Assembly (NCBI RefSeq): GCF_022809315.2 | Contig: NZ_JAKZJU020000001.1 | Coordinates: 1-64,000 of the forward strand | Source: Mesosutterella faecium | GTDB taxonomy: Bacteria > Pseudomonadota > Gammaproteobacteria > Burkholderiales > Burkholderiaceae_F | Direction of reading: 5' to 3' | Length of the DNA stretch: 64,000 nucleotides | Shown here: piece by piece, positions 1 to 64,000 of the stretch | Position numbering within the stretch: position 1 is the first letter of the stretch | How the letters are laid out: the number at the start of each line of letters is the position of its first letter | Program-made: the position numbers and the translations under genes | Notes under the pieces: model-generated | Seen by the model: only the letters and a program-made list of their open reading frames with translations | Told to the model about the DNA's origin: nothing | Databases searched by the model: none

Positions 1-312
1 TACGAGTGGAACGAGGCGGGCGGCAGGAACATCAAATCGGTTTCCGGTCTCCGCGAAATCTCGGTCTGCACTTTCCCGGCAGACGACCGGGCGAGGATCG
101 GTCTCGTGAAGTCTGAAGACATTCAGAAAGCAGTTTCAATTCGAGAGCTGGAAGAGAGCCTGCGGGATGCCGGCCTGTCGAAAGCTCAGGCTCAGGCCTT
201 TATTGCTAAGGCCAAGGAGCTGATCATCAGCGAAAAGGTTCAGAGGGATTCTGAGTCTGAGGCTGAAAAACAGGTGTTGGCAAGAATTAAGGCCATCGCC
301 GAAAGGTTTTAA
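1..312 (+). CDS. HK97-family prohead protease, C-terminal part (5' end outside window)
   Basis: The reading frame is open from base 1 to the TAA at 310-312, so the gene starts upstream of the window. The visible stretch has the pattern typical of the end of the HK97 prohead protease core (an 'REISVCTFPAD' strand), followed by a charged, Lys/Glu-rich helical tail. The protease trims the scaffold-like delta region of the capsid protein during head maturation. Position directly before the capsid gene (18 bases) fits. A GTG at 106 could in principle start a 68-residue protein, but the frame and protease-like residues continue upstream of it, so truncation by the window edge is the better reading. 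Confidence 0.8.
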   Translation, partial: YEWNEAGGRNIKSVSGLREISVCTFPADDRARIGLVKSEDIQKAVSIRELEESLRDAGLSKAQAQAFIAKAKELIISEKVQRDSESEAEKQVLARIKAIAERF

Positions 313-330
313 CCACTAAAGGAAATACAA

Positions 331-1509
331 ATGGCAGAAGATATCAAAATCGCTCTCGAGGCTCTGAACAAGATTGACGCCTCCATCGCGACCATGCAGG
401 AATCCGTCAAGAAGGGCGAAGCCGCCCAAGCGGACGTTCAGAAGAAAATTGACGAACTGGGTGAAAAGCAGGTGCTCTTTTCCCGCCAGCTGCTCGACAT
501 TCAGCAGAAGGCTCAGAAGGCCGATGGCTCTGAAGTCGCCGACAAGTCTATCGGTGCGCAGTTTGTGAACTCCGAGTCCTACAAGCGCTTCAAGGGCGTG
601 ACCGGCGTTCGCTCTGCGTCCGCTGTTGTCGCGAACAAGGCGGCAGAAAACCCCGTCACGTCCGCGCAGGCTCACCTGACGCCGTACCGCGTCCCGGGCA
701 TCGTTCCGCTCGAAACCCGCGAGCTTTCGATTGAAGCCCTCTTCCCGAAGCTTCCGACCTCTGCTCAGTCGATCGAGTACCTCCGTGAAAAGACCTTCAC
801 GAACGGCGCCGCGACCGTTGCTGAAGCCGCAAAGAAGCCCTCGTCCGCGTTCGAGTTCGAACTCATGCAGACTCCGGTGCAGGTGATCGCCCACTGGACG
901 AAGATCACCCGCCAGCTCGCTGACGACGCCCCGGCTCTTCAGGCTTTCATTAACGCCCGCATGATCTACGGCGTGAATCTCGCGGCCGAGGATCAGCTGC
1001 TTTCAGGCAATGGAACTTCTCCCAATCTGTCCGGCATTATGGCGACAGGAAACTACACCGCCCAGGCGTTCAAACTCGCTCAGCTGGGAGGATCCGGAGC
1101 GACGATGCTTGATCTGCTGCGCATATCCTTCGCGACCGTCAACGCCGCGGGTTACCGCACCAGCGCCGTTGTGCTGAACCCGATGGACTGGGCTGTGCTG
1201 CAGGGCCTCAAGGCCTCTGACGGTTCTTATCTGCTCGGATCTCCGGCCAACAGCTTCTCCGCCTCCACGATCTGGGGCGTGCGCGTTGTAGAGTCCGCCG
1301 CGATGGCTCAGGGTAAGTTCCTCGCCGGCGATTTCGCCCGCGCCGCTACGGTGTACGACCGCATGCAGACCGTGGTTGATATTGCCGCGCAGAACGAAGA
1401 CGACTTCATCAAGAACCTCTACACGATCCGTGCGGAGCGTCGTCTTGCGCTGGCGGTTGAGCACTCCACTGCCGTTATCGGCGGCGCGCTCAGCGTTCCC
1501 ACGGCCTGA
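331..1509 (+). CDS. Phage major capsid protein, HK97 fold
   Basis: A 392-residue protein of usual length for phage HK97-type capsid proteins. Residues about 1-70 are a charged coiled coil that resembles the delta (scaffolding) domain normally removed by the prohead protease; the rest is the shell domain. A ribosome-binding sequence (AAAGGAAAT) precedes the ATG at 331. It follows the protease gene and precedes the connector genes, the standard head-gene order. It forms the icosahedral shell that holds the phage DNA. Confidence 0.9.
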   Translation: MAEDIKIALEALNKIDASIATMQESVKKGEAAQADVQKKIDELGEKQVLFSRQLLDIQQKAQKADGSEVADKSIGAQFVNSESYKRFKGVTGVRSASAVVANKAAENPVTSAQAHLTPYRVPGIVPLETRELSIEALFPKLPTSAQSIEYLREKTFTNGAATVAEAAKKPSSAFEFELMQTPVQVIAHWTKITRQLADDAPALQAFINARMIYGVNLAAEDQLLSGNGTSPNLSGIMATGNYTAQAFKLAQLGGSGATMLDLLRISFATVNAAGYRTSAVVLNPMDWAVLQGLKASDGSYLLGSPANSFSASTIWGVRVVESAAMAQGKFLAGDFARAATVYDRMQTVVDIAAQNEDDFIKNLYTIRAERRLALAVEHSTAVIGGALSVPTA

Positions 1510-1564
1510 TAAGTCCGTAAACGCTTGACAGAGGCGGGAGGGGAAACTCTCCCGCTTTTCTTAT

Positions 1565-1747
1565 ATGCGCATTGAATTTCTCAAGGACTGCCTTTCGATG
1601 ATCGGCCGCCGGAAAGCGGGCGATGTCGAAGAGGTTTACGACCCGTACGCCCTTGTGCTGATTGAGTCTGGGCTTGCCCAGGCCGCAAAGCCTGTCGCTG
1701 TGAAGCCCGTTCGGTCCCGCAGGGCTAAGGAAGAAAAAAATGAGTGA
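1565..1747 (+). CDS. Small phage protein between capsid and connector genes, function unknown
   Basis: This encodes 60 residues with a hydrophobic N-terminal half ('FLKDCLSMIGRRKAGD') and a basic Lys/Arg-rich C-terminus. Small proteins of this kind, with a 'G...V...A..L...G.A' pattern, are common right after HK97 capsid genes, but I cannot assign a role. Its 3' end overlaps the next gene by 8 bases, which suggests translational coupling in the head operon. The gap before it (1510-1564) contains a short GC-rich inverted repeat around 1530-1555 that may tune expression after the capsid gene. Confidence 0.6.
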   Translation: MRIEFLKDCLSMIGRRKAGDVEEVYDPYALVLIESGLAQAAKPVAVKPVRSRRAKEEKNE

Positions 1748-2060
1748 CTATTTCGGCGCCGTGACGCTTGATGCCGCAAAGAAGCAGCTTCGCGTTGATT
1801 ACGCCGATGAGGATGAGCTCATAGTCACCTACATCATGGCAGCGACCGCTCAGTGTGAGCAGATCTGCGGTCGTGAAATTGTGAAGCGATCAGATGAGAA
1901 CGCGCTTTGTGACTCTGTTGACGATGTTCCGGAGGCTGTCAGGACATGGGTGCTTCTAACTGTGACAGATCTTTACGAGCACCGCGGGGCATCAGAGAGC
2001 CCTATTGCGACTGGCAGGCGGTTCTATGACCACCTGCTCGACGGCTATCGGATCTTTTAG
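1740..2060 (+). CDS. Head-tail connector protein, HK97 gp6-like
   Basis: A 106-residue, mostly helical protein starting 'MSDYFGAVTLDAAKKQLRV', with the 'LRVDYADEDELI..YI.AA..Q.E...GR' pattern of gp6-like connectors. In HK97-type phages this forms a ring under the portal and joins head to tail. It overlaps the preceding gene and is followed after 8 bases by the head closure gene; the cluster order matches HK97-type connector modules. Confidence 0.8.
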   Translation: MSDYFGAVTLDAAKKQLRVDYADEDELIVTYIMAATAQCEQICGREIVKRSDENALCDSVDDVPEAVRTWVLLTVTDLYEHRGASESPIATGRRFYDHLLDGYRIF

Positions 2061-2068
2061 GAGGCCGT

Positions 2069-2419
2069 ATGCAGCTTCCAAAAGTAGGCGAATTGAAGCG
2101 TCCCATCGACATTTACAGCCTGGACACGAGCCCGAAGGATGCCTCCGACAGTACGAATAACCTGACGCTGAAGCTGCACGCCTGGGCGAAGGTGGAGGTG
2201 ATCGGCGGGGTGAACTACTGGGGATCGGTGCAGGCGGGATATGACGTGACTCACCGCTTCATCGTCCGCTACATGGATGGAACGCGGCCTCAGGACCTGA
2301 CTCATGCGACAAAGGTCCTCTACGAGGGCGTCTGGTATCTCGTGAAGCGCCTGACGGACATGAACGATGCCCACCGCTTCACGGCTTTGGAATGCGAGGC
2401 CCAGTATGGCGCTTCTTGA
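2069..2419 (+). CDS. Head closure (head-tail adaptor) protein
   Basis: A 116-residue beta-rich protein with the adaptor pattern 'G.L...I.I..........W..W..V.' and a C-terminal 'H RFTALECEAQYG' strand typical of phage head-tail adaptor (SPP1 gp16-like) proteins. A strong GGAGG sits upstream of the ATG at 2069. It would seal the DNA exit after packaging. The 3' end overlaps the next gene's ATG at 2406. Confidence 0.75.
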   Translation: MQLPKVGELKRPIDIYSLDTSPKDASDSTNNLTLKLHAWAKVEVIGGVNYWGSVQAGYDVTHRFIVRYMDGTRPQDLTHATKVLYEGVWYLVKRLTDMNDAHRFTALECEAQYGAS

Positions 2420-2894
2420 TGTCGAGGTTCGCTTCCCGAAGTGCTTTAAGTACGCCGACTTCGATGTGAAGACACTAAAAAGCGGACTTCGGAAAGAGGG
2501 ACGCGAGATCGCGCGAGTCGCAAAGAACCTTGTTCGCCAAAAGGGCGTTTCAAAGCCGGACGAATACCCGGGACGGGACACCGGCGTGCTGCAGAAGTCC
2601 ATCAAGCCCAAGCCCTCGAGGTCCGGTTTTTCGGTGGTGATCAAGCCCTGGAAGACGGACCAGATGGGGAAGGATTTCTACCCGGCATATGTCTATTACG
2701 GCCACAGGGGTCCCAGAACGCGGACCGCGGCTGACAACCGGAGAAGGAAGAAGACTGCCGGGAAGAAGGTGGCCCAGCCCCGCAAGAACTTCATGGTGGA
2801 CGCGACAAAGATGGTGGGCGAAGACCGCATCGAATCGAATCTCGCGCACCTGATGGACAAGGCGCTGGCCGCGAAGGAGATCACATTTAAATGA
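2406..2894 (+). CDS. HK97 gp10-like tail completion protein
   Basis: I place the start at the ATG at 2406 (MALLDVEVR...), which overlaps the end of the head closure gene by 14 bases; a longer frame to 2367 would overlap far more. The 162-residue product is basic and has the helix-plus-'TGVLQKSIKPK' pattern and the 'P.YV.YGHRG' segment seen in HK97 gp10-family proteins, which act where the tail meets the head. It overlaps the next gene by 4 bases (ATGA type). Confidence 0.75.
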   Translation: MALLDVEVRFPKCFKYADFDVKTLKSGLRKEGREIARVAKNLVRQKGVSKPDEYPGRDTGVLQKSIKPKPSRSGFSVVIKPWKTDQMGKDFYPAYVYYGHRGPRTRTAADNRRRKKTAGKKVAQPRKNFMVDATKMVGEDRIESNLAHLMDKALAAKEITFK

Positions 2895-3457
2895 AGCTTG
2901 CACCGATTATCGAATGCCTTCGCGAGAACTGCCCGTCCTTTGAACGCCGGGTTTTCGGGGCCTACGCGTGGTTCAACATCGACGACAGCGTGAGTCCGGC
3001 GATGCCCTGTGCGTTCGTTCTCCCGTCCGGCGTGACCGCGGAAACGGCGACCACATCGACCAAGTACCGTCAGCCGATTGAAAACCACTTTTCGATCAAC
3101 ATATGCGTTTCGCTCACGAGCGACGACGCCCTGGGGAAAACCGGGCACGACTACCTCGAAGATCTGAAGGAAGAGGTTTTCAAGGCCGTGCTGGGGCTTC
3201 CGCTTGGCTATCCGGAGCAGACAAACCGGATCATTTATTTCGAGAGCCAGAGCGTAAATACGTCGGCTTGCAACCGCGCGAGGCTCGTCGAGACGCTCGA
3301 CTTTGCCTACGGCGAGCTTTTGATGGGAAGTATTACGGCGCAGCAGCGAATCATTGACGCCCTGCCGGTTCTGCAGTCTGTAAGGCTCAAAGCTAAAGAT
3401 TTTTCCACTACGGACGAGGATGACAAACTCGTCACCGCTGAACTTTTAACTAAATAA
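2891..3457 (+). CDS. Phage tail terminator-like protein
   Basis: A 188-residue protein located between the tail completion gene and the sheath gene, the usual place of the tail terminator in contractile-tailed phages with Mu-like tails. It begins 'MKLAPIIECLRENCP', and contains a central region resembling the Mu gp37-type fold ('F.INICVSL..DD'). The role (capping the finished tail tube and sheath) is inferred from position and size. The C-terminal about 45 residues look less conserved and may be a disordered extension. Confidence 0.6.
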   Translation: MKLAPIIECLRENCPSFERRVFGAYAWFNIDDSVSPAMPCAFVLPSGVTAETATTSTKYRQPIENHFSINICVSLTSDDALGKTGHDYLEDLKEEVFKAVLGLPLGYPEQTNRIIYFESQSVNTSACNRARLVETLDFAYGELLMGSITAQQRIIDALPVLQSVRLKAKDFSTTDEDDKLVTAELLTK

Positions 3458-3466
3458 GAGGCAACT

Positions 3467-4942
3467 ATGGCAGTTTCCTTCTCCAACATCCCGTCCGGGA
3501 TTCGCGTTCCGCTTTTTTATGCGGAGCTCGACAACTCTCAGGCTAATACGGCGACGAGCGTTCTGAAAACGCTGCTGATCGGCCAGATGACAAAGGGCAA
3601 GGCCACGGCCCTTAAGCCGCAGCTTGTTTCTTCCTCCGCCCAGGGCGAAGAACTGTTCGGCCACGGCTCCCAGCTCGCGCTGATGAACACGATGTATCGC
3701 AAGAATGATACTTTCGGCGAGGTCTGGTGCATTCCTGTTGCTGATCCGACCGGGACCAAGGCTTCCGCTACGGCAACCATTTCCGGTACTCCGGCTGAGG
3801 CGGGCACGATCAATCTTTACATTGGGTCGGTGCGGGTAGCTGTCGCTGTTGCGACTGATGATACGGCGACCGCCATTGCTTCGGCCATCGCTTCTGCTGT
3901 GACCGCCAATGTCGACCTTCCGGTTACAGCCGCCGCGGCCGCCGGGGTGGTGACCTTCAACGCGAAGAACGCGGGCCTTGTCGGAAACGACATCCAGCTT
4001 GGCGTGAACCTGCAGGGCTATTCTGCCGGCGAGGAGCTTCCCGAGGGCGTGAATGTTGTGCTGACTGCGTTCTCGGGCGGGACTGGAACGCCTGATCTGG
4101 CCGGAGTGGTAGCTGCGATGGGCGAAGAGCAGTATGACGTGATTGCCTGCCCGTTTGCGGATGCGGCGAGCCTGACCACATTGGCGGAAGAGCTGAACGA
4201 CAAATCCGGCAGATGGTCTCCGATGCGCCAGCTTTACGGGCACGTTTTCACGGTCAAGCGCGGCTCTGTTTCTGATCTTGTTTCCTTTGGAAAGAGCCGC
4301 AACAACCAGCACGAAACCGTCCTTGGCATCGAGTCCGCGGTGGCCTCCTCCTGCTCTGAAGTCCTCGGCGCATATGCCGCCCGGGCCGCGAGCGCTCTCA
4401 ACAACGATCCCGCCCGTCCGCTTCAGACTCTGGAGCTGATTGGCGTGGCGGCGGCGCAGGCCGGCTCGAGGTTCAACCTCTCGGAGCGCCAGAGCCTCCT
4501 CACCTCGGGCATTGCGACCGAGTACACCCAGGGCGGCTACATGAGGATTGAGAGGGCGATCACGACCTATCAGACGAACGCCTTCGGGTCGGCCGACAAC
4601 TCGTACCTGGATGACTGCACGCTCTTTACCCTCGCGTACATTCTGAGGGATCTGAAGACCGTCATCACGAGCAAATACCCGAGGCACAAGCTTGCCTCCG
4701 ATGGCACGCACTTTGGCTCCGGACAGGCTGTCGTTACGCCCTCGATCATCCGCGCCGAGCTCATCGCCGAGTATCAGAAGCTCGAGGAGAAGGCTCTTGT
4801 CGAGAACCTGGACGCCTTCAAGGAGAACCTCATCGTGGAGAGGAACGCGGATGATCCGAACCGGGTCGATGTGCTTCTGCCGCCTGACCTTGTGAACCAG
4901 CTGAGGATCTTCGCGGTTCTCGCCCAGTTCCGTCTGAATTAA
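3467..4942 (+). CDS. Contractile tail sheath protein (Mu gpL-like)
   Basis: A 491-residue protein beginning 'MAVSFSNIPSGIRVP', the typical N-terminus of Mu-like sheath proteins. It includes an inserted beta-rich domain (about residues 95-195, 'GTINLYIGSVRVAVAV') and the conserved C-terminal core ending 'LLPPDLVNQLRIFAVLAQFRLN'. The sheath contracts to drive the tube through the host envelope, so this phage is a myovirus. AAGAGGCAAC precedes the ATG. The tube gene follows after 10 bases, as usual. Confidence 0.92.
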   Translation: MAVSFSNIPSGIRVPLFYAELDNSQANTATSVLKTLLIGQMTKGKATALKPQLVSSSAQGEELFGHGSQLALMNTMYRKNDTFGEVWCIPVADPTGTKASATATISGTPAEAGTINLYIGSVRVAVAVATDDTATAIASAIASAVTANVDLPVTAAAAAGVVTFNAKNAGLVGNDIQLGVNLQGYSAGEELPEGVNVVLTAFSGGTGTPDLAGVVAAMGEEQYDVIACPFADAASLTTLAEELNDKSGRWSPMRQLYGHVFTVKRGSVSDLVSFGKSRNNQHETVLGIESAVASSCSEVLGAYAARAASALNNDPARPLQTLELIGVAAAQAGSRFNLSERQSLLTSGIATEYTQGGYMRIERAITTYQTNAFGSADNSYLDDCTLFTLAYILRDLKTVITSKYPRHKLASDGTHFGSGQAVVTPSIIRAELIAEYQKLEEKALVENLDAFKENLIVERNADDPNRVDVLLPPDLVNQLRIFAVLAQFRLN

Positions 4943-4952
4943 GGAGTGTTAA

Positions 4953-5318
4953 ATGGCAAACCAGAGAATTTCAGGAACCTGCTATATCACGGTGGACGGC
5001 GAGGAGCTCAACCTGAGCGGATCCCTCCAGATCCCGGTCAACAAGTACACGCGTCAGGCCGTGACGGCCTCGGGCCGGGTGATCGGATATTCCGAAACGC
5101 CGGTCGTGCCGTCCATTTCAGGCAACTTCTACGTTGATTCGGATTTCCCGCTTGAGAAGCTGAGAACCGCGACTGACATGACGATCGTGGCGGAGCTTGC
5201 GAACGGCATGCGCTACACGCTCTCTGACGCTTTCCTCGCGGGCGACAATGCGAATTTCGCCCCGGAGGACGGAACGGTTCAGCTTGTTTTCAACGGCGTA
5301 AGAGGTGACTGGTCATGA
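4953..5318 (+). CDS. Tail tube protein (Mu gpM-like)
   Basis: A 121-residue protein of the Mu-like tail tube family, with the motif string 'G.C.I.VDGE.L...GSLQIPV' and the closing pattern 'GDNANFAPEDGTVQLVFNG'. It stacks in rings to form the tube inside the sheath. It directly follows the sheath gene and overlaps the next gene's ATG (5315) by 4 bases. Confidence 0.88.
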   Translation: MANQRISGTCYITVDGEELNLSGSLQIPVNKYTRQAVTASGRVIGYSETPVVPSISGNFYVDSDFPLEKLRTATDMTIVAELANGMRYTLSDAFLAGDNANFAPEDGTVQLVFNGVRGDWS

Positions 5319-5602
5319 GTCCGGTTGAGGTAAGTCTGAAGACACCGGTTAACTACCAGGGCACGACATACGAAAAGCTCTCTTTTCGCGTGCCGATCCT
5401 TGCGGACGTCCGGGCGCTCAAGATGATGGGCGATGAGAAGACCAACGCTGAGGCCTTTGATCATGTCATGCAATACGCGCAGCGTCTTTGCACAACCATA
5501 GATTCGAAGGCTTTCGGGCAGGTGACGGTTGAAGACAGCATGGCCATCGCGAAGGCGATAGCTCCTCTTTTTGGAGTGCCGCCGGTGGCTGAAAGCGATT
5601 GA
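5315..5602 (+). CDS. Tail assembly chaperone, upstream frame
   Basis: A 95-residue protein lying between the tube and tape measure genes, where tail assembly chaperones (lambda G, P2 E, Mu gp41) are encoded. It has the family pattern 'L..PV.Y.G..YE.L.FR.P...D' and ends at a TGA at 5600. Chaperones of this type bind the tape measure protein during tail assembly and are usually made in two forms by a ribosomal frameshift near the 3' end; a second open frame overlaps it from 5562 (see the next entry). Confidence 0.75.
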   Translation: MSPVEVSLKTPVNYQGTTYEKLSFRVPILADVRALKMMGDEKTNAEAFDHVMQYAQRLCTTIDSKAFGQVTVEDSMAIAKAIAPLFGVPPVAESD

Positions 5603-5738
5603 CGGCGTCGAGGAATCGATCTTTCGAATGGCGAGGTTCTGGAGCATGTCGCCGGAGGAATTCGGCGGCATGACTCTTGAGCGCATCTGCCAGTACGCGG
5701 AAATGACGAATAAGGTTCATGCCGAGGAGTGTGAGTGA
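5562..5738 (+). CDS. Tail assembly chaperone, downstream frame reached by probable frameshift
   Basis: This frame (open from 5562 to the TGA at 5736-5738) has no obvious start with a good ribosome site; an ATG at 5629 lies deep inside it. It encodes 'WLKAIDGVEESIFRMARFW' followed by 'MSPEEFGGMTLERICQYAEM', which looks like the short C-terminal extensions (GT, E') fused to tail chaperones. It is offset by +1 (equivalently -2) from the 5315 frame, so a -2 or +1 slip within 5562-5602 would join them. The run CTCTTTTTGGAG (about 5565-5576) is the candidate slip site. The frameshift is inferred. Confidence 0.55.
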   Translation, partial: LLFLECRRWLKAIDGVEESIFRMARFWSMSPEEFGGMTLERICQYAEMTNKVHAEECE

Positions 5739-7189
5739 TGGCAGGGCAGGAATATTTACTGCAGACCGTTCTTCAGCTGAGGGACAATTTGTCAGCTCCG
5801 CTGAAGGATGTCCGCAGACGCATGAACGCGTTTGGAAGGTCGATTCGCGAGCTCAATCAGGCTTCGATGGATCTGGCCGGGGTGATCGCCAAGCCCTTCG
5901 CCATCCTTGCCGGCGCCGGCGGTTTTTCCATTAAAGGCGCGGTTTCTTCGTACCTCGAGCTGGCCGATGCGATTGACAAGGCTTCGATCCGGGCTGGAGT
6001 ATCGGTTGAGGCTCTGCAGAAGCTTCGCTACGGGGCTCAGCTCTCTGGCATGACAGCCGATGAGCTCGACGGAGCGCTCACCAAGCTCACGTCCAACATG
6101 AGCAAGGCGGCCGCGGGTCAGAACGCCGACCTTGTGGCCATGTTTAAGCACCTTGGCATTGCGCTTAAGGACAGCAACGGGCATATCCGCAGCGCGGCCG
6201 ATGTGATGAATAACCTCGCCCAGGCGGTGAAGAACAACGAATCGACTGCGGCGCGGATGCAGATTCTGACAGCGGCCTTTGGCGACAAGGTGGCAGCGAG
6301 GCTGATCCCGCTTCTCAAGGATGGGGCCGAGGGGCTCCAGGCTTTCGGAAAGCGAGCCGAAGAGCTGGGCCTTGTCATGTCGGCCGCGGACGTCAAGGCG
6401 GCCAACGAGTTCGGCGATCAGCTCTCCGAGCTCCAGTCGGTCACAAAAACGCTCTCTACCGCGATCGGATCCAGGCTCCAGCCGGTTCTTCAGGGCCTGA
6501 TCGAGCCTATGGAGCAGACGATCGTCAAGTGCCGGGACCTGATTGCGACCAATGTCCAGTATTTTGTGGAAGAGCTGACAAAAGAGCTGAAAGACGTCAA
6601 CTGGCAGTCAATGATCCAGGGCGCGTTTGATTCGATCCGTGCTTTCACGGACTTCATTCGATCCGTTGGCGGCGTATCGACGATTCTGAAGGCTTTTGGC
6701 GTGCTGATCGGCATGGACCTTGTGATCAAGGTCGGGGCGTTTGTGAAATCGATCGCCACAGTGATCGGTGCGCTGAGGCTCCTTGGAGTCGCGGCCATGA
6801 CGAATCCTGTGGGACTTGTCCTTACGGCGCTGGCCGCCGGCATTGCGCTGGCCATCAAGTTCAAAGACACCTGGATGCCGGTGCTGGACAGCTTCCTCGA
6901 CAAACTGTCCGCTGTCGGCGGTTTCCTGAAGAAGCTTTTTGGTGAAACTGAAGAGTTGTCGAGCCGTGGGAACAGGCTCTCCGACAGCTACGGCAGGCTT
7001 CCTGCGGGTTTCAGGGGCGTGGACGAAGGCGTGGTGGCAGGCAACGGCAGAGTGACCGCCCAAAGTGAAGTGCGCCTTCGCATCCAGACGGATAAGGGAA
7101 CAACGGTTAGGACAGAGGGCGTTGCGTCGCGCGGTCCGATGTCGCTTACGACCGATTACAGCTATGACGCGATTCCGGGGACTGATTGA
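5738..7189 (+). CDS. Tail tape measure protein
   Basis: I start at the ATG at 5738, which overlaps the chaperone stop (TGATG). The 483-residue protein has helical N-terminal repeats, a middle region typical of tape measures ('LADAIDKASIRAGVSVEALQ'), and hydrophobic segments around residues 310-370 ('VLIGMDLVIKVGAFV', 'LVLTALAAGIALAIKF') that probably insert in the membrane on DNA entry. Its length sets tail length; about 480 residues implies a short tail for a myovirus. It follows the chaperone and precedes the gpN-like gene, as in Mu-like tails. Confidence 0.88.
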   Translation: MAGQEYLLQTVLQLRDNLSAPLKDVRRRMNAFGRSIRELNQASMDLAGVIAKPFAILAGAGGFSIKGAVSSYLELADAIDKASIRAGVSVEALQKLRYGAQLSGMTADELDGALTKLTSNMSKAAAGQNADLVAMFKHLGIALKDSNGHIRSAADVMNNLAQAVKNNESTAARMQILTAAFGDKVAARLIPLLKDGAEGLQAFGKRAEELGLVMSAADVKAANEFGDQLSELQSVTKTLSTAIGSRLQPVLQGLIEPMEQTIVKCRDLIATNVQYFVEELTKELKDVNWQSMIQGAFDSIRAFTDFIRSVGGVSTILKAFGVLIGMDLVIKVGAFVKSIATVIGALRLLGVAAMTNPVGLVLTALAAGIALAIKFKDTWMPVLDSFLDKLSAVGGFLKKLFGETEELSSRGNRLSDSYGRLPAGFRGVDEGVVAGNGRVTAQSEVRLRIQTDKGTTVRTEGVASRGPMSLTTDYSYDAIPGTD

Positions 7190-8406
7190 TGGCTACTTTT
7201 GAAGAAAAGCTGTGGCCGGCGTCTTTCCGGGGCGTGCCGTTCAACGCAACGGCGAGCACGCTCACGATTGGCCGCCGGACGCATGTGTTTGAATACCCGC
7301 AGCGCGACAAGCCCTTTGTCGAAGACTTGGGCAAAAGCGCTCGCGAAATCACTCTGACAGCGGTTTTCGCGGGCCCCGAGTACATCACTGGCATGAACCG
7401 CCTGCTTGAGGCGATGGAGCAGGAGGGCTCCGGCGTCCTCGTCCACCCAATGCTTGGCAGCATGACGGTGACGCCCAAAGCAACGACCAAGGTCACTTAT
7501 TCGACGACCAAGCTCGGGTTTTCGTCCGCCGATCTCGTTTTCGTCGAATCCGGGGACTATGTTTTCCCGACTTCCTCGAATGATACGGCGGCGGTAAGCG
7601 CCTCGGCCTCAGAAACCCTGAAGCAGAGCGCACTGGACGCATTTCTCGACAAGTTTGATCTTTCCGGCGCCCAGGACTTCGTGAAGGCGGCGGTTACGGG
7701 AAATCTTTCGAAGTTCTTCGAGCTCAGCGACTACAAGGAGCTCTGCCGGCTGTTTTCCGTGTCCGACGAGATGTCTGAGCTGTCGGCCAAGGCAATTTCC
7801 CTTGTGAGCAGCGATGTCGAGGTGTTTGCGAAGACCGTCGTCGACTCCTTCGGGTATTCGAGGCTGGCTTACAGCGTCAACAACTGGAGGCGTGTGACGA
7901 GGCTTTTGAGCCGCCTGGTGAGATCGGACGGCATGAACAACGATTACCAGACGGGGCAGGTTTCCGATGAAGAAGCGAGAACGACGGCTCAGTCTTCAAC
8001 CCTCCAGTCTCTTGCTCGTCAGACGCTGCTTGCTGAGGCCGTTTCGGCGTCGGCTAAGGTTGGCGGTGATGAAGATACGGCAGAAGGCGGCATAGCCTAC
8101 GAGGACATGATCGCGGTGCGCGACCAGGTTCTTGCGGCGCTCGACGCTGAGATGCTGGAGACCGAGAGCGACGATGTTTATCTGGCGCTGGAAGACGCCC
8201 GATCGGCGGTGTCTGATGACATGACGACTCGGGCTCAGGACTCGGCTCGTTTAATATCTGTTACACCTCCGGACGTACAGCCGGCCCTGGTGGTTGCCTA
8301 TAATTTTTATGAGGATGCCGATCGGGAGAAAGAGATCATCGACCGCAACGGCATTCGGCACGGCGGGTTCGTCCCCGCCAGGGAGTTGAAGCTTCTGAGC
8401 CGGTGA
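7189..8406 (+). CDS. Mu gpN-like tail/DNA circularization protein
   Basis: The start is the ATG at 7189 overlapping the tape measure TGA. The first about 100 residues match the 'DNA circularization N-terminal' domain ('W.ASFRGVPF......GRR...HEYP.RD.P..EDLG'), found in Mu gp43/gpN. The rest is helical. In Mu-like tails the protein belongs to the baseplate/tail tip. The gene ends just before a low-GC inserted gene, so the usual direct junction with the hub gene is interrupted. Confidence 0.85.
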   Translation: MATFEEKLWPASFRGVPFNATASTLTIGRRTHVFEYPQRDKPFVEDLGKSAREITLTAVFAGPEYITGMNRLLEAMEQEGSGVLVHPMLGSMTVTPKATTKVTYSTTKLGFSSADLVFVESGDYVFPTSSNDTAAVSASASETLKQSALDAFLDKFDLSGAQDFVKAAVTGNLSKFFELSDYKELCRLFSVSDEMSELSAKAISLVSSDVEVFAKTVVDSFGYSRLAYSVNNWRRVTRLLSRLVRSDGMNNDYQTGQVSDEEARTTAQSSTLQSLARQTLLAEAVSASAKVGGDEDTAEGGIAYEDMIAVRDQVLAALDAEMLETESDDVYLALEDARSAVSDDMTTRAQDSARLISVTPPDVQPALVVAYNFYEDADREKEIIDRNGIRHGGFVPARELKLLSR

Positions 8407-8411
8407 CCGCC

Positions 8412-8780
8412 ATGAAAAAGATCCTTGCTGTTGTTGCTGCTGTGCTTGGTGTTTGCTTAAGCGTCAACGCATTTGCGTATCATCGTGTTGCAAAAGAATG
8501 GGTTGATGCAGAAGGAGTAAAGCATCAGGAACTTATCTTGGTTCCAGATCCTCCAGGAACAAAGTATGCCCCTTATAAATTGACGCGCGAGCAGGAGCTT
8601 AAAGCGGATTATGAGCGGAAATTAAAAGAAATACAGGAAGAGCAACGCTGGCGCGATGAACACAATAAGTTCGTAGAAAACGGAACAATAGGAAAATACA
8701 CCAATTACTATAACCCTGTAACGAAGCAGAGTATTTTGGTAGATCCCAAAACCGGTACTATCAAAATAGATAAGCCTTAA
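8412..8780 (+). CDS. Secreted small protein, likely prophage moron, function unknown
   Basis: The ATG at 8412 gives 122 residues starting with a clear signal peptide (MKK, hydrophobic core, then 'VNAFA' before YHR as cleavage site). The mature part has a 'WVDAEGVKH' segment vaguely like DUF4124 proteins and a charged helix, so it should act in the periplasm or outside. It is AT-rich compared with the gpN gene before it, it sits between two genes that are usually adjacent, and a terminator follows immediately: the hallmarks of a moron. I cannot give a function; host surface change or superinfection exclusion are only possibilities. Confidence 0.65.
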   Translation: MKKILAVVAAVLGVCLSVNAFAYHRVAKEWVDAEGVKHQELILVPDPPGTKYAPYKLTREQELKADYERKLKEIQEEQRWRDEHNKFVENGTIGKYTNYYNPVTKQSILVDPKTGTIKIDKP

Positions 8781-8799
8781 TGGGATTGGTTTAAATAGG

Positions 8800-8832
8800 A
8801 GCACCTCAAGAAATTGGGGTGCTTTTTTTTTT
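8800..8832 (+). terminator. Intrinsic terminator after the moron
   Basis: A 10-bp stem (8800-8809 with 8814-8823, one T-G pair) closed by a GAAA tetraloop and followed by ten T. It ends directly at the ATG of the hub gene (8833), so hub translation needs readthrough or a promoter not visible here. Confidence 0.8.
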
Positions 8833-9954
8833 ATGGCACCAGAAAACGAAGTCACACTATATATAAACGGTCGTAAATATATTGGCTGGCGGTCTGTTCA
8901 AATTGATGTCAGTGTGAATTCTTTAGTTCGCGTATGCGAACTTGGTGCGGCACGAACTTCCAATAGAACGAGTCTTTGCGATGGCATAGAAGAAGGCGCT
9001 GATGCTGTTGTTAAAATAGGTTCTGATACTGTTTTGACAGGATATGTCGTTAGCAAAAAAGTTAGCTATTCTGAAAACAGCACACAGATCCAAATAACGA
9101 TTAAAAGTAAAACCGTTGATTTGGAAGAATGCATGATTCCGCCAAAAAAACCAAATCAATGGAAAAATGCGCGGATTTCTTCAGTAATAAAAACGGTGGC
9201 TGGGTATTACGGAATAGAAACAATTGATAATGGCTTAGCTAAAAACGCTCGGAATATTGATTTTTCTACCCACGAAACTATAGGCAAGGGGATCGTAAAC
9301 CTGCTTAAAGCTGACAGCCTTCTTATAAATGATGATGAATTTGGTGATTTAGTTATATGCGATATTGGTCAAAATGGTGACGCTCATGACCAACTTATAT
9401 ATGGTAAAAATATTTTGAGTGGGTCAAGGGACCACGATATATCAAAGGTTTTCAAAACATATGTTGTTATTGGGCAAGGCACAGATCCGGAAAGTAAAAG
9501 CAAAAATCCGGCAAATTCTTTGTCTGAGCCTTCGGAAAATGCAGAGTTTCCTAGAAATAGGGTCTTGGTTACTGAACAATCAGGAAATAGAACAAGAAAA
9601 GAGCTTAAAACTAGAGCAGATAATTTAAAGTTCAATTCTGTAGGAAATGCGGATGTTTTAACCTATCAAGTGCAGGGTTGGCGGCAAAGCAACGGGGATT
9701 TGTGGAAACAAAACATGAATGTCGTAGTAAAAGACCCAATGCTTGACATTAGCCAAACGCTCTTTGTTTCAAAAATTAGCTATAAGCTTGATCAAGACGG
9801 ATCTACGACAACGATGGTGCTGAAATCCCATTGGGCGTTTGCGGTGACGGATCTACCAGATGCCGAAAAAGGCAAAACGACCAAAAAAACTAAAACGAAG
9901 CAGGCCAAGAAAGGAACGACATTCCTTGCCAAAGCGGGGTCCGGCAAACTATGA
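8833..9954 (+). CDS. Baseplate hub protein (Mu gp44/gpP-like)
   Basis: A 373-residue protein with the gp44 N-terminal pattern 'VTLYINGRKYIGWRSVQI' and the closing 'DPMLDISQTLFVSKISYKLDQ.G..T.M.L' of the hub/late-control fold. It forms the trimeric hub that holds the spike. The ATG follows a T-run with no good ribosome site close by; the G-run of the terminator stem (8816-8819) is the only candidate. Base composition is odd: in 9001-9060 I count 20 G/C of 60, and this AT-rich character changes to the phage's usual GC near 9,820, inside the gene. The C-terminal Lys-rich tail (residues about 345-365) is unusual. Confidence 0.82.
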   Translation: MAPENEVTLYINGRKYIGWRSVQIDVSVNSLVRVCELGAARTSNRTSLCDGIEEGADAVVKIGSDTVLTGYVVSKKVSYSENSTQIQITIKSKTVDLEECMIPPKKPNQWKNARISSVIKTVAGYYGIETIDNGLAKNARNIDFSTHETIGKGIVNLLKADSLLINDDEFGDLVICDIGQNGDAHDQLIYGKNILSGSRDHDISKVFKTYVVIGQGTDPESKSKNPANSLSEPSENAEFPRNRVLVTEQSGNRTRKELKTRADNLKFNSVGNADVLTYQVQGWRQSNGDLWKQNMNVVVKDPMLDISQTLFVSKISYKLDQDGSTTTMVLKSHWAFAVTDLPDAEKGKTTKKTKTKQAKKGTTFLAKAGSGKL

Positions 9955-10484
9955 GCAACGGTCTGATTGATCTGGTCACGAGAGGAGTGCTGCTGGCCAA
10001 GAACGCCGCCCGGAAGATGCGGACGGTGCAGGTGCAGCTCTTTGCCGATGACCTGCGGGACGATGTCGAGCATTTCGAACCGTACGGCTTCACATCCGAG
10101 GCTAAAACGGGGGCTGAAGTGCTTGCGGCCTCCCTGGCAGGCGACAGAGAGCACACGATCGCTTTCTGCATCACCGACCGGCGCTACCGCCCAACGGGAC
10201 TCAAGGATGGCGAGGTCTGCGTTTTTGACGATCTGGGGCGAAAGGTCTACTTCTCTCGATCCGGGATCGTGGTCGAAGGCAAGGATTCGCCAGTGACAGT
10301 AAAGAGCTCTGGATCTGTGACGATTGACGCGCCCGAGACCACCATCACGGGAAAGCTGATCGTGAATGGGGACATTCAGGGCAAGGCCCAGATTTACGAC
10401 TCGAAGGGCCGGATGCAGAGTATCAGGGACACCTACAACGGACATACGCATAACGGCGGCGTTAGCCCGGATCAAAAGATGTGA
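9951..10484 (+). CDS. Baseplate spike/assembly protein V (Mu gp45-like)
   Basis: A 177-residue protein with the gp45 layout: an OB-fold-like N-terminus, then a beta-helical C-terminus ('VTVKSSGSVTIDAPETTITG...NGDIQGKAQIYD') that ends in the iron-binding tip motif 'YNGHTHNGG' (HxH). It is the membrane-piercing spike of the contractile tail. It overlaps the hub gene by 4 bases (ATGA), and GC content is back to the phage's normal level. Confidence 0.9.
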   Translation: MSNGLIDLVTRGVLLAKNAARKMRTVQVQLFADDLRDDVEHFEPYGFTSEAKTGAEVLAASLAGDREHTIAFCITDRRYRPTGLKDGEVCVFDDLGRKVYFSRSGIVVEGKDSPVTVKSSGSVTIDAPETTITGKLIVNGDIQGKAQIYDSKGRMQSIRDTYNGHTHNGGVSPDQKM

Positions 10485-10491
10485 GGTGAAG

Positions 10492-10644
10492 ATGATTGAT
10501 TACGACAAACTGGCAGAAGATGAAGCGCAAAGACTTTTTATGAAGATTTTTGCCAAAGGCTTTGTGGCTGGTGGCGTGACGGTATTCATCTTTGTTGTTC
10601 TGCTTGTAGGCGTGATTTTTTGCGTTTCTTATTTCATGCGGTAA
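10492..10644 (+). CDS. Small single-pass membrane protein, unknown
   Basis: A 50-residue protein with a charged N-terminal half and one clear membrane helix ('VAGGVTVFIFVVLLVGVIF') near the C-terminus. GAGGTGAAG precedes the ATG, a good ribosome site. It lies between the spike gene and a terminator. Such proteins are not part of the Mu tail set; a holin-like or exclusion role is possible but not shown. Confidence 0.6.
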   Translation: MIDYDKLAEDEAQRLFMKIFAKGFVAGGVTVFIFVVLLVGVIFCVSYFMR

Positions 10645-10677
10645 ATCTGCGCTCTTTACCGCCGAGGAAAAGTAAAA

Positions 10678-10709
10678 CCCAGTCAGACGGGCATCTGGCT
10701 GGGCTTTTT
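10678..10709 (+). terminator. Intrinsic terminator after the spike block
   Basis: A 10-bp stem (10678-10687 with 10694-10703, one G-T pair), a six-base loop and a run of five T. The loop-proximal core CAGACGG-CATCTG recurs in the terminator at 13566. Confidence 0.85.
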
Positions 10710-10725
10710 CGTGGAGCTTGATCAA

Positions 10726-11142
10726 ATGATTCTGATGCTCAACGGCGTTGAGTCGACTTTGTCCGATTTTTGTGACGATGAGTTAAGACGGGCTGTGTAC
10801 AACAGCCTTTTTTCATGGGCGCGGGCTTCGGATTCAGACGAGCTCCCTGGGGACTCGAAGCAGGGCTGGTGGGGTGATACCTACGCGGATGACACCGGCG
10901 ATCAGTTCGGGTCGAAGCTTTGGCTGCTGGCCCGCTCGAAGGTGACTCAGGAGACGCTGCTTAAAGCGCAGGAATACGCCGCGGCGGCGCTGCAGTGGAT
11001 GATCGATGACGGCATTGCCAAAAGCGTAGACGTTTCCGCAGAACGGGGAGGTGCCGACCAGCTGAATCTCACGGTCACGATTCAGAGGCCGAGCGATGCA
11101 GACCTTATCGGCATGAGGTTTCAAGACATTTGGAGCGAATGA
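10726..11142 (+). CDS. Baseplate protein gp46-like
   Basis: I choose the ATG at 10726, with GGAG about 10 bases upstream; a GTG at 10711 is the longer option. The 138-residue product has the GP46 family features: 'SLFSWARA...DE...D..QGWWGD' and 'GSKLWLLARSKVT'. In Mu this protein is a baseplate wedge component. It overlaps the next gene (ATGA at 11139). Confidence 0.85.
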   Translation: MILMLNGVESTLSDFCDDELRRAVYNSLFSWARASDSDELPGDSKQGWWGDTYADDTGDQFGSKLWLLARSKVTQETLLKAQEYAAAALQWMIDDGIAKSVDVSAERGGADQLNLTVTIQRPSDADLIGMRFQDIWSE

Positions 11143-12179
11143 TGGCATTTGTTAGACCAACACTGCGGGAGCTGATTTCCCGCATCAGCTCGGGAATCCA
11201 GTCGCGCCTGAGCGTTCCGCAGGTGCGCAGAAGCAATGCGACTGTTTACAGCCGGGTGCTGGCAGGGGCGAGCCATGAGCTGCACGGCTTCATTGAGTAC
11301 GTCTCCAAGCAGATTTTCGTCGACACGGCAGACTCCGAGCATCTCGACCGCCATGCTTCAATCTTCGGGATCACAAGGAAGGCCGCTTCGAAAGCCTCTG
11401 GAACAGTGAAATTCAGCTTTCAGGACGGCGTTGTGAACGTGCCTGTAGGGACCATTCTGCAGGGCGGAGACGAGCAGCAGTTCCAGGTGACTGTCGCTCC
11501 GGATTCGAGCGGCGTTGCGTCTGTTGAAGCTCTGGTGGCCGGCGAGGCGGGGAACATCGAATCGGGCGACACTCTCACGCTGATCTCTCCGATCGAAGGC
11601 GTGATGTCCGAGGCTGAGTCTCAGGGAATAGCGGGCGGAGCTGATGCAGAGGACGACGAAAGCCTGCGGGCCCGCGTGCTCGCAAGGCAGAGAGAAACGC
11701 CGCACGGCGGAACCTCATCCGACTATGTCCAGTGGGCGCTGGCCGTCCCGGGGGTGACTCGAGCCTGGTGCTATCCGCTTGAAAACGGGGACGGGACCGT
11801 TGTCGTGAGGTTTGTCTGCGACGATCTGGCTGACATTTCACCGACCACCGAAATGGTGAAGCAGGTCCAGGCCTACATCGACGAGAAGCGCCCGGTGACC
11901 GCCGATGTGACAGTCATGGGCCCGACGCTTAAGGCGGTCGACATCGAAATCAGCACGCTCACGCCGGACACGTCTGACGTCAGGGCGGCGGTCGAGGCCG
12001 AGCTTAAGGACCTCTTCATGAAGGAAAGCGAGCCCTCGAGAAGCATTTATCTGTCGCACATAAGAGCGGCCATCTCCGCAGCCGCGGGCGAAGTCGACCA
12101 CACTCTTGTTTCCCCGACTTCCAATCCGACGGCGGGGACTAATGAGCTGCTCACCCTGGGGACGATCACATGGAACTGA
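11139..12179 (+). CDS. Baseplate J-like protein (Mu gp47)
   Basis: A 346-residue protein of the baseplate J/gp47 family: N-terminal 'RPTLRELISRI..G', the 'E.LDRHASIFGI.R..A..A.G' segment, and 'ESLRARVLARQRETPHGG', all diagnostic. It forms baseplate wedges that trigger sheath contraction. The ATG at 11139 overlaps the gp46 stop; the adjacent ATG at 11142 is an equal alternative. It overlaps the next gene by 10 bases. Confidence 0.92.
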   Translation: MMAFVRPTLRELISRISSGIQSRLSVPQVRRSNATVYSRVLAGASHELHGFIEYVSKQIFVDTADSEHLDRHASIFGITRKAASKASGTVKFSFQDGVVNVPVGTILQGGDEQQFQVTVAPDSSGVASVEALVAGEAGNIESGDTLTLISPIEGVMSEAESQGIAGGADAEDDESLRARVLARQRETPHGGTSSDYVQWALAVPGVTRAWCYPLENGDGTVVVRFVCDDLADISPTTEMVKQVQAYIDEKRPVTADVTVMGPTLKAVDIEISTLTPDTSDVRAAVEAELKDLFMKESEPSRSIYLSHIRAAISAAAGEVDHTLVSPTSNPTAGTNELLTLGTITWN

Positions 12180-12793
12180 CGACGCAGGAAGAGTACTCCC
12201 GGATGCTGAAGCAGTTGCTTCCTCCTGGTCCAGCCTGGCCGAGGGGCGACGCCACATCCCTCATGGGCATGATGATCGAGGTTTGGGCCGAGGAGTTCAG
12301 CCGCGTTGATTCCCGAGTGCGGACGCTGATGCGAGAAGCCGACCCTCGCTTCGCGGTGGAGACGTTTGAGAACTGGCTGGACGACTGGGGATTGCCTGAC
12401 GACTGCATTCGAGCCTGGTCCAGTGCCAATCAGACGACGCTGCGCACACTGCTCATGTACAAGATCAAGAACATCGGCAGGCAGGATCGGTCCTACTTTG
12501 TCGAGCTTGCAGAGATGTTCGGATACCGAATCGTCATCGATGAGTTCCGCCAGCACTCCGTGCAGTCAACCTCAATGGACGCTGTCTGCGGGGAGAACTG
12601 GCGGCACATCTGGCGGGTCGACGTAATGACAGGGGCCGGGTCGGTTATGGGGTACCACAACATGCTGGGGCCGGTGAACGAGGCGCTCGCCTGGTGGGGC
12701 GACCGACTTATTGAGTGCCTGATCAAGCGGTACAAGCCAGCTCATACCGACTTGTATTTCGGCTACTACAGCTTTGAAGGAGACAACGCGTAA
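12170..12793 (+). CDS. Baseplate protein gp48 / DUF2313 (YmfQ-like)
   Basis: A 207-residue protein starting 'MELTTQEEYSRMLKQLLPPG' and 'PAWPRGD', the DUF2313 signature of Mu gp48 and YmfQ. It connects baseplate wedges to tail fibres. Coupled by overlap to gp47 on one side and to the collar fibre gene on the other (shared base at 12793). Confidence 0.88.
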   Translation: MELTTQEEYSRMLKQLLPPGPAWPRGDATSLMGMMIEVWAEEFSRVDSRVRTLMREADPRFAVETFENWLDDWGLPDDCIRAWSSANQTTLRTLLMYKIKNIGRQDRSYFVELAEMFGYRIVIDEFRQHSVQSTSMDAVCGENWRHIWRVDVMTGAGSVMGYHNMLGPVNEALAWWGDRLIECLIKRYKPAHTDLYFGYYSFEGDNA

Positions 12794-13545
12794 TGGACAG
12801 GATCTTTCTTTCCGGCGCCGTGCAGAACGAGCCCAACATTCCCGATGACGTCGACCCAGGGTATCCGACAGACGGTTCGTCCGGCGGCGGCATAGCGTCA
12901 ACCGTTCCCGGGGCCATCTGGTACAACGCGGTCATGATGGAGCTGATCAACGCGATCAAAGGCGGTGGCGTTACCCCCGACAGGCATGACAATGCCCAGC
13001 TCGACGCGGCCATCAAGGCCCAGATCAAGACCGTGAATCAGGCTCTGTCAGACGCAGTGGCCCAGATTCAGGCCAAGGTGGCTCAGGTGGAAATCGTACC
13101 GGCAGGAGCCATTATGTTCTTTCCGACTTCTTCTTCTCCGAACGCGAACTGGCTGATTTGCAACGGCCAGGCGGTGAGCCGCTCGGCCTATGCGGGCCTG
13201 TTCTCCGCGATTGGGACCAAATATGGCTCGGGCAACGGGAGCACGACATTCAATTTGCCGTATCTGATCGACAAGACGGTGTGGGGCGGGCAGAGCAACG
13301 TTGGCGAGCAGAGAAGCGCCGGCCTTCCGAACATTACCGGCACCTTCCTGAACTGGACTCGTGGGAACGCCTCGGCAGACGGTTCTTTCTACGCGTCAGA
13401 TGTCACAAGCCGTGGTCTGAAGGGCGGATCCGGCGGTGATGAGGGGCGGTATCACTTCGACGCCTCTCGCTCCAACGGGATTTATGGACGGTCAGGCACA
13501 GTGCAGCCTCCGGCTCTTGTTTTGCTCCCGTGCATTCATATTTAA
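12793..13545 (+). CDS. Tail fibre protein with phage tail collar domain
   Basis: A 250-residue protein. The N-terminal about 90 residues include a 'VPGAIWYNAVMMELINAIKGGG' segment common in fibre proteins; residues about 100-170 carry the tail collar domain ('VPAGAIMFFPTSSSPNANWLICNGQAVSR..YAGLFSAIGTKYGSGNGSTTFNLP'). The C-terminus ends 'QPPALVLLPCIHI', the usual closing strand. It is short for a receptor-binding fibre, so it may be the baseplate-proximal fibre, with the next fibre genes completing the appendage. Confidence 0.85.
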   Translation: MDRIFLSGAVQNEPNIPDDVDPGYPTDGSSGGGIASTVPGAIWYNAVMMELINAIKGGGVTPDRHDNAQLDAAIKAQIKTVNQALSDAVAQIQAKVAQVEIVPAGAIMFFPTSSSPNANWLICNGQAVSRSAYAGLFSAIGTKYGSGNGSTTFNLPYLIDKTVWGGQSNVGEQRSAGLPNITGTFLNWTRGNASADGSFYASDVTSRGLKGGSGGDEGRYHFDASRSNGIYGRSGTVQPPALVLLPCIHI

Positions 13546-13565
13546 GCTTTTAGTAGAAAGACAAG

Positions 13566-13598
13566 CCCCGCCCAGACGGCCATCTGAGCGGGGTTTTT
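13566..13598 (+). terminator. Intrinsic terminator after the collar fibre gene
   Basis: Stem of CCCCGC/GCGGGG plus CAGA/TCTG with one internal mismatch, a six-base loop and five T. It ends the baseplate block and separates it from the fibre/cysteine-array block. Confidence 0.85.
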
Positions 13599-13622
13599 GT
13601 TATCGAGAAGAAACGGTTCCCG

Positions 13623-13796
13623 ATGAATGAAATTATACCCGTGCTGGCGGCACTTCTGCCGCTGAGAGAGGCCATGATGAAGCCAGACAAGGAACTTCCT
13701 GCTTATCTGCGAGTGTTGCGTTGGGGAGTGACGATCTTTGTTCTCGCTTACGGGATCCTGCTTATTGCCGAGAAGATGAAAAGCATTTTCTTTTAG
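13623..13796 (+). CDS. Small membrane protein, unknown
   Basis: A 57-residue protein with a hydrophilic middle and one C-terminal membrane helix ('GVTIFVLAYGILLIAEKM'). It lies between the terminator and the long fibre gene. No family recognised. With the 50-residue protein at 10492 it shows that this phage places small membrane proteins next to its terminators. Confidence 0.55.
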   Translation: MNEIIPVLAALLPLREAMMKPDKELPAYLRVLRWGVTIFVLAYGILLIAEKMKSIFF

Positions 13797-13804
13797 AGGT
13801 AAAG

Positions 13805-14644
13805 ATGAAGAGACTTTATTACTCAGACGCGTCTGACACGCCGCCTTCTCCGCCCAAGAATCCGATCACAACTCAATATCCGCAGGATGGAAACAGAGCG
13901 AAAAAGCAAATGCCGACAGTGATCGGGGCCTACTGGTATCACATGATCACCGAGGAATTCATGGCGGTGATCGAGCAGGCCGGGCTGGAGCCGTCGCTTA
14001 CAAACCTGCATCAGCTGGCGGATGTCTTTGCTGACTTCAAGACGCGGGCCGCAGGGGCCGAGGCTTACAAAACAGCGGCTGAAGCGGCCGCGACCCGGGC
14101 TGAAACGGCCGCTAACGGCGTTGTCACCGAAACTGCTTCAAAGATTAAGGAAATTGACGCCGAGGGCGACAAGCAGGTTAAGGCTGTTCAGGACGCAGGA
14201 TCAACCGTTTCTTCGGATATCGAGGCAGGTAAAACCGCCCTGCAGACCAAGCTCACAGAGCTGATTGCAAAGCTGGATACAGAGGGAGGAACCGAGGCCG
14301 CTTACGTGAAGCAGCAGGCGCAGGACATCCTCGATCAGATCACAACCTCTGAATCTAATGCCAAAACATACGCTGAGAATGCTGCGGCCAGCGCGTCCTC
14401 TGCTGCAACCACGGTTTCGGATGGAAAACAGGCGATAACAGATCTTCAAGCGGCTGCAACAGCGGCAGTACAGGCGCAGCAGACCACTTCTGTTAAAGCT
14501 GTGAGCGATGCTCAGAGCACCGCGCAAACCGCTGTTGCATCCGCTCAGTCCGCAGCTGTTTCTGCTGTCAAAGCTCAGGAAACGGCCAGCCTCCATACGA
14601 TTGAAACAGAAATGGAAACAATTGATCTTGGAGGGCTGTCATGA
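13805..14644 (+). CDS. Long coiled-coil tail fibre protein
   Basis: I start at the ATG at 13805 (AGAGGTAAAG upstream), since an upstream GTG at 13721 would overlap the preceding small gene. The 279-residue protein begins with a fibre-attachment-like segment ('MPTVIGAYWYHMITEEFMAV', similar to the collar fibre N-terminus) followed by about 200 residues of Ala/Thr/Gln/Lys-rich heptad coiled coil ('EAAATRAETAANGV', 'SAQSAAVSAVKAQET'). It would make a trimeric shaft. It overlaps the first cysteine-array gene by 4 bases (ATGA), so the array proteins are probably its distal partners. Confidence 0.75.
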   Translation: MKRLYYSDASDTPPSPPKNPITTQYPQDGNRAKKQMPTVIGAYWYHMITEEFMAVIEQAGLEPSLTNLHQLADVFADFKTRAAGAEAYKTAAEAAATRAETAANGVVTETASKIKEIDAEGDKQVKAVQDAGSTVSSDIEAGKTALQTKLTELIAKLDTEGGTEAAYVKQQAQDILDQITTSESNAKTYAENAAASASSAATTVSDGKQAITDLQAAATAAVQAQQTTSVKAVSDAQSTAQTAVASAQSAAVSAVKAQETASLHTIETEMETIDLGGLS

Positions 14645-15003
14645 AATCCAAGTATCTGCAGCTTCGCGGAGGGACGACGGATCAGAATGACGCTTTCACA
14701 GGAAAAAATCGGGAGCTTACGGTCGACACGGACGAGAAGCGCCTTCGGGTTCATGACGGCACAACGGCCGGCGGCCATCCCGTAGCGAAAGCGTCCGAGA
14801 TTCCAACAAAGACAAGCGAGCTTGAGAACGATGCCTTCGAGACAAAGGCCATTCTCAGCAAGCTATCACAACTGACGGATGACGTGGGGTACTGGAAGAA
14901 GGCGAAGCTCACGAAGCTCTCTCAATTGGAGAATGACACGGGGTTCGTTGCCGGTCACTGCACCTACTGCACCTACTGTTCGTACTGCACAAACTGCACA
15001 TGA
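14641..15003 (+). CDS. Mtd-like appendage protein 1 with short C-terminal cysteine array
   Basis: A 120-residue protein. Residues about 5-50 match the N-terminal domain seen in phage major tropism determinants ('LRGGTTDQNDAFTGKNRELT', then 'VHDGTTAGGHP'). The middle contains 'KLSQLTDDVGYWKKAKLTKL', a repeat found in phage fibres. The last 16 residues hold five cysteines at exact three-residue spacing (CTYCTYCSYCTNC). First of three tandem paralogs of growing size; its start overlaps the fibre stop. The array is the shortest and may be a truncated or minimal version. Chemistry of the cysteines is not known (see findings). Confidence 0.8.
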   Translation: MKSKYLQLRGGTTDQNDAFTGKNRELTVDTDEKRLRVHDGTTAGGHPVAKASEIPTKTSELENDAFETKAILSKLSQLTDDVGYWKKAKLTKLSQLENDTGFVAGHCTYCTYCSYCTNCT

Positions 15004-15011
15004 GGTTTTAG

Positions 15012-15527
15012 ATGTCTTTAAAGGAAATCTTGTGGAAGGGCGGAACTGCGGCCAAGAATGATGCCTACACCGGAGAGCCTGGTGAAATCACCATCGATAC
15101 GGACAATCACCGCATCAGGGTGCATGACGGAGCGACCGCCGGAGGAACGGCTCTGGCCCTCAAGTCCGACCTGCCGACAAAGCTGTCCCAGCTGACTGAC
15201 GATGTTGGAATGTGGGCAAAGGGCGCCCTGACAGCCCTGTCTCAGCTGACCGATGACGTTGGCTATTGGAAAAAGTCAGGTCTGACGAAAATCTCTCAGC
15301 TCACGAACGACAGCGGCTTTCAAACCGGGCACTGTTCGTATTGCTCTTACTGCTCGTACTGTTCACAGTGCAATAACTGCCTCAATTGCAACACGGTTCA
15401 ATGTACGACCGTGAACTGCACAACCGTAAATTGCACAACCGTTAAGTGTTCTGTTTATACAGACTGCAGTTACTGCAGCAACTGTGATTGCAACTGTGAT
15501 TGCAACTGCAATTGTTGTGACGCATAA
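15012..15527 (+). CDS. Mtd-like appendage protein 2 with 20-cysteine C-terminal array
   Basis: A 171-residue paralog of the preceding protein: same Mtd-like N-terminal domain ('NDAYTGEPGEITIDTDNHRI', 'RVHDGATAGGTAL'), then two 'LSQLTDDVG.W.K..LT' repeats. From about residue 107 the sequence becomes a cysteine array: seven cysteines every three residues (C-S-Y-C), four in a five-residue TTVNC-type repeat, then again every three, and finally every second residue (CDCNCDCNCNCC). I count 20 cysteines in about 65 residues. No signal peptide; it is cytoplasmic until assembled. Likely substrate of the radical SAM proteins 1.4 kb downstream (inference). Confidence 0.82.
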   Translation: MSLKEILWKGGTAAKNDAYTGEPGEITIDTDNHRIRVHDGATAGGTALALKSDLPTKLSQLTDDVGMWAKGALTALSQLTDDVGYWKKSGLTKISQLTNDSGFQTGHCSYCSYCSYCSQCNNCLNCNTVQCTTVNCTTVNCTTVKCSVYTDCSYCSNCDCNCDCNCNCCDA

Positions 15528-15536
15528 GGGGCTGTT

Positions 15537-16028
15537 ATGGTTAAGAAAATTCTTTTAAAGAGAGGAACGATCACAGCCACATCCGTCTACACGGGCAAAT
15601 CCCGCGAAGTCACCGTCGACACAGACAAAAAAATCCTTGTTGTGCATGACGGAGTAACGGCGGGCGGAACAAGTCTTGCCAGGCTTTCAGAGTTGCCTAC
15701 AAAACTATCTCAGCTGACAGAGGACAGCGGAATCTGGACAAAAAATGCTCTTACTCTTGCGAGCCTTACAGACGATGTTGGGTACTGGAAAAAGTCTGAT
15801 CTAACAAAAGTCTCACAGCTCACTAACGACAACAAATACAAGACCGCGCACTGCTCCTATTGCAGCCATTGCACGTACTGCTCTAACTGCGGGCGCTGCA
15901 ACAACGTTCACTGCAGCCAGGTTCAATGCGGTCAGGTTCAATGCAATCAGGTGCAGTGTTCGCAATGTTCAGGGCAATGCACAAACTGTAGCAATTGTAG
16001 TGGCAGCAGTGACTGCTGCGACAACTAG
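15537..16028 (+). CDS. Mtd-like appendage protein 3 with 16-cysteine C-terminal array
   Basis: A 163-residue third paralog ('SVYTGKSREVTVDTDKKILV', 'VHDGVTAGGTSL'), again with two 'LSQLTEDSG.W.K' type repeats. The C-terminal array has 16 cysteines: six at three-residue spacing (CSYCSHCTYCSNCGRC), then a five-residue repeat (VHCSQ VQCGQ VQCNQ VQC), then a mix ending SDCCDN. Spacing order (3, then 5, then irregular) mirrors protein 2, although the residues between cysteines differ, which points to selection on spacing rather than on exact sequence. Confidence 0.82.
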   Translation: MVKKILLKRGTITATSVYTGKSREVTVDTDKKILVVHDGVTAGGTSLARLSELPTKLSQLTEDSGIWTKNALTLASLTDDVGYWKKSDLTKVSQLTNDNKYKTAHCSYCSHCTYCSNCGRCNNVHCSQVQCGQVQCNQVQCSQCSGQCTNCSNCSGSSDCCDN

Positions 16029-16037
16029 GGGGGATTT

Positions 16038-16928
16038 ATGAAAAAAATAGCAGCGTGCGCCCTTGAAGACCACAATCATTTTGTCAATATTTTCGTTACT
16101 GACGAGGCCATGAGTGTTGCGCTATTTTCGCCGTATAGCGGGGACCAGGACGCGATCTCTTCTGACCAGTGCGGAACCTTTTTGAATCAGCACAACACAT
16201 CCCCCTTCATGCTCAATAACGGAATCGTTGTGGCGGGAGCAGACCTCAAGGAAGGTCTGGCAGGTAAATTCATCTGCATTGGAAAAACTACGTATTTTTC
16301 CAGCCCTGTTGCCGCAAAAAATGCTTCTGTAGAGTGTTATGGGAGCGGGGAAATCACGGATCGTCGCTCCATGGCGTGGTTTGTAAAAAATGGATGGCTT
16401 TCTGCCCCGACCACTCGTAACCCGATGAGCTACTTCACGAAAGCAGGGACGATGCGCACTTTGCAGCTTGAACGCATGCAGCTTGCGGTACAGCTCATTA
16501 TGCCGTTTGCCTCTGAGTCGGTGACGAGCGACTACAACAGCATTCAGTTCAACTACTCTCCCACATACGGGTATCGTTGCAACCTTCCTGTTGAAGAATT
16601 CACGCTTGAACAGCTCCAGAATCACGGGAACGGATGGTCTCCGAACCCGGTTTTGGCTCTTTCTGGTCCTGAATCGACCGAGGAAGACAAAGATGCGGAA
16701 TTCTCTGTCTCCATGTCATGGGAAGACGGAACAGCAATTGAACACGATTCTGAAATTTATATTGATTCCACCGGTGGATACGTTCCTCTGCGCAGGCTTG
16801 AACTGAGCAATGGAGTGGGTAAATTCCGCATCCGGGCTCTGGGTCTCAAGGCAGGCGAGTCGTTCAAGGTGAAGGTGGGATGGCGGTATTTCACTGGTGC
16901 GGCTGAAAAGACGGTGCTCGTTGTATGA
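16038..16928 (+). CDS. Unrecognised protein of the cysteine-array cassette
   Basis: A 296-residue protein I do not recognise. No signal peptide or membrane helix. The first about 200 residues are mixed alpha/beta with scattered single cysteines; the last about 90 ('VLALSGPESTEEDKDAEFSV' onward) look like an immunoglobulin-like beta-sandwich ('GVGKFRIRALGLKAGESFKVKV'). GGGGGGATTT precedes the ATG. It lies between the arrays and the first radical SAM gene and overlaps the latter (ATGA), so it is coupled to the modification genes. It may be another virion appendage protein, a scaffold that presents the arrays, or a chaperone. Confidence 0.6.
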   Translation: MKKIAACALEDHNHFVNIFVTDEAMSVALFSPYSGDQDAISSDQCGTFLNQHNTSPFMLNNGIVVAGADLKEGLAGKFICIGKTTYFSSPVAAKNASVECYGSGEITDRRSMAWFVKNGWLSAPTTRNPMSYFTKAGTMRTLQLERMQLAVQLIMPFASESVTSDYNSIQFNYSPTYGYRCNLPVEEFTLEQLQNHGNGWSPNPVLALSGPESTEEDKDAEFSVSMSWEDGTAIEHDSEIYIDSTGGYVPLRRLELSNGVGKFRIRALGLKAGESFKVKVGWRYFTGAAEKTVLVV

Positions 16929-17866
16929 TCCGGCGCCTGAATATCGTACTGGGTGCGGCATGCAATAGGCATTGCTCCTACTGTTGCCAGGCGGCTCCCG
17001 CAGACAGGTTGTCGTGCGGCAAAACAGACTGGTCGGATCTCAGAGAAAAGCTTCGCTTTTATAACGAGCGTGGCGCCTTCAGAAAGCTTGAGCGCATCAG
17101 TTTCTGGGGTGGAGAACCCATGCTTTATTGGGGCGTTGTTAAGGCGCTCTACCAGGTTCTGTGTGACGACGGCGTTTATCCAGAATCCATTTACCGTGTT
17201 GCTACAAACGGGGATCTTATAAACGAAGATTATGTGCAGTTCGCCAACAGCACCCCAGGGTGGCTGACAACGGTGAGTTGGCACGACGGTTCTATATCAG
17301 AGAGCCAGTGGTCAGTTCTGAGACGTCTTGCTAACTGCTTTATAACGGGTCTGGTCACTAGCCGGTGGAGAGATGAAATTCCTGCCATGAGAGATAAATA
17401 TGAATCTCTTGGCCTGAGCCTGCCGGTACAGCTATGGCCAGTCCACCTTGTGGGCCAGTGCTCTGAGGATGACAAGCTCACCGCTAAAAGCGTTGATGAT
17501 GCCCTTGAATACATTCGAATCCTTGTCGCCAACCCTCAGGACCGTTTTTCTGCGTTTCTTCGAAAAAGCATCATTGTCCATGCATCCAGGCGCGGGCGAG
17601 AGAGGCCTGATTGTGGGGACGAGTCGGTTCTAACAGTTGATTTACATGGCCGTGAATACCTATGTCAACACAATCCGGTGCCTGAGACATTGAGTTCTCA
17701 TCGTCTAATGTCCGGAGCTGAAAACGTCAGAACTGGATGCCGCGAATGTGTTGCTTGGGACCATTGCGGAGGCGGATGTTTTCTTACTTCAAATCGAAAA
17801 GCAGAGTGCCGATTCTACCGGGGGTACGTTCGGCTAGGGAGATCTTTGAATGAAACTGCGTCTTAA
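16925..17866 (+). CDS. Radical SAM protein 1 of the cysteine-array cassette
   Basis: A 313-residue protein with the radical SAM iron-sulfur motif very close to the N-terminus (C13, C17, C20: 'GAACNRHCSYCC'), the SAM-binding 'ISFWGGEP' segment, and a C-terminal cysteine-rich region ('TGCRECVAWDHCGGGC...ECRFY') that resembles a SPASM/twitch extension binding extra clusters. Such enzymes install thioether, C-C or other crosslinks in ribosomal peptides. No precursor-recognition domain is apparent. It overlaps both neighbours (4 and 17 bases). A substrate in the upstream arrays is inferred from context only. Confidence 0.85.
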   Translation: MIRRLNIVLGAACNRHCSYCCQAAPADRLSCGKTDWSDLREKLRFYNERGAFRKLERISFWGGEPMLYWGVVKALYQVLCDDGVYPESIYRVATNGDLINEDYVQFANSTPGWLTTVSWHDGSISESQWSVLRRLANCFITGLVTSRWRDEIPAMRDKYESLGLSLPVQLWPVHLVGQCSEDDKLTAKSVDDALEYIRILVANPQDRFSAFLRKSIIVHASRRGRERPDCGDESVLTVDLHGREYLCQHNPVPETLSSHRLMSGAENVRTGCRECVAWDHCGGGCFLTSNRKAECRFYRGYVRLGRSLNETAS

Positions 17867-19088
17867 TGTTAGGGAGCGAGATGGATCGCGCCACGGGTGG
17901 GAATACGACAACGTGACGAACGAGCTGTGGCGAGAGGGCGAACTTCTTGATCTGTCGAAAGATGGGCGCTTATCACAGTATATGAGCGGCCAGACTCATA
18001 GAGGACAGGTTTTCTCCGACAGCAAGAGCAAGGATCTCTACGATCTGAGAATACAGTTAGGTCTCCGCTGCAACATGCATTGCCGTTATTGCGCGCAGTC
18101 GGATCGAGCTTTAGAGAAGGTGTGCTGGGGGCCCAAGGACGTACCCGCGTTCATCGCAAAACTCAAGGCCGGCAACGTCAATGTGACTGGCGTCATCGAA
18201 CTCTGGGGTGGAGAGCCTTTTGTTTATTGGAAGACTATTAAAAATCTTGTCCCTCAGTTGCGCGAAATGTATCCCAACGTCCGGTTTGCCATGATCACAA
18301 ATGGGACGCTTCTAACTGAAGACAAGATTTCATTCTGCGAGAAATATCGTATTGATCTTACATTTAGCCATGATGGACAGGGCTATCAGCTCCGCGGTGC
18401 GGATCCCCTGGACGATCCAAAAATGGTTGATCTGTGGAGGCTTGCGTTCTCAAAACTTCGCTGCAACATCAATTGCGTTCTATCCCCGGCAAATACAGAT
18501 ATAGAGCAGATCATTGAACACATTCATTCCCGACTCGGGGCTGTGCCTATCAACTTCGAAGGCATCATGACCCATGTAGGAGTGACAGATAAAGAATTGA
18601 TGTTCTCAGACAAGCAGTTGCTCACGCTCCAAAAAAACATTTTTACAGCAATGACATCCGGACCGTGGGCTAAATTTCCGGCGCTGGAGCAGCAGTGCCG
18701 CAGCCTTATCCAGATGCTAGTGAATCGAAAGAGACTGAACCCGAGAGCAGTTAAGTGCTGCATGCATTCTCCTGATAATGCTGCAGTTAATCTCAACGGG
18801 GATGTACTTTCTTGCCACGATCATTGCACACCGGACAAGTTTGTCGGGAGGATAGAGGACCTGGAGGGCGTGGATATCTCTCGCTGTTTTAAACCATGGA
18901 GCGAGAGGCCGGAGTGCCGCAGATGCCTTGTGCTGTCCATGTGCCGCGGCGCATGCCCGCAGATCGAAGGGCTGGCGCGCACGCTCACCTGTAAGAATGA
19001 GTTCGCGTACAAGTTCGCAATCTTCCAGTCTGTGTTCTGGCTGCTGTTTGGCCTGACGCTCGAATCGTATGCGCCGGCGGAGGGCTGA
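17850..19088 (+). CDS. Radical SAM/SPASM protein 2 of the cysteine-array cassette
   Basis: A 412-residue protein. Residues 1-65 are an extra beta-rich N-terminal extension ('DGSRHGWEYDNVTNELWREG'), possibly for substrate binding. The radical SAM motif is C74, C78, C81 ('LRCNMHCRYCAQ'), followed by 'ELWGGEPFVYW'. The C-terminus has a SPASM-like set of cysteines ('VKCCMHSP', 'DVLSCHDHC', 'ECRRCLVLSMCRGACPQ'). It resembles anaerobic sulfatase-maturase-type enzymes in layout. It is not a simple duplicate of protein 1: size, extension and spacing differ, so two different reactions or two-step processing are possible. A terminator follows within 40 bases. Confidence 0.87.
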   Translation: MKLRLNVRERDGSRHGWEYDNVTNELWREGELLDLSKDGRLSQYMSGQTHRGQVFSDSKSKDLYDLRIQLGLRCNMHCRYCAQSDRALEKVCWGPKDVPAFIAKLKAGNVNVTGVIELWGGEPFVYWKTIKNLVPQLREMYPNVRFAMITNGTLLTEDKISFCEKYRIDLTFSHDGQGYQLRGADPLDDPKMVDLWRLAFSKLRCNINCVLSPANTDIEQIIEHIHSRLGAVPINFEGIMTHVGVTDKELMFSDKQLLTLQKNIFTAMTSGPWAKFPALEQQCRSLIQMLVNRKRLNPRAVKCCMHSPDNAAVNLNGDVLSCHDHCTPDKFVGRIEDLEGVDISRCFKPWSERPECRRCLVLSMCRGACPQIEGLARTLTCKNEFAYKFAIFQSVFWLLFGLTLESYAPAEG

Positions 19089-19126
19089 CCATGTGCACGA
19101 CTCAGTCAAGATTTTTAGACAAGACG

Positions 19127-19150
19127 GCCGCCCGAATAGGCGGCTTTTTT
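19127..19150 (+). terminator. Intrinsic terminator after the radical SAM genes
   Basis: Perfect GCCGCC/GGCGGC stem with a six-base loop, followed by six T. It closes the cysteine-array cassette and separates it from the lysis genes. Confidence 0.85.
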
Positions 19151-19183
19151 AATTCCCCGAATCTAGCTAAGGGGGCTTTACCG

Positions 19184-19351
19184 ATGGGAGTTGCTGGAAT
19201 GGATTTTGCAGGACTGACGCTTGGCGAGCTGGTTCAGCTGCTGACTCTGATCTATACAGCGCTTCTCATCCTCGGGGCGATCCCGAAAGCGATAGCGGGC
19301 ATCCAGGCGCTGAAGGATCGGTTTAGATCCAAGGGGAAGGAAGAAGAATAA
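19184..19351 (+). CDS. Small membrane protein, holin candidate
   Basis: The ATG at 19184 gives 55 residues with one long hydrophobic stretch ('LVQLLTLIYTALLILGAIP') and a basic C-terminal tail, a plausible small holin. An in-frame ATG at 19091 would read through the terminator at 19127, so I reject it. It starts the lysis block (membrane proteins, lysozyme, spanins). Holin function is inferred from position. Confidence 0.55.
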   Translation: MGVAGMDFAGLTLGELVQLLTLIYTALLILGAIPKAIAGIQALKDRFRSKGKEEE

Positions 19352-19420
19352 AAGCAAACCCGGCGGGAGCTGGAACTCCGGCCGGGCACTAAATACACGA
19401 CATAGATGGGTGGCATCTAT

Positions 19421-19615
19421 ATGGAAGATGATACCAAAGAAAGATTAGACAGGCTAGAGGCTTTTATGGATGAGCAAAGGTTGGAAAAAGTTCAGCAAGC
19501 CGCCATTGATAACTACAAAAAAGAGCGTTTCCATTATTGGAAAGAGAGAGTCTTAGTCGCTTGCGCTCTTATCGGAGGTGTTCTCGGCGTAATCGGGTTC
19601 GTCCGATCACTGTGA
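19421..19615 (+). CDS. Small coiled-coil membrane protein, XhlA-like (lysis)
   Basis: A 64-residue protein starting at the ATG at 19421: a charged helical N-terminal half ('ERLDRLEAFMDEQRLEKVQQ') and a C-terminal membrane helix ('VLVACALIGGVLGVIGFV'). This layout matches XhlA/haemolysin-like phage lysis proteins. It directly precedes the lysozyme gene. It could be a holin or an anti-holin; two small membrane proteins in a lysis block often form such a pair. Confidence 0.55.
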   Translation: MEDDTKERLDRLEAFMDEQRLEKVQQAAIDNYKKERFHYWKERVLVACALIGGVLGVIGFVRSL

Positions 19616-19635
19616 GGACTCAGGGAGCTTTTCTC

Positions 19636-20097
19636 ATGAATCGCTATCAAATAGCAGCCATGACCGTATCAGCCGCCACGTTGGTAGGGATCGCCGGGTA
19701 CGAAGGCTACTCCTCGGTGGCTTATGTTCCGGTAAAGGGCGATGCCCCGACTATCGGATGGGGTACGACAACGGGAGTGAAGAAAGGCGACACTATCGAG
19801 CCGACGCAGGCGCTCCAGAGACTGTACCGGGATACCGAGACGGCGAAGGCCGGAATAAGTAACTGCATCAAAGTCCCGATAAGCCAAGGGGAACTAGATG
19901 CGTATCTGTCGCTTTCTTACAACATCGGGGCCGGGGCGTTTTGCAAGTCGACGCTTGTGAAGAGGCTGAACCGCGGCGATTACGCCGGAGCGTGCTCGGA
20001 GATTAAGCGCTGGTGCTACTTCAAGGGAAAAAAGTTACCCGGTTTAGTCGAGAGAAGAGAGAAGGAATACCGGACGTGCTTGAGGGGGCAGCCATGA
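19636..20097 (+). CDS. Endolysin, lysozyme family (GH24), signal-anchor type
   Basis: The ATG at 19636 gives 153 residues. The N-terminus is a weakly hydrophobic Ala/Gly-rich segment ('IAAMTVSAATLVGIAGYEGY') that looks like a signal-anchor-release sequence, so the enzyme may be exported by Sec without a holin. The catalytic Glu is E23 (GYEGY), followed by 'AYVPVKGDAPTIGWGTT', the GH24 active-site string, and 'SLSYNIGAGAFCKSTLVKRL'. It cuts peptidoglycan glycan strands. It overlaps the spanin gene start by 4 bases. Confidence 0.9.
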   Translation: MNRYQIAAMTVSAATLVGIAGYEGYSSVAYVPVKGDAPTIGWGTTTGVKKGDTIEPTQALQRLYRDTETAKAGISNCIKVPISQGELDAYLSLSYNIGAGAFCKSTLVKRLNRGDYAGACSEIKRWCYFKGKKLPGLVERREKEYRTCLRGQP

Positions 20098-20588
20098 CAA
20101 AACTAACGCTACTGAAAATTCTTGCCTTCATTGCATACATAGTTACGCTCTTCGCCGCCGGCTACCAGTACGGGCACCAGAAGACAGCTGCGGCCTACGA
20201 GGCACAGATAGCGAAAGACAGGGCCGCACAGGCTGAAGCGGCCCAGAAACTCGAAACCGAATACAGGGAGAAAGAAAATGAAAATGCAAAGAGGGTCGCT
20301 ACGGCTCTGGCTGCGCGAGACAAGGCTCTGGCTGATGCTGGCGCTGTGCGGGCTGACGCTGTTCGGCTGCGCCAGTCAACCAAAGACCTCAGTACTCAAC
20401 TGTCCCGAGCCGCCGCAAGCCACGCCGCTGCCGGAGACAGTAGCAGCGAGCGACTCGGGAAATGCGAAGACCTTCTCGCAGAAAGTGCAGCGCTTCTCGG
20501 AGAAAGTGTCGACCTGGCAGCGGAAGGTGCAGGACTATCTACAAAAATAGCAGCGGATAAAGATACGATTCTGAAAGCTGTTCATTAA
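20094..20588 (+). CDS. Inner-membrane spanin (Rz-like)
   Basis: A 164-residue protein starting at the ATG at 20094 with an N-terminal membrane anchor ('LLKILAFIAYIVTLFAAGYQYG') and a long Ala/Glu/Lys-rich periplasmic coiled coil, the Rz design. It overlaps the lysozyme stop by 4 bases, and a second gene for the outer-membrane partner is embedded in another frame. Together they fuse inner and outer membrane in the last lysis step. Confidence 0.85.
   Translation: MTKLTLLKILAFIAYIVTLFAAGYQYGHQKTAAAYEAQIAKDRAAQAEAAQKLETEYREKENENAKRVATALAARDKALADAGAVRADAVRLRQSTKDLSTQLSRAAASHAAAGDSSSERLGKCEDLLAESAALLGESVDLAAEGAGLSTKIAADKDTILKAVH
20278..20550 (+). CDS. Outer-membrane spanin lipoprotein (Rz1-like), nested inside Rz
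   Basis: A 90-residue protein fully contained within the Rz gene in a different frame. It has a signal sequence with a lipobox ('LALCGLTLFGC', lipidated Cys at the end) and a Pro-rich start of the mature part ('CPEPPQATPLPE'), the features of Rz1. Nesting of Rz1 in Rz is a known arrangement of phages such as lambda. This supports both spanin calls. Confidence 0.82.
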   Translation: MKMQRGSLRLWLRETRLWLMLALCGLTLFGCASQPKTSVLNCPEPPQATPLPETVAASDSGNAKTFSQKVQRFSEKVSTWQRKVQDYLQK

Positions 20589-20603
20589 TCCGGGCGACCA
20601 TTT

Positions 20604-20768
20604 TCACCACTTGACGAAAATGATTTCGTTGTGGTAGCAGCGTGGGACTCTAACCATCACCGCGTTCGGTGAAGTGGGACTGGTGGCAGGAAGGGTGGCA
20701 CGAGAAAATATCCCCGACTGGAAGCCCGTAAATACGAGTGGTACGCTCCCCTCCTCGGATACCACCAT
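20604..20768 (-). CDS. Possible small protein, unknown (54 residues)
   Basis: On the minus strand a GGGGAG ribosome site lies 7 bases before an ATG at 20768. The 54-residue frame contains 'SGIFSRATLPATSPTSPNAV' and 'VPRCYHNEIIF', which looks like a real protein sequence rather than a shadow, and faintly recalls small phage proteins of the Ash/Icd-like group. It lies in the 735-base stretch after the spanins (20589-21324) that otherwise holds no clear gene. The same DNA could instead be a structured RNA region. Low confidence. Confidence 0.35.
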   Translation of the reverse strand: MVVSEEGSVPLVFTGFQSGIFSRATLPATSPTSPNAVMVRVPRCYHNEIIFVKW

Positions 20769-20913
20769 GGGGTTTCTCCCCGTCCCCCAATCGTTTCAAA
20801 ATCATTGATTTTTAATTCATTCCCGCTTTTTCTTTGTTTCCCATTGTGTCAGAACAACCCTTTTTTCCCAAAAACAGGAGACTCACGCGGGGATTTTCCT
20901 GGGGAATCAATCC

Positions 20914-21318
20914 TCAGGTGCCGCGGCTTTCCCTGCCGGTTCTTCTGTTTAGTCCCGCCTGTATGCCTGCCGCACACCGCGAGCGGGCAGACTGATTCCG
21001 CCAGGCTTCAGCCTTTTCGTCATCCAAAGCGCAGCCCGGGACAGCACCGGGCAGGCCGAACCACTTCAGCACATCAGCACCGGGCTTTTGCCAGTTGAAA
21101 TCCGGGAATAGTCCGCCAGGACAGAGTTTTTGGGAGAAGCTGCCCGCCCGCTCATGACAGGCAGCCTGAATCACGGCGCGCGCTGCCAGCGCTCCGCGGA
21201 CCTGAGGAAAAAACAAAAGGAAATCAAGGATAAGGAGTGATGGCGGTGCGGGAGTCGGACTTGAAAATACAGCTTTATTCAAATTGTTATTAACCTGAAA
21301 GTCGTCTAATGAAACCAC
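20914..21318 (-). CDS. Doubtful ORF, possibly a phage Ash/Icd-like fragment
   Basis: A 134-residue minus-strand frame. Its second half ('WQKPGADVLKWFGLPGAVPG' followed by 'CALDDEKAEAWRNQSARS') looks like a conserved phage sequence rather than a random frame, while its first 40 residues run through the tRNA-like repeat at 21245-21265 and cannot be original coding sequence of an intact phage gene. It may be the remains of the same gene as the small frame at 20604-20768, split by frameshift. I list it only so that the 20,589-21,324 stretch is accounted for. Confidence 0.25.
   Translation of the reverse strand: MVSLDDFQVNNNLNKAVFSSPTPAPPSLLILDFLLFFPQVRGALAARAVIQAACHERAGSFSQKLCPGGLFPDFNWQKPGADVLKWFGLPGAVPGCALDDEKAEAWRNQSARSRCAAGIQAGLNRRTGRESRGT
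21245..21265. repeat. tRNA-Leu 3'-end remnant, candidate attachment site
   Basis: These 21 bases repeat the 3' end of the intact tRNA-Leu (24970-24991) with a single missing base: GGTGCGGGA then GTCGGACTTGAA, in the same orientation. Integrases of this type often use tRNA 3' ends, so this is a good candidate for an att site bounding the phage structural region on one side and the integrase module (21,266-24,968) on the other. Confidence 0.65.
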
Positions 21319-21324
21319 GAAAAC

Positions 21325-21549
21325 TCAGTGAGTGATCCCCAGCATTTCAAGGAACAACTCATCTCGCCGGATGGACTCCGTGCTCCAGCGCTGAGCACCT
21401 TTGGGCGTCAGAACCGTCGTCGTTTCAACACAATCAAACCATTCCAGAATCTGAACAAGGGAATGCGCCTCAAGCCACCGCTTGAGGCCGCGCTCCAGTG
21501 TCAGCTCCTTGCCTTTCTCTTTGTGCCTTGCGCAGTACTTGTCGGACAT
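21325..21549 (-). CDS. Small protein of the integrase module, unknown
   Basis: A 74-residue minus-strand frame from the ATG at 21549 (an upstream ATG at 21567 adds six residues). It begins 'MSDKYCARHKEKGKELTLER' and has a charged helical character ('GLKRWLEAHSLVQILEWFDC'). No family recognised. It sits right inside the tRNA-like repeat, at the end of the module. No clear ribosome site, so moderate confidence only. Confidence 0.45.
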   Translation of the reverse strand: MSDKYCARHKEKGKELTLERGLKRWLEAHSLVQILEWFDCVETTTVLTPKGAQRWSTESIRRDELFLEMLGITH

Positions 21550-21619
21550 AGGTATGGCGCCTGACATCCCGGATAGGCGCAGATGTGGAGCAGAGCCACG
21601 GTTTTTCTTTAATCAAACC

Positions 21620-21660
21620 AATATCATATCAAACCATTATTAATGTCTAAATATGATATT
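21620..21660. promoter_or_regulatory. AT-rich inverted repeat upstream of the HicB-like gene
   Basis: Perfect 10-base arms AATATCATAT (21620-21629) and ATATGATATT (21651-21660) separated by 21 bases, inside an AT-rich stretch that looks like a promoter. HicB-type antitoxins bind such palindromes upstream of their own operon, so autoregulation is likely but inferred. Confidence 0.5.
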
Positions 21661-21688
21661 GTCTGAATCAGAAAGGAGGTGATGCTTA

Positions 21689-21811
21689 CTGGATGAAACA
21701 AAGGTAGTACGGAAGTTCTCCTTCGAGATCAATCTCAAGATCCTCAAAGTCAAGATAGAGATCCCGAAGGAAACAACCGAAGAACGGAAAGCGGAGCCCC
21801 GTAAGAAGTAG
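21689..21811 (+). CDS. Possible 40-residue protein with CTG start behind a perfect Shine-Dalgarno
   Basis: The sequence AAAGGAGGTGAT (21672-21683) is a full match to the 16S 3' end. The only longer frame behind it starts at CTG 21689 and encodes a very basic, Lys/Glu-rich peptide ('FSFEINLKILKVKIEIPKE'). ATG frames nearby stop after a few codons. It would stand where HicA normally does but does not look like HicA. Start codon and even coding status are uncertain. Confidence 0.35.
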   Translation: MDETKVVRKFSFEINLKILKVKIEIPKETTEERKAEPRKK

Positions 21812-21819
21812 CACCGCAA

Positions 21820-21839
21820 GCCCCCGGGAAACCGGGGGC
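21820..21839. terminator. Stable hairpin without T-run
   Basis: Perfect 8-bp stem GCCCCCGG/CCGGGGGC with a GAAA tetraloop, right after the small CTG-start frame and 38 bases before the HicB-like ATG. It may attenuate transcription or protect the message end; with no T-run it is not a classical terminator. Confidence 0.45.
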
Positions 21840-21876
21840 GTCATCCGCCAAAGCAAGCACCTCCAAGGAATATTTT

Positions 21877-22302
21877 ATGAGATACGCCGTAAAACTTACA
21901 AAGCTTTCAAATGGCAAATACAAAGCCGAAAGCGAAGATCTTGGCGCTTCTGTAACAGACGAATTCAGCACGGAGTCCGAAGCGCTCGATTTCATGTGCG
22001 AAGCCCTTCCGGGAATGATGTATCTCCTGTATAGAAAGCACAGGAAACCCATTCCCATGCCCAAAGCGGCCGGCGACCATTACATTTATGTTCCGGCTCG
22101 CGTTCAGGCAAAGATCCTTCTCTGGAACAAAATGATTGAGAAAGGAATCGGAGTCAATGAACTGGCCAGGAAACTCGGCATTCCCCAAGCCAACGCTTCA
22201 AGGCTCACCGACATGTCGCAGGATAAGGCGAGCATGGAGGCGATTGAAAACGCCCTGATTGCAATTGGCAGCCAGTTCGATCTTTCTACGGTTAACAACT
22301 AA
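21877..22302 (+). CDS. HicB-like antitoxin / repressor
   Basis: A 141-residue protein. The N-terminal half has the HicB fold pattern ('MRYAVKLTKLSNGKYKAESE', 'SEALDFMCEAL'), the C-terminal half a helix-turn-helix ('GIGVNELARKLGIPQANASR'). AAGGAAT precedes the ATG. HicB normally neutralises the HicA RNase and represses the operon. No HicA-like dsRNA-binding ORF is visible upstream or downstream, so it is an orphan and may work as a plain regulator of the integrase module. It is the only plus-strand multi-domain gene in the module. Confidence 0.75.
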   Translation: MRYAVKLTKLSNGKYKAESEDLGASVTDEFSTESEALDFMCEALPGMMYLLYRKHRKPIPMPKAAGDHYIYVPARVQAKILLWNKMIEKGIGVNELARKLGIPQANASRLTDMSQDKASMEAIENALIAIGSQFDLSTVNN

Positions 22303-22452
22303 ATCAAGCCCGTCCTCCGTGCAATCGATCCTCGAAGATCCTACTTTTCCCACCCCAATCCGCTTTCAGCTCGAATAAAGCAAGCGGTGGAAACTCGGAG
22401 ACGTTTTGGCCTGGGCGAATTCGAAAAGAAAGGCTTTCGCATGAAGCGCGAC

Positions 22453-22482
22453 AAGGCCCCTGTAGACGCCGCAGGGGCTTTA
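22453..22482 (+). terminator. Intrinsic terminator downstream of the HicB-like gene
   Basis: GCCCCTG/CAGGGGC stem (22456-22462 with 22472-22478, extendable with weak pairs) followed by CTTTATTATTT. It also separates the convergent DUF1828/DUF1829 gene. The 150 bases between the gene and this hairpin show no further feature. Confidence 0.6.
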
Positions 22483-22487
22483 TTATT

Positions 22488-23258
22488 TCAGGCGAACCGA
22501 ACCCGGTTGTCCGCATAGGCCGATTCATTGGCCGCTTTTTTTAACAATTCAGACAGAATGGCCACGTTCCCCGAACTGGCCAAAATGGCTTGGTATTTAA
22601 ACGCTTCGTCTCGGTTCCCGGAATCATCGATAATTCCGTCAACACATATCCGGCCATGATTGCGGATGCCAGCTGCCTTTAACGCAAAGCCAGCGCACTC
22701 GTTTTGATTGGGGTACATTGCGTCAACAACGCGGTTATTGCCAACAGCGAGATCAAAATAAAAATCTTTGCCCCCCAGTCCTTTGATCCTGGGCTTCAGA
22801 GAAATCTTTTCTTCCGGAAGAATTTTGTTGTAGCAGTGCATGACTGTTGAAACGAAGTTCTCCCTGGATTTCGGCTCTCTCAAGTTTTCACGAGCCCACG
22901 AATCCAGATCAAGAACGGCTTTCAGGTATTTGGCGAACACGGAATAAACTGGCGTGGAGTCCTTTGCGATGATCTCCATCTCGCCGTCTGGCAGAAGAGT
23001 GACGCCTCTTTTCAGTAGAAAATTTTTCAAAGAATTTCTTTTTTTCCCGTTCCTGAAGTCCATCCCGGCCGCCAGCATGGAATGAACGGTCATGCCCTCG
23101 TCGAAGAAACGAATAAGCCCTTTGGGGAACTCCCCGAAAATATAGAAGGCATCTTCATTGACAAAGCGGAAGGGGGTTTCAATCTCATAAGCTGGCGTGC
23201 CGTCAACCGTAGGGACGGCATAGGAATCGAAGCCCAATGTTTTGAGTTCCAGAGACAT
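22488..23258 (-). CDS. DUF1828/DUF1829-domain protein
   Basis: A 256-residue protein from the ATG at 23258 (a GTG at 23264 overlapping the preceding stop is possible). The N-terminal half matches the DUF1828 pattern ('AYEIETPFRFVNEDAFYIFG', 'GLIRFFDEGMTVHSMLAAGM', 'LKRGVTLLPDGEMEI'); the C-terminal half has the DUF1829 character ('RIKGLGGKDFYFDLAVGNN', 'AGFALKAAGIRN'). Function unknown; such proteins are frequent in mobile elements. It is coupled to the upstream gene by near-overlap and forms a two-gene unit with it. Confidence 0.7.
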   Translation of the reverse strand: MSLELKTLGFDSYAVPTVDGTPAYEIETPFRFVNEDAFYIFGEFPKGLIRFFDEGMTVHSMLAAGMDFRNGKKRNSLKNFLLKRGVTLLPDGEMEIIAKDSTPVYSVFAKYLKAVLDLDSWARENLREPKSRENFVSTVMHCYNKILPEEKISLKPRIKGLGGKDFYFDLAVGNNRVVDAMYPNQNECAGFALKAAGIRNHGRICVDGIIDDSGNRDEAFKYQAILASSGNVAILSELLKKAANESAYADNRVRFA

Positions 23259-23260
23259 TT

Positions 23261-23806
23261 TCACACCAGCTTGAAATCATTCGGATCAATATCGTCAATT
23301 GGTTTGTCTAGTTCCATGTTAGACATTTTCAGGAAGAAATCCAGTTGTTCTTTGGGATTACCAAGAGCTTTCGCTTTATCTTTGTCAAACCTCTCTCTTT
23401 TCTTTCCTCTGTGGAAATGCGGCCACCTTTCAGTGTTTTCGCTGTTTGGCTCGAGAGGAGAAACTACGTCCACGTCAACAACCCGCTCATTTATTCCTGT
23501 ATCCGGATCTTTTCGCCACAGAGTCATCGTCGAGCGAGAAATCTTGACCTTCTTCAGCCTGTCCGTCTGAACGATCCGGACAGACAGTTCCTTCATTGTC
23601 GGCCCATCCTTCCTCTTGACAGGCATATACATGGATCGCTCCGAAGGAATGTCTGAAGCTTTTTGCCTGCTTCGCCTTCCCTTTTTCTCTACCTCCTGGG
23701 CCTCGTAGATCCATTCCTGAACCATTCCGACCTTAGGGACGCCTATAACCTCATCGGCTATTGAATCGGAAACGCCATTGCCATTGCCCTTAATAGCCAT
23801 GATCAT
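23261..23806 (-). CDS. Unknown partner of the DUF1828/DUF1829 protein
   Basis: A 181-residue, hydrophilic, Lys/Arg/Asp-rich protein ('EVEKKGRRSRQKASDIPSER', 'GKKRERFDKDKAKALGNPKE'). A segment 'RIVQTDRLKKVKISRSTMTL' may be a nucleic-acid-binding or helix-turn-helix-like part. I do not recognise the family. Its start overlaps the integrase 3' end by 17 bases and its stop touches the DUF1828/1829 start, so int and the two genes form one minus-strand unit. Confidence 0.6.
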   Translation of the reverse strand: MIMAIKGNGNGVSDSIADEVIGVPKVGMVQEWIYEAQEVEKKGRRSRQKASDIPSERSMYMPVKRKDGPTMKELSVRIVQTDRLKKVKISRSTMTLWRKDPDTGINERVVDVDVVSPLEPNSENTERWPHFHRGKKRERFDKDKAKALGNPKEQLDFFLKMSNMELDKPIDDIDPNDFKLV

Positions 23807-24851
23807 CAGCCCCCGACAGTTTCTCGGCGATTTCTTCAGCAGTAGGCCGATAGTATTTCATCAGCATCTTCAGGTCTCGGTGACCCGTGATGCGGGCGAG
23901 GTCGAGAACGGAGATCTTTTGCGCTGCTCTTGTGCAGAACGTTGCCCGGCCGTCGTGAAAGCGCAGCGCTTCTTTGATGACGTGCCCTGCAGAATCTCTA
24001 ACCTCGCCCAGGCCGGCTTTGTTCCGGATCTTGTTCCAGAGAGCTTCCCTCGTGGATATAGCCAGCCCGAAGATCCGAGGCTCTACATCAGCCTGCTCTA
24101 CAAGCTTGAAAATTTCCATCGCCTTGGCCGACAAAGGTATGTTTCTCGGCTGCTGGGTCTTAGTGACATCTGTCGGGATGCGCAGCACTTTGCCCGAAAT
24201 CCACGAGCGTTCGATCGCAACGATTTCCCCGGCTCTCATCCCGGTTTCGCAGGACAGGCAGAAGGCCGCGACCACCATCTGGGTCTGATTTTTGGGAGTG
24301 TGTTTTCTGTCCCATCCGGCGATGAAACAGAGCCTGTCGATTTCCTCGTCCGTAGCCACCCTCTCCCGATGTGGCTCAGGAACAGGCCACTTAAATCCGT
24401 CCAGCGGATAAGAACTGATGTAGCCTCTCCTCATCGCCCAGTGAAGCACGGCACTGAGAACGTTCATGTCCCGCGACAGCGTCCCTCTGGTCAATCTCCT
24501 GCCGGTGCGGGGCGAGATGGTATTGAGGCGACGGGAAACGAATTCGTCGAAGTCTTTAACCGAAAGGGATCCGGCGGATAGTGCGGCTATGGGGTCGTTT
24601 TCATAGAAGCGAAGCCTGCGGTCCTCGAAAACGCAGCCTCTTTTCTTCGGAGTTTCCTTCTGCCGGTATTCCTCCATGATCTCGCCGAATGTCATGTCGG
24701 CGTGTATTTTCCCGGTTCTGATGCTTTCTTCGGTCTGGACCGCCCAGGCCATCGCATCGCGGCGATTAGTGAATGTTGCCGACTTGCGGACGCCGTGGAG
24801 GACTATTTCAGCCCGCCACTTGCCGCTGGGTATTTTTCTGAAGGATGCCAT
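23790..24851 (-). CDS. int: Tyrosine integrase
   Basis: A 353-residue phage-type integrase: N-terminal arm-binding domain ('FRKIPSGKWRAEIVLHGVRK'), a SAM-like core-binding domain (about residues 50-165), and the catalytic domain with Arg in 'CETGMRAGEI', Lys in 'DVTKTQQPRNI', H-x-x-R in 'RFHDGRATF', a second His in 'ITGHRDLKMLMKYYRP', and the nucleophile Tyr in that same 'KYYRP' string. It sits 117 bases from tRNA-Leu, reading away from it, the usual layout for tRNA-targeting elements. The 117-base gap has repeated TGCGTA motifs (24861-24892) that could be arm-type sites. Confidence 0.92.
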   Translation of the reverse strand: MASFRKIPSGKWRAEIVLHGVRKSATFTNRRDAMAWAVQTEESIRTGKIHADMTFGEIMEEYRQKETPKKRGCVFEDRRLRFYENDPIAALSAGSLSVKDFDEFVSRRLNTISPRTGRRLTRGTLSRDMNVLSAVLHWAMRRGYISSYPLDGFKWPVPEPHRERVATDEEIDRLCFIAGWDRKHTPKNQTQMVVAAFCLSCETGMRAGEIVAIERSWISGKVLRIPTDVTKTQQPRNIPLSAKAMEIFKLVEQADVEPRIFGLAISTREALWNKIRNKAGLGEVRDSAGHVIKEALRFHDGRATFCTRAAQKISVLDLARITGHRDLKMLMKYYRPTAEEIAEKLSGADDHGY

Positions 24852-24907
24852 CTGATGCCCGTGCGTAAACGCATGCGTAATCTGTGCGTAGAAATAATCA
24901 GAAAACG

Positions 24908-24924
24908 CCAGTTATAGTAACTGG
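24908..24924. promoter_or_regulatory. Perfect inverted repeat between int and tRNA-Leu
   Basis: CCAGTTA and TAACTGG separated by TAG. Probable binding site for integrase, an excisionase or a repressor of int; the exact protein is not known. Confidence 0.45.
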
Positions 24925-24968
24925 GGGTACCAGAAAAATCAAACAAAATCAACGAGAGTAGAAAAAAG

Positions 24969-25056
24969 TGGTGCGGGAAGTCGGACTTGAACCGACACGC
25001 CCTCAACGGGCACGGAGACCTAAACCCCGGGCGTCTACCAATTTCGCCATTCCCGC
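24969..25056 (-). tRNA. tRNA-Leu (UAG anticodon), with encoded CCA
   Basis: Read from 25056 to 24969: acceptor stem GCGGGAA pairs with TTCCCGC, the D-arm contains the usual AATTGGTAGA, the anticodon loop is TTTAGGT (anticodon TAG), a long variable arm follows as expected for leucine, then GTCGG-TTCAAGT-CCGAC and CCA. The 3' end faces the integrase, consistent with integration into its 3' part. Confidence 0.95.
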
Positions 25057-25090
25057 GCGCAGACCGCCCATTGTACTCAATCTTCAATGG

Positions 25091-25124
25091 AAAGGGAGCG
25101 CAGGCGGAGCGCCCCGCTCCCTTT
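25091..25124. terminator. Bidirectional terminator between the UreE-like gene and tRNA-Leu
   Basis: Perfect 10-bp stem AAAGGGAGCG/CGCTCCCTTT with T-tracts on both strands; probably ends the UreE-like gene on the minus strand. Confidence 0.75.
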
Positions 25125-25137
25125 TATCGACGAAAAA

Positions 25138-25986
25138 TCAGGCTTTTTCGCCGGAATGGCCGCAGCAGCCTTTCTCGTCATGGTGGTGTCCGCCGCAGCA
25201 GCACCCGCCCTCTTCGCCCTCGCCGTGGTGATGGTGGCCGCAGCCGCACTCCCCGTCCTCGTCGTGGTGGTGCCCGCCGCAGCAGCACTCGCCCTCGTCG
25301 CCGTCGTGGTGATGATGGTGGCCGCAGCCGCACTCCCCGTCCTCGTCGTGATGGTGCCCGCCACAGCAGCACTCACCCTCGTCGCCGTCGTGGTGGTGAT
25401 GGTGGCCGCAGCCGCACTCCCCGTCCTCGTCGTGATGGTGTCCGCCGCAGCAGCATTCGTCCTCATCGCCGTCGTGGTGGTGATGGTGGCCGCAGCCGCA
25501 CTCCTCGTCCTCGTCGTGGTGGTGCCCGCAGCAGCAGCCGTCATGGTGATGATGGCCGCAGCAGGGGATGACCGGCGTGAAGGGCTCGGTCACCTCGGCG
25601 CAGGCCAGCCCGATCTGCTTGAGGGCGGCGCCGAGCGCCTCATCGGCCGCGACTCCGAAGCCGTCCTCGGTCTGCATCACGCGAAAGCCTCTCATCATGA
25701 GGGCGGCCGCGGCCTGCTCGAGCATCGTGGGGTCGCCCGTCACGTGATAAACCGCTTCCGGTGCCGCGTCGACCGCGTACATCGCGCCTTTTTCGTCCAT
25801 GAAGATGTCGCCCACTTCGAGCACGCGCATGTCCGGGGCCTTCACTTCGTAGGATTCGCCTGCGGCTTCGAACGCCGCGGGAAGATCGAGGCGCTGCGAG
25901 AACGTGAGCGGGATCTTTTTCATGCGGGCGAGAAGCACGGGGGCGGGCGCAGAGCCCGGCGGGAGGAGACGGTTCAGAGTAATCAT
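25138..25986 (-). CDS. UreE-like protein with very His/Cys-rich repeat tail
   Basis: A 282-residue protein. Residues 1-140 follow the UreE layout: an N-terminal beta domain ('KKIPLTFSQRLDLPAAFEAA', 'VLEVGDIFMDEKGAM') and a ferredoxin-like second domain ending 'EVTEPFTPVIP'. The usual UreE 'YHLGNRH' segment is replaced by 'VYHVTGDPTML'. Residues 141-282 are tandem 28-residue units (start at 151, 178, 206, 234, 262) of the type CCCGGHHHDEDGECGCGHHHHH; I count 39 His and 27 Cys. It should bind many nickel, zinc or copper ions and may serve as metal store or delivery chaperone. No urease or hydrogenase gene is in the window. Confidence 0.75.
   Translation of the reverse strand: MITLNRLLPPGSAPAPVLLARMKKIPLTFSQRLDLPAAFEAAGESYEVKAPDMRVLEVGDIFMDEKGAMYAVDAAPEAVYHVTGDPTMLEQAAAALMMRGFRVMQTEDGFGVAADEALGAALKQIGLACAEVTEPFTPVIPCCGHHHHDGCCCGHHHDEDEECGCGHHHHHDGDEDECCCGGHHHDEDGECGCGHHHHHDGDEGECCCGGHHHDEDGECGCGHHHHHDGDEGECCCGGHHHDEDGECGCGHHHHGEGEEGGCCCGGHHHDEKGCCGHSGEKA
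25156..25566 (-). repeat. 84-bp tandem repeats encoding the His/Cys tail
   Basis: Five units (the first and last divergent or partial) encode the 28-residue His/Cys/Asp/Glu unit. They produce several long overlapping frames on both strands, which are not genes. Copy number may vary between strains. Confidence 0.85.
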
Positions 25987-26042
25987 TTCAGAATCCGAAG
26001 TGAGCAGAAGGAAAAATAACGCAGTCTTCTAATCTTAAAGGC

Positions 26043-27425
26043 TTACGACATGCCCTGCACGGCGCTGATCGCCTCCGAGAGCTGCTCGACGGCCGTCACC
26101 TCGAGCCCCTCGATCGGAGCGCGGGGGCGGTTGGCCCTCGGGATGATGGCGCGCGAAAACCCGAGCTTGGCCGCCTCGCGCAGCCTGTCCTGGCCGCGCG
26201 GAGCCGGGCGGATCTCGCCGGCGAGCCCCACCTCGCCGAAGACGACGAGCCCGCGCGGCAGGGGCTTGTTGCGGATGGAGGAGAGAATCGCAAGCAGAAC
26301 CGCCAGATCGGCCGCGGACTCGGAGACCTTCATGCCCCCGACCGCGTTGATGAAGACGTCCTGGTCAAAGCAGCTCAGGCCCGCATGCCGGTGCAGCACC
26401 GCAAGCAGCATCGACAGGCGCTGGCCGTCGAGCCCCACGGAAAGGCGCCGCGGCGCGGGCGAATGCGTTTCATCCACAAGTGCCTGCACCTCGACCAGCA
26501 GCGGCCTCGTGCCCTCCTGAGTGACGAGCACCACGGAGCCCGGCACGTTGTCGCGGTGCTCGGAGAGGAAAATCGCGGAAGGGTTGGAGACGCCCCTGAG
26601 CCCCTTGTCGGTCATGCCGAAGACGCCCAGCTCGTTCACCGCTCCGAAGCGGTTCTTGAAGGCCCGGATCATGCGGAAGTTCGAATGGGTGTCGCCCTCG
26701 AAGTAAAGGACGGTGTCCACGATGTGCTCAAGGATGCGGGGGCCGGCGAGCGACCCTTCCTTGGTGACGTGCCCGACGAAAAAGAGGGTGGTGCCCGAGG
26801 TCTTCGCAAGCCTGGTGAGCCGCGCGGCGCATTCGCGCACCTGGGCGACCGAGCCGGGGGCGGACTCGAGCTCGTCGGAAAAAATCGTCTGGATGGAGTC
26901 GATCACCACGAAGTCCGGCTTTTCCGCGACGATGACCCGCTCGATGGTTTCAAGCTCAATTTCGCTCATGAGCCTGATGCCCTCGGGCGGCAGCTCGAGG
27001 CGCTGGGCGCGCATGGCCACCTGCCCCGCGCTCTCCTCGCCCGAGACGTAAAGGGTCTTCAGCCCCTGGGCGACAAGCTTCGCGGTCACCTGCAGCAGCA
27101 GCGTCGACTTGCCGATCCCAGGGTCCCCGCCAATCAGGGTGACGGCGCCCTGCACTAGCCCGCCGCCGAGCACGCGGTCGAACTCGCGCAGCCCGGTGGG
27201 AATCCTCGGCAGGTTCTCTGCCTTCACGTCGGCGAGGTTTTTCACCTCCGTCGCCTCGATGATGGAGCGGCTCTTGTGGCGGGCCGAGCCGAACCTCGCC
27301 CCCGAGCCCTGCTCCACCTTGTATTCGGACAGCGTATTCCAGGCCTTGCAGGACGGGCACTGCCCCATCCATTTCGGGAAGCTCTCCCCGCACTGGCTGC
27401 AGACGTAGACGGTCTTGGTTTTCAA
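26043..27425 (-). CDS. radA: DNA repair protein RadA (Sms)
   Basis: A 460-residue protein of usual length. It starts with the zinc finger (YVCSQCGESFPKW...CPSC), followed by the Walker A 'GGDPGIGKST', the RadA-specific 'KNRFG' motif, and a C-terminal Lon-protease-like domain that lacks protease function. RadA is a DnaB-type helicase aiding branch migration in homologous recombination. It is 56 bases upstream (in transcription) of the UreE-like gene, without visible functional link. Confidence 0.95.
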   Translation of the reverse strand: MKTKTVYVCSQCGESFPKWMGQCPSCKAWNTLSEYKVEQGSGARFGSARHKSRSIIEATEVKNLADVKAENLPRIPTGLREFDRVLGGGLVQGAVTLIGGDPGIGKSTLLLQVTAKLVAQGLKTLYVSGEESAGQVAMRAQRLELPPEGIRLMSEIELETIERVIVAEKPDFVVIDSIQTIFSDELESAPGSVAQVRECAARLTRLAKTSGTTLFFVGHVTKEGSLAGPRILEHIVDTVLYFEGDTHSNFRMIRAFKNRFGAVNELGVFGMTDKGLRGVSNPSAIFLSEHRDNVPGSVVLVTQEGTRPLLVEVQALVDETHSPAPRRLSVGLDGQRLSMLLAVLHRHAGLSCFDQDVFINAVGGMKVSESAADLAVLLAILSSIRNKPLPRGLVVFGEVGLAGEIRPAPRGQDRLREAAKLGFSRAIIPRANRPRAPIEGLEVTAVEQLSEAISAVQGMS

Positions 27426-27509
27426 AGGCGCTCCTTGCTTGGTTTGCCGCGCCCTCGCAGCGCGGGCAGCCTATTGTGCACCCGCGGCGGCTCCCGCGCG
27501 TGCCTTCTT

Positions 27510-27755
27510 TTAAAAGGAAAATGCGCCCTGGGGCGAGCCCTCGACGCCGAAAAACCGAGCGTATTCCTCCCCGGTAAGAGCCGCGGCGCGTCTGCGGCCC
27601 CTCTTGGCCGCAGGACGCGGCTTGCCCGCAGCGCGCGGCTTGGCCGCCCTCTGCGGCCCGAAGAGCCCCTCGTCGGGCTCGGCCGTGAAGTCGGAGGCCA
27701 TCAGGCGGAAGAATTCCCTTTCCAGTCTCTGTTTCTCTCTGGCTTTCATGATCAT
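27510..27755 (-). CDS. Small basic hypothetical protein
   Basis: An 81-residue protein (ATG at 27755, with AAGGAG six bases upstream, or the second ATG at 27749). It has a charged N-terminal helix ('EKQRLEREFFRLMASDF'), an Ala/Lys/Pro/Arg-rich low-complexity middle and a short conserved-looking end ('TGEEYARFFGVEGSPQGAFS'). No family recognised. It lies upstream of radA with a gap of 84 bases and could be co-transcribed. Confidence 0.6.
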   Translation of the reverse strand: MIMKAREKQRLEREFFRLMASDFTAEPDEGLFGPQRAAKPRAAGKPRPAAKRGRRRAAALTGEEYARFFGVEGSPQGAFSF

Positions 27756-27828
27756 GCTCCTTTCTGCTGTTCAGGAACATCATCTCCCAGACCGGAGCGA
27801 ACAACCGCAGATTAAATCTCTAATATAT

Positions 27829-27856
27829 AAAAACTTATACAAAACAATAAGTTTTT
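27829..27856. promoter_or_regulatory. Perfect AT-rich inverted repeat
   Basis: AAAAACTTAT and ATAAGTTTTT separated by eight bases, directly next to the alr terminator and about 75 bases upstream of the small basic gene. It can act as operator for that gene or as an additional terminator hairpin. Confidence 0.4.
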
Positions 27857-27860
27857 AAAA

Positions 27861-27888
27861 AAGGGACGGAGTAGAAAATCCGTCCCTT
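27861..27888 (-). terminator. Terminator of alr
   Basis: Perfect 10-bp stem AAGGGACGGA/TCCGTCCCTT with an eight-base loop; on the minus strand it is followed by a T-run (the A-run at 27857-27862 of the + strand). Confidence 0.85.
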
Positions 27889-27912
27889 CATTCCTTCAGG
27901 AAAAAGCTGCCG

Positions 27913-28995
27913 TCAGCCGACCGTGCGCACCGGCACCCGCGGCATCACCGAGCAGATGAGCTCATAGCCGATCGTGCCCGCGCAGGCCGCCACCTTGTTC
28001 ACCGGGTTGTGTTTGCCCCAGAGCTCCACCCAGTCGCCCTCGCCCGCCTCGGGGATGTCCGTGAGGTCGATTTCCATCATGTCCATCGAGACGGCGCCGG
28101 TGGTCGGGGCAATGCGGCCCGCCACATAAACCGGAGAGCCGTTGGGCATTGCGCGCGGATAGCCGTCGGCGTAGCCGCAGGCGATGACGCCGATCCTTGA
28201 GGGCCTGCGGGCGATCCACTTGGAGCCGTAGCCCACGGCCTCGCCGGGCTCGAGGTGCTGGATGGCGATCAGCTTCGCGCGCAGGGTCTGAGCCGGGATG
28301 ATGCCGAGATCTTCGCTCGTGAGTGTGCTGTCGGGGCTCACGCCGTAGAGGGCGATGCCGGCCCGCACCGCGTCGCCCTTCACTTCCGGGTGGAAAAGAA
28401 TGCCGGTGGTCGCCGCGAGGCACACGCCCTTTTCCGTCCTGGCCAGGTCGCCCAGGCGCTGCATCTGCCTCGCCACGGTCGCGGGGCCGTCGGCCGTGTA
28501 CGAGCGCTCGCCGTTCGCGAAATGCGTCACGATGCCCTTGTATTCCACGCAGGGGATCTTCTGCAGGCGCTCTTTCATCGCGGGAATCTCAGCGGGTCTG
28601 AAGCCCAGGCGGTTCATGCCGGTGTTCACCTTGAGGTGGCAGGCGATGTGGCGGATGTGCGACTGCTCGAGCAGCTCGATCAGGCGCAGGTCGCGCACCA
28701 CGACCTCCGCGTCCGCCTTTTCGAGGACCGGGAGGTCCTCCGCGTCGAAGAAGCCCTCGATCATGAGGATGCGCTTCTTCCAGCCGAGCTCGCGCGCCTT
28801 CACCGCGTCCTCGATGTCGAGGATGGCGATCCCGTCGGCATCCTCGAAGGCCTTGAGGCAGTTGGCAAGGCCGTGGCCGTAGCCGTTGGCCTTGCAGACG
28901 GCCCAAAGCGTGCGGCCGGCGGCCGCCTCCCGCATCTTCGCCTCATTGTGGCGCAGCGCGTTCATATCAATCACGAGCTCAATTGGACGGGGCAT
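27913..28995 (-). CDS. alr: Alanine racemase
   Basis: The ATG at 28995 (MPRPIELVID, with AAGGAACTGAA upstream) gives 360 residues; a longer frame to 29061 is not needed. The PLP lysine is in 'WAVCKANGYGHG', and the second active-site tyrosine region is 'ACGYADGYPR'. It interconverts L- and D-alanine for peptidoglycan. It is divergent from lplT, and the 207-base region between them probably holds both promoters; a GGCAGGAG/CTCCTGCC hairpin at 29087-29110 lies in it. Confidence 0.93.
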   Translation of the reverse strand: MPRPIELVIDMNALRHNEAKMREAAAGRTLWAVCKANGYGHGLANCLKAFEDADGIAILDIEDAVKARELGWKKRILMIEGFFDAEDLPVLEKADAEVVVRDLRLIELLEQSHIRHIACHLKVNTGMNRLGFRPAEIPAMKERLQKIPCVEYKGIVTHFANGERSYTADGPATVARQMQRLGDLARTEKGVCLAATTGILFHPEVKGDAVRAGIALYGVSPDSTLTSEDLGIIPAQTLRAKLIAIQHLEPGEAVGYGSKWIARRPSRIGVIACGYADGYPRAMPNGSPVYVAGRIAPTTGAVSMDMMEIDLTDIPEAGEGDWVELWGKHNPVNKVAACAGTIGYELICSVMPRVPVRTVG

Positions 28996-29268
28996 TTCAG
29001 TTCCTTTTTTGTAACAGCGCGGCGGCCTTCCCTCGCGCCGCCCGCGCTTTCTCCGCACCACTCTACCACCACGGCCTCCGGGCAGGGGCAGGAGACCAGC
29101 CCCTCCTGCCGATGCCCGCGCCGCGGCATCCCCGCAGTTACACCTGTTACTTAAATTCGTTTATTTCTTTATTTCAAACGTCCCGAGGCTTTACAATTTT
29201 CCAGAAAATTCTCGCGGCCCCACGCCGGCGGGTGCTTATAAAAAAAGAGACTCCTGAGAGGAAAAGAA

Positions 29269-30585
29269 TTGAATCGCGGCTTTTACACGATTATGGCGGC
29301 GCAGTTTTTTTCAAGCCTGGCCGACAACGCCCTGCTTATCGCCGCCATCGCTCTTCTGACCGAAATATCCGCCCCGGACTGGATGACGCCCCTGCTGAGG
29401 CTGTGCTTCACCATCAGCTATATCGTCTTTGCGGCCTATGTCGGCATTTTCGCCGACTCCATGCCGAAGGGGCGGGTGATGTTCCTCACCAACAACGTAA
29501 AGATGCTGGGCTGCCTGCTCATGCTTTTCGGCGGCCACCCGCTGCTCGCCTACGCGATCGTGGGCCTGGGGGCGGCTGCGTACTCGCCCGCGAAGTACGG
29601 CATCCTCACTGAAATGCTGCCGCCCTCGAAGCTCGTCGTGGCCAACGGCTGGATCGAAGGCCTCACGGTGATCGCCATCATCCTGGGCGTGGTGCTGGGC
29701 GGCGCGCTCATCCTACCCTCGGTCACCGGGCCGCTCGCGGCGCTGCCCGCGCTGCGGGCGATCGGGATCGACACGACGGCGCGCGCCGCGATCTTCATCA
29801 TCTTCTTCATCTTCGGCCTGTCCGCGCTCATCAACCTGTTCATTCCTGACACCGGGGCGCGCTATCCGAAGAGCTCCTTCGAGCCGGTGAAGACCTTCTG
29901 CGGCTTCATGCGCTCCTGCCTCGTGCTCTGGAAGGACAAGCTCGGGCAGACCTCGCTTTGCGTGACCTCGATGTTCTGGGGCGCGGGGGCGGTCCTGCAG
30001 TTCCTCGTGCTCGCCTGGGCGGACACCAATTTCGGCCTGTCGCTGTCGCAGGCCACCGTGCTGCAGGCGACCGTTTCAATCGGCATCGCGATCGGCGCGA
30101 TGAGCGCCGCGCGCTTCATCCCCATCAAGAAATCCCTGTCCGTGCTGCCCATGGGCGTGGTGATGGGCGTGATCGTGATCCTCGCGGCCTTCTTCAAGCG
30201 CAGCATGCTGCCCTATGACATTTCTCTGCCCGGCGGCATCACGATCGGCGCCTCCATCATCGTGGCGGGCCTCATCATGATCGTCGTGGGGGCGCTCGCC
30301 GGCTTCTTCGTGGTCCCGATGAACGCGCTGCTGCAAAACCGCGGCTACGTCCTCATGAGCGCCGGGCGCTCGATCGCGGTCCAGAACTTCAACGAGAACA
30401 GCTCCATGCTGATCATGCTGGGCGTCTACTCGCTCATGATCAAAGGCGGGCTTTCGACCAGCTCCATCATGGCAATCTTCGGCGCTTTCGTCGCGCTCGG
30501 CATGGTGCTCGTGATCCGCACCCACCGGCAGAACGCCCTGATGCATGACCTCTCCGGGCAGATCGGAGAGGAAAAGAAGTTCTGA
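29269..30585 (+). CDS. lplT: Lysophospholipid transporter LplT (major facilitator family)
   Basis: A 438-residue transporter with about 12 membrane helices, beginning at a TTG (29269) after GAGAGGAAAAG; the N-terminus 'MNRGFYTIMAAQFFSSLADN' matches LplT closely, so the TTG start is well supported. LplT flips lysophospholipids across the inner membrane for re-acylation. In E. coli it is next to aas; here it stands alone, so re-acylation must be encoded elsewhere. Confidence 0.88.
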   Translation: MNRGFYTIMAAQFFSSLADNALLIAAIALLTEISAPDWMTPLLRLCFTISYIVFAAYVGIFADSMPKGRVMFLTNNVKMLGCLLMLFGGHPLLAYAIVGLGAAAYSPAKYGILTEMLPPSKLVVANGWIEGLTVIAIILGVVLGGALILPSVTGPLAALPALRAIGIDTTARAAIFIIFFIFGLSALINLFIPDTGARYPKSSFEPVKTFCGFMRSCLVLWKDKLGQTSLCVTSMFWGAGAVLQFLVLAWADTNFGLSLSQATVLQATVSIGIAIGAMSAARFIPIKKSLSVLPMGVVMGVIVILAAFFKRSMLPYDISLPGGITIGASIIVAGLIMIVVGALAGFFVVPMNALLQNRGYVLMSAGRSIAVQNFNENSSMLIMLGVYSLMIKGGLSTSSIMAIFGAFVALGMVLVIRTHRQNALMHDLSGQIGEEKKF

Positions 30586-30615
30586 AAAAACCGCCGCCCC
30601 CGGCGAGCTCCCTTT

Positions 30616-31575
30616 TCAAACCGCGCGGGCCCTGGGGCTGAGGGCGCCGCGCTCCCAGTCGAGGACGTTCTGCGCGGCGGCTCTCGCCATCAGCAGGCGG
30701 GTCTCCCCGGTGAAGGTGGAGGAGTGCGGCGTGAGAACCGCGTTTTCGCACTCCCGCAGCGGCGAGTCCGTGCAGGGCTCGCTGTCGTAGACATCGATCC
30801 CAGCGCCCCCGAGGTGCCCGCTTTTTAGCGCCGCGGCCAGCGCCCGGGCGTCGGCCACCGGGCCGCGCGCGATGTTGATGAAAACGGCCCCCTGCTTCAT
30901 TGCGGCGAACTCCTTCGCGCCGAACATGCCGCGCGTCTCGGGCGTGAGCGGCGTGTTGACCGAAAGGTAGTCGCTGCGCGCGATGACTTCCTGCAGCGGC
31001 GCGTAGCTCACCCCGTAGGCCTCGTCCCAGCGGGGATCCGGATGGCGGCAGAAATAGAGGATCTTCATCCCGAAGGGCTTCGCGCGAAGTGCGATCTCGC
31101 GTCCGATTCCGCCGAACCCCACGAGGCCCAGGGTGGAACCCTTCGCGCCTCTTGCGAGCACCTTTTTCCAGATGCCGCCGTGCATCATCGAGCTCTGCAG
31201 GTCGACCCTGCGGGCGAAAAAGAGAATGTAGGCCATAACCTGCTCGGCCACGGCTCCCTCGACCGAGCCCACGCCCCTGCAGACCGTGATCCCGAGTTCC
31301 CGGCAGGCCTCAAGGTCGATCGAGTCGCAGCCCACGCCGCAGCGCGAAATGAGCCTGAGCTCCGGCAGCGCAGAGAGCACCCGGCGGCTGTAGGACTCCC
31401 GGCCCGCTATCACCGAGCGCGCCCCCTCAAGCGCCCCGATGATGTCGTCTTCGGGGCTGTTCGGCTGAAACCTGCCGCTCAGGTTCTGCACCTCGTAGCC
31501 CGCCCTCTCGAGCTCCGAGAACAGCTGCGGATCCGCCTTCGCGAAGCCGCCTGACGTAATGACCAGCTTTTTCAT
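30616..31575 (-). CDS. D-2-hydroxyacid dehydrogenase
   Basis: A 319-residue NAD-dependent dehydrogenase: Rossmann motif 'GLVGFGGIGRE', catalytic Arg in 'INIARGPV', Glu in 'DVYDSEPC', His in 'LTPHSSTFTGE'. It resembles phosphoglycerate dehydrogenase-like enzymes and D-isomer hydroxyacid dehydrogenases, but lacks an ACT domain. The substrate cannot be read from the sequence. Convergent with lplT, 30 bases apart. Confidence 0.85.
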   Translation of the reverse strand: MKKLVITSGGFAKADPQLFSELERAGYEVQNLSGRFQPNSPEDDIIGALEGARSVIAGRESYSRRVLSALPELRLISRCGVGCDSIDLEACRELGITVCRGVGSVEGAVAEQVMAYILFFARRVDLQSSMMHGGIWKKVLARGAKGSTLGLVGFGGIGREIALRAKPFGMKILYFCRHPDPRWDEAYGVSYAPLQEVIARSDYLSVNTPLTPETRGMFGAKEFAAMKQGAVFINIARGPVADARALAAALKSGHLGGAGIDVYDSEPCTDSPLRECENAVLTPHSSTFTGETRLLMARAAAQNVLDWERGALSPRARAV

Positions 31576-31621
31576 AAGCGAAAAACTTCCTGTGCCCGGC
31601 CAGCCCGGGGTTCAGGAGGCA

Positions 31622-32515
31622 TTATGCCGCCGCGAGGAGCCGCTTGGCGGCGAGCAGGTCGTGCCAGAACTTCTCTTTTTCGGTCAGGCTTCGCAGCAGG
31701 TACGAAGGATGGTAGGTGACGATCGCGGGCACGCGCCGGCCGCCGATCTCCACCTCGTGGACCACGCCGCGCAGCCTCGCGATCGACAGGTCCGTGCCGA
31801 GCACCGTGCTCGCCGCGGGGCGGCCCATGAGAACGAGCGCCTTCGGAGCGAGAAGCTCGAGCTGGCGGTCGAGGAAGTGCCGGCACAGCGTCACCTCGCC
31901 GGGCTCGGGGTCGCGGTTGTGCGGCGGGCGGCACTTGAGCACGTTCACGATCGCGGCGTCGCGTCCCCGCTCGATCCCCACCGCCTCGAGCGCGTGGGTG
32001 AGCAGCTGCCCGCTTTTTCCTACGAAGGGCTTTCCCTGCATGTCCTCTTCCGCGCCGGGGGCCTCGCCCACCATGACAAGCGGGCAGCCCGGGGCTCCGT
32101 CGGCAAAGACCGTCCGGATCCGGGTCTTCGCAAGGCCGCAAGCCTCGCAGAGCGGAACCCGCCGCGCAAGCTCCTCCCAGGTGGCGGACCCGATGCCTTC
32201 GAAAATGGCAAGCGTCTTCTCGTGGGCGGAGGGGCCGGAGGCGGCCGGAGCCGGAGCGGGGGCCGCAGCCTGCCGGGCCTGCGGGGCAGCAACGGCGGCC
32301 GCCGCCGCGGGCTGCGCCCGCCCGGAAGGCTCAGGCGACCGGAAGGGAGCCGGACGCGGAGGGACTGGCGCAGGGGCGGGGGCGGGGGCGGAGACGGGAG
32401 CTGCGCTGGCGCGCGTTCCGGAGGGAAGCAGCGGATCCTCGGCCCCGCGCTCGATCCACTGGGGACCTATGCCGAGAGCCTCCCAGATTCGCGACCTTTC
32501 GGCGTCAAGCGGCAT
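31622..32515 (-). CDS. Uracil-DNA glycosylase, family 4 (iron-sulfur type)
   Basis: I start at the ATG at 32515, which overlaps the rimI 3' end by 11 bases; a longer frame to 32779 lies inside rimI and is a shadow. The 297-residue protein has an Ala/Pro-rich linker (residues about 35-100) and then the family 4 core: 'CEACGLAKTR' with iron-sulfur cysteines, 'MVGEAPGAEEDMQGKPFVG', 'LKCRPPHNRDP' and 'YHPSYLLR'. It removes uracil from DNA. Cotranscribed with rimI and tsaB. Confidence 0.88.
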   Translation of the reverse strand: MPLDAERSRIWEALGIGPQWIERGAEDPLLPSGTRASAAPVSAPAPAPAPVPPRPAPFRSPEPSGRAQPAAAAAVAAPQARQAAAPAPAPAASGPSAHEKTLAIFEGIGSATWEELARRVPLCEACGLAKTRIRTVFADGAPGCPLVMVGEAPGAEEDMQGKPFVGKSGQLLTHALEAVGIERGRDAAIVNVLKCRPPHNRDPEPGEVTLCRHFLDRQLELLAPKALVLMGRPAASTVLGTDLSIARLRGVVHEVEIGGRRVPAIVTYHPSYLLRSLTEKEKFWHDLLAAKRLLAAA

Positions 32516-32972
32516 CCGGCTCGCTCCTTTCCATGATGAGGGCGTCCTCGCGGCTGCCGTCGGCGCAGCTGTAGTAGCCGCGGCGCCGGCCGACCTGCAC
32601 GAACCCCTCGCCCGCGTAGAGCGAGCGGGCCGCGGCGTTGCTCGGCCGCACCTCGAGGAAGATCTTCGTGACCCCGCCCTCTTTCGAGTAGCGGAAAAAA
32701 TCGTGCAGCAGCGCGCGGGCGACGCCCCGGCGGCGCGCACGCGGCGAGACCGCGACGGTGTAGACCTCCGCCTCGTCAAGCGCCTGGCCGGTCACGCAGT
32801 AGCCGAGAAGGACGCCTTCGGAGTCCACCGCGACGCGGCAGCGGGCCCGGCCGGCGAGGGCCGAGCGGTAGTCGGCGAGAGTCCAGGGGGACTCGAAGGC
32901 CTCGAGCTCGATCGCCATCACGGCCGGGAGGTCTCCGGCCGTCATGTCCCGAAGGGTGAACGCCGCGCTCAA
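32505..32972 (-). CDS. rimI: Ribosomal protein S18 alanine N-acetyltransferase RimI
   Basis: A 155-residue GNAT protein: 'AIELEAFESPWTLADYRSAL' at the N-terminus, acetyl-CoA loop 'VSPRARRRGVARALLHDFF', and 'NAAARSLYAGEGFVQVGRRR'. It overlaps tsaB by 4 bases, a pairing found widely in proteobacteria. It acetylates the N-terminus of S18. Confidence 0.9.
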   Translation of the reverse strand: MSAAFTLRDMTAGDLPAVMAIELEAFESPWTLADYRSALAGRARCRVAVDSEGVLLGYCVTGQALDEAEVYTVAVSPRARRRGVARALLHDFFRYSKEGGVTKIFLEVRPSNAAARSLYAGEGFVQVGRRRGYYSCADGSREDALIMERSEPDAA

Positions 32973-33691
32973 AGCTTCTCTCCGGCTGCGCGCTGCTCGA
33001 TCGTGAGCGCCACGCGGTTGCGGACGTAAAGGGGGGCGGCCTGCTCGGCGGGAACGGCGCGGCCCTCCAGGAAAAGGATCCGGGCGAGCCGTGCGATGTC
33101 AAGCGCCGTCGCCCGCGGCTCGTCCTGCAGGAGACGCAGACCCGTGCCCCGGAGCGCGTCGGGGAAGGCTGCAAGGGCGCTGCCTGCCGCGAGCCCGGCC
33201 CCGAGCCGCCCGGCCAGCGGCGCGAGCTCCTCCGGATTAAAGAGCGCAGGGGGCTCGAGCTCCTTCGGAGCCTGCCCGTCCCCGCCCTTTTCGTAAACCG
33301 CGGCATAGGCCTGGTGCATCCTCGCATCGATCGCCGCGAGCACCCGGGTGCCGGGGGCTTCGCGCTCCAGAACCCTGAAGGCAAGCGCCTGCAGGTTGCC
33401 GACCGCGACGACGGGCTTTTCGCGCGCCCAGGCGAGGCCCTGGGCAACGCCGCAGGCGACCCGCAGACCCGTGAAGGCCCCCGGGCCGGCTCCGAAGGCG
33501 ACCGCGTCGAGGCCGCCCAAGTCCTCGCCCGCTTTCTTAAGCACCGAGTCCACCATAAGGAGCACTTTCTCGGAGTGCCCGCTGCCCGTGCCCTCGTCCT
33601 CGAGAACGGACTGGGACCCGCGAGCAAGCGCGACGGAGCAGAACTGTGTGGCGGTGTCAAGGGCGAGAATGAGCGGGTCGGTGTTCGGCAT
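32969..33691 (-). CDS. tsaB: tRNA threonylcarbamoyladenosine biosynthesis protein TsaB
   Basis: A 240-residue ASKHA-fold protein starting 'MPNTDPLILALDTATQFCSV', with 'FGAGPGAFTGLRVACGVAQG' as the family signature. TsaB partners with TsaD and TsaE in t6A synthesis on ANN-decoding tRNAs. First gene of the tsaB-rimI-udg unit. Confidence 0.93.
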   Translation of the reverse strand: MPNTDPLILALDTATQFCSVALARGSQSVLEDEGTGSGHSEKVLLMVDSVLKKAGEDLGGLDAVAFGAGPGAFTGLRVACGVAQGLAWAREKPVVAVGNLQALAFRVLEREAPGTRVLAAIDARMHQAYAAVYEKGGDGQAPKELEPPALFNPEELAPLAGRLGAGLAAGSALAAFPDALRGTGLRLLQDEPRATALDIARLARILFLEGRAVPAEQAAPLYVRNRVALTIEQRAAGEKL

Positions 33692-33813
33692 GACGATAGG
33701 ATCAAAAAAAACGGTGCGCGAAAGGAGCCGCTTCTTTAATCAAAAGCGGCGCGCAGCCTCAGCATTCGGATTTTAACGCGGCCCCGGGCCCTGCAAGGAA
33801 GCGGCGCACGGCC

Positions 33814-34245
33814 TCAGGGGCGCCCGGCCGGACCCGGGCCAGAGGCCGGACGGTCGTGCGGGAAGAGCCCGTGGTGCTGGTACTCCATGTGCACTTCCAT
33901 GATCTGGCGGCGCAGGTACCGGCGCTCCTTGGGCGAAAGCGAGTCAAACTCCGCGGGTCCGCCCGCGGGGACCACCATGCAGTCATAGCGGCGGCGGATC
34001 TGGTCGCGGCGGATCGGGCGCAGCTTGTCGCGCAGCTCCTGGCGCTCGCCCTCGGTCATGTAGGACCAGAGGCGCTTTCTCGCCTCACGGCTCATGGCAG
34101 GCCAGATATCGGCGCGCTCCTGCAGCGAGAGCCCCGACCACTCGGCCGCCGTACAGGAGCGGTTGCAGGCCGGAGCCTCCTGGGCAAGCGTGGCGCAGGA
34201 GGCGAGCGTCGCGGCCAGCGCGGCGATGAATAGACTCTTTTTCAT
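33814..34245 (-). CDS. Secreted or lipoprotein of unknown function
   Basis: A 143-residue protein with a signal peptide whose 'ATLASC' could be a lipobox (Cys17). The mature part has repeated 'LSLQERADIWPAMSREARKR' and 'LSPKERRYLRRQIMEV' segments, similar in feel to DUF3106-type periplasmic proteins with helical repeats. Cys27, Cys31 and Cys89 may form disulfides. No function can be given. Confidence 0.65.
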   Translation of the reverse strand: MKKSLFIAALAATLASCATLAQEAPACNRSCTAAEWSGLSLQERADIWPAMSREARKRLWSYMTEGERQELRDKLRPIRRDQIRRRYDCMVVPAGGPAEFDSLSPKERRYLRRQIMEVHMEYQHHGLFPHDRPASGPGPAGRP

Positions 34246-34365
34246 GAAGCAGGCAATGGGTTTTAAGGAAGGGGACGGCAGGAAATCAGCCTGCTGCCCC
34301 GCGATTCCTATCGTATGTCAAATGCCGCCGGATGTCCCGTGAAATTCTTTTCAACCGCAATTCAA

Positions 34366-34425
34366 TTGTTACAGCTTGTTTTATTGCAAGGCAGAAAATT
34401 TGTAACAGAGGAAAATGTAACAGAG
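34366..34425 (+). promoter_or_regulatory. OmpR-box-like repeats upstream of ompR
   Basis: TTGTTACAG (34366-34374) and two exact direct repeats TGTAACAGAG (34401-34410 and 34416-34425), 15 bases apart start to start, lie 50-110 bases before the ompR start. The GTTACA/GTAACA cores match the known OmpR half-site pattern, suggesting autoregulation. Inference from motif only. Confidence 0.55.
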
Positions 34426-34475
34426 TTCCCGCCCGTGGCTGAGGCGGGGAAAATTGCTTTAAAAGGAAACAAGAG

Positions 34476-35201
34476 ATGCCCTCTGAGCGCAAACCCAAGA
34501 TTCTGGTGGTGGACGACGACCCGAGGCTGCGCGACCTGCTGCGCCGCTATCTCGGGGAAAACGGCTTCACGGTCTTCGTGGCCGAGGACGGCCAGTCGAT
34601 GAACAGGCTGTGGATGCGCGAGCGCTTCGACGCTCTCATCCTCGACCTGATGCTGCCGGGCGAGGACGGGCTGGCCATCCTCAAGCGGCTACGTGCCGCG
34701 AAGGACAAGACCCCGGTGATCATGCTCACCGCCCGCGGCGAGGACGTGGACCGCATCGTGGGGCTCGAGCTGGGCGCCGACGACTACATTCCGAAGCCCT
34801 TCAACCCGCGCGAGCTTCTCGCCCGCATCCACGCGGTGCTGCGCCGCCAGCCCGCCGTCGAGACGCCCGGGGCCCCCGCCGGTGAAAACGAAGTGGTGAA
34901 GTTCGGCGACTTCGAGCTCGACCTCGGCACCCGCGTCCTCAGGAAAAACGGCCAGGCCGTGCCGCTCACGACCGGGGAGTTTGCCGTGATGAAGGCCTTT
35001 GCGCGCCACCCGCGCATGCCGCTGTCGCGCGACAAGCTCATGGAGATGGCCCGCGGCCGCGAGTACGAGGCCTTCGACCGCTCGCTTGACGTGCAGGTCT
35101 CGCGCCTGAGAAAGCTGATCGAGCCCGAGCCGAGCAAGCCGCGCTACCTGCAGACCGTCTGGGGCCTGGGCTACGTCTTCATCCCCGACGGCCATAACTG
35201 A
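34476..35201 (+). CDS. ompR: Response regulator OmpR
   Basis: A 241-residue OmpR/PhoB-type regulator. Receiver domain with 'KILVVDDDPRLRDLLRRYL', phospho-acceptor Asp in 'ALILDLMLPGEDG', Lys in 'DDYIPKPFNPRELL'; winged-helix output domain with 'SRDKLMEMARGREYEAFDRS' and 'VSRLRKLIEPEP'. AAAGGAAAC before the ATG. It controls outer-membrane porin and osmotic genes in related bacteria. The kinase gene follows after 48 bases. Confidence 0.93.
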   Translation: MPSERKPKILVVDDDPRLRDLLRRYLGENGFTVFVAEDGQSMNRLWMRERFDALILDLMLPGEDGLAILKRLRAAKDKTPVIMLTARGEDVDRIVGLELGADDYIPKPFNPRELLARIHAVLRRQPAVETPGAPAGENEVVKFGDFELDLGTRVLRKNGQAVPLTTGEFAVMKAFARHPRMPLSRDKLMEMARGREYEAFDRSLDVQVSRLRKLIEPEPSKPRYLQTVWGLGYVFIPDGHN

Positions 35202-35249
35202 CCGGCCATGCGGGCGGCGCCTGCCGCCCGCCCTTAGAATCACAAGCTT

Positions 35250-36668
35250 ATGAGCAAGGATCGGGAAGAGCTGACCTACCGGGGCTCCAGCATGTTCTGG
35301 CGCACCTTCACCATGCTGATGCTCCTCATCACGCTGTCCGTGCTGGGGGGACTGCAGACGTACTGGACCTTCAATGAGCTGCCGGTCGCCAAGGGCGTTG
35401 AAATGCAGATCGTCTCAATGACGAACCTCACGCGCTTCGCCCTGGTGTCGGCGGACCCCCTCTACCGCACCGACCTGCTCACAAGCCTCGCCTCGCTCGA
35501 GATCCGGATCCTTCCCAAGGAGCCGGGCGACCGGGTCGAGCCGCTCAAGCAGAATTCGACAGTCGAGCTGATCGAGTCGATGGTGAAGGAGGACCTGGGC
35601 GACGACACCGTGCTTGCAGGCCGCGTGAACGGCGAGCCCGGGCTGTGGGTGTCGCTGTCGATCGATGGCGACGAGTACTGGCTCATGACCCGCCAGAACA
35701 TCTTCGACAAGCCCTCAGGCTCGAACTGGCTGTGGTGGGCGCTGATCGCCTTCCTGCTCTCCACGATCGGCGCGACGATGCTCACGCGCCACATCGTCGA
35801 GCCGCTCGCCAACCTCACGCGCGCCGCCCAGGCGCTGGGCCACGGCAAAGTTCCCGACAAGCTCCCGGACGCGGGCCCCAAGGAGATTTGCGAGGTGAAC
35901 CGCGCCTTCAATACGATGGTGCTCGACCTCGCGCGCATGGAAGAGGACCGCGAGCTGCTGCTCGCGGGCGTGAGCCACGACCTGCGCACCCCGATCACGA
36001 GGCTGCGGCTCGAGGTCGAGCTCGCCTCGTTGCCCGAGGACTCGAGAAACGCCATGGTGCAGGACCTCGAGCAGATGGAGAACATCGTCAACCAGTTCCT
36101 CGCCTATGCGAGGCGCTCGAACACGCCGCTCGAGCTCACGAACCTGGGCGAGACCGTCGCCTCGGCGATCGCCACCTCCCGGATGGACGAGGACCCGAAT
36201 GTCTCGCTCGACTGCGTGATCCGCAAGGACGTCTTCATCATGGCCCACCCGGTCGAGATCGGCCGCATCGTACAGAACCTGCTCGTCAATGCGAGCCGCT
36301 ACGGGCGCTGCGAGGACGGCAGGCTCGAGGTTTTCGTGAGCGTCGGAATACAAAACGGGCAGGCGCTGCTGTCGGTCTGCGACCACGGCAGGGGGCTGCC
36401 CGAGTCCGAGATGGAGCGCGTGCTGCGGCCCTTCGAGCGCGGCGAGAAGGCCCGCACGGGCTCGACGGGCTCGGGCCTCGGGCTCGCGATCGTCGACCGG
36501 ATCGCGAAGCGCTCGGGCGGCGCAGTGAAGCTCTCGAAGAACAACCCGAGCGGGCTCGCGGTCGAAATCCGCTTCCCCGTCGCAGAGCCCCCGAAGAAGA
36601 CCCGCCGCAAGGACGATAAAAAGAAGGAGTCCCAGGAGCCCGCCGCCGGGGAGAAGGACAAACCCTGA
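35250..36668 (+). CDS. envZ: Sensor histidine kinase EnvZ-like
   Basis: A 472-residue kinase: first membrane helix at about residues 15-37, periplasmic sensor to about 155, second helix 'WLWWALIAFLLSTIGATML', HAMP linker, H-box 'GVSHDLRTPITRLRLE' with the phospho-His, N-box 'NLLVNASRYG', and ATP-binding 'DHGRGLPESE' and 'GSGLGLAIVDRI'. The C-terminal about 25 residues are a Lys/Glu-rich tail. Forms a two-component pair with OmpR. Confidence 0.9.
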   Translation: MSKDREELTYRGSSMFWRTFTMLMLLITLSVLGGLQTYWTFNELPVAKGVEMQIVSMTNLTRFALVSADPLYRTDLLTSLASLEIRILPKEPGDRVEPLKQNSTVELIESMVKEDLGDDTVLAGRVNGEPGLWVSLSIDGDEYWLMTRQNIFDKPSGSNWLWWALIAFLLSTIGATMLTRHIVEPLANLTRAAQALGHGKVPDKLPDAGPKEICEVNRAFNTMVLDLARMEEDRELLLAGVSHDLRTPITRLRLEVELASLPEDSRNAMVQDLEQMENIVNQFLAYARRSNTPLELTNLGETVASAIATSRMDEDPNVSLDCVIRKDVFIMAHPVEIGRIVQNLLVNASRYGRCEDGRLEVFVSVGIQNGQALLSVCDHGRGLPESEMERVLRPFERGEKARTGSTGSGLGLAIVDRIAKRSGGAVKLSKNNPSGLAVEIRFPVAEPPKKTRRKDDKKKESQEPAAGEKDKP

Positions 36669-36703
36669 CCCGGCTCTCCTCCGGGCGCAAGGCCTCTTTT
36701 GAG

Positions 36704-36724
36704 GCGGGGCCCTGAGCCCCGCCG
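36704..36724. terminator. Hairpin between convergent envZ and ispDF
   Basis: GGCGGGGC/GCCCCGCC stem with a five-base loop, nested in a longer TGAGGC...GCCTCA pairing. No strong T-run on either strand, so termination strength is uncertain. Confidence 0.5.
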
Positions 36725-36728
36725 CGCC

Positions 36729-37937
36729 TCAGGCTTTTTTGAGCAGCACGGCGGCCGAGGCCTCGATCGCCAGCCCCTCTCCCACCGCGTCCTGGCCTTC
36801 CTTGGTCTTCGCCTTCACGTTCACGAGCGCCTCGGGAACGCCCAGCGCCGCGGCCACGCTCGCGCGGATCGCGCTCTTCCAGGGCGTGAGCCTCGGGCGC
36901 TCGGCGGTCACCGTGGCATCCAGATTCACGACCTCCCAGCCGGCCCCCCGCACGCGCTCCATCGCGCAGGCGAGCAGCTCGCGGCTGTCCGCATCCTTCC
37001 AGCGCGCCTCCGAGGGCGGGAACATCTCCCCGATGTCGCCCAGTCCCGCGGCCCCGAGCACCGCGTCGGTCACCGCGTGCAGCAGCGCGTCGGCGTCCGA
37101 GTGCCCCGCGAGCCCTTTTTCAAAGGGGATCTCAACCCCGCCCAGGATCAGCCTGCGGCCCGCCTCGAGCCTGTGGATGTCCCAGCCCTGTCCCACTCGC
37201 AAATCCATCTTCTCCTCTCCTTCGCGGGCGATGAGCCTCGCGATCCGCGCGTCGCCGGGCAGCGTCACCTTGAAGTTGCAGGGGCTGCCGGGCACGACGC
37301 GCACCCCGCCGCCCGAGCGCTCGATCGCCGAGGCCTCGTCGGTCACGCCCGAAAGGTCTCCCGAGAGCGCGGCCGCGAGCTCCCCGGCGCGGAACACCTG
37401 CGGAGTCGCGGCCCGGAAGAGCTCGCTGCGGTCAAGCGTCTCGAGCACCCGCCCCGAACGGTCGACTCGCTTGACGGTGTCGGTCATGGGAAGGGCGAGA
37501 ATCGCCCCGCTGCCGCCCCCTGAGCGCGCCGCCGCGAGCAGCCGCTCGAGGTCTTCGGGCGGCACGAAGGGGCGCGCCGCGTCGTGCACCATCACCCAGT
37601 CGTCAGGCCGTGCCGCGGGGCTCGCCTCCCGCAGCAGCCACTCGAGCCCCCCGCGTACCGTCTCCGCGCGGCTTGCGCCGCCCCGCCTCACCACCCGGGC
37701 GCAGGCGGGCAGCCTGAGGCCGCCGATCCAGGGGTCGTCTGCGGAGACCACCACGGCGATGCAGGAGAGCTCCTTCACGGCCGAGAGGGCCTCGAGCGTC
37801 GCCTCGAGCATCGTGCGGCCCGCGAGCTCCATGTACTGCTTGGGCCGCCCGAGCCCCATGCGGGAGCCGACCCCGGCGGCTGGAACAAGGGCGAAAACTC
37901 TGGGGGACGCCCCCTCGGCTGCTTTGGTCTGCCTCAT
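36729..37937 (-). CDS. ispDF: Bifunctional IspD-IspF fusion (isoprenoid MEP pathway)
   Basis: A 402-residue fusion. Residues about 10-235 are IspD (CTP-binding 'LVPAAGVGSRMGLGRPKQYM', 'VMVHDAARPFV'), attaching CMP to methylerythritol phosphate; residues about 240-402 are IspF ('RVGQGWDIHRLEAG' and 'GHSDADALLHAVTDA' with metal ligands), making the cyclodiphosphate. The skipped step (IspE) is encoded elsewhere. The frame is continuous with no internal stop. The product is needed for quinone and cell wall lipid precursors. Confidence 0.92.
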   Translation of the reverse strand: MRQTKAAEGASPRVFALVPAAGVGSRMGLGRPKQYMELAGRTMLEATLEALSAVKELSCIAVVVSADDPWIGGLRLPACARVVRRGGASRAETVRGGLEWLLREASPAARPDDWVMVHDAARPFVPPEDLERLLAAARSGGGSGAILALPMTDTVKRVDRSGRVLETLDRSELFRAATPQVFRAGELAAALSGDLSGVTDEASAIERSGGGVRVVPGSPCNFKVTLPGDARIARLIAREGEEKMDLRVGQGWDIHRLEAGRRLILGGVEIPFEKGLAGHSDADALLHAVTDAVLGAAGLGDIGEMFPPSEARWKDADSRELLACAMERVRGAGWEVVNLDATVTAERPRLTPWKSAIRASVAAALGVPEALVNVKAKTKEGQDAVGEGLAIEASAAVLLKKA

Positions 37938-38136
37938 CGGCCCTCCGACATGAAAAAAGTGGTCTTTCCCGGAAAGAAACGCAGGGCCGGACCCGCTGCG
38001 GGCCCGGCCGCGCTACTGAATATAATCGGAATGGCGGCGGCCTGGAAAGCGGGCCGCCCTCTTCTTCCGGCAGGAGCCGCCCGCCCCGGCGCAAGGGGCG
38101 CAAGGCGGCCGCCCTGCAGCGCACTGGCAATCATCC

Positions 38137-41100
38137 ATGACCTTCGAAGGCCTGCTCTCTGAAAAGCTCTTTGAACCCCATGCGGGGACGAACCGGCGGC
38201 TCACCGCCGCCCCGGGCGTGAGCGACGCCCTGGCGGCCGCGCTCGCGGCGCGCGAGTGCGCGCAGCACGCGGCCCCCCTTATCGTGCTCTGCGCGGACGC
38301 CTCGGATCCGGACCGCCTCGCCGAGGAGATCTCCTGGTACGAGCCGCAGCTGTCCGTGCGCGTCTTCCCCGACTGGGAGACGCTGCCCTATGACATGATC
38401 TCGCCGCACGAAGACCTCGTCTCCGAACGGCTCGAGACGCTCTTCCGGCTCGCCTCCCGGGTGCCGGGCCGGCGAGCCGCCTCCCGCGGCGGCATCGACG
38501 TGCTGCTCGTCTCGGCGACCACGGCGAGCCTGAGGCTGCCGCCCCCCGCCTTCGTCTCGGCCACCACCTTTTTCTTCAGCCGCGGCGACGTCATCTCCAC
38601 CACGGACTTCAAGCGCCGGCTCGTCATGGCCGGCTACTCGGCCGTGAGCCAGGTGATGGCCCCGGGCGAATTCTGCGTGCGCGGGGAGATCATCGACATC
38701 TACCCGATGGGCGCCCCCTCGCCCTACCGCATCGGGCTCTTCGACGACGAGATCGAGACGCTGCGGACCTTCGACGAGACCACGCAGCGCACGACCGGCG
38801 ACGTGCAGACCGTGCGCATCCTGCCCGGCCGCGAGTTCCCGATGGACGAGGCGGGCACGCAGCTCTTCCGCAAGAACTGGCAGAAGACCTTCCCGAAGGC
38901 CCCCGCCTCGAGCCCGGTCGTGCGCGACATCGCCTCGCACGTCGCCCCCGCGGGGATCGAGTACTACCTGCCGCTTTTCTTCGAGCAGACCGCCACGATC
39001 TTCGACTACGCGGGCAAAGACGCGAAGTTTCTGCTCGTGGGCCCCGTGAACGACGCCCTCGAGCGGTTCATGTCGGAGACGCGTCAGCGCTACGTCTTTC
39101 TCTCGCACGATGCCGAGCGGCCGGCGCTGCCGCCCGAGTCGCTCTACCTCTCCGCCGAGGAGTTCTTCAAAACGCTCGGGCCCCTGCCGCACTGGAAGCT
39201 CGAGGCGCAGGCCGAATCGCCCCTGCCGCCGCTTGCCGTCGACCGCCGCGCGAAGGATCCCCTCGCGGACTTCAGGAAGTGGCTCGCCTCGGCGCGCGCG
39301 GAAAAGCTTCGGGTTCTGGTCGCCGCGGCCTCGCCCGGGCGCGAGGAGACGGTGCGGGAGCTCTTCCGCGAGCACGGGCTCGAGCCCGAGCCGTGCGGAT
39401 CCTTCGAGGCCTTCGCCGAGGGCGGCCAGGACTTCGCGATCACCCACGCCCCGCTCTCGCGCGGGCTGCTGCTGCGCGAAGAGCACCTCGCGCTCGTGAC
39501 CGAGACCGAGCTGTACCGCGCAGGGCCCCGCCGCCGCAGCCGCCGCCGCGAGCACCGCACGAACGTCGACGCGATGATCCGCGACCTCTCGGAGCTGCGC
39601 ATCGGAGACCCCGTCGTCCACGTCGAGCACGGCATCGGCCGCTACGAGGGCCTGGTCACGCTCGAGACGCAGGAGGGGCCCTCCGAGTGCCTGCAGCTCG
39701 AGTACGCGCAGGGCGCGAAGCTCTACGTGCCGGTCTCCCAGCTGCACCTCATTTCGCGCTACAGCGGCGCGGACCGCGAGCACGCGCCCCTGCACAGGCT
39801 CGGCCGGGGCGACTGGGAGAAGGCGAAGAAAAAGGCCTCCGAGCAGGTCCGCGACACCGCCGCGGAGCTGCTCAACCTCTACGCCCGGCGCGCGAGCCGC
39901 CCCGGGCTCGTCTTTTCCTGCCCGCAGGAGGACATGGAGCGCTTCGCCGAGGGCTTCCCCTTTGAGGAGACCGCCGACCAGCAGGCCGCGATCGACGCGG
40001 TGATCTCCGACATGACCAGCGGCCGCCCCATGGACCGGCTCGTGTGCGGCGACGTGGGCTTCGGCAAGACCGAGGTCGCGCTGCGCGCGGCGTTCCTCGC
40101 CGTGATGAGCGGCCGGCAGGTGGCGGTGCTGTGCCCGACCACGCTGCTGGCCGAGCAGCACGCCCAGACCTTCCGGGACCGGTTCGCGAGCTGGCCGGTG
40201 ACGGTGGTCGAGCTGTCGCGCTTCAGGAGCGCGAAGGAAACGGCCGCGGCGCTCAAGGCGCTCGCCGACGGAACCGCCGACATCGTGATCGGCACCCACA
40301 AGCTTCTCTCCGAGAGCGTGAAGTTCGCCTCCCTCGGACTCGTCGTGGTCGACGAGGAGCACCGCTTCGGCGTGCGGCAGAAGGAAAAGCTCAAGGAGCT
40401 GCGCGCCGAGGTTGACGTGCTCACCCTCACCGCCACCCCGATCCCGAGGACGCTGTCGATGTCGCTCGAGGGCGTGAGGGACTTCTCGGTGATCGCGACC
40501 GCCCCCGAGAAGCGCCTTGCCGTGAAGACCTTCGTGAGGCCCGAGAGCAACGCGCTCATCCGCGAGGCGATCCTGCGCGAGCTCAAGCGCGGCGGCCAGG
40601 TCTACTTTCTGCACAACGAGGTGGAGACGATCCAAAGCCGCTTCGAGCGGCTCTCGGAGCTCGTGCCCGAGGCGCGCATCGCGGTCGCCCACGGGCAGAT
40701 GCCGGAGCGCGAGCTCGAGCACGTGATGCGCGAGTTCTACCAGCAGAAGTACAACGTGCTGCTGTGCACGACCATCATCGAGACAGGCATCGACATCCCG
40801 ACGGCCAACACGATCATCATCCACCGGGCCGACAAGCTGGGGCTCGCGCAGCTGCATCAGCTGCGGGGCCGCGTCGGCCGCAGCCACCACCAGGCCTACG
40901 CCTACCTGCTCGTGCCGCCCGAGGCCTCGATCACGAAAAACGCCGAGAAGCGGCTCGAGGCCCTGCAGAACCTCGAGGAGCTGGGCAGCGGCTTTTACCT
41001 CGCCATGCACGACCTGGAGATCCGCGGCGCGGGCGAGGTGCTGGGCGAGCGCCAGTCGGGCGAGATCGCAAGCGTCGGTTTCGACCTCTACAACCAGATG

Positions 41101-41595
41101 CTGCAGGACGCGGTGCGGTCGCTTCGCAGGGGCGAGACGCCCGACATCGAGCACCCGTTCGCCTCGGTGGCGGAGATCAACCTGCACGCCCCGGCGCTGC
41201 TGCCCTCGGACTACGTGCCCGACGTCGGCCAGAGGCTCTCCTTTTACAAGGCCCTTGCGGCGGCCGGCGACACGGCGGCCCTCAACGACGTGGTCGAGGA
41301 CCTCGCCGACCGCTACGGCGAGCCGCCCGAACCCGCCCGGATGCTGGTCGCGACGCACAGGCTGCGGCTTGTCTGCGAGGGGCTCGGCATCAAGAAGATC
41401 GACTCCTCGCGCGAGGCGACCCTCATCACCGTCTCCGAGCACCCGAAGTTCGAGCCCCTGAAGCTGATCGACCTCATGCAGAGCCGCACCGACGTGCGCA
41501 TGGCAGGCCCCCAGCGCATTAAGATCACCCAGAGCCTGCCCGAAGCGAAGGACCGCGTCGCGATGCTGCGCGGCTTTCTCGCGAAGCTCGCCTGA
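38137..41595 (+). CDS. mfd: Transcription-repair coupling factor Mfd
   Basis: A 1152-residue protein, full length for Mfd. UvrB-like N-terminal domains, the RNA polymerase-interacting domain ('GDPVVHVEHGIGRYEGLVTL'), helicase motifs 'CGDVGFGKTEVALRAAF' (Walker A) and 'VVVDEEHRFGVRQKEK', the translocation 'RGRVGRSHHQAYAYL' segment, and the C-terminal UvrA-masking domain. It removes stalled polymerase and recruits excision repair. A very long minus-strand frame opposite is a shadow. Divergent from ispDF with 199 bases between. Confidence 0.95.
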   Translation: MTFEGLLSEKLFEPHAGTNRRLTAAPGVSDALAAALAARECAQHAAPLIVLCADASDPDRLAEEISWYEPQLSVRVFPDWETLPYDMISPHEDLVSERLETLFRLASRVPGRRAASRGGIDVLLVSATTASLRLPPPAFVSATTFFFSRGDVISTTDFKRRLVMAGYSAVSQVMAPGEFCVRGEIIDIYPMGAPSPYRIGLFDDEIETLRTFDETTQRTTGDVQTVRILPGREFPMDEAGTQLFRKNWQKTFPKAPASSPVVRDIASHVAPAGIEYYLPLFFEQTATIFDYAGKDAKFLLVGPVNDALERFMSETRQRYVFLSHDAERPALPPESLYLSAEEFFKTLGPLPHWKLEAQAESPLPPLAVDRRAKDPLADFRKWLASARAEKLRVLVAAASPGREETVRELFREHGLEPEPCGSFEAFAEGGQDFAITHAPLSRGLLLREEHLALVTETELYRAGPRRRSRRREHRTNVDAMIRDLSELRIGDPVVHVEHGIGRYEGLVTLETQEGPSECLQLEYAQGAKLYVPVSQLHLISRYSGADREHAPLHRLGRGDWEKAKKKASEQVRDTAAELLNLYARRASRPGLVFSCPQEDMERFAEGFPFEETADQQAAIDAVISDMTSGRPMDRLVCGDVGFGKTEVALRAAFLAVMSGRQVAVLCPTTLLAEQHAQTFRDRFASWPVTVVELSRFRSAKETAAALKALADGTADIVIGTHKLLSESVKFASLGLVVVDEEHRFGVRQKEKLKELRAEVDVLTLTATPIPRTLSMSLEGVRDFSVIATAPEKRLAVKTFVRPESNALIREAILRELKRGGQVYFLHNEVETIQSRFERLSELVPEARIAVAHGQMPERELEHVMREFYQQKYNVLLCTTIIETGIDIPTANTIIIHRADKLGLAQLHQLRGRVGRSHHQAYAYLLVPPEASITKNAEKRLEALQNLEELGSGFYLAMHDLEIRGAGEVLGERQSGEIASVGFDLYNQMLQDAVRSLRRGETPDIEHPFASVAEINLHAPALLPSDYVPDVGQRLSFYKALAAAGDTAALNDVVEDLADRYGEPPEPARMLVATHRLRLVCEGLGIKKIDSSREATLITVSEHPKFEPLKLIDLMQSRTDVRMAGPQRIKITQSLPEAKDRVAMLRGFLAKLA

Positions 41596-41635
41596 CAGGG
41601 GAGCCGGGAAAGGAAAAAAACAAGGAGAACAGCTG

Positions 41636-42538
41636 ATGGACAGAACCTTTGACCTGGTGATCCAGGGGCCGGATCTCACGGCCTCGGCCCTGCCGCAGGC
41701 CGCGCTCGAGCTTTCCGCCGAGCGGGTCCCCGCGGGTCCCGGCGCGCTGCGGCTGCGCGCGGTCGACCCCGCGCGGGCCCGCGCGCTCCTGCCCGGGCTC
41801 GACGCCCTGGGGCTCGACGCAGCGCTCGTCCCCTCGGGGCTGCTCCTCACGGACTTCCGGGTGGCCGCAAGCGACTTCGACAGCACGCTCTGCGCCGAGG
41901 AGACGCTCGATCAGGTGGCCCGCCGCGAGGGCTACGGAGAAGAGGTCGCGCGTGTCACGGAGCGGGCGATGAGGGGCGAGATCCGCAACTATTCGGAGAG
42001 CCTTCGCGAGCGCATCCGCCTCATCGCGGGCTGCCCCGAGCGAGCCTTCACGGACTACGCCGCGGGCCTGCGCTACAACCCGGGCGCCGAGACCCTGATG
42101 GCCGCCTTCCGGGCCGCGGGGCTGCGCCGCTACATCGTCTCGGCGGGCTTCGACCAGATCATGGAGGCCGGGGCGCGGCATTTCGCGGCCGAGGGCTGGC
42201 GCTGCAACCGGCTCGAGGTGAAGGACGGGGTGCTTACCGGGCGGGTCTCCGGGCCGCAGGAGAACGGGGGCGAGATCATCGACGGCGAGGGCAAGCGCCG
42301 GATGGTCGAGCAGCTCTGCCGCGACGCGGGGGCGTCTCCAAAGCAGCTGATCACCCTGGGCGACGGCTGGAACGACGTGCCGATGCTGCGCTTCGCGGGC
42401 CTGGGCGTCGCCTATCACGCGAAACCGCGCGTGCGCGCCCAGGTCCCCCTGCAGGTGAACCACCTGGGGCTCGACTCCGTGCTCTCCTGGTTCGAGGACG
42501 GCGAGCGCTGGCGGCAGGCGGCCCTCGCCGGGGGCTGA
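41636..42538 (+). CDS. serB: Phosphoserine phosphatase SerB
   Basis: A 300-residue HAD-family enzyme. The nucleophile Asp lies in 'ASDFDSTLCAEETLD' (usual form DMDST), Ser/Thr and Lys motifs in 'IVSAGFDQIM' and 'EGKRRMVEQLC', the last Asp in 'TLGDGWNDVPML'. The N-terminal about 80 residues are an ACT-like regulatory part. It catalyses the last step of serine synthesis. Separated from mfd by 40 bases and possibly cotranscribed. Confidence 0.88.
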   Translation: MDRTFDLVIQGPDLTASALPQAALELSAERVPAGPGALRLRAVDPARARALLPGLDALGLDAALVPSGLLLTDFRVAASDFDSTLCAEETLDQVARREGYGEEVARVTERAMRGEIRNYSESLRERIRLIAGCPERAFTDYAAGLRYNPGAETLMAAFRAAGLRRYIVSAGFDQIMEAGARHFAAEGWRCNRLEVKDGVLTGRVSGPQENGGEIIDGEGKRRMVEQLCRDAGASPKQLITLGDGWNDVPMLRFAGLGVAYHAKPRVRAQVPLQVNHLGLDSVLSWFEDGERWRQAALAGG

Positions 42539-42541
42539 AGG

Positions 42542-42582
42542 CCCGCCTCTTTTAAAGAGGAGAGGCGGGGGAGGCTTTTTTC
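42542..42582. terminator. Terminator between convergent serB and the efflux operon
   Basis: CCCGCCTCT/AGAGGCGGG stem with a ten-base loop, then GGAGGCTTTTTT on the + strand. It serves serB and overlaps the end of the outer-membrane channel gene. Confidence 0.75.
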
Positions 42583-44008
42583 AGCGCTCCCTGACCTTTC
42601 CGAGGCCTTCCCAGCCTCCGCCCAGCGCCTCGATCAGCCGCACGCTGTTCACCAGCGCGTCGGCCTTGAGTGAAATGAGGCTCTGCTGGCTTGAGAGCCT
42701 CGTCGTCTCGGAGGTGTACACGTCGGTGTAGTCGATCATGCCCTCCGCGTACTGGCTCGACTTCACGCGGGCGGTCTCGGAGGCCGCCTGCAGGCCCCGT
42801 TCGCTCTGCTCGATCTCGCGCTCGAGGTGCCTTGCGGCCGCGAGGTAGTCCTCCACGCCCTGGAAGGCCTCGAGCACCGTCTCCCTGTAGGCGGCCACGC
42901 TCTTTTCGTAGTCGGCCTTCGCCTGCCTCACGCGCGAGGAGGTCTTTCCCGCGTCAAAGAGCGGCGCGGCGGCGGAGGCGCCCAGAGACCAGAGGAAATG
43001 GGGGGCGTTCACGAAGTGCGAGAGCCTCGAGCCCGAGTACCCGGCCTCACCCGTGAGCGTGAGATCCGGGTAATAGCCCGCGATCGCGATTCCGATCTCC
43101 TCGTTCGCGGCGGCCATGCTGCGCTCGGCCGAGGCGATGTCGGGCCGGCGCTCGAGCAGCCTCGAGGGCACCCCCGCGGGGACGGCGGGCACGGCCGGCA
43201 GCGCGGAGGCGGCGGCCGGCAGGCTGAAGTCGGCCGGGGCCCGGCCGGTCAGCACCGCGATGGCGTGCTCGTACTGGGCGCGCTCGGCCTCGAGCGAGGC
43301 CTTCGACGAGCGGGCCGAATACAGGCTCTGCTCGGCCTGCGTGAGGTCGGACTTCACGACGGCGCCCGAGCGGTATTTGTTCTGCAGCACCCGCACGTTC
43401 GACTCATAGGCGCGGATCGTCTCCTCGTAGAGCGCGATGCGCTCATCGAGCGAGCGGAGCGTGAAGTAGTTGCGCGCGAGGCTCGCCTGCGCCGAAAGCG
43501 CGGTGTTGGCGAGATCGGCCTCCGCGGCCTGCGCGAGCGCCTTCTCCTCGGTCACCTGGCGGCGCAGCTTGCCCCACAGGTCAAGCTCCCAGGACAGGGA
43601 GGCGCTCAGCGACACGCTGTTGCCCGTGCGGCCGCTCTGACGGCTTCTCGACCCGGAGGCGCCGGCGTTCACCGCCGGATAAAGCGAGGCCTCGTACTCG
43701 GAGACCAGGGCCGCGGCCTTCTCAAAGCTCGCGACGTACTGGGCCACCGTCTGGTTGCCGGAGACCACCCGGGCCTCCAGGTCGTCGAGCACCGGGTCGC
43801 CGTACATCCTCCACCATTCGCCCTTCAGCTCGGAGTCGGCCGGGCGGGCGCTCTTCCAGCCCTCGGGAGCCGCCTCCTTGAAGGAAGCGGGTGCCGCGGA
43901 GGCATCTGGCGCCTTGTAGTCCGGGCCCACCGCGCAGCCCGCCAGAAGCGAGGCGAAAACGGCGGAGGCTGTCCACACGCAAAGAGCTTTTCTGTTGTGT
44001 TGCTTCAT
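42581..44008 (-). CDS. RND efflux outer-membrane channel lipoprotein (OprM/NodT-like)
   Basis: The ATG at 44008 gives 475 residues with a lipoprotein signal ('VFASLLAGCAVGPDYKAP'; CAVGPDY is the family hallmark). The rest is the alpha-barrel/beta-barrel repeat of TolC-type channels ('GASGSRSRQSGRTGNSVSLS', 'ERRPDIASAERSMAAANEEI', 'AYRETVLEAFQGVEDYLAAA'). It is the last gene of the mdtABC-type operon (18 bases after the second permease) and gives the tripartite pump its own exit duct. Confidence 0.92.
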   Translation of the reverse strand: MKQHNRKALCVWTASAVFASLLAGCAVGPDYKAPDASAAPASFKEAAPEGWKSARPADSELKGEWWRMYGDPVLDDLEARVVSGNQTVAQYVASFEKAAALVSEYEASLYPAVNAGASGSRSRQSGRTGNSVSLSASLSWELDLWGKLRRQVTEEKALAQAAEADLANTALSAQASLARNYFTLRSLDERIALYEETIRAYESNVRVLQNKYRSGAVVKSDLTQAEQSLYSARSSKASLEAERAQYEHAIAVLTGRAPADFSLPAAASALPAVPAVPAGVPSRLLERRPDIASAERSMAAANEEIGIAIAGYYPDLTLTGEAGYSGSRLSHFVNAPHFLWSLGASAAAPLFDAGKTSSRVRQAKADYEKSVAAYRETVLEAFQGVEDYLAAARHLEREIEQSERGLQAASETARVKSSQYAEGMIDYTDVYTSETTRLSSQQSLISLKADALVNSVRLIEALGGGWEGLGKVRER

Positions 44009-44025
44009 GTCAGTGACTTTCTCCA

Positions 44026-47000
44026 TCACGAGCCCGCGGGCTCTCGCCATGCAAACAGCTTCGAGGCAATGCGATGGCGGACCGCCTTCACCTTCGAGCC
44101 GACCCGGTCGAGGTATACGTAAACGACCGGCGTCGTATAAAGCGTGAGCACCTGGCTCACCACCAGGCCGCCGCAGATCGCGATGCCCAGCGGCCGGTTG
44201 AAGGACCCGTTCGCGCCGGTCTGGATGATGAGCGGGACCGCGCCGAAAAAGGCGGCGAGCGAGGTCATCAGGATCGGACGGAAGCGCTTGTCGCAGGCCG
44301 CGATGACGGCCTGCTCGGGCGTCATCCCGGAGCGCTGCGCGGCGATTGCGAAGTCCACCATCAGGATGCCGTTTTTCTTCACAATGCCGATCAGCAGCAG
44401 GATGCCCACGAACGCGATCACGGTAAGCGGCGTTCCCGTGGCCATCATGAGCAGCATCGCACCGATGCCCGCCGAGGGCAGGGTCGAAATGATGGTGAGC
44501 GGGTGTATCCAGCTCTCGTAGAGGATGCCGAGCAGGATGTAGATCACCACGATCGCGCCCGCGATCAGCACGGGCATCTGCGCGACCAGCTTGTCGTAGG
44601 TCTTGGCGGTGCCCTGCATGCTGCCGTGGATCTCATCGGGCAGCCCGATCGAGACCAGCGCGCGGTCGATCGCTTCCTTCGCCTGGCTCAGGGTCACCCC
44701 GTCGGCCAGGTTGAAGGCGATCGTCGTGGTGGCCATCTGCGACTGGTGGGCGACCGAAAGCGGGGTGGCCGCGTAGGTGATCTTCGCGAAAGCCGAGACC
44801 GGCACGAGCTCTCCCGAGGAGGTCGTCACCCGCAGCCGGCTGAGCACCTGCGGATCCTTCGTCCAGCTGCGGTCGAGCCCGATGATGCTGTAGTACTGGT
44901 TGAGCACCTGGTACTGGGTGGCGATCTGGCGCTGCGCGAAGGCGTTGTTCAGGAACGTGTCGATGTCCCTCACGTCCAGCCCGTAGCGGGCCGCGGCCTC
45001 GCGGTCGATCTCGAGCTTCGCCTCGATGCCGCCCGACTCCTCGTCGGTGTCGACGCTCGTGAGCTCCTTGAGCCCGGCCATCACCGCGTAGACCTTCGGG
45101 CTCCAGGCCCGAAGCGTCTCCAGGTTGTCGCACTGCAGGCTGTACTGGTAGGTCGCGTTCGCGCTCCTGCCGCCGATGCGGAAGTCCTGCGCGGCCATCA
45201 TGAAGAGCTGCGCGCCGGGTACCCCCGCGCCCTGCCGGGTGAGCCGGTTGGCGATTTCCGCGGCCGAGGTGTGGCGCTGCGTCCCCCAGGTCTTCAGGCG
45301 CACGAAGAACATGCCGGTGTTGCGCGAGCCGAAGCCCCCGCCTCCCGTCGAGGAGATCACGTAGCGCACGTCGGGATCCTTTTCGATCCGCGCGGCCACC
45401 TGCTTGAGGACCGGCTCCATCGCGGTGAAGCTCGTGGCCTGGTCGGTGCGCACCGCGCCCATCAGCATGCCGGTGTCCTGGTTGGGGAAGAGCCCCTTGT
45501 CGATCACGATGAAGAGAAAGACGTTGCCCGCGACCGTGAGCAGCAGGATGAAGAGCGTGAGGGCCTTGTGCCGCATCACGCCCCCGAGGCTTTTCACGTA
45601 CCCCGCGTGCAGCTTCTTCAGAAAGCGGCTGAAGCAGTCGAGCAGCCGCACGGCGGGATTCTTCCTGCCGCTCTCAGGGGCCCGGTCCTGCGGCCGCCCC
45701 AGCAGCCGCCCGCTCAGCATCGGCGTGAGCGTGAGAGACACGAACATCGAGACCACGAGCGCGGCGGCCAGCGTCACGGCGAATTCCCGGAAGTAGCGTC
45801 CGATCACGCCCGAGAGGAAGAAAAGCGGAATGAAGACCGCGATCAGCGACGAGGTCATTGAAAAGACGGTGAAGCTGATCTCGCGGCTGCCCGCAAGGGC
45901 CCCCTGCATGGGGCTCGCCCCCTCCTCGATGTGCCGGCTGATGTTCTCGAGCACCACGATCGCGTCGTCCACCACGAAGCCCGTGCTCACGATGAGGGCC
46001 ATCATGGACAGCGTGTCGAGCGTGTAGCCGCACAGGTACATGATCCCGAAGGTGCCGATGAGCGAAATGGGCAGGGCCGCCGCGGGAATGAGCACCGCCC
46101 GGCCGTTCCTGAGAAACAGGTAGACCACGCAGATCACGAGGATCACGGAGAAGATGAGCGTCTTTTCCGTCTCGTAGAGGGAGTCCCGGATGTTGGCCGA
46201 GCGGTCGATGGCGAGCGTGAGCTTCGTGCCCCCGGGCAGCATCGCGTTAAGCGTCGGCATCAGGTCCTTGATCGCCTGGATCGTCTCGAGCATGTTCGCC
46301 CCGGCCTGCCTCGTGACCGAGATCGAAATCGAGGGCACGCCGTTCAGGTAGCCCGCCGAATAGATGTCCTGCACCGAGTCGTAGACGTTTGCCACGTCCT
46401 GCAGCCTCACCGGCGCGCCGTTCTTGTAGGCGACGATGATGTCGCGGTAGTCCGCGGCCCGCGTGAGCTGGCCGTTCGCCTCGATCCACCAGGTGCTCGC
46501 GTCGCCCGCGATGAGGCCGCGCGGCGAATCCGTGGTCGCCGCCTCAATGGCCGAGCGGACGGTGTCGAGCGCGAGGCCCTGGCTCTCCAGCATCTTCGGC
46601 TTGAGGTCGATGCGGATGGCGGGCAGCGCGCCGCCGCGCAGCGACACCTGGCCCACGCCCTTCACCTGCGCGATGCGCTGCTGCAGCTTCGAGCTCGCAA
46701 GGTCGTAGAGCTGGCCGCGGTTGAGCTTGTCGGAGGTGAGCGCGAGCATCACGATCGGGGCGTCGGAGGGGTTCGCCTTGTGGTACGTCGGCAGCGTCTT
46801 CATGGCCGAGGGCAGCAGCGTGCGGGCTGCGTTGATGGCGGCCTGCACGTCGCGGGCCGCGCCGTCGACGTCGCGCGAGAGATCGAACTGGATCACGAGA
46901 TGGGTCGAGCCCTGGCTCGAGCTCGAGGTGAGCTCGGTGATGCCGGCGATCTGGCCCATGGCCCTTTCAAGCGGCATCGCCACCGTGGCGGCCATGGTCT

Positions 47001-47169
47001 CGGGGCTCGCTCCGGCCAGCGACGCGCTCACCATGATGGTGGGCGTGTCGACCTGGGGAATCGGCGCGACCGGCAGGAACCGGTAGGCCACGGCCCCGAG
47101 CACCGTGATCGTGAGCGAGATGAGCAGCGTCGCGATCGGCCTCAGGATGAAAAGCCGGGAGAAGTTCAC
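44026..47169 (-). CDS. mdtC: RND multidrug efflux permease, MdtC-like
   Basis: I take the GTG at 47169 (VNFSRLFILRP), which overlaps the previous stop as GTGA; the longer frame to 47208 would run into that gene. 1047 residues, 12 membrane helices with two large periplasmic loops, as in all RND pumps; charged residues in helix 4 ('GFVVDDAIVVLENISRHIEE'). MdtB and MdtC normally form one heterotrimer. Proton-driven export of bile salts and drugs is the known role of the family. Confidence 0.9.
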   Translation of the reverse strand: MNFSRLFILRPIATLLISLTITVLGAVAYRFLPVAPIPQVDTPTIMVSASLAGASPETMAATVAMPLERAMGQIAGITELTSSSSQGSTHLVIQFDLSRDVDGAARDVQAAINAARTLLPSAMKTLPTYHKANPSDAPIVMLALTSDKLNRGQLYDLASSKLQQRIAQVKGVGQVSLRGGALPAIRIDLKPKMLESQGLALDTVRSAIEAATTDSPRGLIAGDASTWWIEANGQLTRAADYRDIIVAYKNGAPVRLQDVANVYDSVQDIYSAGYLNGVPSISISVTRQAGANMLETIQAIKDLMPTLNAMLPGGTKLTLAIDRSANIRDSLYETEKTLIFSVILVICVVYLFLRNGRAVLIPAAALPISLIGTFGIMYLCGYTLDTLSMMALIVSTGFVVDDAIVVLENISRHIEEGASPMQGALAGSREISFTVFSMTSSLIAVFIPLFFLSGVIGRYFREFAVTLAAALVVSMFVSLTLTPMLSGRLLGRPQDRAPESGRKNPAVRLLDCFSRFLKKLHAGYVKSLGGVMRHKALTLFILLLTVAGNVFLFIVIDKGLFPNQDTGMLMGAVRTDQATSFTAMEPVLKQVAARIEKDPDVRYVISSTGGGGFGSRNTGMFFVRLKTWGTQRHTSAAEIANRLTRQGAGVPGAQLFMMAAQDFRIGGRSANATYQYSLQCDNLETLRAWSPKVYAVMAGLKELTSVDTDEESGGIEAKLEIDREAAARYGLDVRDIDTFLNNAFAQRQIATQYQVLNQYYSIIGLDRSWTKDPQVLSRLRVTTSSGELVPVSAFAKITYAATPLSVAHQSQMATTTIAFNLADGVTLSQAKEAIDRALVSIGLPDEIHGSMQGTAKTYDKLVAQMPVLIAGAIVVIYILLGILYESWIHPLTIISTLPSAGIGAMLLMMATGTPLTVIAFVGILLLIGIVKKNGILMVDFAIAAQRSGMTPEQAVIAACDKRFRPILMTSLAAFFGAVPLIIQTGANGSFNRPLGIAICGGLVVSQVLTLYTTPVVYVYLDRVGSKVKAVRHRIASKLFAWREPAGS

Positions 47170-50100
47170 GGCGCCCCCTCCCCGGCCGCCGCCGGCTTTT
47201 TCAGCCACGCAAAGGACACCGCCCCGTCATAGCGGCCGGAGAGCCGCTCGAAGAAGAGGTAGATCACGGGCGTGGTAAAGAGCGTGAGCAGCTGGCTGAA
47301 GAGCAGCCCCGAAGCGATCACGATGCCCATCGGGACGCGGAACTCCGCCCCCGAGCCCGAGGCGAACGCAAGCGGCAGCGCCCCGAGCAGGGCCGCGCAG
47401 GTCGTCATCATGATCGGGCGGAAGCGCAGCAGGCAGGCGTTGTAGATCGCCTCGAACGGGGGCTTTCCGGCGCGCTGCTCGGCCAGCGCGAAGTCGATCA
47501 GCATGATGGCGTTCTTCTTCACGATGCCGATGAGCAGGATGATGCCGATCAGCGCGATCAGCGTGAACTCCATCCCCGCGATCTTCAGCGCGAGCAGCGC
47601 CCCGATCGCGGCCGAGGGCAGCGTGGAGATGACCGTGACCGGGTGGATCCAGCTCTCGTAGAGGACGCCGAGCACCACGTAGACCACGGCCACCGCGGCG
47701 AGGATGAGCCAAAGCATGTTCGCGTTCGAGCTCTCGTAGGAGGAGAGCGCCCCCTGAGGCTTCACGCGGATCGTGGAGGGGATCTTGATCGAGCTCAGGG
47801 TCTCGTTCACCGCCTCGCGCGCCTCCTCGATGGAAAAGCCCTCGGCGAGGTTGAAGGAGACGGTGGCGGCCGGCGTCTGCGAAATGCGCGAGTAGCTCAC
47901 CGGGCCCGTCCTCTCGGAGATGGTGACGAGGTTGGAGAGCGGCACCATGAGGTCGGCCCCCGCCGCGCTCGAGTCGGCCGTGCCGCTCTTCAGGTAGACC
48001 TTTGAAAAGGCGGAGAAGTCCTTTTTGAGGTCGGGCGAGACCTCAAGCACGACCCGGTACTGGTTCGCCTGGGTGTAGATGGTGGAGATCAGCCTCTGGC
48101 CGAAGGCGTTGTAGAGCGCCGCGTCGATGTCGCTCGCGCTGATGCCGTAGCGCGCGGCCGCCTCGCGGTTGATGTCGACGTAGGCGACGCGCCCCGAGTT
48201 GTCGAGGCTGGTTACCACGCCGCGGAAGCCCTGCCTCTGCGACAGGGCCTTCACAAACTTAGGCACCCATTCGTCGAGCTCCCCGCGGTCGGTCGAGTCA
48301 AAGGTGAGCTGGTACTGCGAGGGCGTCACCATGTCGTCCACGTTGAGGTCCTGGCTCTTGATCGCGTAGAGCCTGATGCCGGGCACCTGCCCGGAGACCT
48401 TCCTGAGGCGGTCGATCACGGCGTTCGCGCCGTCCCTGCTGCCGAAGTCCTTGAGGGTGATCTGCAGCCTGCCGTTGTTGAGCGAGGAGTTGTTGGCCGC
48501 GTCGACGCCGACGATGGAGGCGACCGAGGCCACCGCGGGATCCTTGAGGATGAGCTCGCTCAGGGCCTGCTGGCGGCGCGACATCTCCTTGAAGGAGACG
48601 TCGCCCGGCGCCTCGGTGATGCCCTGGATCACGCCCGTGTCCTGCGAGGGGAAGAAGCCCGAGGGCACCCAGAGATAAAGGATGGCCGTGAGGGCGAGCG
48701 TTCCCACCGCGACGGCGAGGGTGGCCTTCTGGTGCCCGAGCACGAAGCGCAGGCAGCGCTTGTAGAGGTCGAGCAGCCAGTCGAAGCCCCGCCCGAAGGC
48801 CTGCGTGATCCGGCTGTGCTCGGACTCCGGCACATGCCTGAGCAGATAGGCCGACAGCATCGGGGTGAGCGTGAGCGACACGCACATGGAAACCGCGATC
48901 GACACCGCGAGCGTAATTGAGAACTCGCGGAAGAGCCTGCCCACGACATCGCCCATGAACAGCAGCGGGATGAGCACCGCGATCAGGGAGATGGTGAGTG
49001 ACATGATGGTGAAGCCGATCTCCTTCGAGCCCTGCAGCGCCGCCTCAAGCGGCTTCATCCCGTCGTCGATGTGGCGCTGGATGTTCTCCACCACCACGAT
49101 GGCGTCGTCGATCACGAATCCGGTCGCGATCGTGAGCGCCATGAGCGAGAGGTTGTTGAGCGAGAAGCCCGCGAGGTACATCACGCCGAAGGTGCCGATG
49201 ATTGAGAGCGGCACCGCGAGGCTCGGAATGAAGGTCGCGGCGATCGTGCGCAGGAAGAGGAACGACACCATGACCACGAGCGAGATGGACAGCATCAGCT
49301 CGAACTGCACGTCCTCGATCGAGGCCCTGATGGTCTGGGTGCGGTCCGTGAGCGTGGCGATTTTCACCGATCCGGGCAGCGCGGCCTCGATCTCGGGCAG
49401 CTTCGCCTTGATCTGGTCGACGATCGACACGACGTTCGTGCCCGGCTGGCGCTGGATGTTGATGATGATCGCGGGCTTGCCGTTGGCCCAGGCCTCCTGG
49501 TACTCGTCCTGCGGGGCGTACTCCACCTTGGCCACGTCGCGCAGGTGCAGCGCCTGTCCGTTCTCGTACTTGAGCACGAGGTTCTCATACTCGGCGGGCG
49601 TGCGCAGCTGGTCGTTCGCGTCGATCGTGATCGAGCGCTCGTTGCCGTCAAAGCCGCCCTTCGAGCCGTTCACGTTCGCGTTGCTGATCACGGTGTTCAC
49701 GTCGGCGAGCGCAAGCCCGTGGCTCGCGAGCGCCGTGGGGTTCACGCGGATGCGCACCGCGAGCTGCTGGCCGCCGGCGAGGCTCACGAGCCCCACCCCG
49801 GAGATCTGCGACAGCTTCAGCGCGGCCCGCGTGTTGATGAGGTCCTGCACCTGCGTGAGCGGCAGGGTGTCGGAGGTGGCCGCCAGCGTGAGGATCGGGG
49901 TGTCGGCCGGATTCACCTTCTTGTAGGTGGGCTTGTTGGGCAGGTCCGAGGGCAGCAGCGAGTCCGCGGCGTTGATGGCCGCCTGCACCTCCTGCTCGGC
50001 CACGTCAAGCGAGAGCTCGAGGTTGAAGCGCAGCGTGATCACAGAAGTGCCGCCGGAGCTCACCGAGTACATCTGGTTCAGGCCCGACATCTGCCCGAGC

Positions 50101-50309
50101 TGGCGCTCCAGGGGCGCGGTGACGCTGGTGGCCATCACCTCGGGGCCGGCGCCCGGGAACAGGGTGGTCACCTGGATGACGGGATAGTCGACCTCGGGCA
50201 GCGCGGAGATCGAAAGGCTCCGGTAGCCGAGCAGGCCTCCGAGGATCACCGCAATCGTGAGCAGCAGGGTCGCGATCGGCCGGAAAATAAATAGGCGTGA
50301 AAGATTCAT
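47166..50309 (-). CDS. mdtB: RND multidrug efflux permease, MdtB-like
   Basis: A 1047-residue permease starting 'MNLSRLFIFRPIATLLLTIA', with the RND helix 4 'ATGFVIDDAIVVVENIQRHI' carrying the proton-relay Asp pair. It is a paralog of the following gene, as in mdtBC of enterobacteria. It follows the adaptor gene by 28 bases and overlaps the next gene by 4 bases. Confidence 0.92.
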   Translation of the reverse strand: MNLSRLFIFRPIATLLLTIAVILGGLLGYRSLSISALPEVDYPVIQVTTLFPGAGPEVMATSVTAPLERQLGQMSGLNQMYSVSSGGTSVITLRFNLELSLDVAEQEVQAAINAADSLLPSDLPNKPTYKKVNPADTPILTLAATSDTLPLTQVQDLINTRAALKLSQISGVGLVSLAGGQQLAVRIRVNPTALASHGLALADVNTVISNANVNGSKGGFDGNERSITIDANDQLRTPAEYENLVLKYENGQALHLRDVAKVEYAPQDEYQEAWANGKPAIIINIQRQPGTNVVSIVDQIKAKLPEIEAALPGSVKIATLTDRTQTIRASIEDVQFELMLSISLVVMVSFLFLRTIAATFIPSLAVPLSIIGTFGVMYLAGFSLNNLSLMALTIATGFVIDDAIVVVENIQRHIDDGMKPLEAALQGSKEIGFTIMSLTISLIAVLIPLLFMGDVVGRLFREFSITLAVSIAVSMCVSLTLTPMLSAYLLRHVPESEHSRITQAFGRGFDWLLDLYKRCLRFVLGHQKATLAVAVGTLALTAILYLWVPSGFFPSQDTGVIQGITEAPGDVSFKEMSRRQQALSELILKDPAVASVASIVGVDAANNSSLNNGRLQITLKDFGSRDGANAVIDRLRKVSGQVPGIRLYAIKSQDLNVDDMVTPSQYQLTFDSTDRGELDEWVPKFVKALSQRQGFRGVVTSLDNSGRVAYVDINREAAARYGISASDIDAALYNAFGQRLISTIYTQANQYRVVLEVSPDLKKDFSAFSKVYLKSGTADSSAAGADLMVPLSNLVTISERTGPVSYSRISQTPAATVSFNLAEGFSIEEAREAVNETLSSIKIPSTIRVKPQGALSSYESSNANMLWLILAAVAVVYVVLGVLYESWIHPVTVISTLPSAAIGALLALKIAGMEFTLIALIGIILLIGIVKKNAIMLIDFALAEQRAGKPPFEAIYNACLLRFRPIMMTTCAALLGALPLAFASGSGAEFRVPMGIVIASGLLFSQLLTLFTTPVIYLFFERLSGRYDGAVSFAWLKKPAAAGEGAP

Positions 50310-50337
50310 GTTCGCTCGAGCGAGACTGCGGCTTCAA

Positions 50338-51528
50338 TCAGCGGCGTCCCCTGCCGACTCCCTTGGATTTTTTCTCCACGGCGCTTGTGTCCACGGCCTT
50401 GGGCTCCACGACGGTCACCTTCGAGCCGTCGCTGGTCGAGTCGGCCCCGGCCGTGACGACCCGGGCCCCCTCGGCGACGCCTTCAAGGATGGCGGTCTTT
50501 CCGTCCTCGGTGGCCGGCCCGATCTTCACCGCGGCCTTGTGCGCCACCTGGTCGTCGCCCACCGTGAAGACGTACAGGCCGTTCTGGCTGGTCTGGATCG
50601 CGGAGGTCGGGACGACGACCGCGTTCTTCAGCGTTCCGGTGACGAGCTTCACGTTGACGAACTGATTCGGGAAGAGCTTCGAGTCGCGGTTGTCAAAAAG
50701 GCTCTTCACCTTCACCGTGCCCGTGGCCTGGTCGATCGTGTTGCCCACGGCCGAGACCGTCCCCCGGGCGAGCAGCCCGAGGCCGCTCTGGTCGAAGACG
50801 TCGACCTGCAGCTTCTGACCGCTTCTCACCGGCCCCACGACCTCGGAGAGGTTGCCCTGCGGGATGGAGAACTCGACGGCAATGGGCGCGGTCTGGGTGA
50901 TCACGGCGATCGGCGTCGAGTCGCTCGGGCCCACGAGGTTGCCGAGATCGCGCTGGCGGATGCCGATGTAGCCGGAGATGGGGGCCGTGATGCGGCCGTA
51001 GCCCACCGAGACGCTCGCGTTGGCGATCTGGCCGCGGGCGCTGCGCACGGCGCCCTCGTACTGCTTCACCGCGGCGCGCTGCGCCTCGAGGTCCTGCTTG
51101 GAAATGGAGTCCTGGCGGTAGAGCCGCTCGTAGCGCTCGAGCACGCTCTTCGCGTTGGCAAGCTGCGCCTGCGCTTCAGCCAGCGTGCCCTGGTACTGCT
51201 GAAGGTTCGCCTCGTAGCCCCGGGTGTCGACCTTGGCGAGCAGCGCCCCCTTCTTCACGAAGTCGCCTTCCTTAAAGTAAAGGTTCGTGAGGTGGCCCTG
51301 AACCTGCGAGACCACGTCGGCGGTCTGGTTCGCGGTCACCGTGCCCAGGGCGGTCACGATGGTGGGAACGTCCTGGCGGACGGCCTGGGCCACCTGAACG
51401 GCGACCGAGCGCGGCATCATGCCCATTTTGCTCATCCGGGCCGACTGCCAGCCGCGGAAGCCCGCGTAGCCGGCCGCAGCAAGCGCAACGACAACGCCCG
51501 CGGCGATAAGAGCTTTCTTTAAGTTCAT
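50338..51528 (-). CDS. mdtA: RND efflux periplasmic adaptor, MdtA-like
   Basis: A 396-residue membrane fusion protein with an N-terminal signal/anchor ('ALIAAGVVVALAAAGYAGFR'), biotinyl-lipoyl-like halves around a coiled-coil hairpin ('TRGYEANLQQYQGTLAEAQA'), and a beta-barrel domain ('YGRITAPISGYIGIRQRDLG'). It links permease and channel. First gene of the four-gene operon adaptor, permease, permease, channel. Confidence 0.92.
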   Translation of the reverse strand: MNLKKALIAAGVVVALAAAGYAGFRGWQSARMSKMGMMPRSVAVQVAQAVRQDVPTIVTALGTVTANQTADVVSQVQGHLTNLYFKEGDFVKKGALLAKVDTRGYEANLQQYQGTLAEAQAQLANAKSVLERYERLYRQDSISKQDLEAQRAAVKQYEGAVRSARGQIANASVSVGYGRITAPISGYIGIRQRDLGNLVGPSDSTPIAVITQTAPIAVEFSIPQGNLSEVVGPVRSGQKLQVDVFDQSGLGLLARGTVSAVGNTIDQATGTVKVKSLFDNRDSKLFPNQFVNVKLVTGTLKNAVVVPTSAIQTSQNGLYVFTVGDDQVAHKAAVKIGPATEDGKTAILEGVAEGARVVTAGADSTSDGSKVTVVEPKAVDTSAVEKKSKGVGRGRR

Positions 51529-51662
51529 GTTCTAAAGGGTCTGAGAGACGAAATAAAGATGTAGGGATAGAAAAGGCAGGACGAAACAACGTCTTTCGGC
51601 GATCGCACTCTGAGGCCTGTCTGTTCCGGCCCCTGTATGATAAGCACGGTTTGCGTTAAGTT

Positions 51663-51689
51663 TTGTTATCAGAGAATTAATAATAACAA
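51663..51689. promoter_or_regulatory. Inverted repeat upstream of the mdtA-like gene
   Basis: TTGTTAT and ATAACAA separated by 13 bases, in the 251-base gap between the efflux operon and the DUF3310 gene. A repressor-type operator for the pump is plausible, but the cognate regulator is not in the window. Confidence 0.45.
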
Positions 51690-51779
51690 CCGGATACGGC
51701 CCGCGGGGGGAGGCCCGGGCGCCCTTGTCCGGGTGCAAAATAGGGACTTTCCGCCTGCAGACAAAGGAGTCGCTGACAC

Positions 51780-52223
51780 ATGAAGACCACGGATGTGAAG
51801 GGAGCTTCCCGCGAAGCCGTGAACCATCCCGCGCACTACGCAGCCCACTACCGCCGCGAGGTGATCGAGCTCACCGGACTGTTTGACTTCACGACGGGCA
51901 ACTCGATGAAGTACGTGCTGCGGTGCCGCTTCAAGGCGCATCCGGCCGAAGACCTGCAGAAGGCGCTCTGGTACCTCAATTACTTCGCGGACCACCCCGA
52001 GGTGGGCTTTGAAAACCCCAGGGGCGCCTCGGAGGTCCTCGGCGACTTCCTCGCCGACCTGGGGACCGGCGAGCCCTTCGGCCGGGAGGCCGGACGCTTT
52101 CTCAAAAGCCTCGTGCGGGCCGTGGAGACGCCGCCTGAAGACAAGGCTGGAAGAGCCGCCCTGCTGCGGGAGGCCTCGCTCGCGCTGCAGAGCCTCCTGT
52201 CGCACGCCGCCCAGAGCCTCTAA
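51780..52223 (+). CDS. DUF3310-family protein
   Basis: A 147-residue protein whose residues about 14-65 carry the DUF3310 pattern: 'AVNHPAHYAAHYRREVIELT', 'GNSMKYVLRCRFK', 'EDLQKALWYLNYF'. This family is mostly known from phages (T7 gp1.7 nucleotide kinase is a relative), so a chromosomal copy between an efflux operon and a symporter gene is unusual. Residues 70-147 are a helical extension not usual in the short phage forms. AAAGGAGTCG precedes the ATG. Confidence 0.7.
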   Translation: MKTTDVKGASREAVNHPAHYAAHYRREVIELTGLFDFTTGNSMKYVLRCRFKAHPAEDLQKALWYLNYFADHPEVGFENPRGASEVLGDFLADLGTGEPFGREAGRFLKSLVRAVETPPEDKAGRAALLREASLALQSLLSHAAQSL

Positions 52224-52350
52224 AGACCAGCTTTTCCCGTTTCCATGGCTCCTTTCGAATAAAGAAAGGTTTTTTCCTTACGGCTTATTCCTTAAAAACT
52301 ATGCAAAGAAGCCGCATGGCTGAATTAAAGCTATAAAAAATAGCCTCCAG

Positions 52351-52364
52351 TTGACTTACATCAA
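52351..52364 (+). promoter_or_regulatory. FNR/ANR-like box
   Basis: TTGACTTACATCAA fits the FNR consensus TTGAT-N4-ATCAA with one mismatch. It suggests oxygen-dependent control of the downstream symporter, fitting an anaerobic gut-type host. Confidence 0.5.
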
Positions 52365-52577
52365 GGCAAATAGTTCATTTCCAAAGGAAAATCCGGCGAA
52401 ACGACATCGATTATTCATTTAAAAACAATGCGTTGTATCAGAATCAACGGCTTCGTCCCATAAATCGGCGTCTTTACATTTCAGGCCGCCCGCTTATTTC
52501 GTTTAATTAATTGATTATTAAATAATTTAATCGAAATTCCGCAGGCAGGGCGCCCCCGCCTTCCGAGAGTCTTAAAG

Positions 52578-52596
52578 ATATTACAAAGTGTAATAT
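52578..52596. promoter_or_regulatory. Perfect palindrome upstream of the symporter gene
   Basis: ATATTACA and TGTAATAT separated by AAG. It looks like a dimer-regulator operator; the cognate protein is unknown. Confidence 0.5.
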
Positions 52597-52769
52597 TCAA
52601 GTGAATGGCCTCCTTTGAGGAAGGTCCGCCCCCGCGCTAGGGGAGCGGCAGTTCTTCGGTCCACTTATTCCCCCTGGCCCGCGGGGCTGTTTCAAAGGAA
52701 GCTGAAACTTGGGGAGGGCTGCTGCAGCCGTCTGCGGCTGGCTCTAGACAAAGCAAAGGGAGGGTGTTT

Positions 52770-54005
52770 ATGGCTGAGAAGAAAAGAAGCTGGCTGTTTA
52801 GCCTGCCGGCTCAAATGATTGTCGGCCTGGTCCTGGGCGTGATCGTCGGCGCATTCGTTTCCGCCGACGTGGGCGCCACCTGGTTCAAGCCTCTGGGCGA
52901 TCTCTTCATTCGCCTGATCCGAATGGTGGTCGTGCCCCTGGTGTTCGCCACGCTGGTGGCGGGCGCTGCAAGCATCACCGACATCTCCAAGCTCGGCCGC
53001 GTGGCCGTGAAGATCCTGATCACCTACATGGTGACCACCGCCATCGCCGTGGGCTTCGGCCTGGGCTTTGCCGAGCTCATTCAGCCGGGCGTCGGCCTCG
53101 ACCTGTCTACGAGCGGTCTCGCCGCCAAGGTGGTGAAGGCCCCGAGCATCGTGCAGACCTTCCTCAACTTCGTCCCGATCAACCCGATGGAAGCCATGGC
53201 GAAGGGCAGCATGCTGCAGATCATTTTCTTCGCCGTGTTCTTCGGCGTGTGCCTGGCTGGCCTCGGGCCGCGCAACAAGCCCCTGCTTGAGATCTTCCAG
53301 CTGATCGGCGACACCATGATCCGTGTGACCAACGCGGTCATGTACTACGCCCCGATCGGCGTGTTCGGCCTGCTCGCCTACACCGTCTCCAAGCACGGCC
53401 TGGCCGTGCTGCTGCCGCTGGGCAAGCTCATCCTCGCCTCCTTCGTCGCCACCGCGCTCTTCTGCATCGTGGTCTACGGCGCGATCGTCGTCTTCTACCT
53501 GCACATGCCGGTCGGCCGCTTCCTGAAGGGCATCTTCGAGCCCTGGCTCGTCGCCTTCACGACCTGCTCGTCCGCCGCGGCCCTGGCCGTGAACCTGCAG
53601 GCCTGCCGCAAGCTGGGCGCCACGAAGTCGATCGCCTCGTTCTCCATCCCGCTCGGCAACACGATCAACATGAACGGCACGGCCATCTACATGGGCGTGT
53701 GCGCTGTGTTTGCGGCTGAGATCTTCGGCATGGACCTCTCGATGACCGACCAGATCACGATCGTTCTCATGGGCGTGATGGCCGCCATCGGCACCGCGGG
53801 CGTCCCGGGCGCCGGCCTCATCATGACGACCGTGGTCTTCACGCAGGTCGGCATTCCGCTCGAGGCGGTCGCCCTGATCGCGGGCATTGACCGTATTCTC
53901 GACATGATCCGCACTTCAATCAACGTCGTGGGCGACGTGGCCTCGGCCCTGGTGGTGACCAAGTCCGAAGGCGACCTCGACTCCGAGCCGTACACCGAAG
54001 GCTGA
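52770..54005 (+). CDS. Dicarboxylate/amino acid:cation symporter (DAACS family)
   Basis: The ATG at 52770 (GGGAGGG upstream) gives 411 residues. Family motifs: serine-rich hairpin 'TTCSSAAALAVNLQACRKLG', 'NTINMNGTAIYMGV' in TM7, and 'VPGAGLIMTTVVF' in hairpin 2. About eight membrane helices. It imports C4-dicarboxylates, glutamate or related acids with Na+ or H+; the exact substrate cannot be read. Its codon use looks strongly optimised (few rare codons), suggesting high expression. Confidence 0.92.
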   Translation: MAEKKRSWLFSLPAQMIVGLVLGVIVGAFVSADVGATWFKPLGDLFIRLIRMVVVPLVFATLVAGAASITDISKLGRVAVKILITYMVTTAIAVGFGLGFAELIQPGVGLDLSTSGLAAKVVKAPSIVQTFLNFVPINPMEAMAKGSMLQIIFFAVFFGVCLAGLGPRNKPLLEIFQLIGDTMIRVTNAVMYYAPIGVFGLLAYTVSKHGLAVLLPLGKLILASFVATALFCIVVYGAIVVFYLHMPVGRFLKGIFEPWLVAFTTCSSAAALAVNLQACRKLGATKSIASFSIPLGNTINMNGTAIYMGVCAVFAAEIFGMDLSMTDQITIVLMGVMAAIGTAGVPGAGLIMTTVVFTQVGIPLEAVALIAGIDRILDMIRTSINVVGDVASALVVTKSEGDLDSEPYTEG

Positions 54006-54080
54006 CCGCCGAAGGAAAAGAAAGGAGCGGCAGGCGCGGCGCGCCTCCGCCCTTTCCCCTTTCCGAAGCAGTTTCTCCGA

Positions 54081-54122
54081 TCCCCGGATGCGCCCTGAAG
54101 GCGCGCCCGGGGATATTTTTTT
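54081..54122 (+). terminator. Terminator of the symporter gene
   Basis: CCCCGG-A-TGCGCC paired with GGCGCG-C-CCGGGG around a five-base loop, followed by GATATTTTTTT. Confidence 0.85.
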
Positions 54123-54164
54123 ACCCTCCGCTCCGCAGCCCCTTGTTTTTTCCCGCGGGCCAAT

Positions 54165-54196
54165 AAAAAGCGCCCGGGCCAGGCACTGGCGCGGGC
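54165..54196 (-). terminator. Terminator of bamD
   Basis: CGCCCG-G-GCCAG/CTGGC-G-CGGGCG stem with a three-base loop; read on the minus strand it is followed by five T (A-run 54165-54169). Confidence 0.8.
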
Positions 54197-54246
54197 GTGC
54201 TGGACTTAAAGGCTTAAGACAGAGGGCCTTTCCCCTGCCCGCCCCG

Positions 54247-55014
54247 TCAGTCGAGCTTTCTGTCCTTATTCATCTGGATCACGCGGCGGACGTCGGCCTC
54301 GCGGTCCTTCATGCCGAGCTTCGCGTAGCTGTCGGCGAGCACCTTCAGCGCGTCGTCGGAATAGGGCGTCTGCTGATAGTCGGTCACCACGCGCTGGGCG
54401 CGCTGGATCGCCGCCACGTAGCCGTGGCGGTCATAGTAGAATTTCGCCACCTTCAGCTCGTGGTTCGCGCGGGCGAGCACGAGCTCGTGCATCCGCCTGC
54501 GCGCCTCGGGGGCGTAGCGGGAGTCCGGATACTTCTCGACCAGCAGCTTGAAGACGTCGAAGGCATCGCGCGCGGCGTTCGCATCGCGGTCGGAGATGTC
54601 CTGCTTGGTGAGCCGGGCGAAGAATCCCTCGTCCTCGTTGAGCGTCGCGAGCGCCTTCAGGTAGAGCACGTAGTCGCTGGCCGGATGGTTCGGGTAGGAG
54701 CGCAGGAACCGGTCGCAGGCCTGGATGGCGGCCTCCGGGTCCTCGTCCTTCCAGGCGGCGTAGGCCATTTCGATCTGAGCCTGCTGCGCGTAGCGGCCGA
54801 ACGGATAGCGGCTCTCCAGCTTCGTGTAGTACTCTTTGGCAAGCGACCAGTTGCTGTCGTCCAGCGCATCGCGGGCCTCGCTGTAGAGCCGGTCAGCAGA
54901 CCACTCCGCGGTCGGGTCATCGGTCTTCGACGACATCCACGAGCACGACGACGTGACGGCGGCAACGGCGCAAAAGCAGGCGGCTAGCGCAAAGCGGTGA
55001 AGGGCTTTCTTCAT
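54247..55014 (-). CDS. bamD: Outer-membrane assembly lipoprotein BamD
   Basis: A 255-residue lipoprotein (signal ending 'AAVTSSCSW') with TPR repeats: 'YSEARDALDDSNWSLAKEYY', 'LESRYPFGRYAQQAQIEMAY', 'FLRSYPNHPASDYVLYLKAL'. It is part of the BAM complex that inserts beta-barrel proteins. Divergent from rluD with only 19 bases between the starts, the arrangement common in betaproteobacteria; promoters must overlap the coding ends. Confidence 0.95.
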   Translation of the reverse strand: MKKALHRFALAACFCAVAAVTSSCSWMSSKTDDPTAEWSADRLYSEARDALDDSNWSLAKEYYTKLESRYPFGRYAQQAQIEMAYAAWKDEDPEAAIQACDRFLRSYPNHPASDYVLYLKALATLNEDEGFFARLTKQDISDRDANAARDAFDVFKLLVEKYPDSRYAPEARRRMHELVLARANHELKVAKFYYDRHGYVAAIQRAQRVVTDYQQTPYSDDALKVLADSYAKLGMKDREADVRRVIQMNKDRKLD

Positions 55015-55033
55015 TTAGAGGACAAACGATCAA

Positions 55034-56089
55034 TTGAAAGGTTCTGTCGATTATAACCGGGACAACCCGGGGGCTGACGCAACCGAGGACAGCCTCTCGG
55101 AGTTCGTGGTCGGAGCGGAAATGAACGGCGTGAGGCTCGACAAGGCTCTCGCCGCCCTGATGCCCTCAGTGTCCCGCTCCCGGCTGCAGTGCTGGATCAA
55201 AGACGGCGCGGTGCTCGTGAACGGCCGGCCCGCGCGCCGCGTGAGGGACGCCGTGCTCTCAGGCGACGTGATCTCGGTGAGCGCCCAGCCCACGCCCGAG
55301 GAGCTCGCCTTCACCGCCCGGGACGTGCCTTTCGAAACGGTCTATGAGGACGAGGCCCTCCTTGTCGTCAACAAGCGCGCGGGGCTCGTGGTCCATCCCG
55401 GCGCCGGGCACTGGGACGACACGCTGCTGAACGGCCTGCTCTTTGCGCGCCCGGCCCTCGCGGCGCTTCCGAGGGCGGGGATCGTGCACCGGCTCGACCG
55501 GGACACGAGCGGGCTCATGGTGGTCGCAAAAACCCTGGCCGCGCAGACCTCGCTCGTGCGCCAGCTGCAGAGCCGCAGCGTCAAGCGCGAGTACTGGGCG
55601 CTGCTGCGCGGCCAGGCCCCCGAGCGCACCCTGATCGACCGCCCGATCGGCCGCGACCCGAGGAATCCCCTGCGGTTTGCCGTGGAGGTGCCGGGCTCGA
55701 TGCGCGAGGCCCGCACCCGGCTCGCCACGGTCGCCCGCGCGAGCTGCGGCGGCCGCGCCATCTCCTGGGCCGCCTGCCGGCTCGAGACCGGCCGCACGCA
55801 CCAGATCCGCGTCCACTGCGAGAGCATCGGGCTGCCGCTGCTGGGCGACCCCGTCTACCGCGGCGGGCTCGCGCCCTGGCCGCAGGACGGGACGCCTCTG
55901 GCTGCCATGAAGCGGCAGTGCCTGCACGCGAGCCGCCTCGGGCTCGTCCACCCGGAGAGCGGGCAGCGCCTGGAGTGGTTCGCTCCCCCGCCGCAGGACC
56001 TCGCCCGGGTCATGGAATTCCTGGGCTTCGGGCCGCTCGACCGCCCGGTTTCGGTGTTTGAGGAAGCGCTCGGGGGAAAGCCTCTTTAA
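55034..56089 (+). CDS. rluD: 23S rRNA pseudouridine synthase RluD
   Basis: A 351-residue protein beginning at a TTG (55034); the next ATG in frame (55121) would remove part of the S4 domain, so the TTG is preferred. S4 RNA-binding domain at residues about 30-90 ('RLDKALAALMPSVSRSRLQC'), catalytic Asp in 'GIVHRLDRDTSGLMVVAK', and 'TGRTHQIRVHCESIGLPLLG'. It modifies helix 69 of 23S rRNA (U1911, U1915, U1917). Confidence 0.9.
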   Translation: MKGSVDYNRDNPGADATEDSLSEFVVGAEMNGVRLDKALAALMPSVSRSRLQCWIKDGAVLVNGRPARRVRDAVLSGDVISVSAQPTPEELAFTARDVPFETVYEDEALLVVNKRAGLVVHPGAGHWDDTLLNGLLFARPALAALPRAGIVHRLDRDTSGLMVVAKTLAAQTSLVRQLQSRSVKREYWALLRGQAPERTLIDRPIGRDPRNPLRFAVEVPGSMREARTRLATVARASCGGRAISWAACRLETGRTHQIRVHCESIGLPLLGDPVYRGGLAPWPQDGTPLAAMKRQCLHASRLGLVHPESGQRLEWFAPPPQDLARVMEFLGFGPLDRPVSVFEEALGGKPL

Positions 56090-56152
56090 AATGAACGCAT
56101 CCGGGCGCAGCGCCGCTTCGCCCGCCCCTTCATTCCTCACCCGGCAGACCTG

Positions 56153-56941
56153 ATGACCAACCTGCAGAACCCCTCCCTCGGGCTCATACGAGCCGACTGG
56201 GCCGCCCCGAAGCGCGTCCATGCCCTCTTCACGCTGCGCACCGGGGGCGTCTCCTCGGGGCCCTTTGGCGGCATCGACGGGCTGAGCGGAATGAACGTGG
56301 GCCTGTACTGCGGGGACGTCCCCGCCTGCGTGCGCGCGAACCGCGCGATCCTCGCCTCCCTGGCCGGAGCGCAGCCGCACTGGCTGCGCCAGGTGCACGG
56401 CACCGCGGTCGTTCAGGCCGACCTCGCCGCGCCCGAGCAGGAGGCCGACGGCCTGTGGACCGCTTCCCCCGGGGTCGTCCTCGCCATCCAGACCGCGGAC
56501 TGCCTGCCCGTGGTCCTCGCCGATTCCGAAGGCCGCGCGGTGGCCGCGCTGCACGCGGGCTGGAAGGGACTGGCCGCGGGCATCCTGCAAAAGGGCGTGA
56601 GGACGCTCCGCGGCGCGCTCGGCCCCGGCGCGAGGATTCTCGCCTGGCTCGCCCCGAGAATCGGCCCCGAGTCCTTCGAAGTGGGCGGCGACGTGCTCGA
56701 GGCCATGGGAAAGACCCTGCCGCGGGCGGATCTGGCCTTCGCCCCCGGGCCGAAGCCCGGGAAATGGATGGCCGACCTCGCCTGCCTCGCCCGCGAGGCG
56801 CTCGCCCAGGAAGGCGTCGCCGCGGAGGACGTCTCGGACTGCGGGCTCTCGACCGCCGCCGATCCGCAGCGCTTTTTCAGCTACCGGCGCGACAAGGGCA
56901 GGACCGGCCGGCACGCCACCCTCGTGTGGATGGAGCCCTGA
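56153..56941 (+). CDS. pgeF: Peptidoglycan editing / purine nucleosidase-like protein PgeF (YfiH)
   Basis: A 262-residue protein of the YfiH/LACC1 family: '[11 protein letters not shown]', '[17 protein letters not shown]', '[14 protein letters not shown]' carry the His/Cys metal site. In E. coli the enzyme keeps L-serine out of muropeptides; relatives act on purine nucleosides. 63 bases after rluD, the conserved rluD-pgeF neighbourhood. Confidence 0.9.
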
Positions 56942-57000
56942 CTCTCCCGGGCCGGCCCGCTTCGCCTGGAAAACCACAAAGACCCCGACAAAGGCAACAA

Positions 57001-58350
57001 ATGACAGCACATATTCCCACCATTGGTTTTGTTTCGCTCGGCTGCGCGAAGGCCCTGGTCGACACCGAGCGGGTGATCACCGAGCTGCGCGCCGAAGGCT
57101 ATCGGATCGCGGGCGACTACAAGAACTCGGACCTCGTCATCATCAACACCTGCGGCTTCATCAACGAGGCGATCGCAGAGAGCCTTGACGCGGTCGCCGA
57201 GGCGCTGCGCGAAAACGGCCGGGTAATCGTCATGGGCTGCCTCGGGGGAAAGAAGAACGCGGACGGCTCCAATTACGTGCAGGGGCTGCACCCCGCGGTG
57301 CTGGGCGTGGTGGGGCCTGAGGAGGAAAAGAAAGTCCTCGAGCTCGTGCACCGGCACCTGCCCGCCCCGCACCCCGCCTTCGGGGAGCTGCGCCCGGGCG
57401 CGGGCGTGCGCCTCACGCCGCATCACTACGCCTACCTCAAGATCTCCGAGGGCTGCAACAACCACTGCACGTTCTGCATCATCCCGCAGCTGCGCGGCAG
57501 GCTCGTCTCCCGCCCGATGAACTCCATCATGATGGAGGCCGAGGCGCTCAAGGAAGACGGCGTGAAGGAGATCATGGTGATCGCCGAGGACACGCCGGCC
57601 TACGGCTCGGACCTCGGCTACCGCCTCTCCTTCGCGGGCGGCCGGCCCGTTCATACGAGAATCGAGGACCTGTGCCGGGAGCTCGGCAGGCTCGGCCTCT
57701 GGATCCGCCTGCACTACGTCTACCCCTACCCCGCGGTCGACAGGATCATCCCGCTCATGGCCGAGGGAAAAATCCTGCCTTATCTCGACATGCCCCTGCA
57801 GCACTCCGACCCGGAGGTCCTGCGCGCGATGGCCCGCCCCGCGCACGCCGACCGCACGCTCGAGCGCATCGAGGCCTGGAGGAAGCTCTGCCCGGACCTC
57901 ACCCTGCGCTCGACCTTCATCGTGGGGTTCCCCGGGGAGACGGAGCGGCAGTTCGAGAACCTGCTCGAGTTCCTGCGCGAGGCGCAGCTCGACCGCGTGG
58001 GCTGCTTCGCCTACTCGCCGGTCGAGGGCGCGAAGGCGAACAGCCTGCCGGGAGCCGTGCCCGAAGAGGTGAAGGAGGAGCGCAGGCAGAGGCTCATGGA
58101 GCTGCAGGCGGAGATTTCCGCCGCGAAGCTCGCGCACCGCGTGGGCGGCGTTGAAAAGGTGCTGATCGACGAGCCGGAAAACGAGGACGGAGTGGCCGTT
58201 GGCCGCACGGTCCACGAAGCCCCGGAAGTGGACGGCGTGGTCTATGTGACGACCGGAAAGCCCGTGAATCCGGGCGACTTCGTCGAGGCGAAGATCGTCC
58301 GCACCGAAGAGCACGACCTCGTCGCGCTGCGGGTGGACGACGGGGACTGA
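57001..58350 (+). CDS. rimO: Ribosomal protein S12 methylthiotransferase RimO
   Basis: A 449-residue radical SAM enzyme: N-terminal MTTase domain ('[20 protein letters not shown]'), radical SAM motif '[14 protein letters not shown]', and C-terminal TRAM domain ('[20 protein letters not shown]'). It attaches a methylthio group to Asp88 of S12. The '[16 protein letters not shown]' segment differs from the common TSAYG form, a minor variation. Follows pgeF by 59 bases. Confidence 0.93.
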
Positions 58351-58418
58351 AAAAAAGAGCGCTGCATCAGGCCCGCCTCGGACGAAGGCCGCTCGCGGCG
58401 CCGTCTGACGAAGGCGCC

Positions 58419-60797
58419 TCAGTCGTCGGGCGGCGGGAAGCCGCGGCGCAGCCGCGAGCCGCGGAGCATGGCGGCCGAATAAGCCACCGTCCCCCAGAGC
58501 AGGCAAAGCAGCAGAAGCTGCAGCACGATCGGCCGCGCGGAGGCGAGCGAGGCCCCGTTCTGGCTCACGGCGAGCATGCCGTTGATGCCCGGCACCGCGG
58601 GGATGATCTGCGCAAACGCGTGGGCCCACCAGGCGAAGTTCTCGGAAGGATAGATGCAGCCCGCGAGGAAGACCGAAGGCGCCGAGGTGATGACGGCGAA
58701 GGCCGTGGTGTTGTGGTTGCTGCCGAAGGCAAAGGTGAAGGCGAGCGCGAAGAAGGCGAGCAGCGCCGCGTAGACTGTCCCGAGGACCAGGGTTCCGGTC
58801 ACATCGCCCATGGTCGGGAACTCCGTGATTCCAAAGTAAAAGCCCTCGGCGTATAGCACCCAGAAAAGCGCGACGGCGAACACGGCGGCCCACATTCCGA
58901 AAAAGCCCCAGGGCTTTTCCATCGCGGCCCGCACGAACGGCTCGCGCCGGCGCCTCGAGATGAAGTCCCCGACGCTCACCGAAATGCCGATCAGCAGCAC
59001 CGACTGGATGATCAGCACGCCCACCATCGGCACGAGGTAGTTCCGGTAGCCGCCGATCGTGTTGAACATGTCGCCCTGGACGAGCAGGGGCGGCGCGAGC
59101 CTCGAGCGGGCGAGCGAGTCGGCCGGCGCCCCGTGGGTGAGCAGGTAGTGGGCAGAGGCCGCGGAGGCCCTCGCGTTCACAAGCGACATCATCATGCCGT
59201 AGACGGTGTGGGCCTGGGCCGGGAAGGCGCCGTTGCCGAAAACGGTGACCGAAGTCCGGCGGCCCCCGCCGAGATCCGACTCAAAGTCCCGCGGGATCAG
59301 GATCGCGGCGTTCACCTTGTCGGCGCGCAGCATCTCCACGGCCTCGCGCTCGTCAGAGACCAGCGCGACGGGCTTGACCTTGGAGGTGCCCGAAATGTCA
59401 CGGATGAGGTTTCGCGACGCGGCCGAGCCGTCCAGGTCCACAATCACGGTGGGCACCTGGGTGATCTGCTGGGCGCTGTAGGGCCAGCCGTAGAAAATGA
59501 GATAGAAGGCGATGCCGCCCGCAAGCACCGGAAAGGAATTGACGTTGAAGATGATCCGCTTCAGCGTGATGCGGAAAACGTCCCAGGCGCAGCTGCAGGG
59601 CTCCTCGCGGGGCTGCGCGGGCGGCTTTGCCGGGCTTTGCGCCCGGCGCCTGATGCGCCGCAGCAGCAGCGGCAGGCACAGCGCCTGGGGCACCACGGCA
59701 AAGAGCAGTGCGATGCCCAGCGTCGGCAGCCAGACGGAGGCCGGGGACCCGAGGACCCACTGCTGCTCCTGGCCGTGGATATACCAGGTGAGCGGCAGCA
59801 GGTGCGAGAGCGTCCTCGCCCCGAGATCCATGTTGAAGTCCGGGAAGGTGAAGCCCGTGAACGGGATGGTCGGCGCGGTCGTGATCACGCACATCACCAT
59901 GGCGGCGAACCAGGTGGGGGCGACCGAGCAGAAGAGGACCGCAAGCGAAACCATGCCCGCCACGAAGGCGAGGCCAAAGAGCAGCCACACCGCCATGCTG
60001 CCCGCGGGCTGCGCGCCCTGAACCGCAGAGAACCAGGCGATGAAAGTGAACATGTAGACCGTGTAGACCCCGAACCAGAAAAGCAGCTTGCCAAGAACCG
60101 CCGCAGAGGGCGATCCGGCGGCCCGCACCAGCACGGCCTCGCGGTTCCGGCGCCATTCGCGCACGAGCGAGTTGCTCACCGCGAGCACGCAGGAGAGCCC
60201 GATCAGCATCGGGATGAGGCCGCTCAGCAGATAGGAGCGGAAGTTGAAGGCCTGGTTGCCGAGAAGCACCTCGTTCAGCTCGAAAAGCCCTGTGATCCTC
60301 GCCGTCCCCTCGGTGCCCCCCATCGGCATGATCTGCAGCCGCGTCTTATCGACCGACCAGCTGCTCAGGGCCTTCTTCACGTCAAGCTCGAGCATCGTGC
60401 TCACGGCAAAAAGCGTGCGAGACACATAAAGCTGCAGGGACTTCCCGCCCGGGCGCCGCCAGGTCTCGGACCAGCCCCGGGGAATGAGGAGCATGCCCTT
60501 GAGCTCCCCGGAGCGCAGCTGCTCCACGGCCTGCTGCTGGGGCAGTTCGACCAGTTTCAGGGAAGGCAGCGCCCGCACCTGCCGGACCACTTCTGAGGCA
60601 AGCGGCGTCTGGTCCTCGTTCACAATGCCGAAGGGAATGCTCCTGTACAGGCCCTGGTTGAACAGCCCAGCCAGAAGCACGCACCAGACGACCGGCATCA
60701 CCAAGCAGGAAAGCACCTCCCTCGGGCTCGAGAACACAGTCGAGACCTCAAGAAAGAGGGCCCTGCGCAGGCTTCTGAACCAGCTTCCGGCAGACAT
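58419..60797 (-). CDS. Double ABC-2 type permease (two fused copies)
   Basis: A 792-residue protein made of two similar halves, each with an N-terminal membrane helix, a periplasmic loop ('PFGIVNEDQTPLASEVVRQV' in the first; 'PTVIVDLDGSAASRNLIRDI' in the second), and five more helices. Each half looks like one YbhS/YbhR-type permease, so the gene seems to be a fusion of a pair. The joint lies near residues 385-405 (Pro-rich 'SPAKPPAQPREEP'). It is the third gene of an exporter operon that contains no ATPase gene. Confidence 0.8.
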   Translation of the reverse strand: MSAGSWFRSLRRALFLEVSTVFSSPREVLSCLVMPVVWCVLLAGLFNQGLYRSIPFGIVNEDQTPLASEVVRQVRALPSLKLVELPQQQAVEQLRSGELKGMLLIPRGWSETWRRPGGKSLQLYVSRTLFAVSTMLELDVKKALSSWSVDKTRLQIMPMGGTEGTARITGLFELNEVLLGNQAFNFRSYLLSGLIPMLIGLSCVLAVSNSLVREWRRNREAVLVRAAGSPSAAVLGKLLFWFGVYTVYMFTFIAWFSAVQGAQPAGSMAVWLLFGLAFVAGMVSLAVLFCSVAPTWFAAMVMCVITTAPTIPFTGFTFPDFNMDLGARTLSHLLPLTWYIHGQEQQWVLGSPASVWLPTLGIALLFAVVPQALCLPLLLRRIRRRAQSPAKPPAQPREEPCSCAWDVFRITLKRIIFNVNSFPVLAGGIAFYLIFYGWPYSAQQITQVPTVIVDLDGSAASRNLIRDISGTSKVKPVALVSDEREAVEMLRADKVNAAILIPRDFESDLGGGRRTSVTVFGNGAFPAQAHTVYGMMMSLVNARASAASAHYLLTHGAPADSLARSRLAPPLLVQGDMFNTIGGYRNYLVPMVGVLIIQSVLLIGISVSVGDFISRRRREPFVRAAMEKPWGFFGMWAAVFAVALFWVLYAEGFYFGITEFPTMGDVTGTLVLGTVYAALLAFFALAFTFAFGSNHNTTAFAVITSAPSVFLAGCIYPSENFAWWAHAFAQIIPAVPGINGMLAVSQNGASLASARPIVLQLLLLCLLWGTVAYSAAMLRGSRLRRGFPPPDD

Positions 60798-60816
60798 GTC
60801 CCGGCCCGTCCGAAGC

Positions 60817-61869
60817 TCAGCGCTCGATGAGCGCCGTCATCCCGGGCCGCAGCCCCTCGACCGGGCTTACGGGCCGCGCCCTCACCTCGAAGGTGCGCAG
60901 GTCGTAGCCCGAGTTCTGGCGCGTGGCGCGCCAGTTGGCGTAGTCGGCCTTGGGATTGATGAAGTAGATCTTGAAGTCATGCGCCCCGCCGCCGATCGCC
61001 GGGATCTTCACCCGGATCACGGAGCCCATCCTCAGGTCCTTGAGCTCGTCCTCGCGCAGGTTGAAGGAGGCCCACTGGTCGTTGAGGTTCACCACGGTCA
61101 CGACGGCAAAGCCCTGGGGGGCCACCTCGCCCTCGCGCAGCAGCACCCGCGAGACCTCGCCCGAGATGGGCGAGACAATCTTCGCCTCCTCGGCATAGGA
61201 CTTCGCCTCAGCCACGGTGCCCGCAGCCTGGGCGGCCAGCGCGGCCGCGGCCTGCTTTTCCTGGCGCCGCGCGCCGGTCTGCGCGATGCTCCACTGCTCG
61301 CGCGCCGCCTGCGACTGCTTGCGGGCGGCCTTGAGGTTCGCGGTCACCTCGTCCAGGCGCTGCGCGGGAACGAACCCCTCGCGGTAGAGCCTCGAGATGC
61401 GCTCGTAGGTCTTCTGCGCGAGCTCCTCTGCGGCCTGGGCCCGCTCATACTGCGCCTTCGCCGCCTGGATTTCCTGCGGCCGGGCGCCTTCCTGCGCGAG
61501 GCTTTCCTGAGCCTGGCGGGCCTTCTCGTAGGCCTCGGCCTGGCGCACCTTCGCCTCGATCTCAGGCACGTAGAGGGTTGCGATCACCTGCCCCTTGCTC
61601 ACCTGGTCGCCTTCCTTCACATTCACCGTCTCCAGCCTTCCGGGCACTTTGGCCGCCACATCGATCGTGGTCGCGTCCATCTGCCCCTGCAGCGGAGGCG
61701 CCTTCGGGTGGCTTGCGAGCCACACGCCCCAGACGATGAAGCCGATCAGAGCGAGGCCCGCCGCCGCGGCGACCGCGCCCAGGATACGGCTTCTCCTGCG
61801 GCGCGCCGTGCGCTCGTCCGGGCGCTCGGGGAGAGTCTGCGACGTTTCTTTTTCCGTAGGCGTAGGCAT
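60817..61869 (-). CDS. HlyD-family membrane fusion protein
   Basis: A 350-residue adaptor with one N-terminal helix ('ILGAVAAAAGLALIGFIVWG'), a lipoyl-like half ('IDVAAKVPGRLETVNVKEGD'), a long coiled-coil hairpin (about residues 100-230) and the closing beta domain ('AKIVSPISGEVSRVLLREGE'). It resembles YbhG/EmrA-type adaptors. 19 bases before the permease start and 11 after the channel gene. Confidence 0.88.
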   Translation of the reverse strand: MPTPTEKETSQTLPERPDERTARRRRSRILGAVAAAAGLALIGFIVWGVWLASHPKAPPLQGQMDATTIDVAAKVPGRLETVNVKEGDQVSKGQVIATLYVPEIEAKVRQAEAYEKARQAQESLAQEGARPQEIQAAKAQYERAQAAEELAQKTYERISRLYREGFVPAQRLDEVTANLKAARKQSQAAREQWSIAQTGARRQEKQAAAALAAQAAGTVAEAKSYAEEAKIVSPISGEVSRVLLREGEVAPQGFAVVTVVNLNDQWASFNLREDELKDLRMGSVIRVKIPAIGGGAHDFKIYFINPKADYANWRATRQNSGYDLRTFEVRARPVSPVEGLRPGMTALIER

Positions 61870-61880
61870 CCGTACAGTCC

Positions 61881-63389
61881 TTATTTCTCAATGGTTTTAT
61901 CGGAGCGCTCGAGCGACTCGCTGAAGCGCTCCATCGTGCCGGCGGCGGAGTTGAGCTCCGCCCAGGCGACGACGAATCGATAGGCCGCCACCTTCTGTTC
62001 GACCCGCGCCCCGGTGAGCTTGGTGCGGGCGTCCCAGACTTCGTTGGCGGTCGACAGGCCCGTCGCGAAGGCTGACTCGCGCATGCGCAGGTTCTCCGCC
62101 GCGAGATCCACGGTGCTGCGCGTGAGCTCGTACTGGCTCTGCATCTGCGTCGTGCGCAGCCACGCCACCTCGACTCCGGTGAGCAGCTGGTTTCTCGCCT
62201 CGGCGGTCCCCGCCTCGGCCTTCGCCCGGGTGGCGCGCGCCGAGGCGATCGAGGCGTTGCGGTCGCGGTTGTTCCACAGCGTGTAGGACACCCCGACGCC
62301 CGCGATCCAGTCCGGCTCGGTGAGCGTGAGGTAGTGCTTGATCACGTTTTTCGCCCCGAAGGCGTAAAGGGTCGGCTTCCAGGCGCCGCGCGCGGCCCGC
62401 AGAAGCTGTTCGGCCTGTTCGGTTTTCGCGCCGTAGGCGGCGAGAACCGGACTGGAGGCGAGGGCCTGGTCCTGCCAGCGCCTGAGCGGATCGATCGGCC
62501 CGCGGAGAACGAAAAGCGGGGTGGACAGGCCCCCGAGGCTGCCCTCCCGCAGCAGCCGCCCGAGCTCGGCCTCGGCCACCTTCTGGTCGGACTGCGCGGC
62601 AAGCAGCTCGCGCCTTGCCTTGTCGCGGTTCACTTCGACGGAAAGCCGCTCGAGGCGACTTACCGTTCCGGCGCGCTCGAACCCCCGGGCCCGGCGCACC
62701 TCGCGCTCCTGGTCCTCGAGTGCCTCCTCGCGCAGCTTCGTAATCGAGCGGGCGAGCTGGACGGCGAAGTACTTTCGCGCCAGCTCGGTGTCGAGCCTGT
62801 CGTTCTCGTTCTGCAGGCTGTCCTTCGCCTCGCGGGCTGCGGCCTCGCTCGCCTTCTGGCGCGCCTCGATGCGGCCGCCCGTGTAAATCGGCCAGTAGCC
62901 TTCGAGCGTCACCCGCGGGCCGTCCAGATCCGTCTTGGCGTGCAGCGGGATGCGAAGTCCCGAAAGCCCTTCGCGCAGCCCCTGGGGAAGCCCCTGCAGG
63001 GCCTGTCCCAGAGCCGGGCTTGAAGAAAGCGCCCTGGGGGCCGCGCCCCCGACGTCCAGCGTCCCGTAGTCGATCGTCTTCGTGCCCCAGTCGTACTGGG
63101 TGTTCACGACGACCTTCGGCTGCGAGAGGCTGCGGTCGGCCTCGGCCGCCTGCTGCCGGGCCTCCAGCTCCGCCTCGCTCGCGCGCAGGCGGTCCGAGCG
63201 GCCCCGCAGCAGCGCGCGGGCCTCCTGGAAGGCAAGCCCCCGGGCGGCGCTGCCGCGGGCGATCTCCGAAAGGGATTCTGCGGGCGCCGCGGCCTCCGAG
63301 GCCGAAGCACAGCCGCAGGCCGACGCGCACAGAAGCGCGGCCAGCAGTGGCTGCAGAGCGAGGCTGTTTTTCATTTTTGTTTTCCGCAT
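61881..63389 (-). CDS. TolC-family outer-membrane channel
   Basis: A 502-residue protein (ATG at 63389, or 63374) with a signal peptide that may be a lipoprotein type ('LCASACGCASA'). TolC-like repeats: 'ARALLRGRSDRLRASEAELE', 'VEVNRDKARRELLAAQSDQK', 'GLSTANEVWDARTKLTGARV'. First gene of the three-gene exporter operon. Confidence 0.85.
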   Translation of the reverse strand: MRKTKMKNSLALQPLLAALLCASACGCASASEAAAPAESLSEIARGSAARGLAFQEARALLRGRSDRLRASEAELEARQQAAEADRSLSQPKVVVNTQYDWGTKTIDYGTLDVGGAAPRALSSSPALGQALQGLPQGLREGLSGLRIPLHAKTDLDGPRVTLEGYWPIYTGGRIEARQKASEAAAREAKDSLQNENDRLDTELARKYFAVQLARSITKLREEALEDQEREVRRARGFERAGTVSRLERLSVEVNRDKARRELLAAQSDQKVAEAELGRLLREGSLGGLSTPLFVLRGPIDPLRRWQDQALASSPVLAAYGAKTEQAEQLLRAARGAWKPTLYAFGAKNVIKHYLTLTEPDWIAGVGVSYTLWNNRDRNASIASARATRAKAEAGTAEARNQLLTGVEVAWLRTTQMQSQYELTRSTVDLAAENLRMRESAFATGLSTANEVWDARTKLTGARVEQKVAAYRFVVAWAELNSAAGTMERFSESLERSDKTIEK

Positions 63390-63490
63390 CCGCGGCTTGG
63401 GTGAAAATTTTCTTATAAAAAGCTGTCCAACATCTTACGGCTTTCCGGCCGGTGGAGGCGGATTTTAGCTTTTTATTTGCGGCTATATTG

Positions 63491-63506
63491 ATTAGCCTCT
63501 GCTAAT
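63491..63506. promoter_or_regulatory. Inverted repeat upstream of the TolC-like gene
   Basis: ATTAGC and GCTAAT separated by CTCT, about 100 bases upstream of the exporter operon and 175 bases before the nitrobindin-like gene. A MarR/LysR-type operator is plausible. The same 292-base gap holds an AGCCCGG/CCGGGCT hairpin at 63519-63537. Confidence 0.4.
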
Positions 63507-63681
63507 ATGGGCGTCCAAAGCCCGGTCCGGCCGGGCTAAAAAGACTAGGTCTCTTCTTAAATAAGTGTTAAATTCTTTTTCAATCAGCCGCACTTCGTAA
63601 GGACGAGCCCCTCTCTGGGCTGGCGCCCCCGCAGAGCGGCCCTTGAAGCACTTTATCCGTTACCTGAGTAAAGGACAGAAC

Positions 63682-64000
63682 ATGGAGAATATTTTCCAGG
63701 AACCCGATTTTGATCCGGACACTCGCAGGAACCTCGGCCCCCTCAAGCACCTTGCCGGAGTCTGGGAGGGCAAGCTCGGCGAAGACACCCATCCGGAGGA
63801 AAGCGGCCCGGTGACCGAGCCGTACGTCGAACGCTGGGAGTTTGAGGTGATCGACCCGCAGACCAACGGCCCGCAGCTCTTCTACGGGCTGCGCTACCAC
63901 CAGCACGTGACCCGCCCGGGCGAACTCGAGGCCTTCCACGACCAGGTGGGCTATCTGCTCTGGGAGCCGGCGACCAAGCAGCTCTACATGACGGCCTCCA
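63682..64000 (+). CDS. Nitrobindin-like heme-binding beta-barrel protein, N-terminal part (cut by window end)
   Basis: The frame opens at the ATG at 63682 (AAAGGACAGAAC upstream) and runs past the window end; 106 residues are visible. 'LGPLKHLAGVWEGKLGEDTH' has the G-x-W-x-G motif of nitrobindin/THAP4-like barrels, and 'QLFYGLRYHQHVTRPGEL' and 'FHDQVGYLLWEPATKQLYM' match further strands. Relatives bind ferric heme and isomerise peroxynitrite. Called from the visible part only. Confidence 0.75.
   Translation, partial: MENIFQEPDFDPDTRRNLGPLKHLAGVWEGKLGEDTHPEESGPVTEPYVERWEFEVIDPQTNGPQLFYGLRYHQHVTRPGELEAFHDQVGYLLWEPATKQLYMTAS

What the first reader, a model, noticed from the sequence alone, without database searches (positions are those of the whole stretch)
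14641..19088. Prophage cassette: three cysteine-array appendage proteins with two radical SAM enzymes
Three tandem Mtd-like virion proteins (14641, 15012, 15537) end in 5, 20 and 16 regularly spaced cysteines, and six genes in one direction (three arrays, one unknown, two radical SAM) end at a terminator. Radical SAM/SPASM enzymes with cysteine-rich peptides are the hallmark of thioether-type RiPP systems (sactipeptides, ranthipeptides), but those are secreted small peptides, whereas here the substrate would be the tip of a phage tail fibre. I know no characterised phage appendage hardened or activated by radical SAM crosslinks. Alternatives: three-residue aromatic crosslinks (SYC repeats), metal binding, or epimerisation.
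Basis: partly seen in the sequence, partly recalled or inferred. Interest (0 to 1): 0.95.

Follow-up and report, generated by a model that had tools for sequence, protein, structure and literature searches.

The report
Phage tail-tip cysteine-array modification cassette
Several unrelated groups of bacterial viruses carry the same kind of gene set, tail-fibre-like proteins that end in evenly spaced cysteines beside radical SAM enzymes of the kind that chemically stitch peptides, which suggests that they build a chemically modified tail tip by a route not yet described.

Summary
The link is not local. Of 120 viral loci fetched only for the DNA spelling of CNCNCNC, 45 of the 67 that encode it in frame also encode a radical SAM enzyme, all on the same strand; 0 of 53 out-of-frame controls do. 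Conversely, 97 of 103 enzyme-anchored loci with M and at least 4 kb upstream have a cysteine-array gene within 5 kb upstream; without M, 11 of 26 do. Named phages with the pairing: Achromobacter JWF and 2-1, Campylobacter CP220, Salmonella SPN3US, Erwinia Asesino. Most arrays sit at the protein's C-terminus. The main enzyme is predicted to fold like CteB, a thioether-forming maturase, but about equally like ChlB and anSME. Most likely these enzymes modify tail-fibre tips, probably by thioether cross-links. Chemistry and function are inferred. Nine searches of the open library found no paper describing it.

The parts
14641..15003 (+). Array protein 1 (120 aa): Mtd_N domain, shaft-like repeats, C-terminal 5-Cys array (spacing 3)
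   Evidence: PF18454 42.7 bits; Cys count and spacing; all 5 Cys columns invariant in 29 aligned sequences, window included
15012..15527 (+). Array protein 2 (171 aa): Mtd_N domain, 20-Cys C-terminal array (spacings mainly 3 and 5, then 2)
   Evidence: 127 homologues at E<=0.001, 120 listed, of which 104 have 4 or more Cys and 16 share only the N-terminal part
15537..16028 (+). Array protein 3 (163 aa): Mtd_N domain, 16-Cys C-terminal array
   Evidence: its array region also matches phrog_31552, unknown function
16038..16928 (+). M protein (296 aa): conserved cassette partner; residues 201-296 predicted Ig-like, residues 1-200 without an assigned fold
   Evidence: 166 ORFs in 159 held sources (window included) by iterated HMM; model pLDDT 90.5; Ig-like matches; seven uncharacterised phage relatives in BFVD with E below 1e-10
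16925..17866 (+). Accessory radical SAM/SPASM enzyme (313 aa), present in a minority of related cassettes
   Evidence: PF04055; CX3CX2C at 13 and SPASM motif 230-285; 27 homologues
17850..19088 (+). Main radical SAM/SPASM enzyme (412 aa), phrog_1802 group, putative array maturase
   Evidence: phrog_1802 E 4.8e-40; best NCBIfam profile PapB ranthipeptide maturase E 1.6e-20, below its equivalog cut-off; 167 homologues, 120 listed; predicted fold closest to CteB, ChlB and anSME
19126..19145 (+). Terminator-like hairpin closing the cassette

Best explanation
The six genes are a tail-fibre-tip modification cassette. The three array proteins are virion proteins held by their N-terminal Mtd_N domain and ending in a cysteine array at the distal tip. 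Before assembly, in the host cytoplasm, the two radical SAM/SPASM enzymes modify the array, most likely by joining cysteine sulphurs to carbon atoms of nearby residues (thioether links, within a chain or between the chains of a trimer). The result would be a rigid, protease- and redox-resistant tip for contact with, or entry into, the host envelope. M is a dedicated partner with an Ig-like domain, either part of the tip or a factor presenting the array to the enzyme. Shown: gene content, order, strand, conservation, position of the arrays, enzyme class by sequence and predicted fold. Inferred: that the array is the substrate (about 0.85), that the product is a thioether (about 0.6), and the tip role (about 0.45).
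Confidence: 0.6

Rival explanations
1. The arrays are substrates of the radical SAM enzymes, but the product is not a thioether: for example Cys oxidised to formylglycine (a row of aldehydes), epimerised residues, or a carbon-carbon bond.
Against: After the GX4C cysteine none of the 26 aligned sequences has Asp (they have H, Q, N or T); CteB has CHQF, anSME CDFY (that the anSME Asp is catalytic is recalled). Aromatic residues are rare between cysteines in the enzyme-anchored set (Y 5%, F 3%). Asn makes up 42% there, so a special role of Asn is not excluded.
Confidence: 0.2
2. The arrays are metal or iron-sulphur binding needles, analogous to the iron-binding HxH motifs of T4 gp37, and the radical SAM genes act elsewhere or assemble the metal site.
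For: Alternating CxC repeats resemble HxH spacing. T4 gp37 HxH iron binding is described in PMC11705849 (passages read).
Against: It does not by itself explain why array genes and SPASM-type enzymes keep company; spacings 3, 4 and 5 do not alternate.
Confidence: 0.1
3. Chance or hitch-hiking: radical SAM genes are auxiliary metabolic genes in a variable tail region that also collects Cys-rich proteins.
For: Earlier papers read phage radical SAM genes this way: metabolic benefit in CP220 (PMC2853527, passages); cassettes in the host recognition cluster of pelagimyophages (PMC7029224, passages).
Against: 0 of 53 out-of-frame controls against 45 of 67 in frame, same strand 45 of 45; KVP40, with three radical-SAM-like genes in the 20 kb read, has no array there (one phage only); the enzyme-M-array order recurs.
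Confidence: 0.05

Closest known systems
SCIFF/ranthipeptide maturases (CteB 5wgg, PapB NF047865, TIGR03974)
   Same: Radical SAM plus seven-Cys SPASM in the window's enzymes; Cys-dense substrate gene beside the enzyme; His after the GX4C cysteine as in CteB; closest predicted fold
   Different: Substrate candidate is the C-terminal tip of a phage tail protein with an Mtd_N, collagen or other tail-fibre body, not a small leader peptide; scores far below equivalog cut-offs; partner gene M; no exporter or protease among the six genes
Anaerobic sulfatase-maturating enzyme (anSME 4k36-4k39, TIGR03942)
   Same: Predicted fold and SPASM; acts on a Cys of a protein (recalled)
   Different: No Asp after the GX4C cysteine in 26 aligned sequences; score 48 against a cut-off of 349.45; no sulfatase among the six genes
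T4 gp37 tail-fibre tip with HxH iron sites
   Same: Repeated side chains at the distal end of a phage fibre (PMC11705849, passages)
   Different: Cys instead of His; radical SAM enzymes encoded alongside
Hint and S74 C-terminal processing domains of tail fibres
   Same: Occur directly C-terminal of some arrays, so that the mature protein would end in the array
   Different: They cleave or chaperone (recalled); most arrays here have neither
PHROG families 1802 (radical SAM), 6085 and 26958 (array proteins of SPN3US and CP220), 31552
   Same: Members of this system are already clustered there
   Different: Listed as unknown function or 'radical SAM domain-containing'; those listings show no pairing
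Thermus phage radical SAM module with DUF483 (Cumys, phiMa; PMC11437467, passages)
   Same: A phage gene module around a radical SAM gene with unknown partners
   Different: Partners named there are a DUF483 protein and another unknown; the passages read mention no cysteine array (the genome was not compared)

Membership tests
Radical SAM/SPASM peptide-modifying enzymes | CX3CX2C cluster motif | tested here: met
   window 412 aa: C74, C78, C81; 313 aa: from C13. Not found in SPN3US gp102 as annotated
Radical SAM/SPASM peptide-modifying enzymes | SPASM cysteine pattern C-x(9-15)-G-x4-C ... C-x2-C-x5-C-x3-C ... C (pattern recalled) | tested here: met
   412 aa: 303-369 plus C381, all invariant in 26 aligned sequences; 313 aa: 230-285. 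Also in JWF gp030 and L248_a; not found by this pattern in SPN3US gp103, CP220 gp136 or the L014 enzymes
Radical SAM/SPASM peptide-modifying enzymes | Fold of solved members | tested here: met
Ranthipeptide/SCIFF systems | Equivalog score of PapB (340) or SCIFF maturase (425) | tested here: not met
   73.6 and 52.6 bits for the 412-aa enzyme
Ranthipeptide/SCIFF systems | Small precursor peptide with a leader | tested here: not met
   Substrate candidates are 120-171 aa Mtd_N proteins with C-terminal arrays
Ranthipeptide/SCIFF systems | Thioether bonds in the product | not testable with these tools
   needs mass spectrometry
anSME | Equivalog score (349.45) and Asp after the GX4C cysteine (catalytic role recalled) | tested here: not met
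   48 bits; His at that place in the window, no Asp in 26 aligned sequences
Mtd_N tail proteins | PF18454 above cut-off | tested here: met
   42.7, 33.6, 32.9 against 26.3 bits
RiPP recognition element (RRE) in the enzyme | N-terminal winged-helix-like RRE (recalled) | tested here: inconclusive
   Residues 1-45 are modelled as three strands and a helix; the VIA alignment to CteB spans residues 1-400 but does not resolve it
HxH metal needle fibres (T4 gp37) | Paired His motifs binding iron | tested here: not met
   The arrays consist of Cys repeats; metal content is not testable here

The most novel reading that the evidence does not exclude
Many tailed phages of unrelated groups make a thioether-laddered tail-fibre tip: a radical SAM enzyme, often an M partner and sometimes 2OG-Fe oxygenase-like proteins turn a plain cysteine repeat into a covalently cross-linked rod, possibly stapling the chains of the fibre trimer together. 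It would be a RiPP-type chemistry used to build a virus particle.
Probability: 0.45. Interest if true: 0.96.

Novelty: new variant of a known kind. Interest (0 to 1): 0.9.

Why it matters
Radical SAM genes in phages have been read as metabolic helpers (for example PMC2853527, passages). Here a large group of them is tied to one structural target, the end of a tail-fibre-like protein. That gives unknown genes in cultured phages (SPN3US, Erwinia giant phages, CP220, JWF) a testable role, names a new partner family (M), exposes array genes missed by annotation, and offers repeat substrates for peptide cross-linking chemistry. It would also mean that virion parts can carry RiPP-type modifications that standard proteomics could miss.

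Tried and rejected
Metabolic (QueE/MoaA-like) reading: KVP40 was the one control; three radical-SAM-like genes and no array in the 20 kb read. It remains the published reading for CP220.

M as universal partner: rejected. SPN3US gp101 and JWF gp029 hold the same place but do not match the M profile; tblastn of the window M found nothing in 50,697 phage records at E 1e-3. Known fold for M: the lists are filled by the C-terminal Ig-like domain; residues 1-200 were not modelled alone, so nothing is claimed about a new fold.

Strict array threshold (6 Cys in 24 aa): 76 of 157 enzyme-anchored loci on the enzyme's strand and 43 of 157 on the other strand. Some of these on either strand read as spurious ORFs, and short arrays such as FNCNCNCRC were missed, so another detector was used and its false rate is told. 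Rows dropped: 28 of 157 loci with under 4 kb upstream. Six M-bearing loci failed the detector (L195, L208, L254, L261, L289, L295), L254 and L289 show arrays before Hint-like sequence and L261 one further upstream.

The first array test used 80 of 120 loci (33 of 45 against 0 of 35; Fisher); repeated on all 120. One search stopped on a script error after L062 and was finished. The M profile was built partly from these loci, the enzyme profile was not. Some contigs occur in both the array-anchored and the enzyme-anchored sets, and some loci are near-copies; dereplicated counts are given for that reason.

The tblastn count of SPN3US-type array genes rests on the N-terminal 57 residues only, because no listed match covers the array itself; arrays were read only in SPN3US and Asesino.

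No promoter evidence (1 site, shuffles mean 4.7).
Full report
What is there. The six ORFs are as described. The first three share an N-terminal Mtd_N domain (PF18454; also phrog_9648, tail protein) and repeats of the type LSQLTNDxGYW, and end in 5, 20 and 16 cysteines. Next comes a 296-aa protein with no Pfam, NCBIfam or PHROG match, then two radical SAM proteins of 313 and 412 aa. Genes abut or overlap, and a hairpin with a T run follows. Upstream are tail-collar and tail-fibre genes, downstream a holin-like gene. The host is probably a relative of Mesosutterella porci (96% and 95% identity over enzyme residues 53-412; inference).

The arrays are the conserved partner. In 67 loci the spelling lies in frame in an ORF of 40 aa or more; in 53 it does not, which gives an internal control. 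A radical SAM ORF is found in 45 of 67 and 0 of 53; all 45 are on the array's strand; dereplicated, 32 of 47; 59 of the 67 arrays lie within 40 residues of the C-terminus. Test 2 started from the enzyme (157 new loci, L144-L300, some on contigs of test 1). Of 129 with at least 4 kb upstream, 103 carry M, and 97 of those have an array gene within 5 kb upstream on the same strand; of 26 without M, 11 do. Dereplicated, M-bearing loci give 58 of 64 upstream on the same strand against 12 of 64 upstream on the opposite strand and 9 of 48 downstream on the same strand. The detector is permissive, so the controls are not zero.

Named phages. Achromobacter phages JWF and 2-1: array CNCDCNCNCSC (JWF) or CNCDCNCSC (2-1) directly before a Hint-type sequence (Hint by Pfam for JWF; 2-1 not tested), with the enzyme two genes on. 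Campylobacter CP220: gp140 carries repeats of CNYCTCD, 2.2 kb from radical SAM gp136; here the array is 199 residues from the C-terminus. The 2010 genome paper noted the 21-bp repeat and the radical SAM abundance separately; 'cysteine' does not occur in its main text (passages only). Salmonella SPN3US: two array ORFs (20 and 21 Cys), one overlapping a gene annotated in another frame and one with no annotated feature, then a 295-aa protein and two adjacent genes annotated as radical SAM. Erwinia Asesino repeats this. A tblastn search with the second SPN3US array protein matches 69 phage records, in the listed rows over at most the N-terminal 57 residues; its main enzyme is found at 80% coverage or more in 63 records; 39 of the 40 listed array records are among the 60 listed enzyme records. 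Two viral contigs (L013, L014) hold radical SAM ORFs and an array; in both, and in L248, L259 and L263, the array is followed by S74-like sequence (S74 confirmed by Pfam for L248 only). The enzymes of these groups resemble each other only weakly (26% over 96 residues between the window and SPN3US gp103), the SPASM pattern as I wrote it is not found in the SPN3US, CP220 and L014 enzymes, and the arrays differ in period (2, 3, 4, 5, 7). What is shared is the cysteine.

Where the arrays sit. 95 of 108 arrays in M-bearing loci end within 0-4 residues of the C-terminus; of the ten that end 20 or more residues short, eight run into what reads as a Hint start. Of eleven array carriers from other loci given to Pfam or PHROGs (eight in each, five in both), four match tail-fibre, collagen or S74 families (L045, L084, L165, L248), one Hint plus Shufflon_N (JWF), one Hint weakly and below cut-off (L220), two only unknown-function PHROGs (one SPN3US ORF, CP220), and three nothing (the other SPN3US ORF, L152, L011, each in one library only). 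In the window family 1244 of 1272 cysteines lie in the C-terminal 40%; 16 of the 120 listed homologues have fewer than 4 cysteines. Cysteine columns are conserved while the residues between them drift. This fits selection on a cysteine ladder at the distal end.

How it probably works. Fibre protein is made, the enzyme modifies the C-terminal array in the reducing cytoplasm, the fibre trimerises (in some phages with Hint or S74 processing), and the modified tip is built into the virion. All of this is inference. The only residue common to all arrays seen is Cys, so the chemistry should be on cysteine. Residues between cysteines in the enzyme-anchored set are mainly Asn (42%), then A, S, D, G, T, with few aromatics (Y 5%, F 3%), so cyclophane-type links are unlikely as the general product, although Tyr is conserved within the window's SYC units. 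Thioethers are the best guess from the enzyme's nearest relatives. Formylglycine, epimers and metal sites remain possible.

Against. Nothing chemical is shown. Some arrays lack the enzyme in the DNA held (22 of 67) and some enzymes lack arrays (15 of 26 without M). M is absent from SPN3US and JWF at the matching position. KVP40 is a single negative control. Own-genome copies are not independent evidence: contig C3 (40,950 bases) repeats window 1-19702 at 100%.

Novelty. Nine searches of the open library for phage radical SAM with tail, cysteine, thioether or RiPP terms gave no paper describing this link (titles and starts of abstracts as listed, showing 15 of 207 and 15 of 16; passages read in seven papers). 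Closest in print among those: radical SAM cassettes in the host recognition cluster of pelagimyophages (PMC7029224, passages) and a radical SAM/DUF483 module of Thermus phages (PMC11437467, passages). Most subscription papers, and preprints, are not covered. I rate it a new variant of a known kind, because the enzyme class is known; as a phage system I know no counterpart.

Noticed in passing
G000 contig C3, 21249-40950 (L302, L303): A second contig of 40,950 bases repeats window 1-19702 at 100% identity up to its end, so this phage region occurs twice in the assembly.
   Followed up: partly
L152:6199-6942 and 7204-7851; L295:7250-7975: Several Rhodobacterales-type cassettes also hold genes between M and the enzyme that resemble 2OG-Fe(II) oxygenases (L152 247 aa: PF13759 22.7 bits and TIGR02466 28.4 bits, both below cut-off; the 215-aa gene has no match), a possible second modification.
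   Followed up: partly
L220, L223, L229, L254, L270, L286, L289, L293, L006; L248, L259, L263: Arrays are followed directly by sequence that reads as Hint or S74, so cleavage would leave the array as the mature C-terminus (Pfam tested only for L006, L220 and L248).
   Followed up: partly
L142:15414-15818 and 15829-16221 (SPN3US): Array ORFs missed by annotation: one overlaps gp100, annotated in another frame, and one has no annotated feature; PHROG 6085 is listed as unknown function.
   Followed up: yes
L147:2580-9230; L148: Runs of five and four neighbouring or overlapping radical SAM ORFs in Sutterellaceae relatives, with no cysteine array found.
   Followed up: no
L143:16207-16578 (CP220 gp032): A 123-aa protein with 27 cysteines in NCxxC-type repeats, about 7 kb from radical SAM gp023.
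   Followed up: no
L150, L152, L190: One Thalassobacter stenotrophicus genome carries at least three copies of the enzyme with M.
   Followed up: no
window 25138-25986 (-) and 48629-48949 (-): Two further ORFs with 11 and 9 cysteines in 50 residues, no Pfam or PHROG match; probably not genes.
   Followed up: partly
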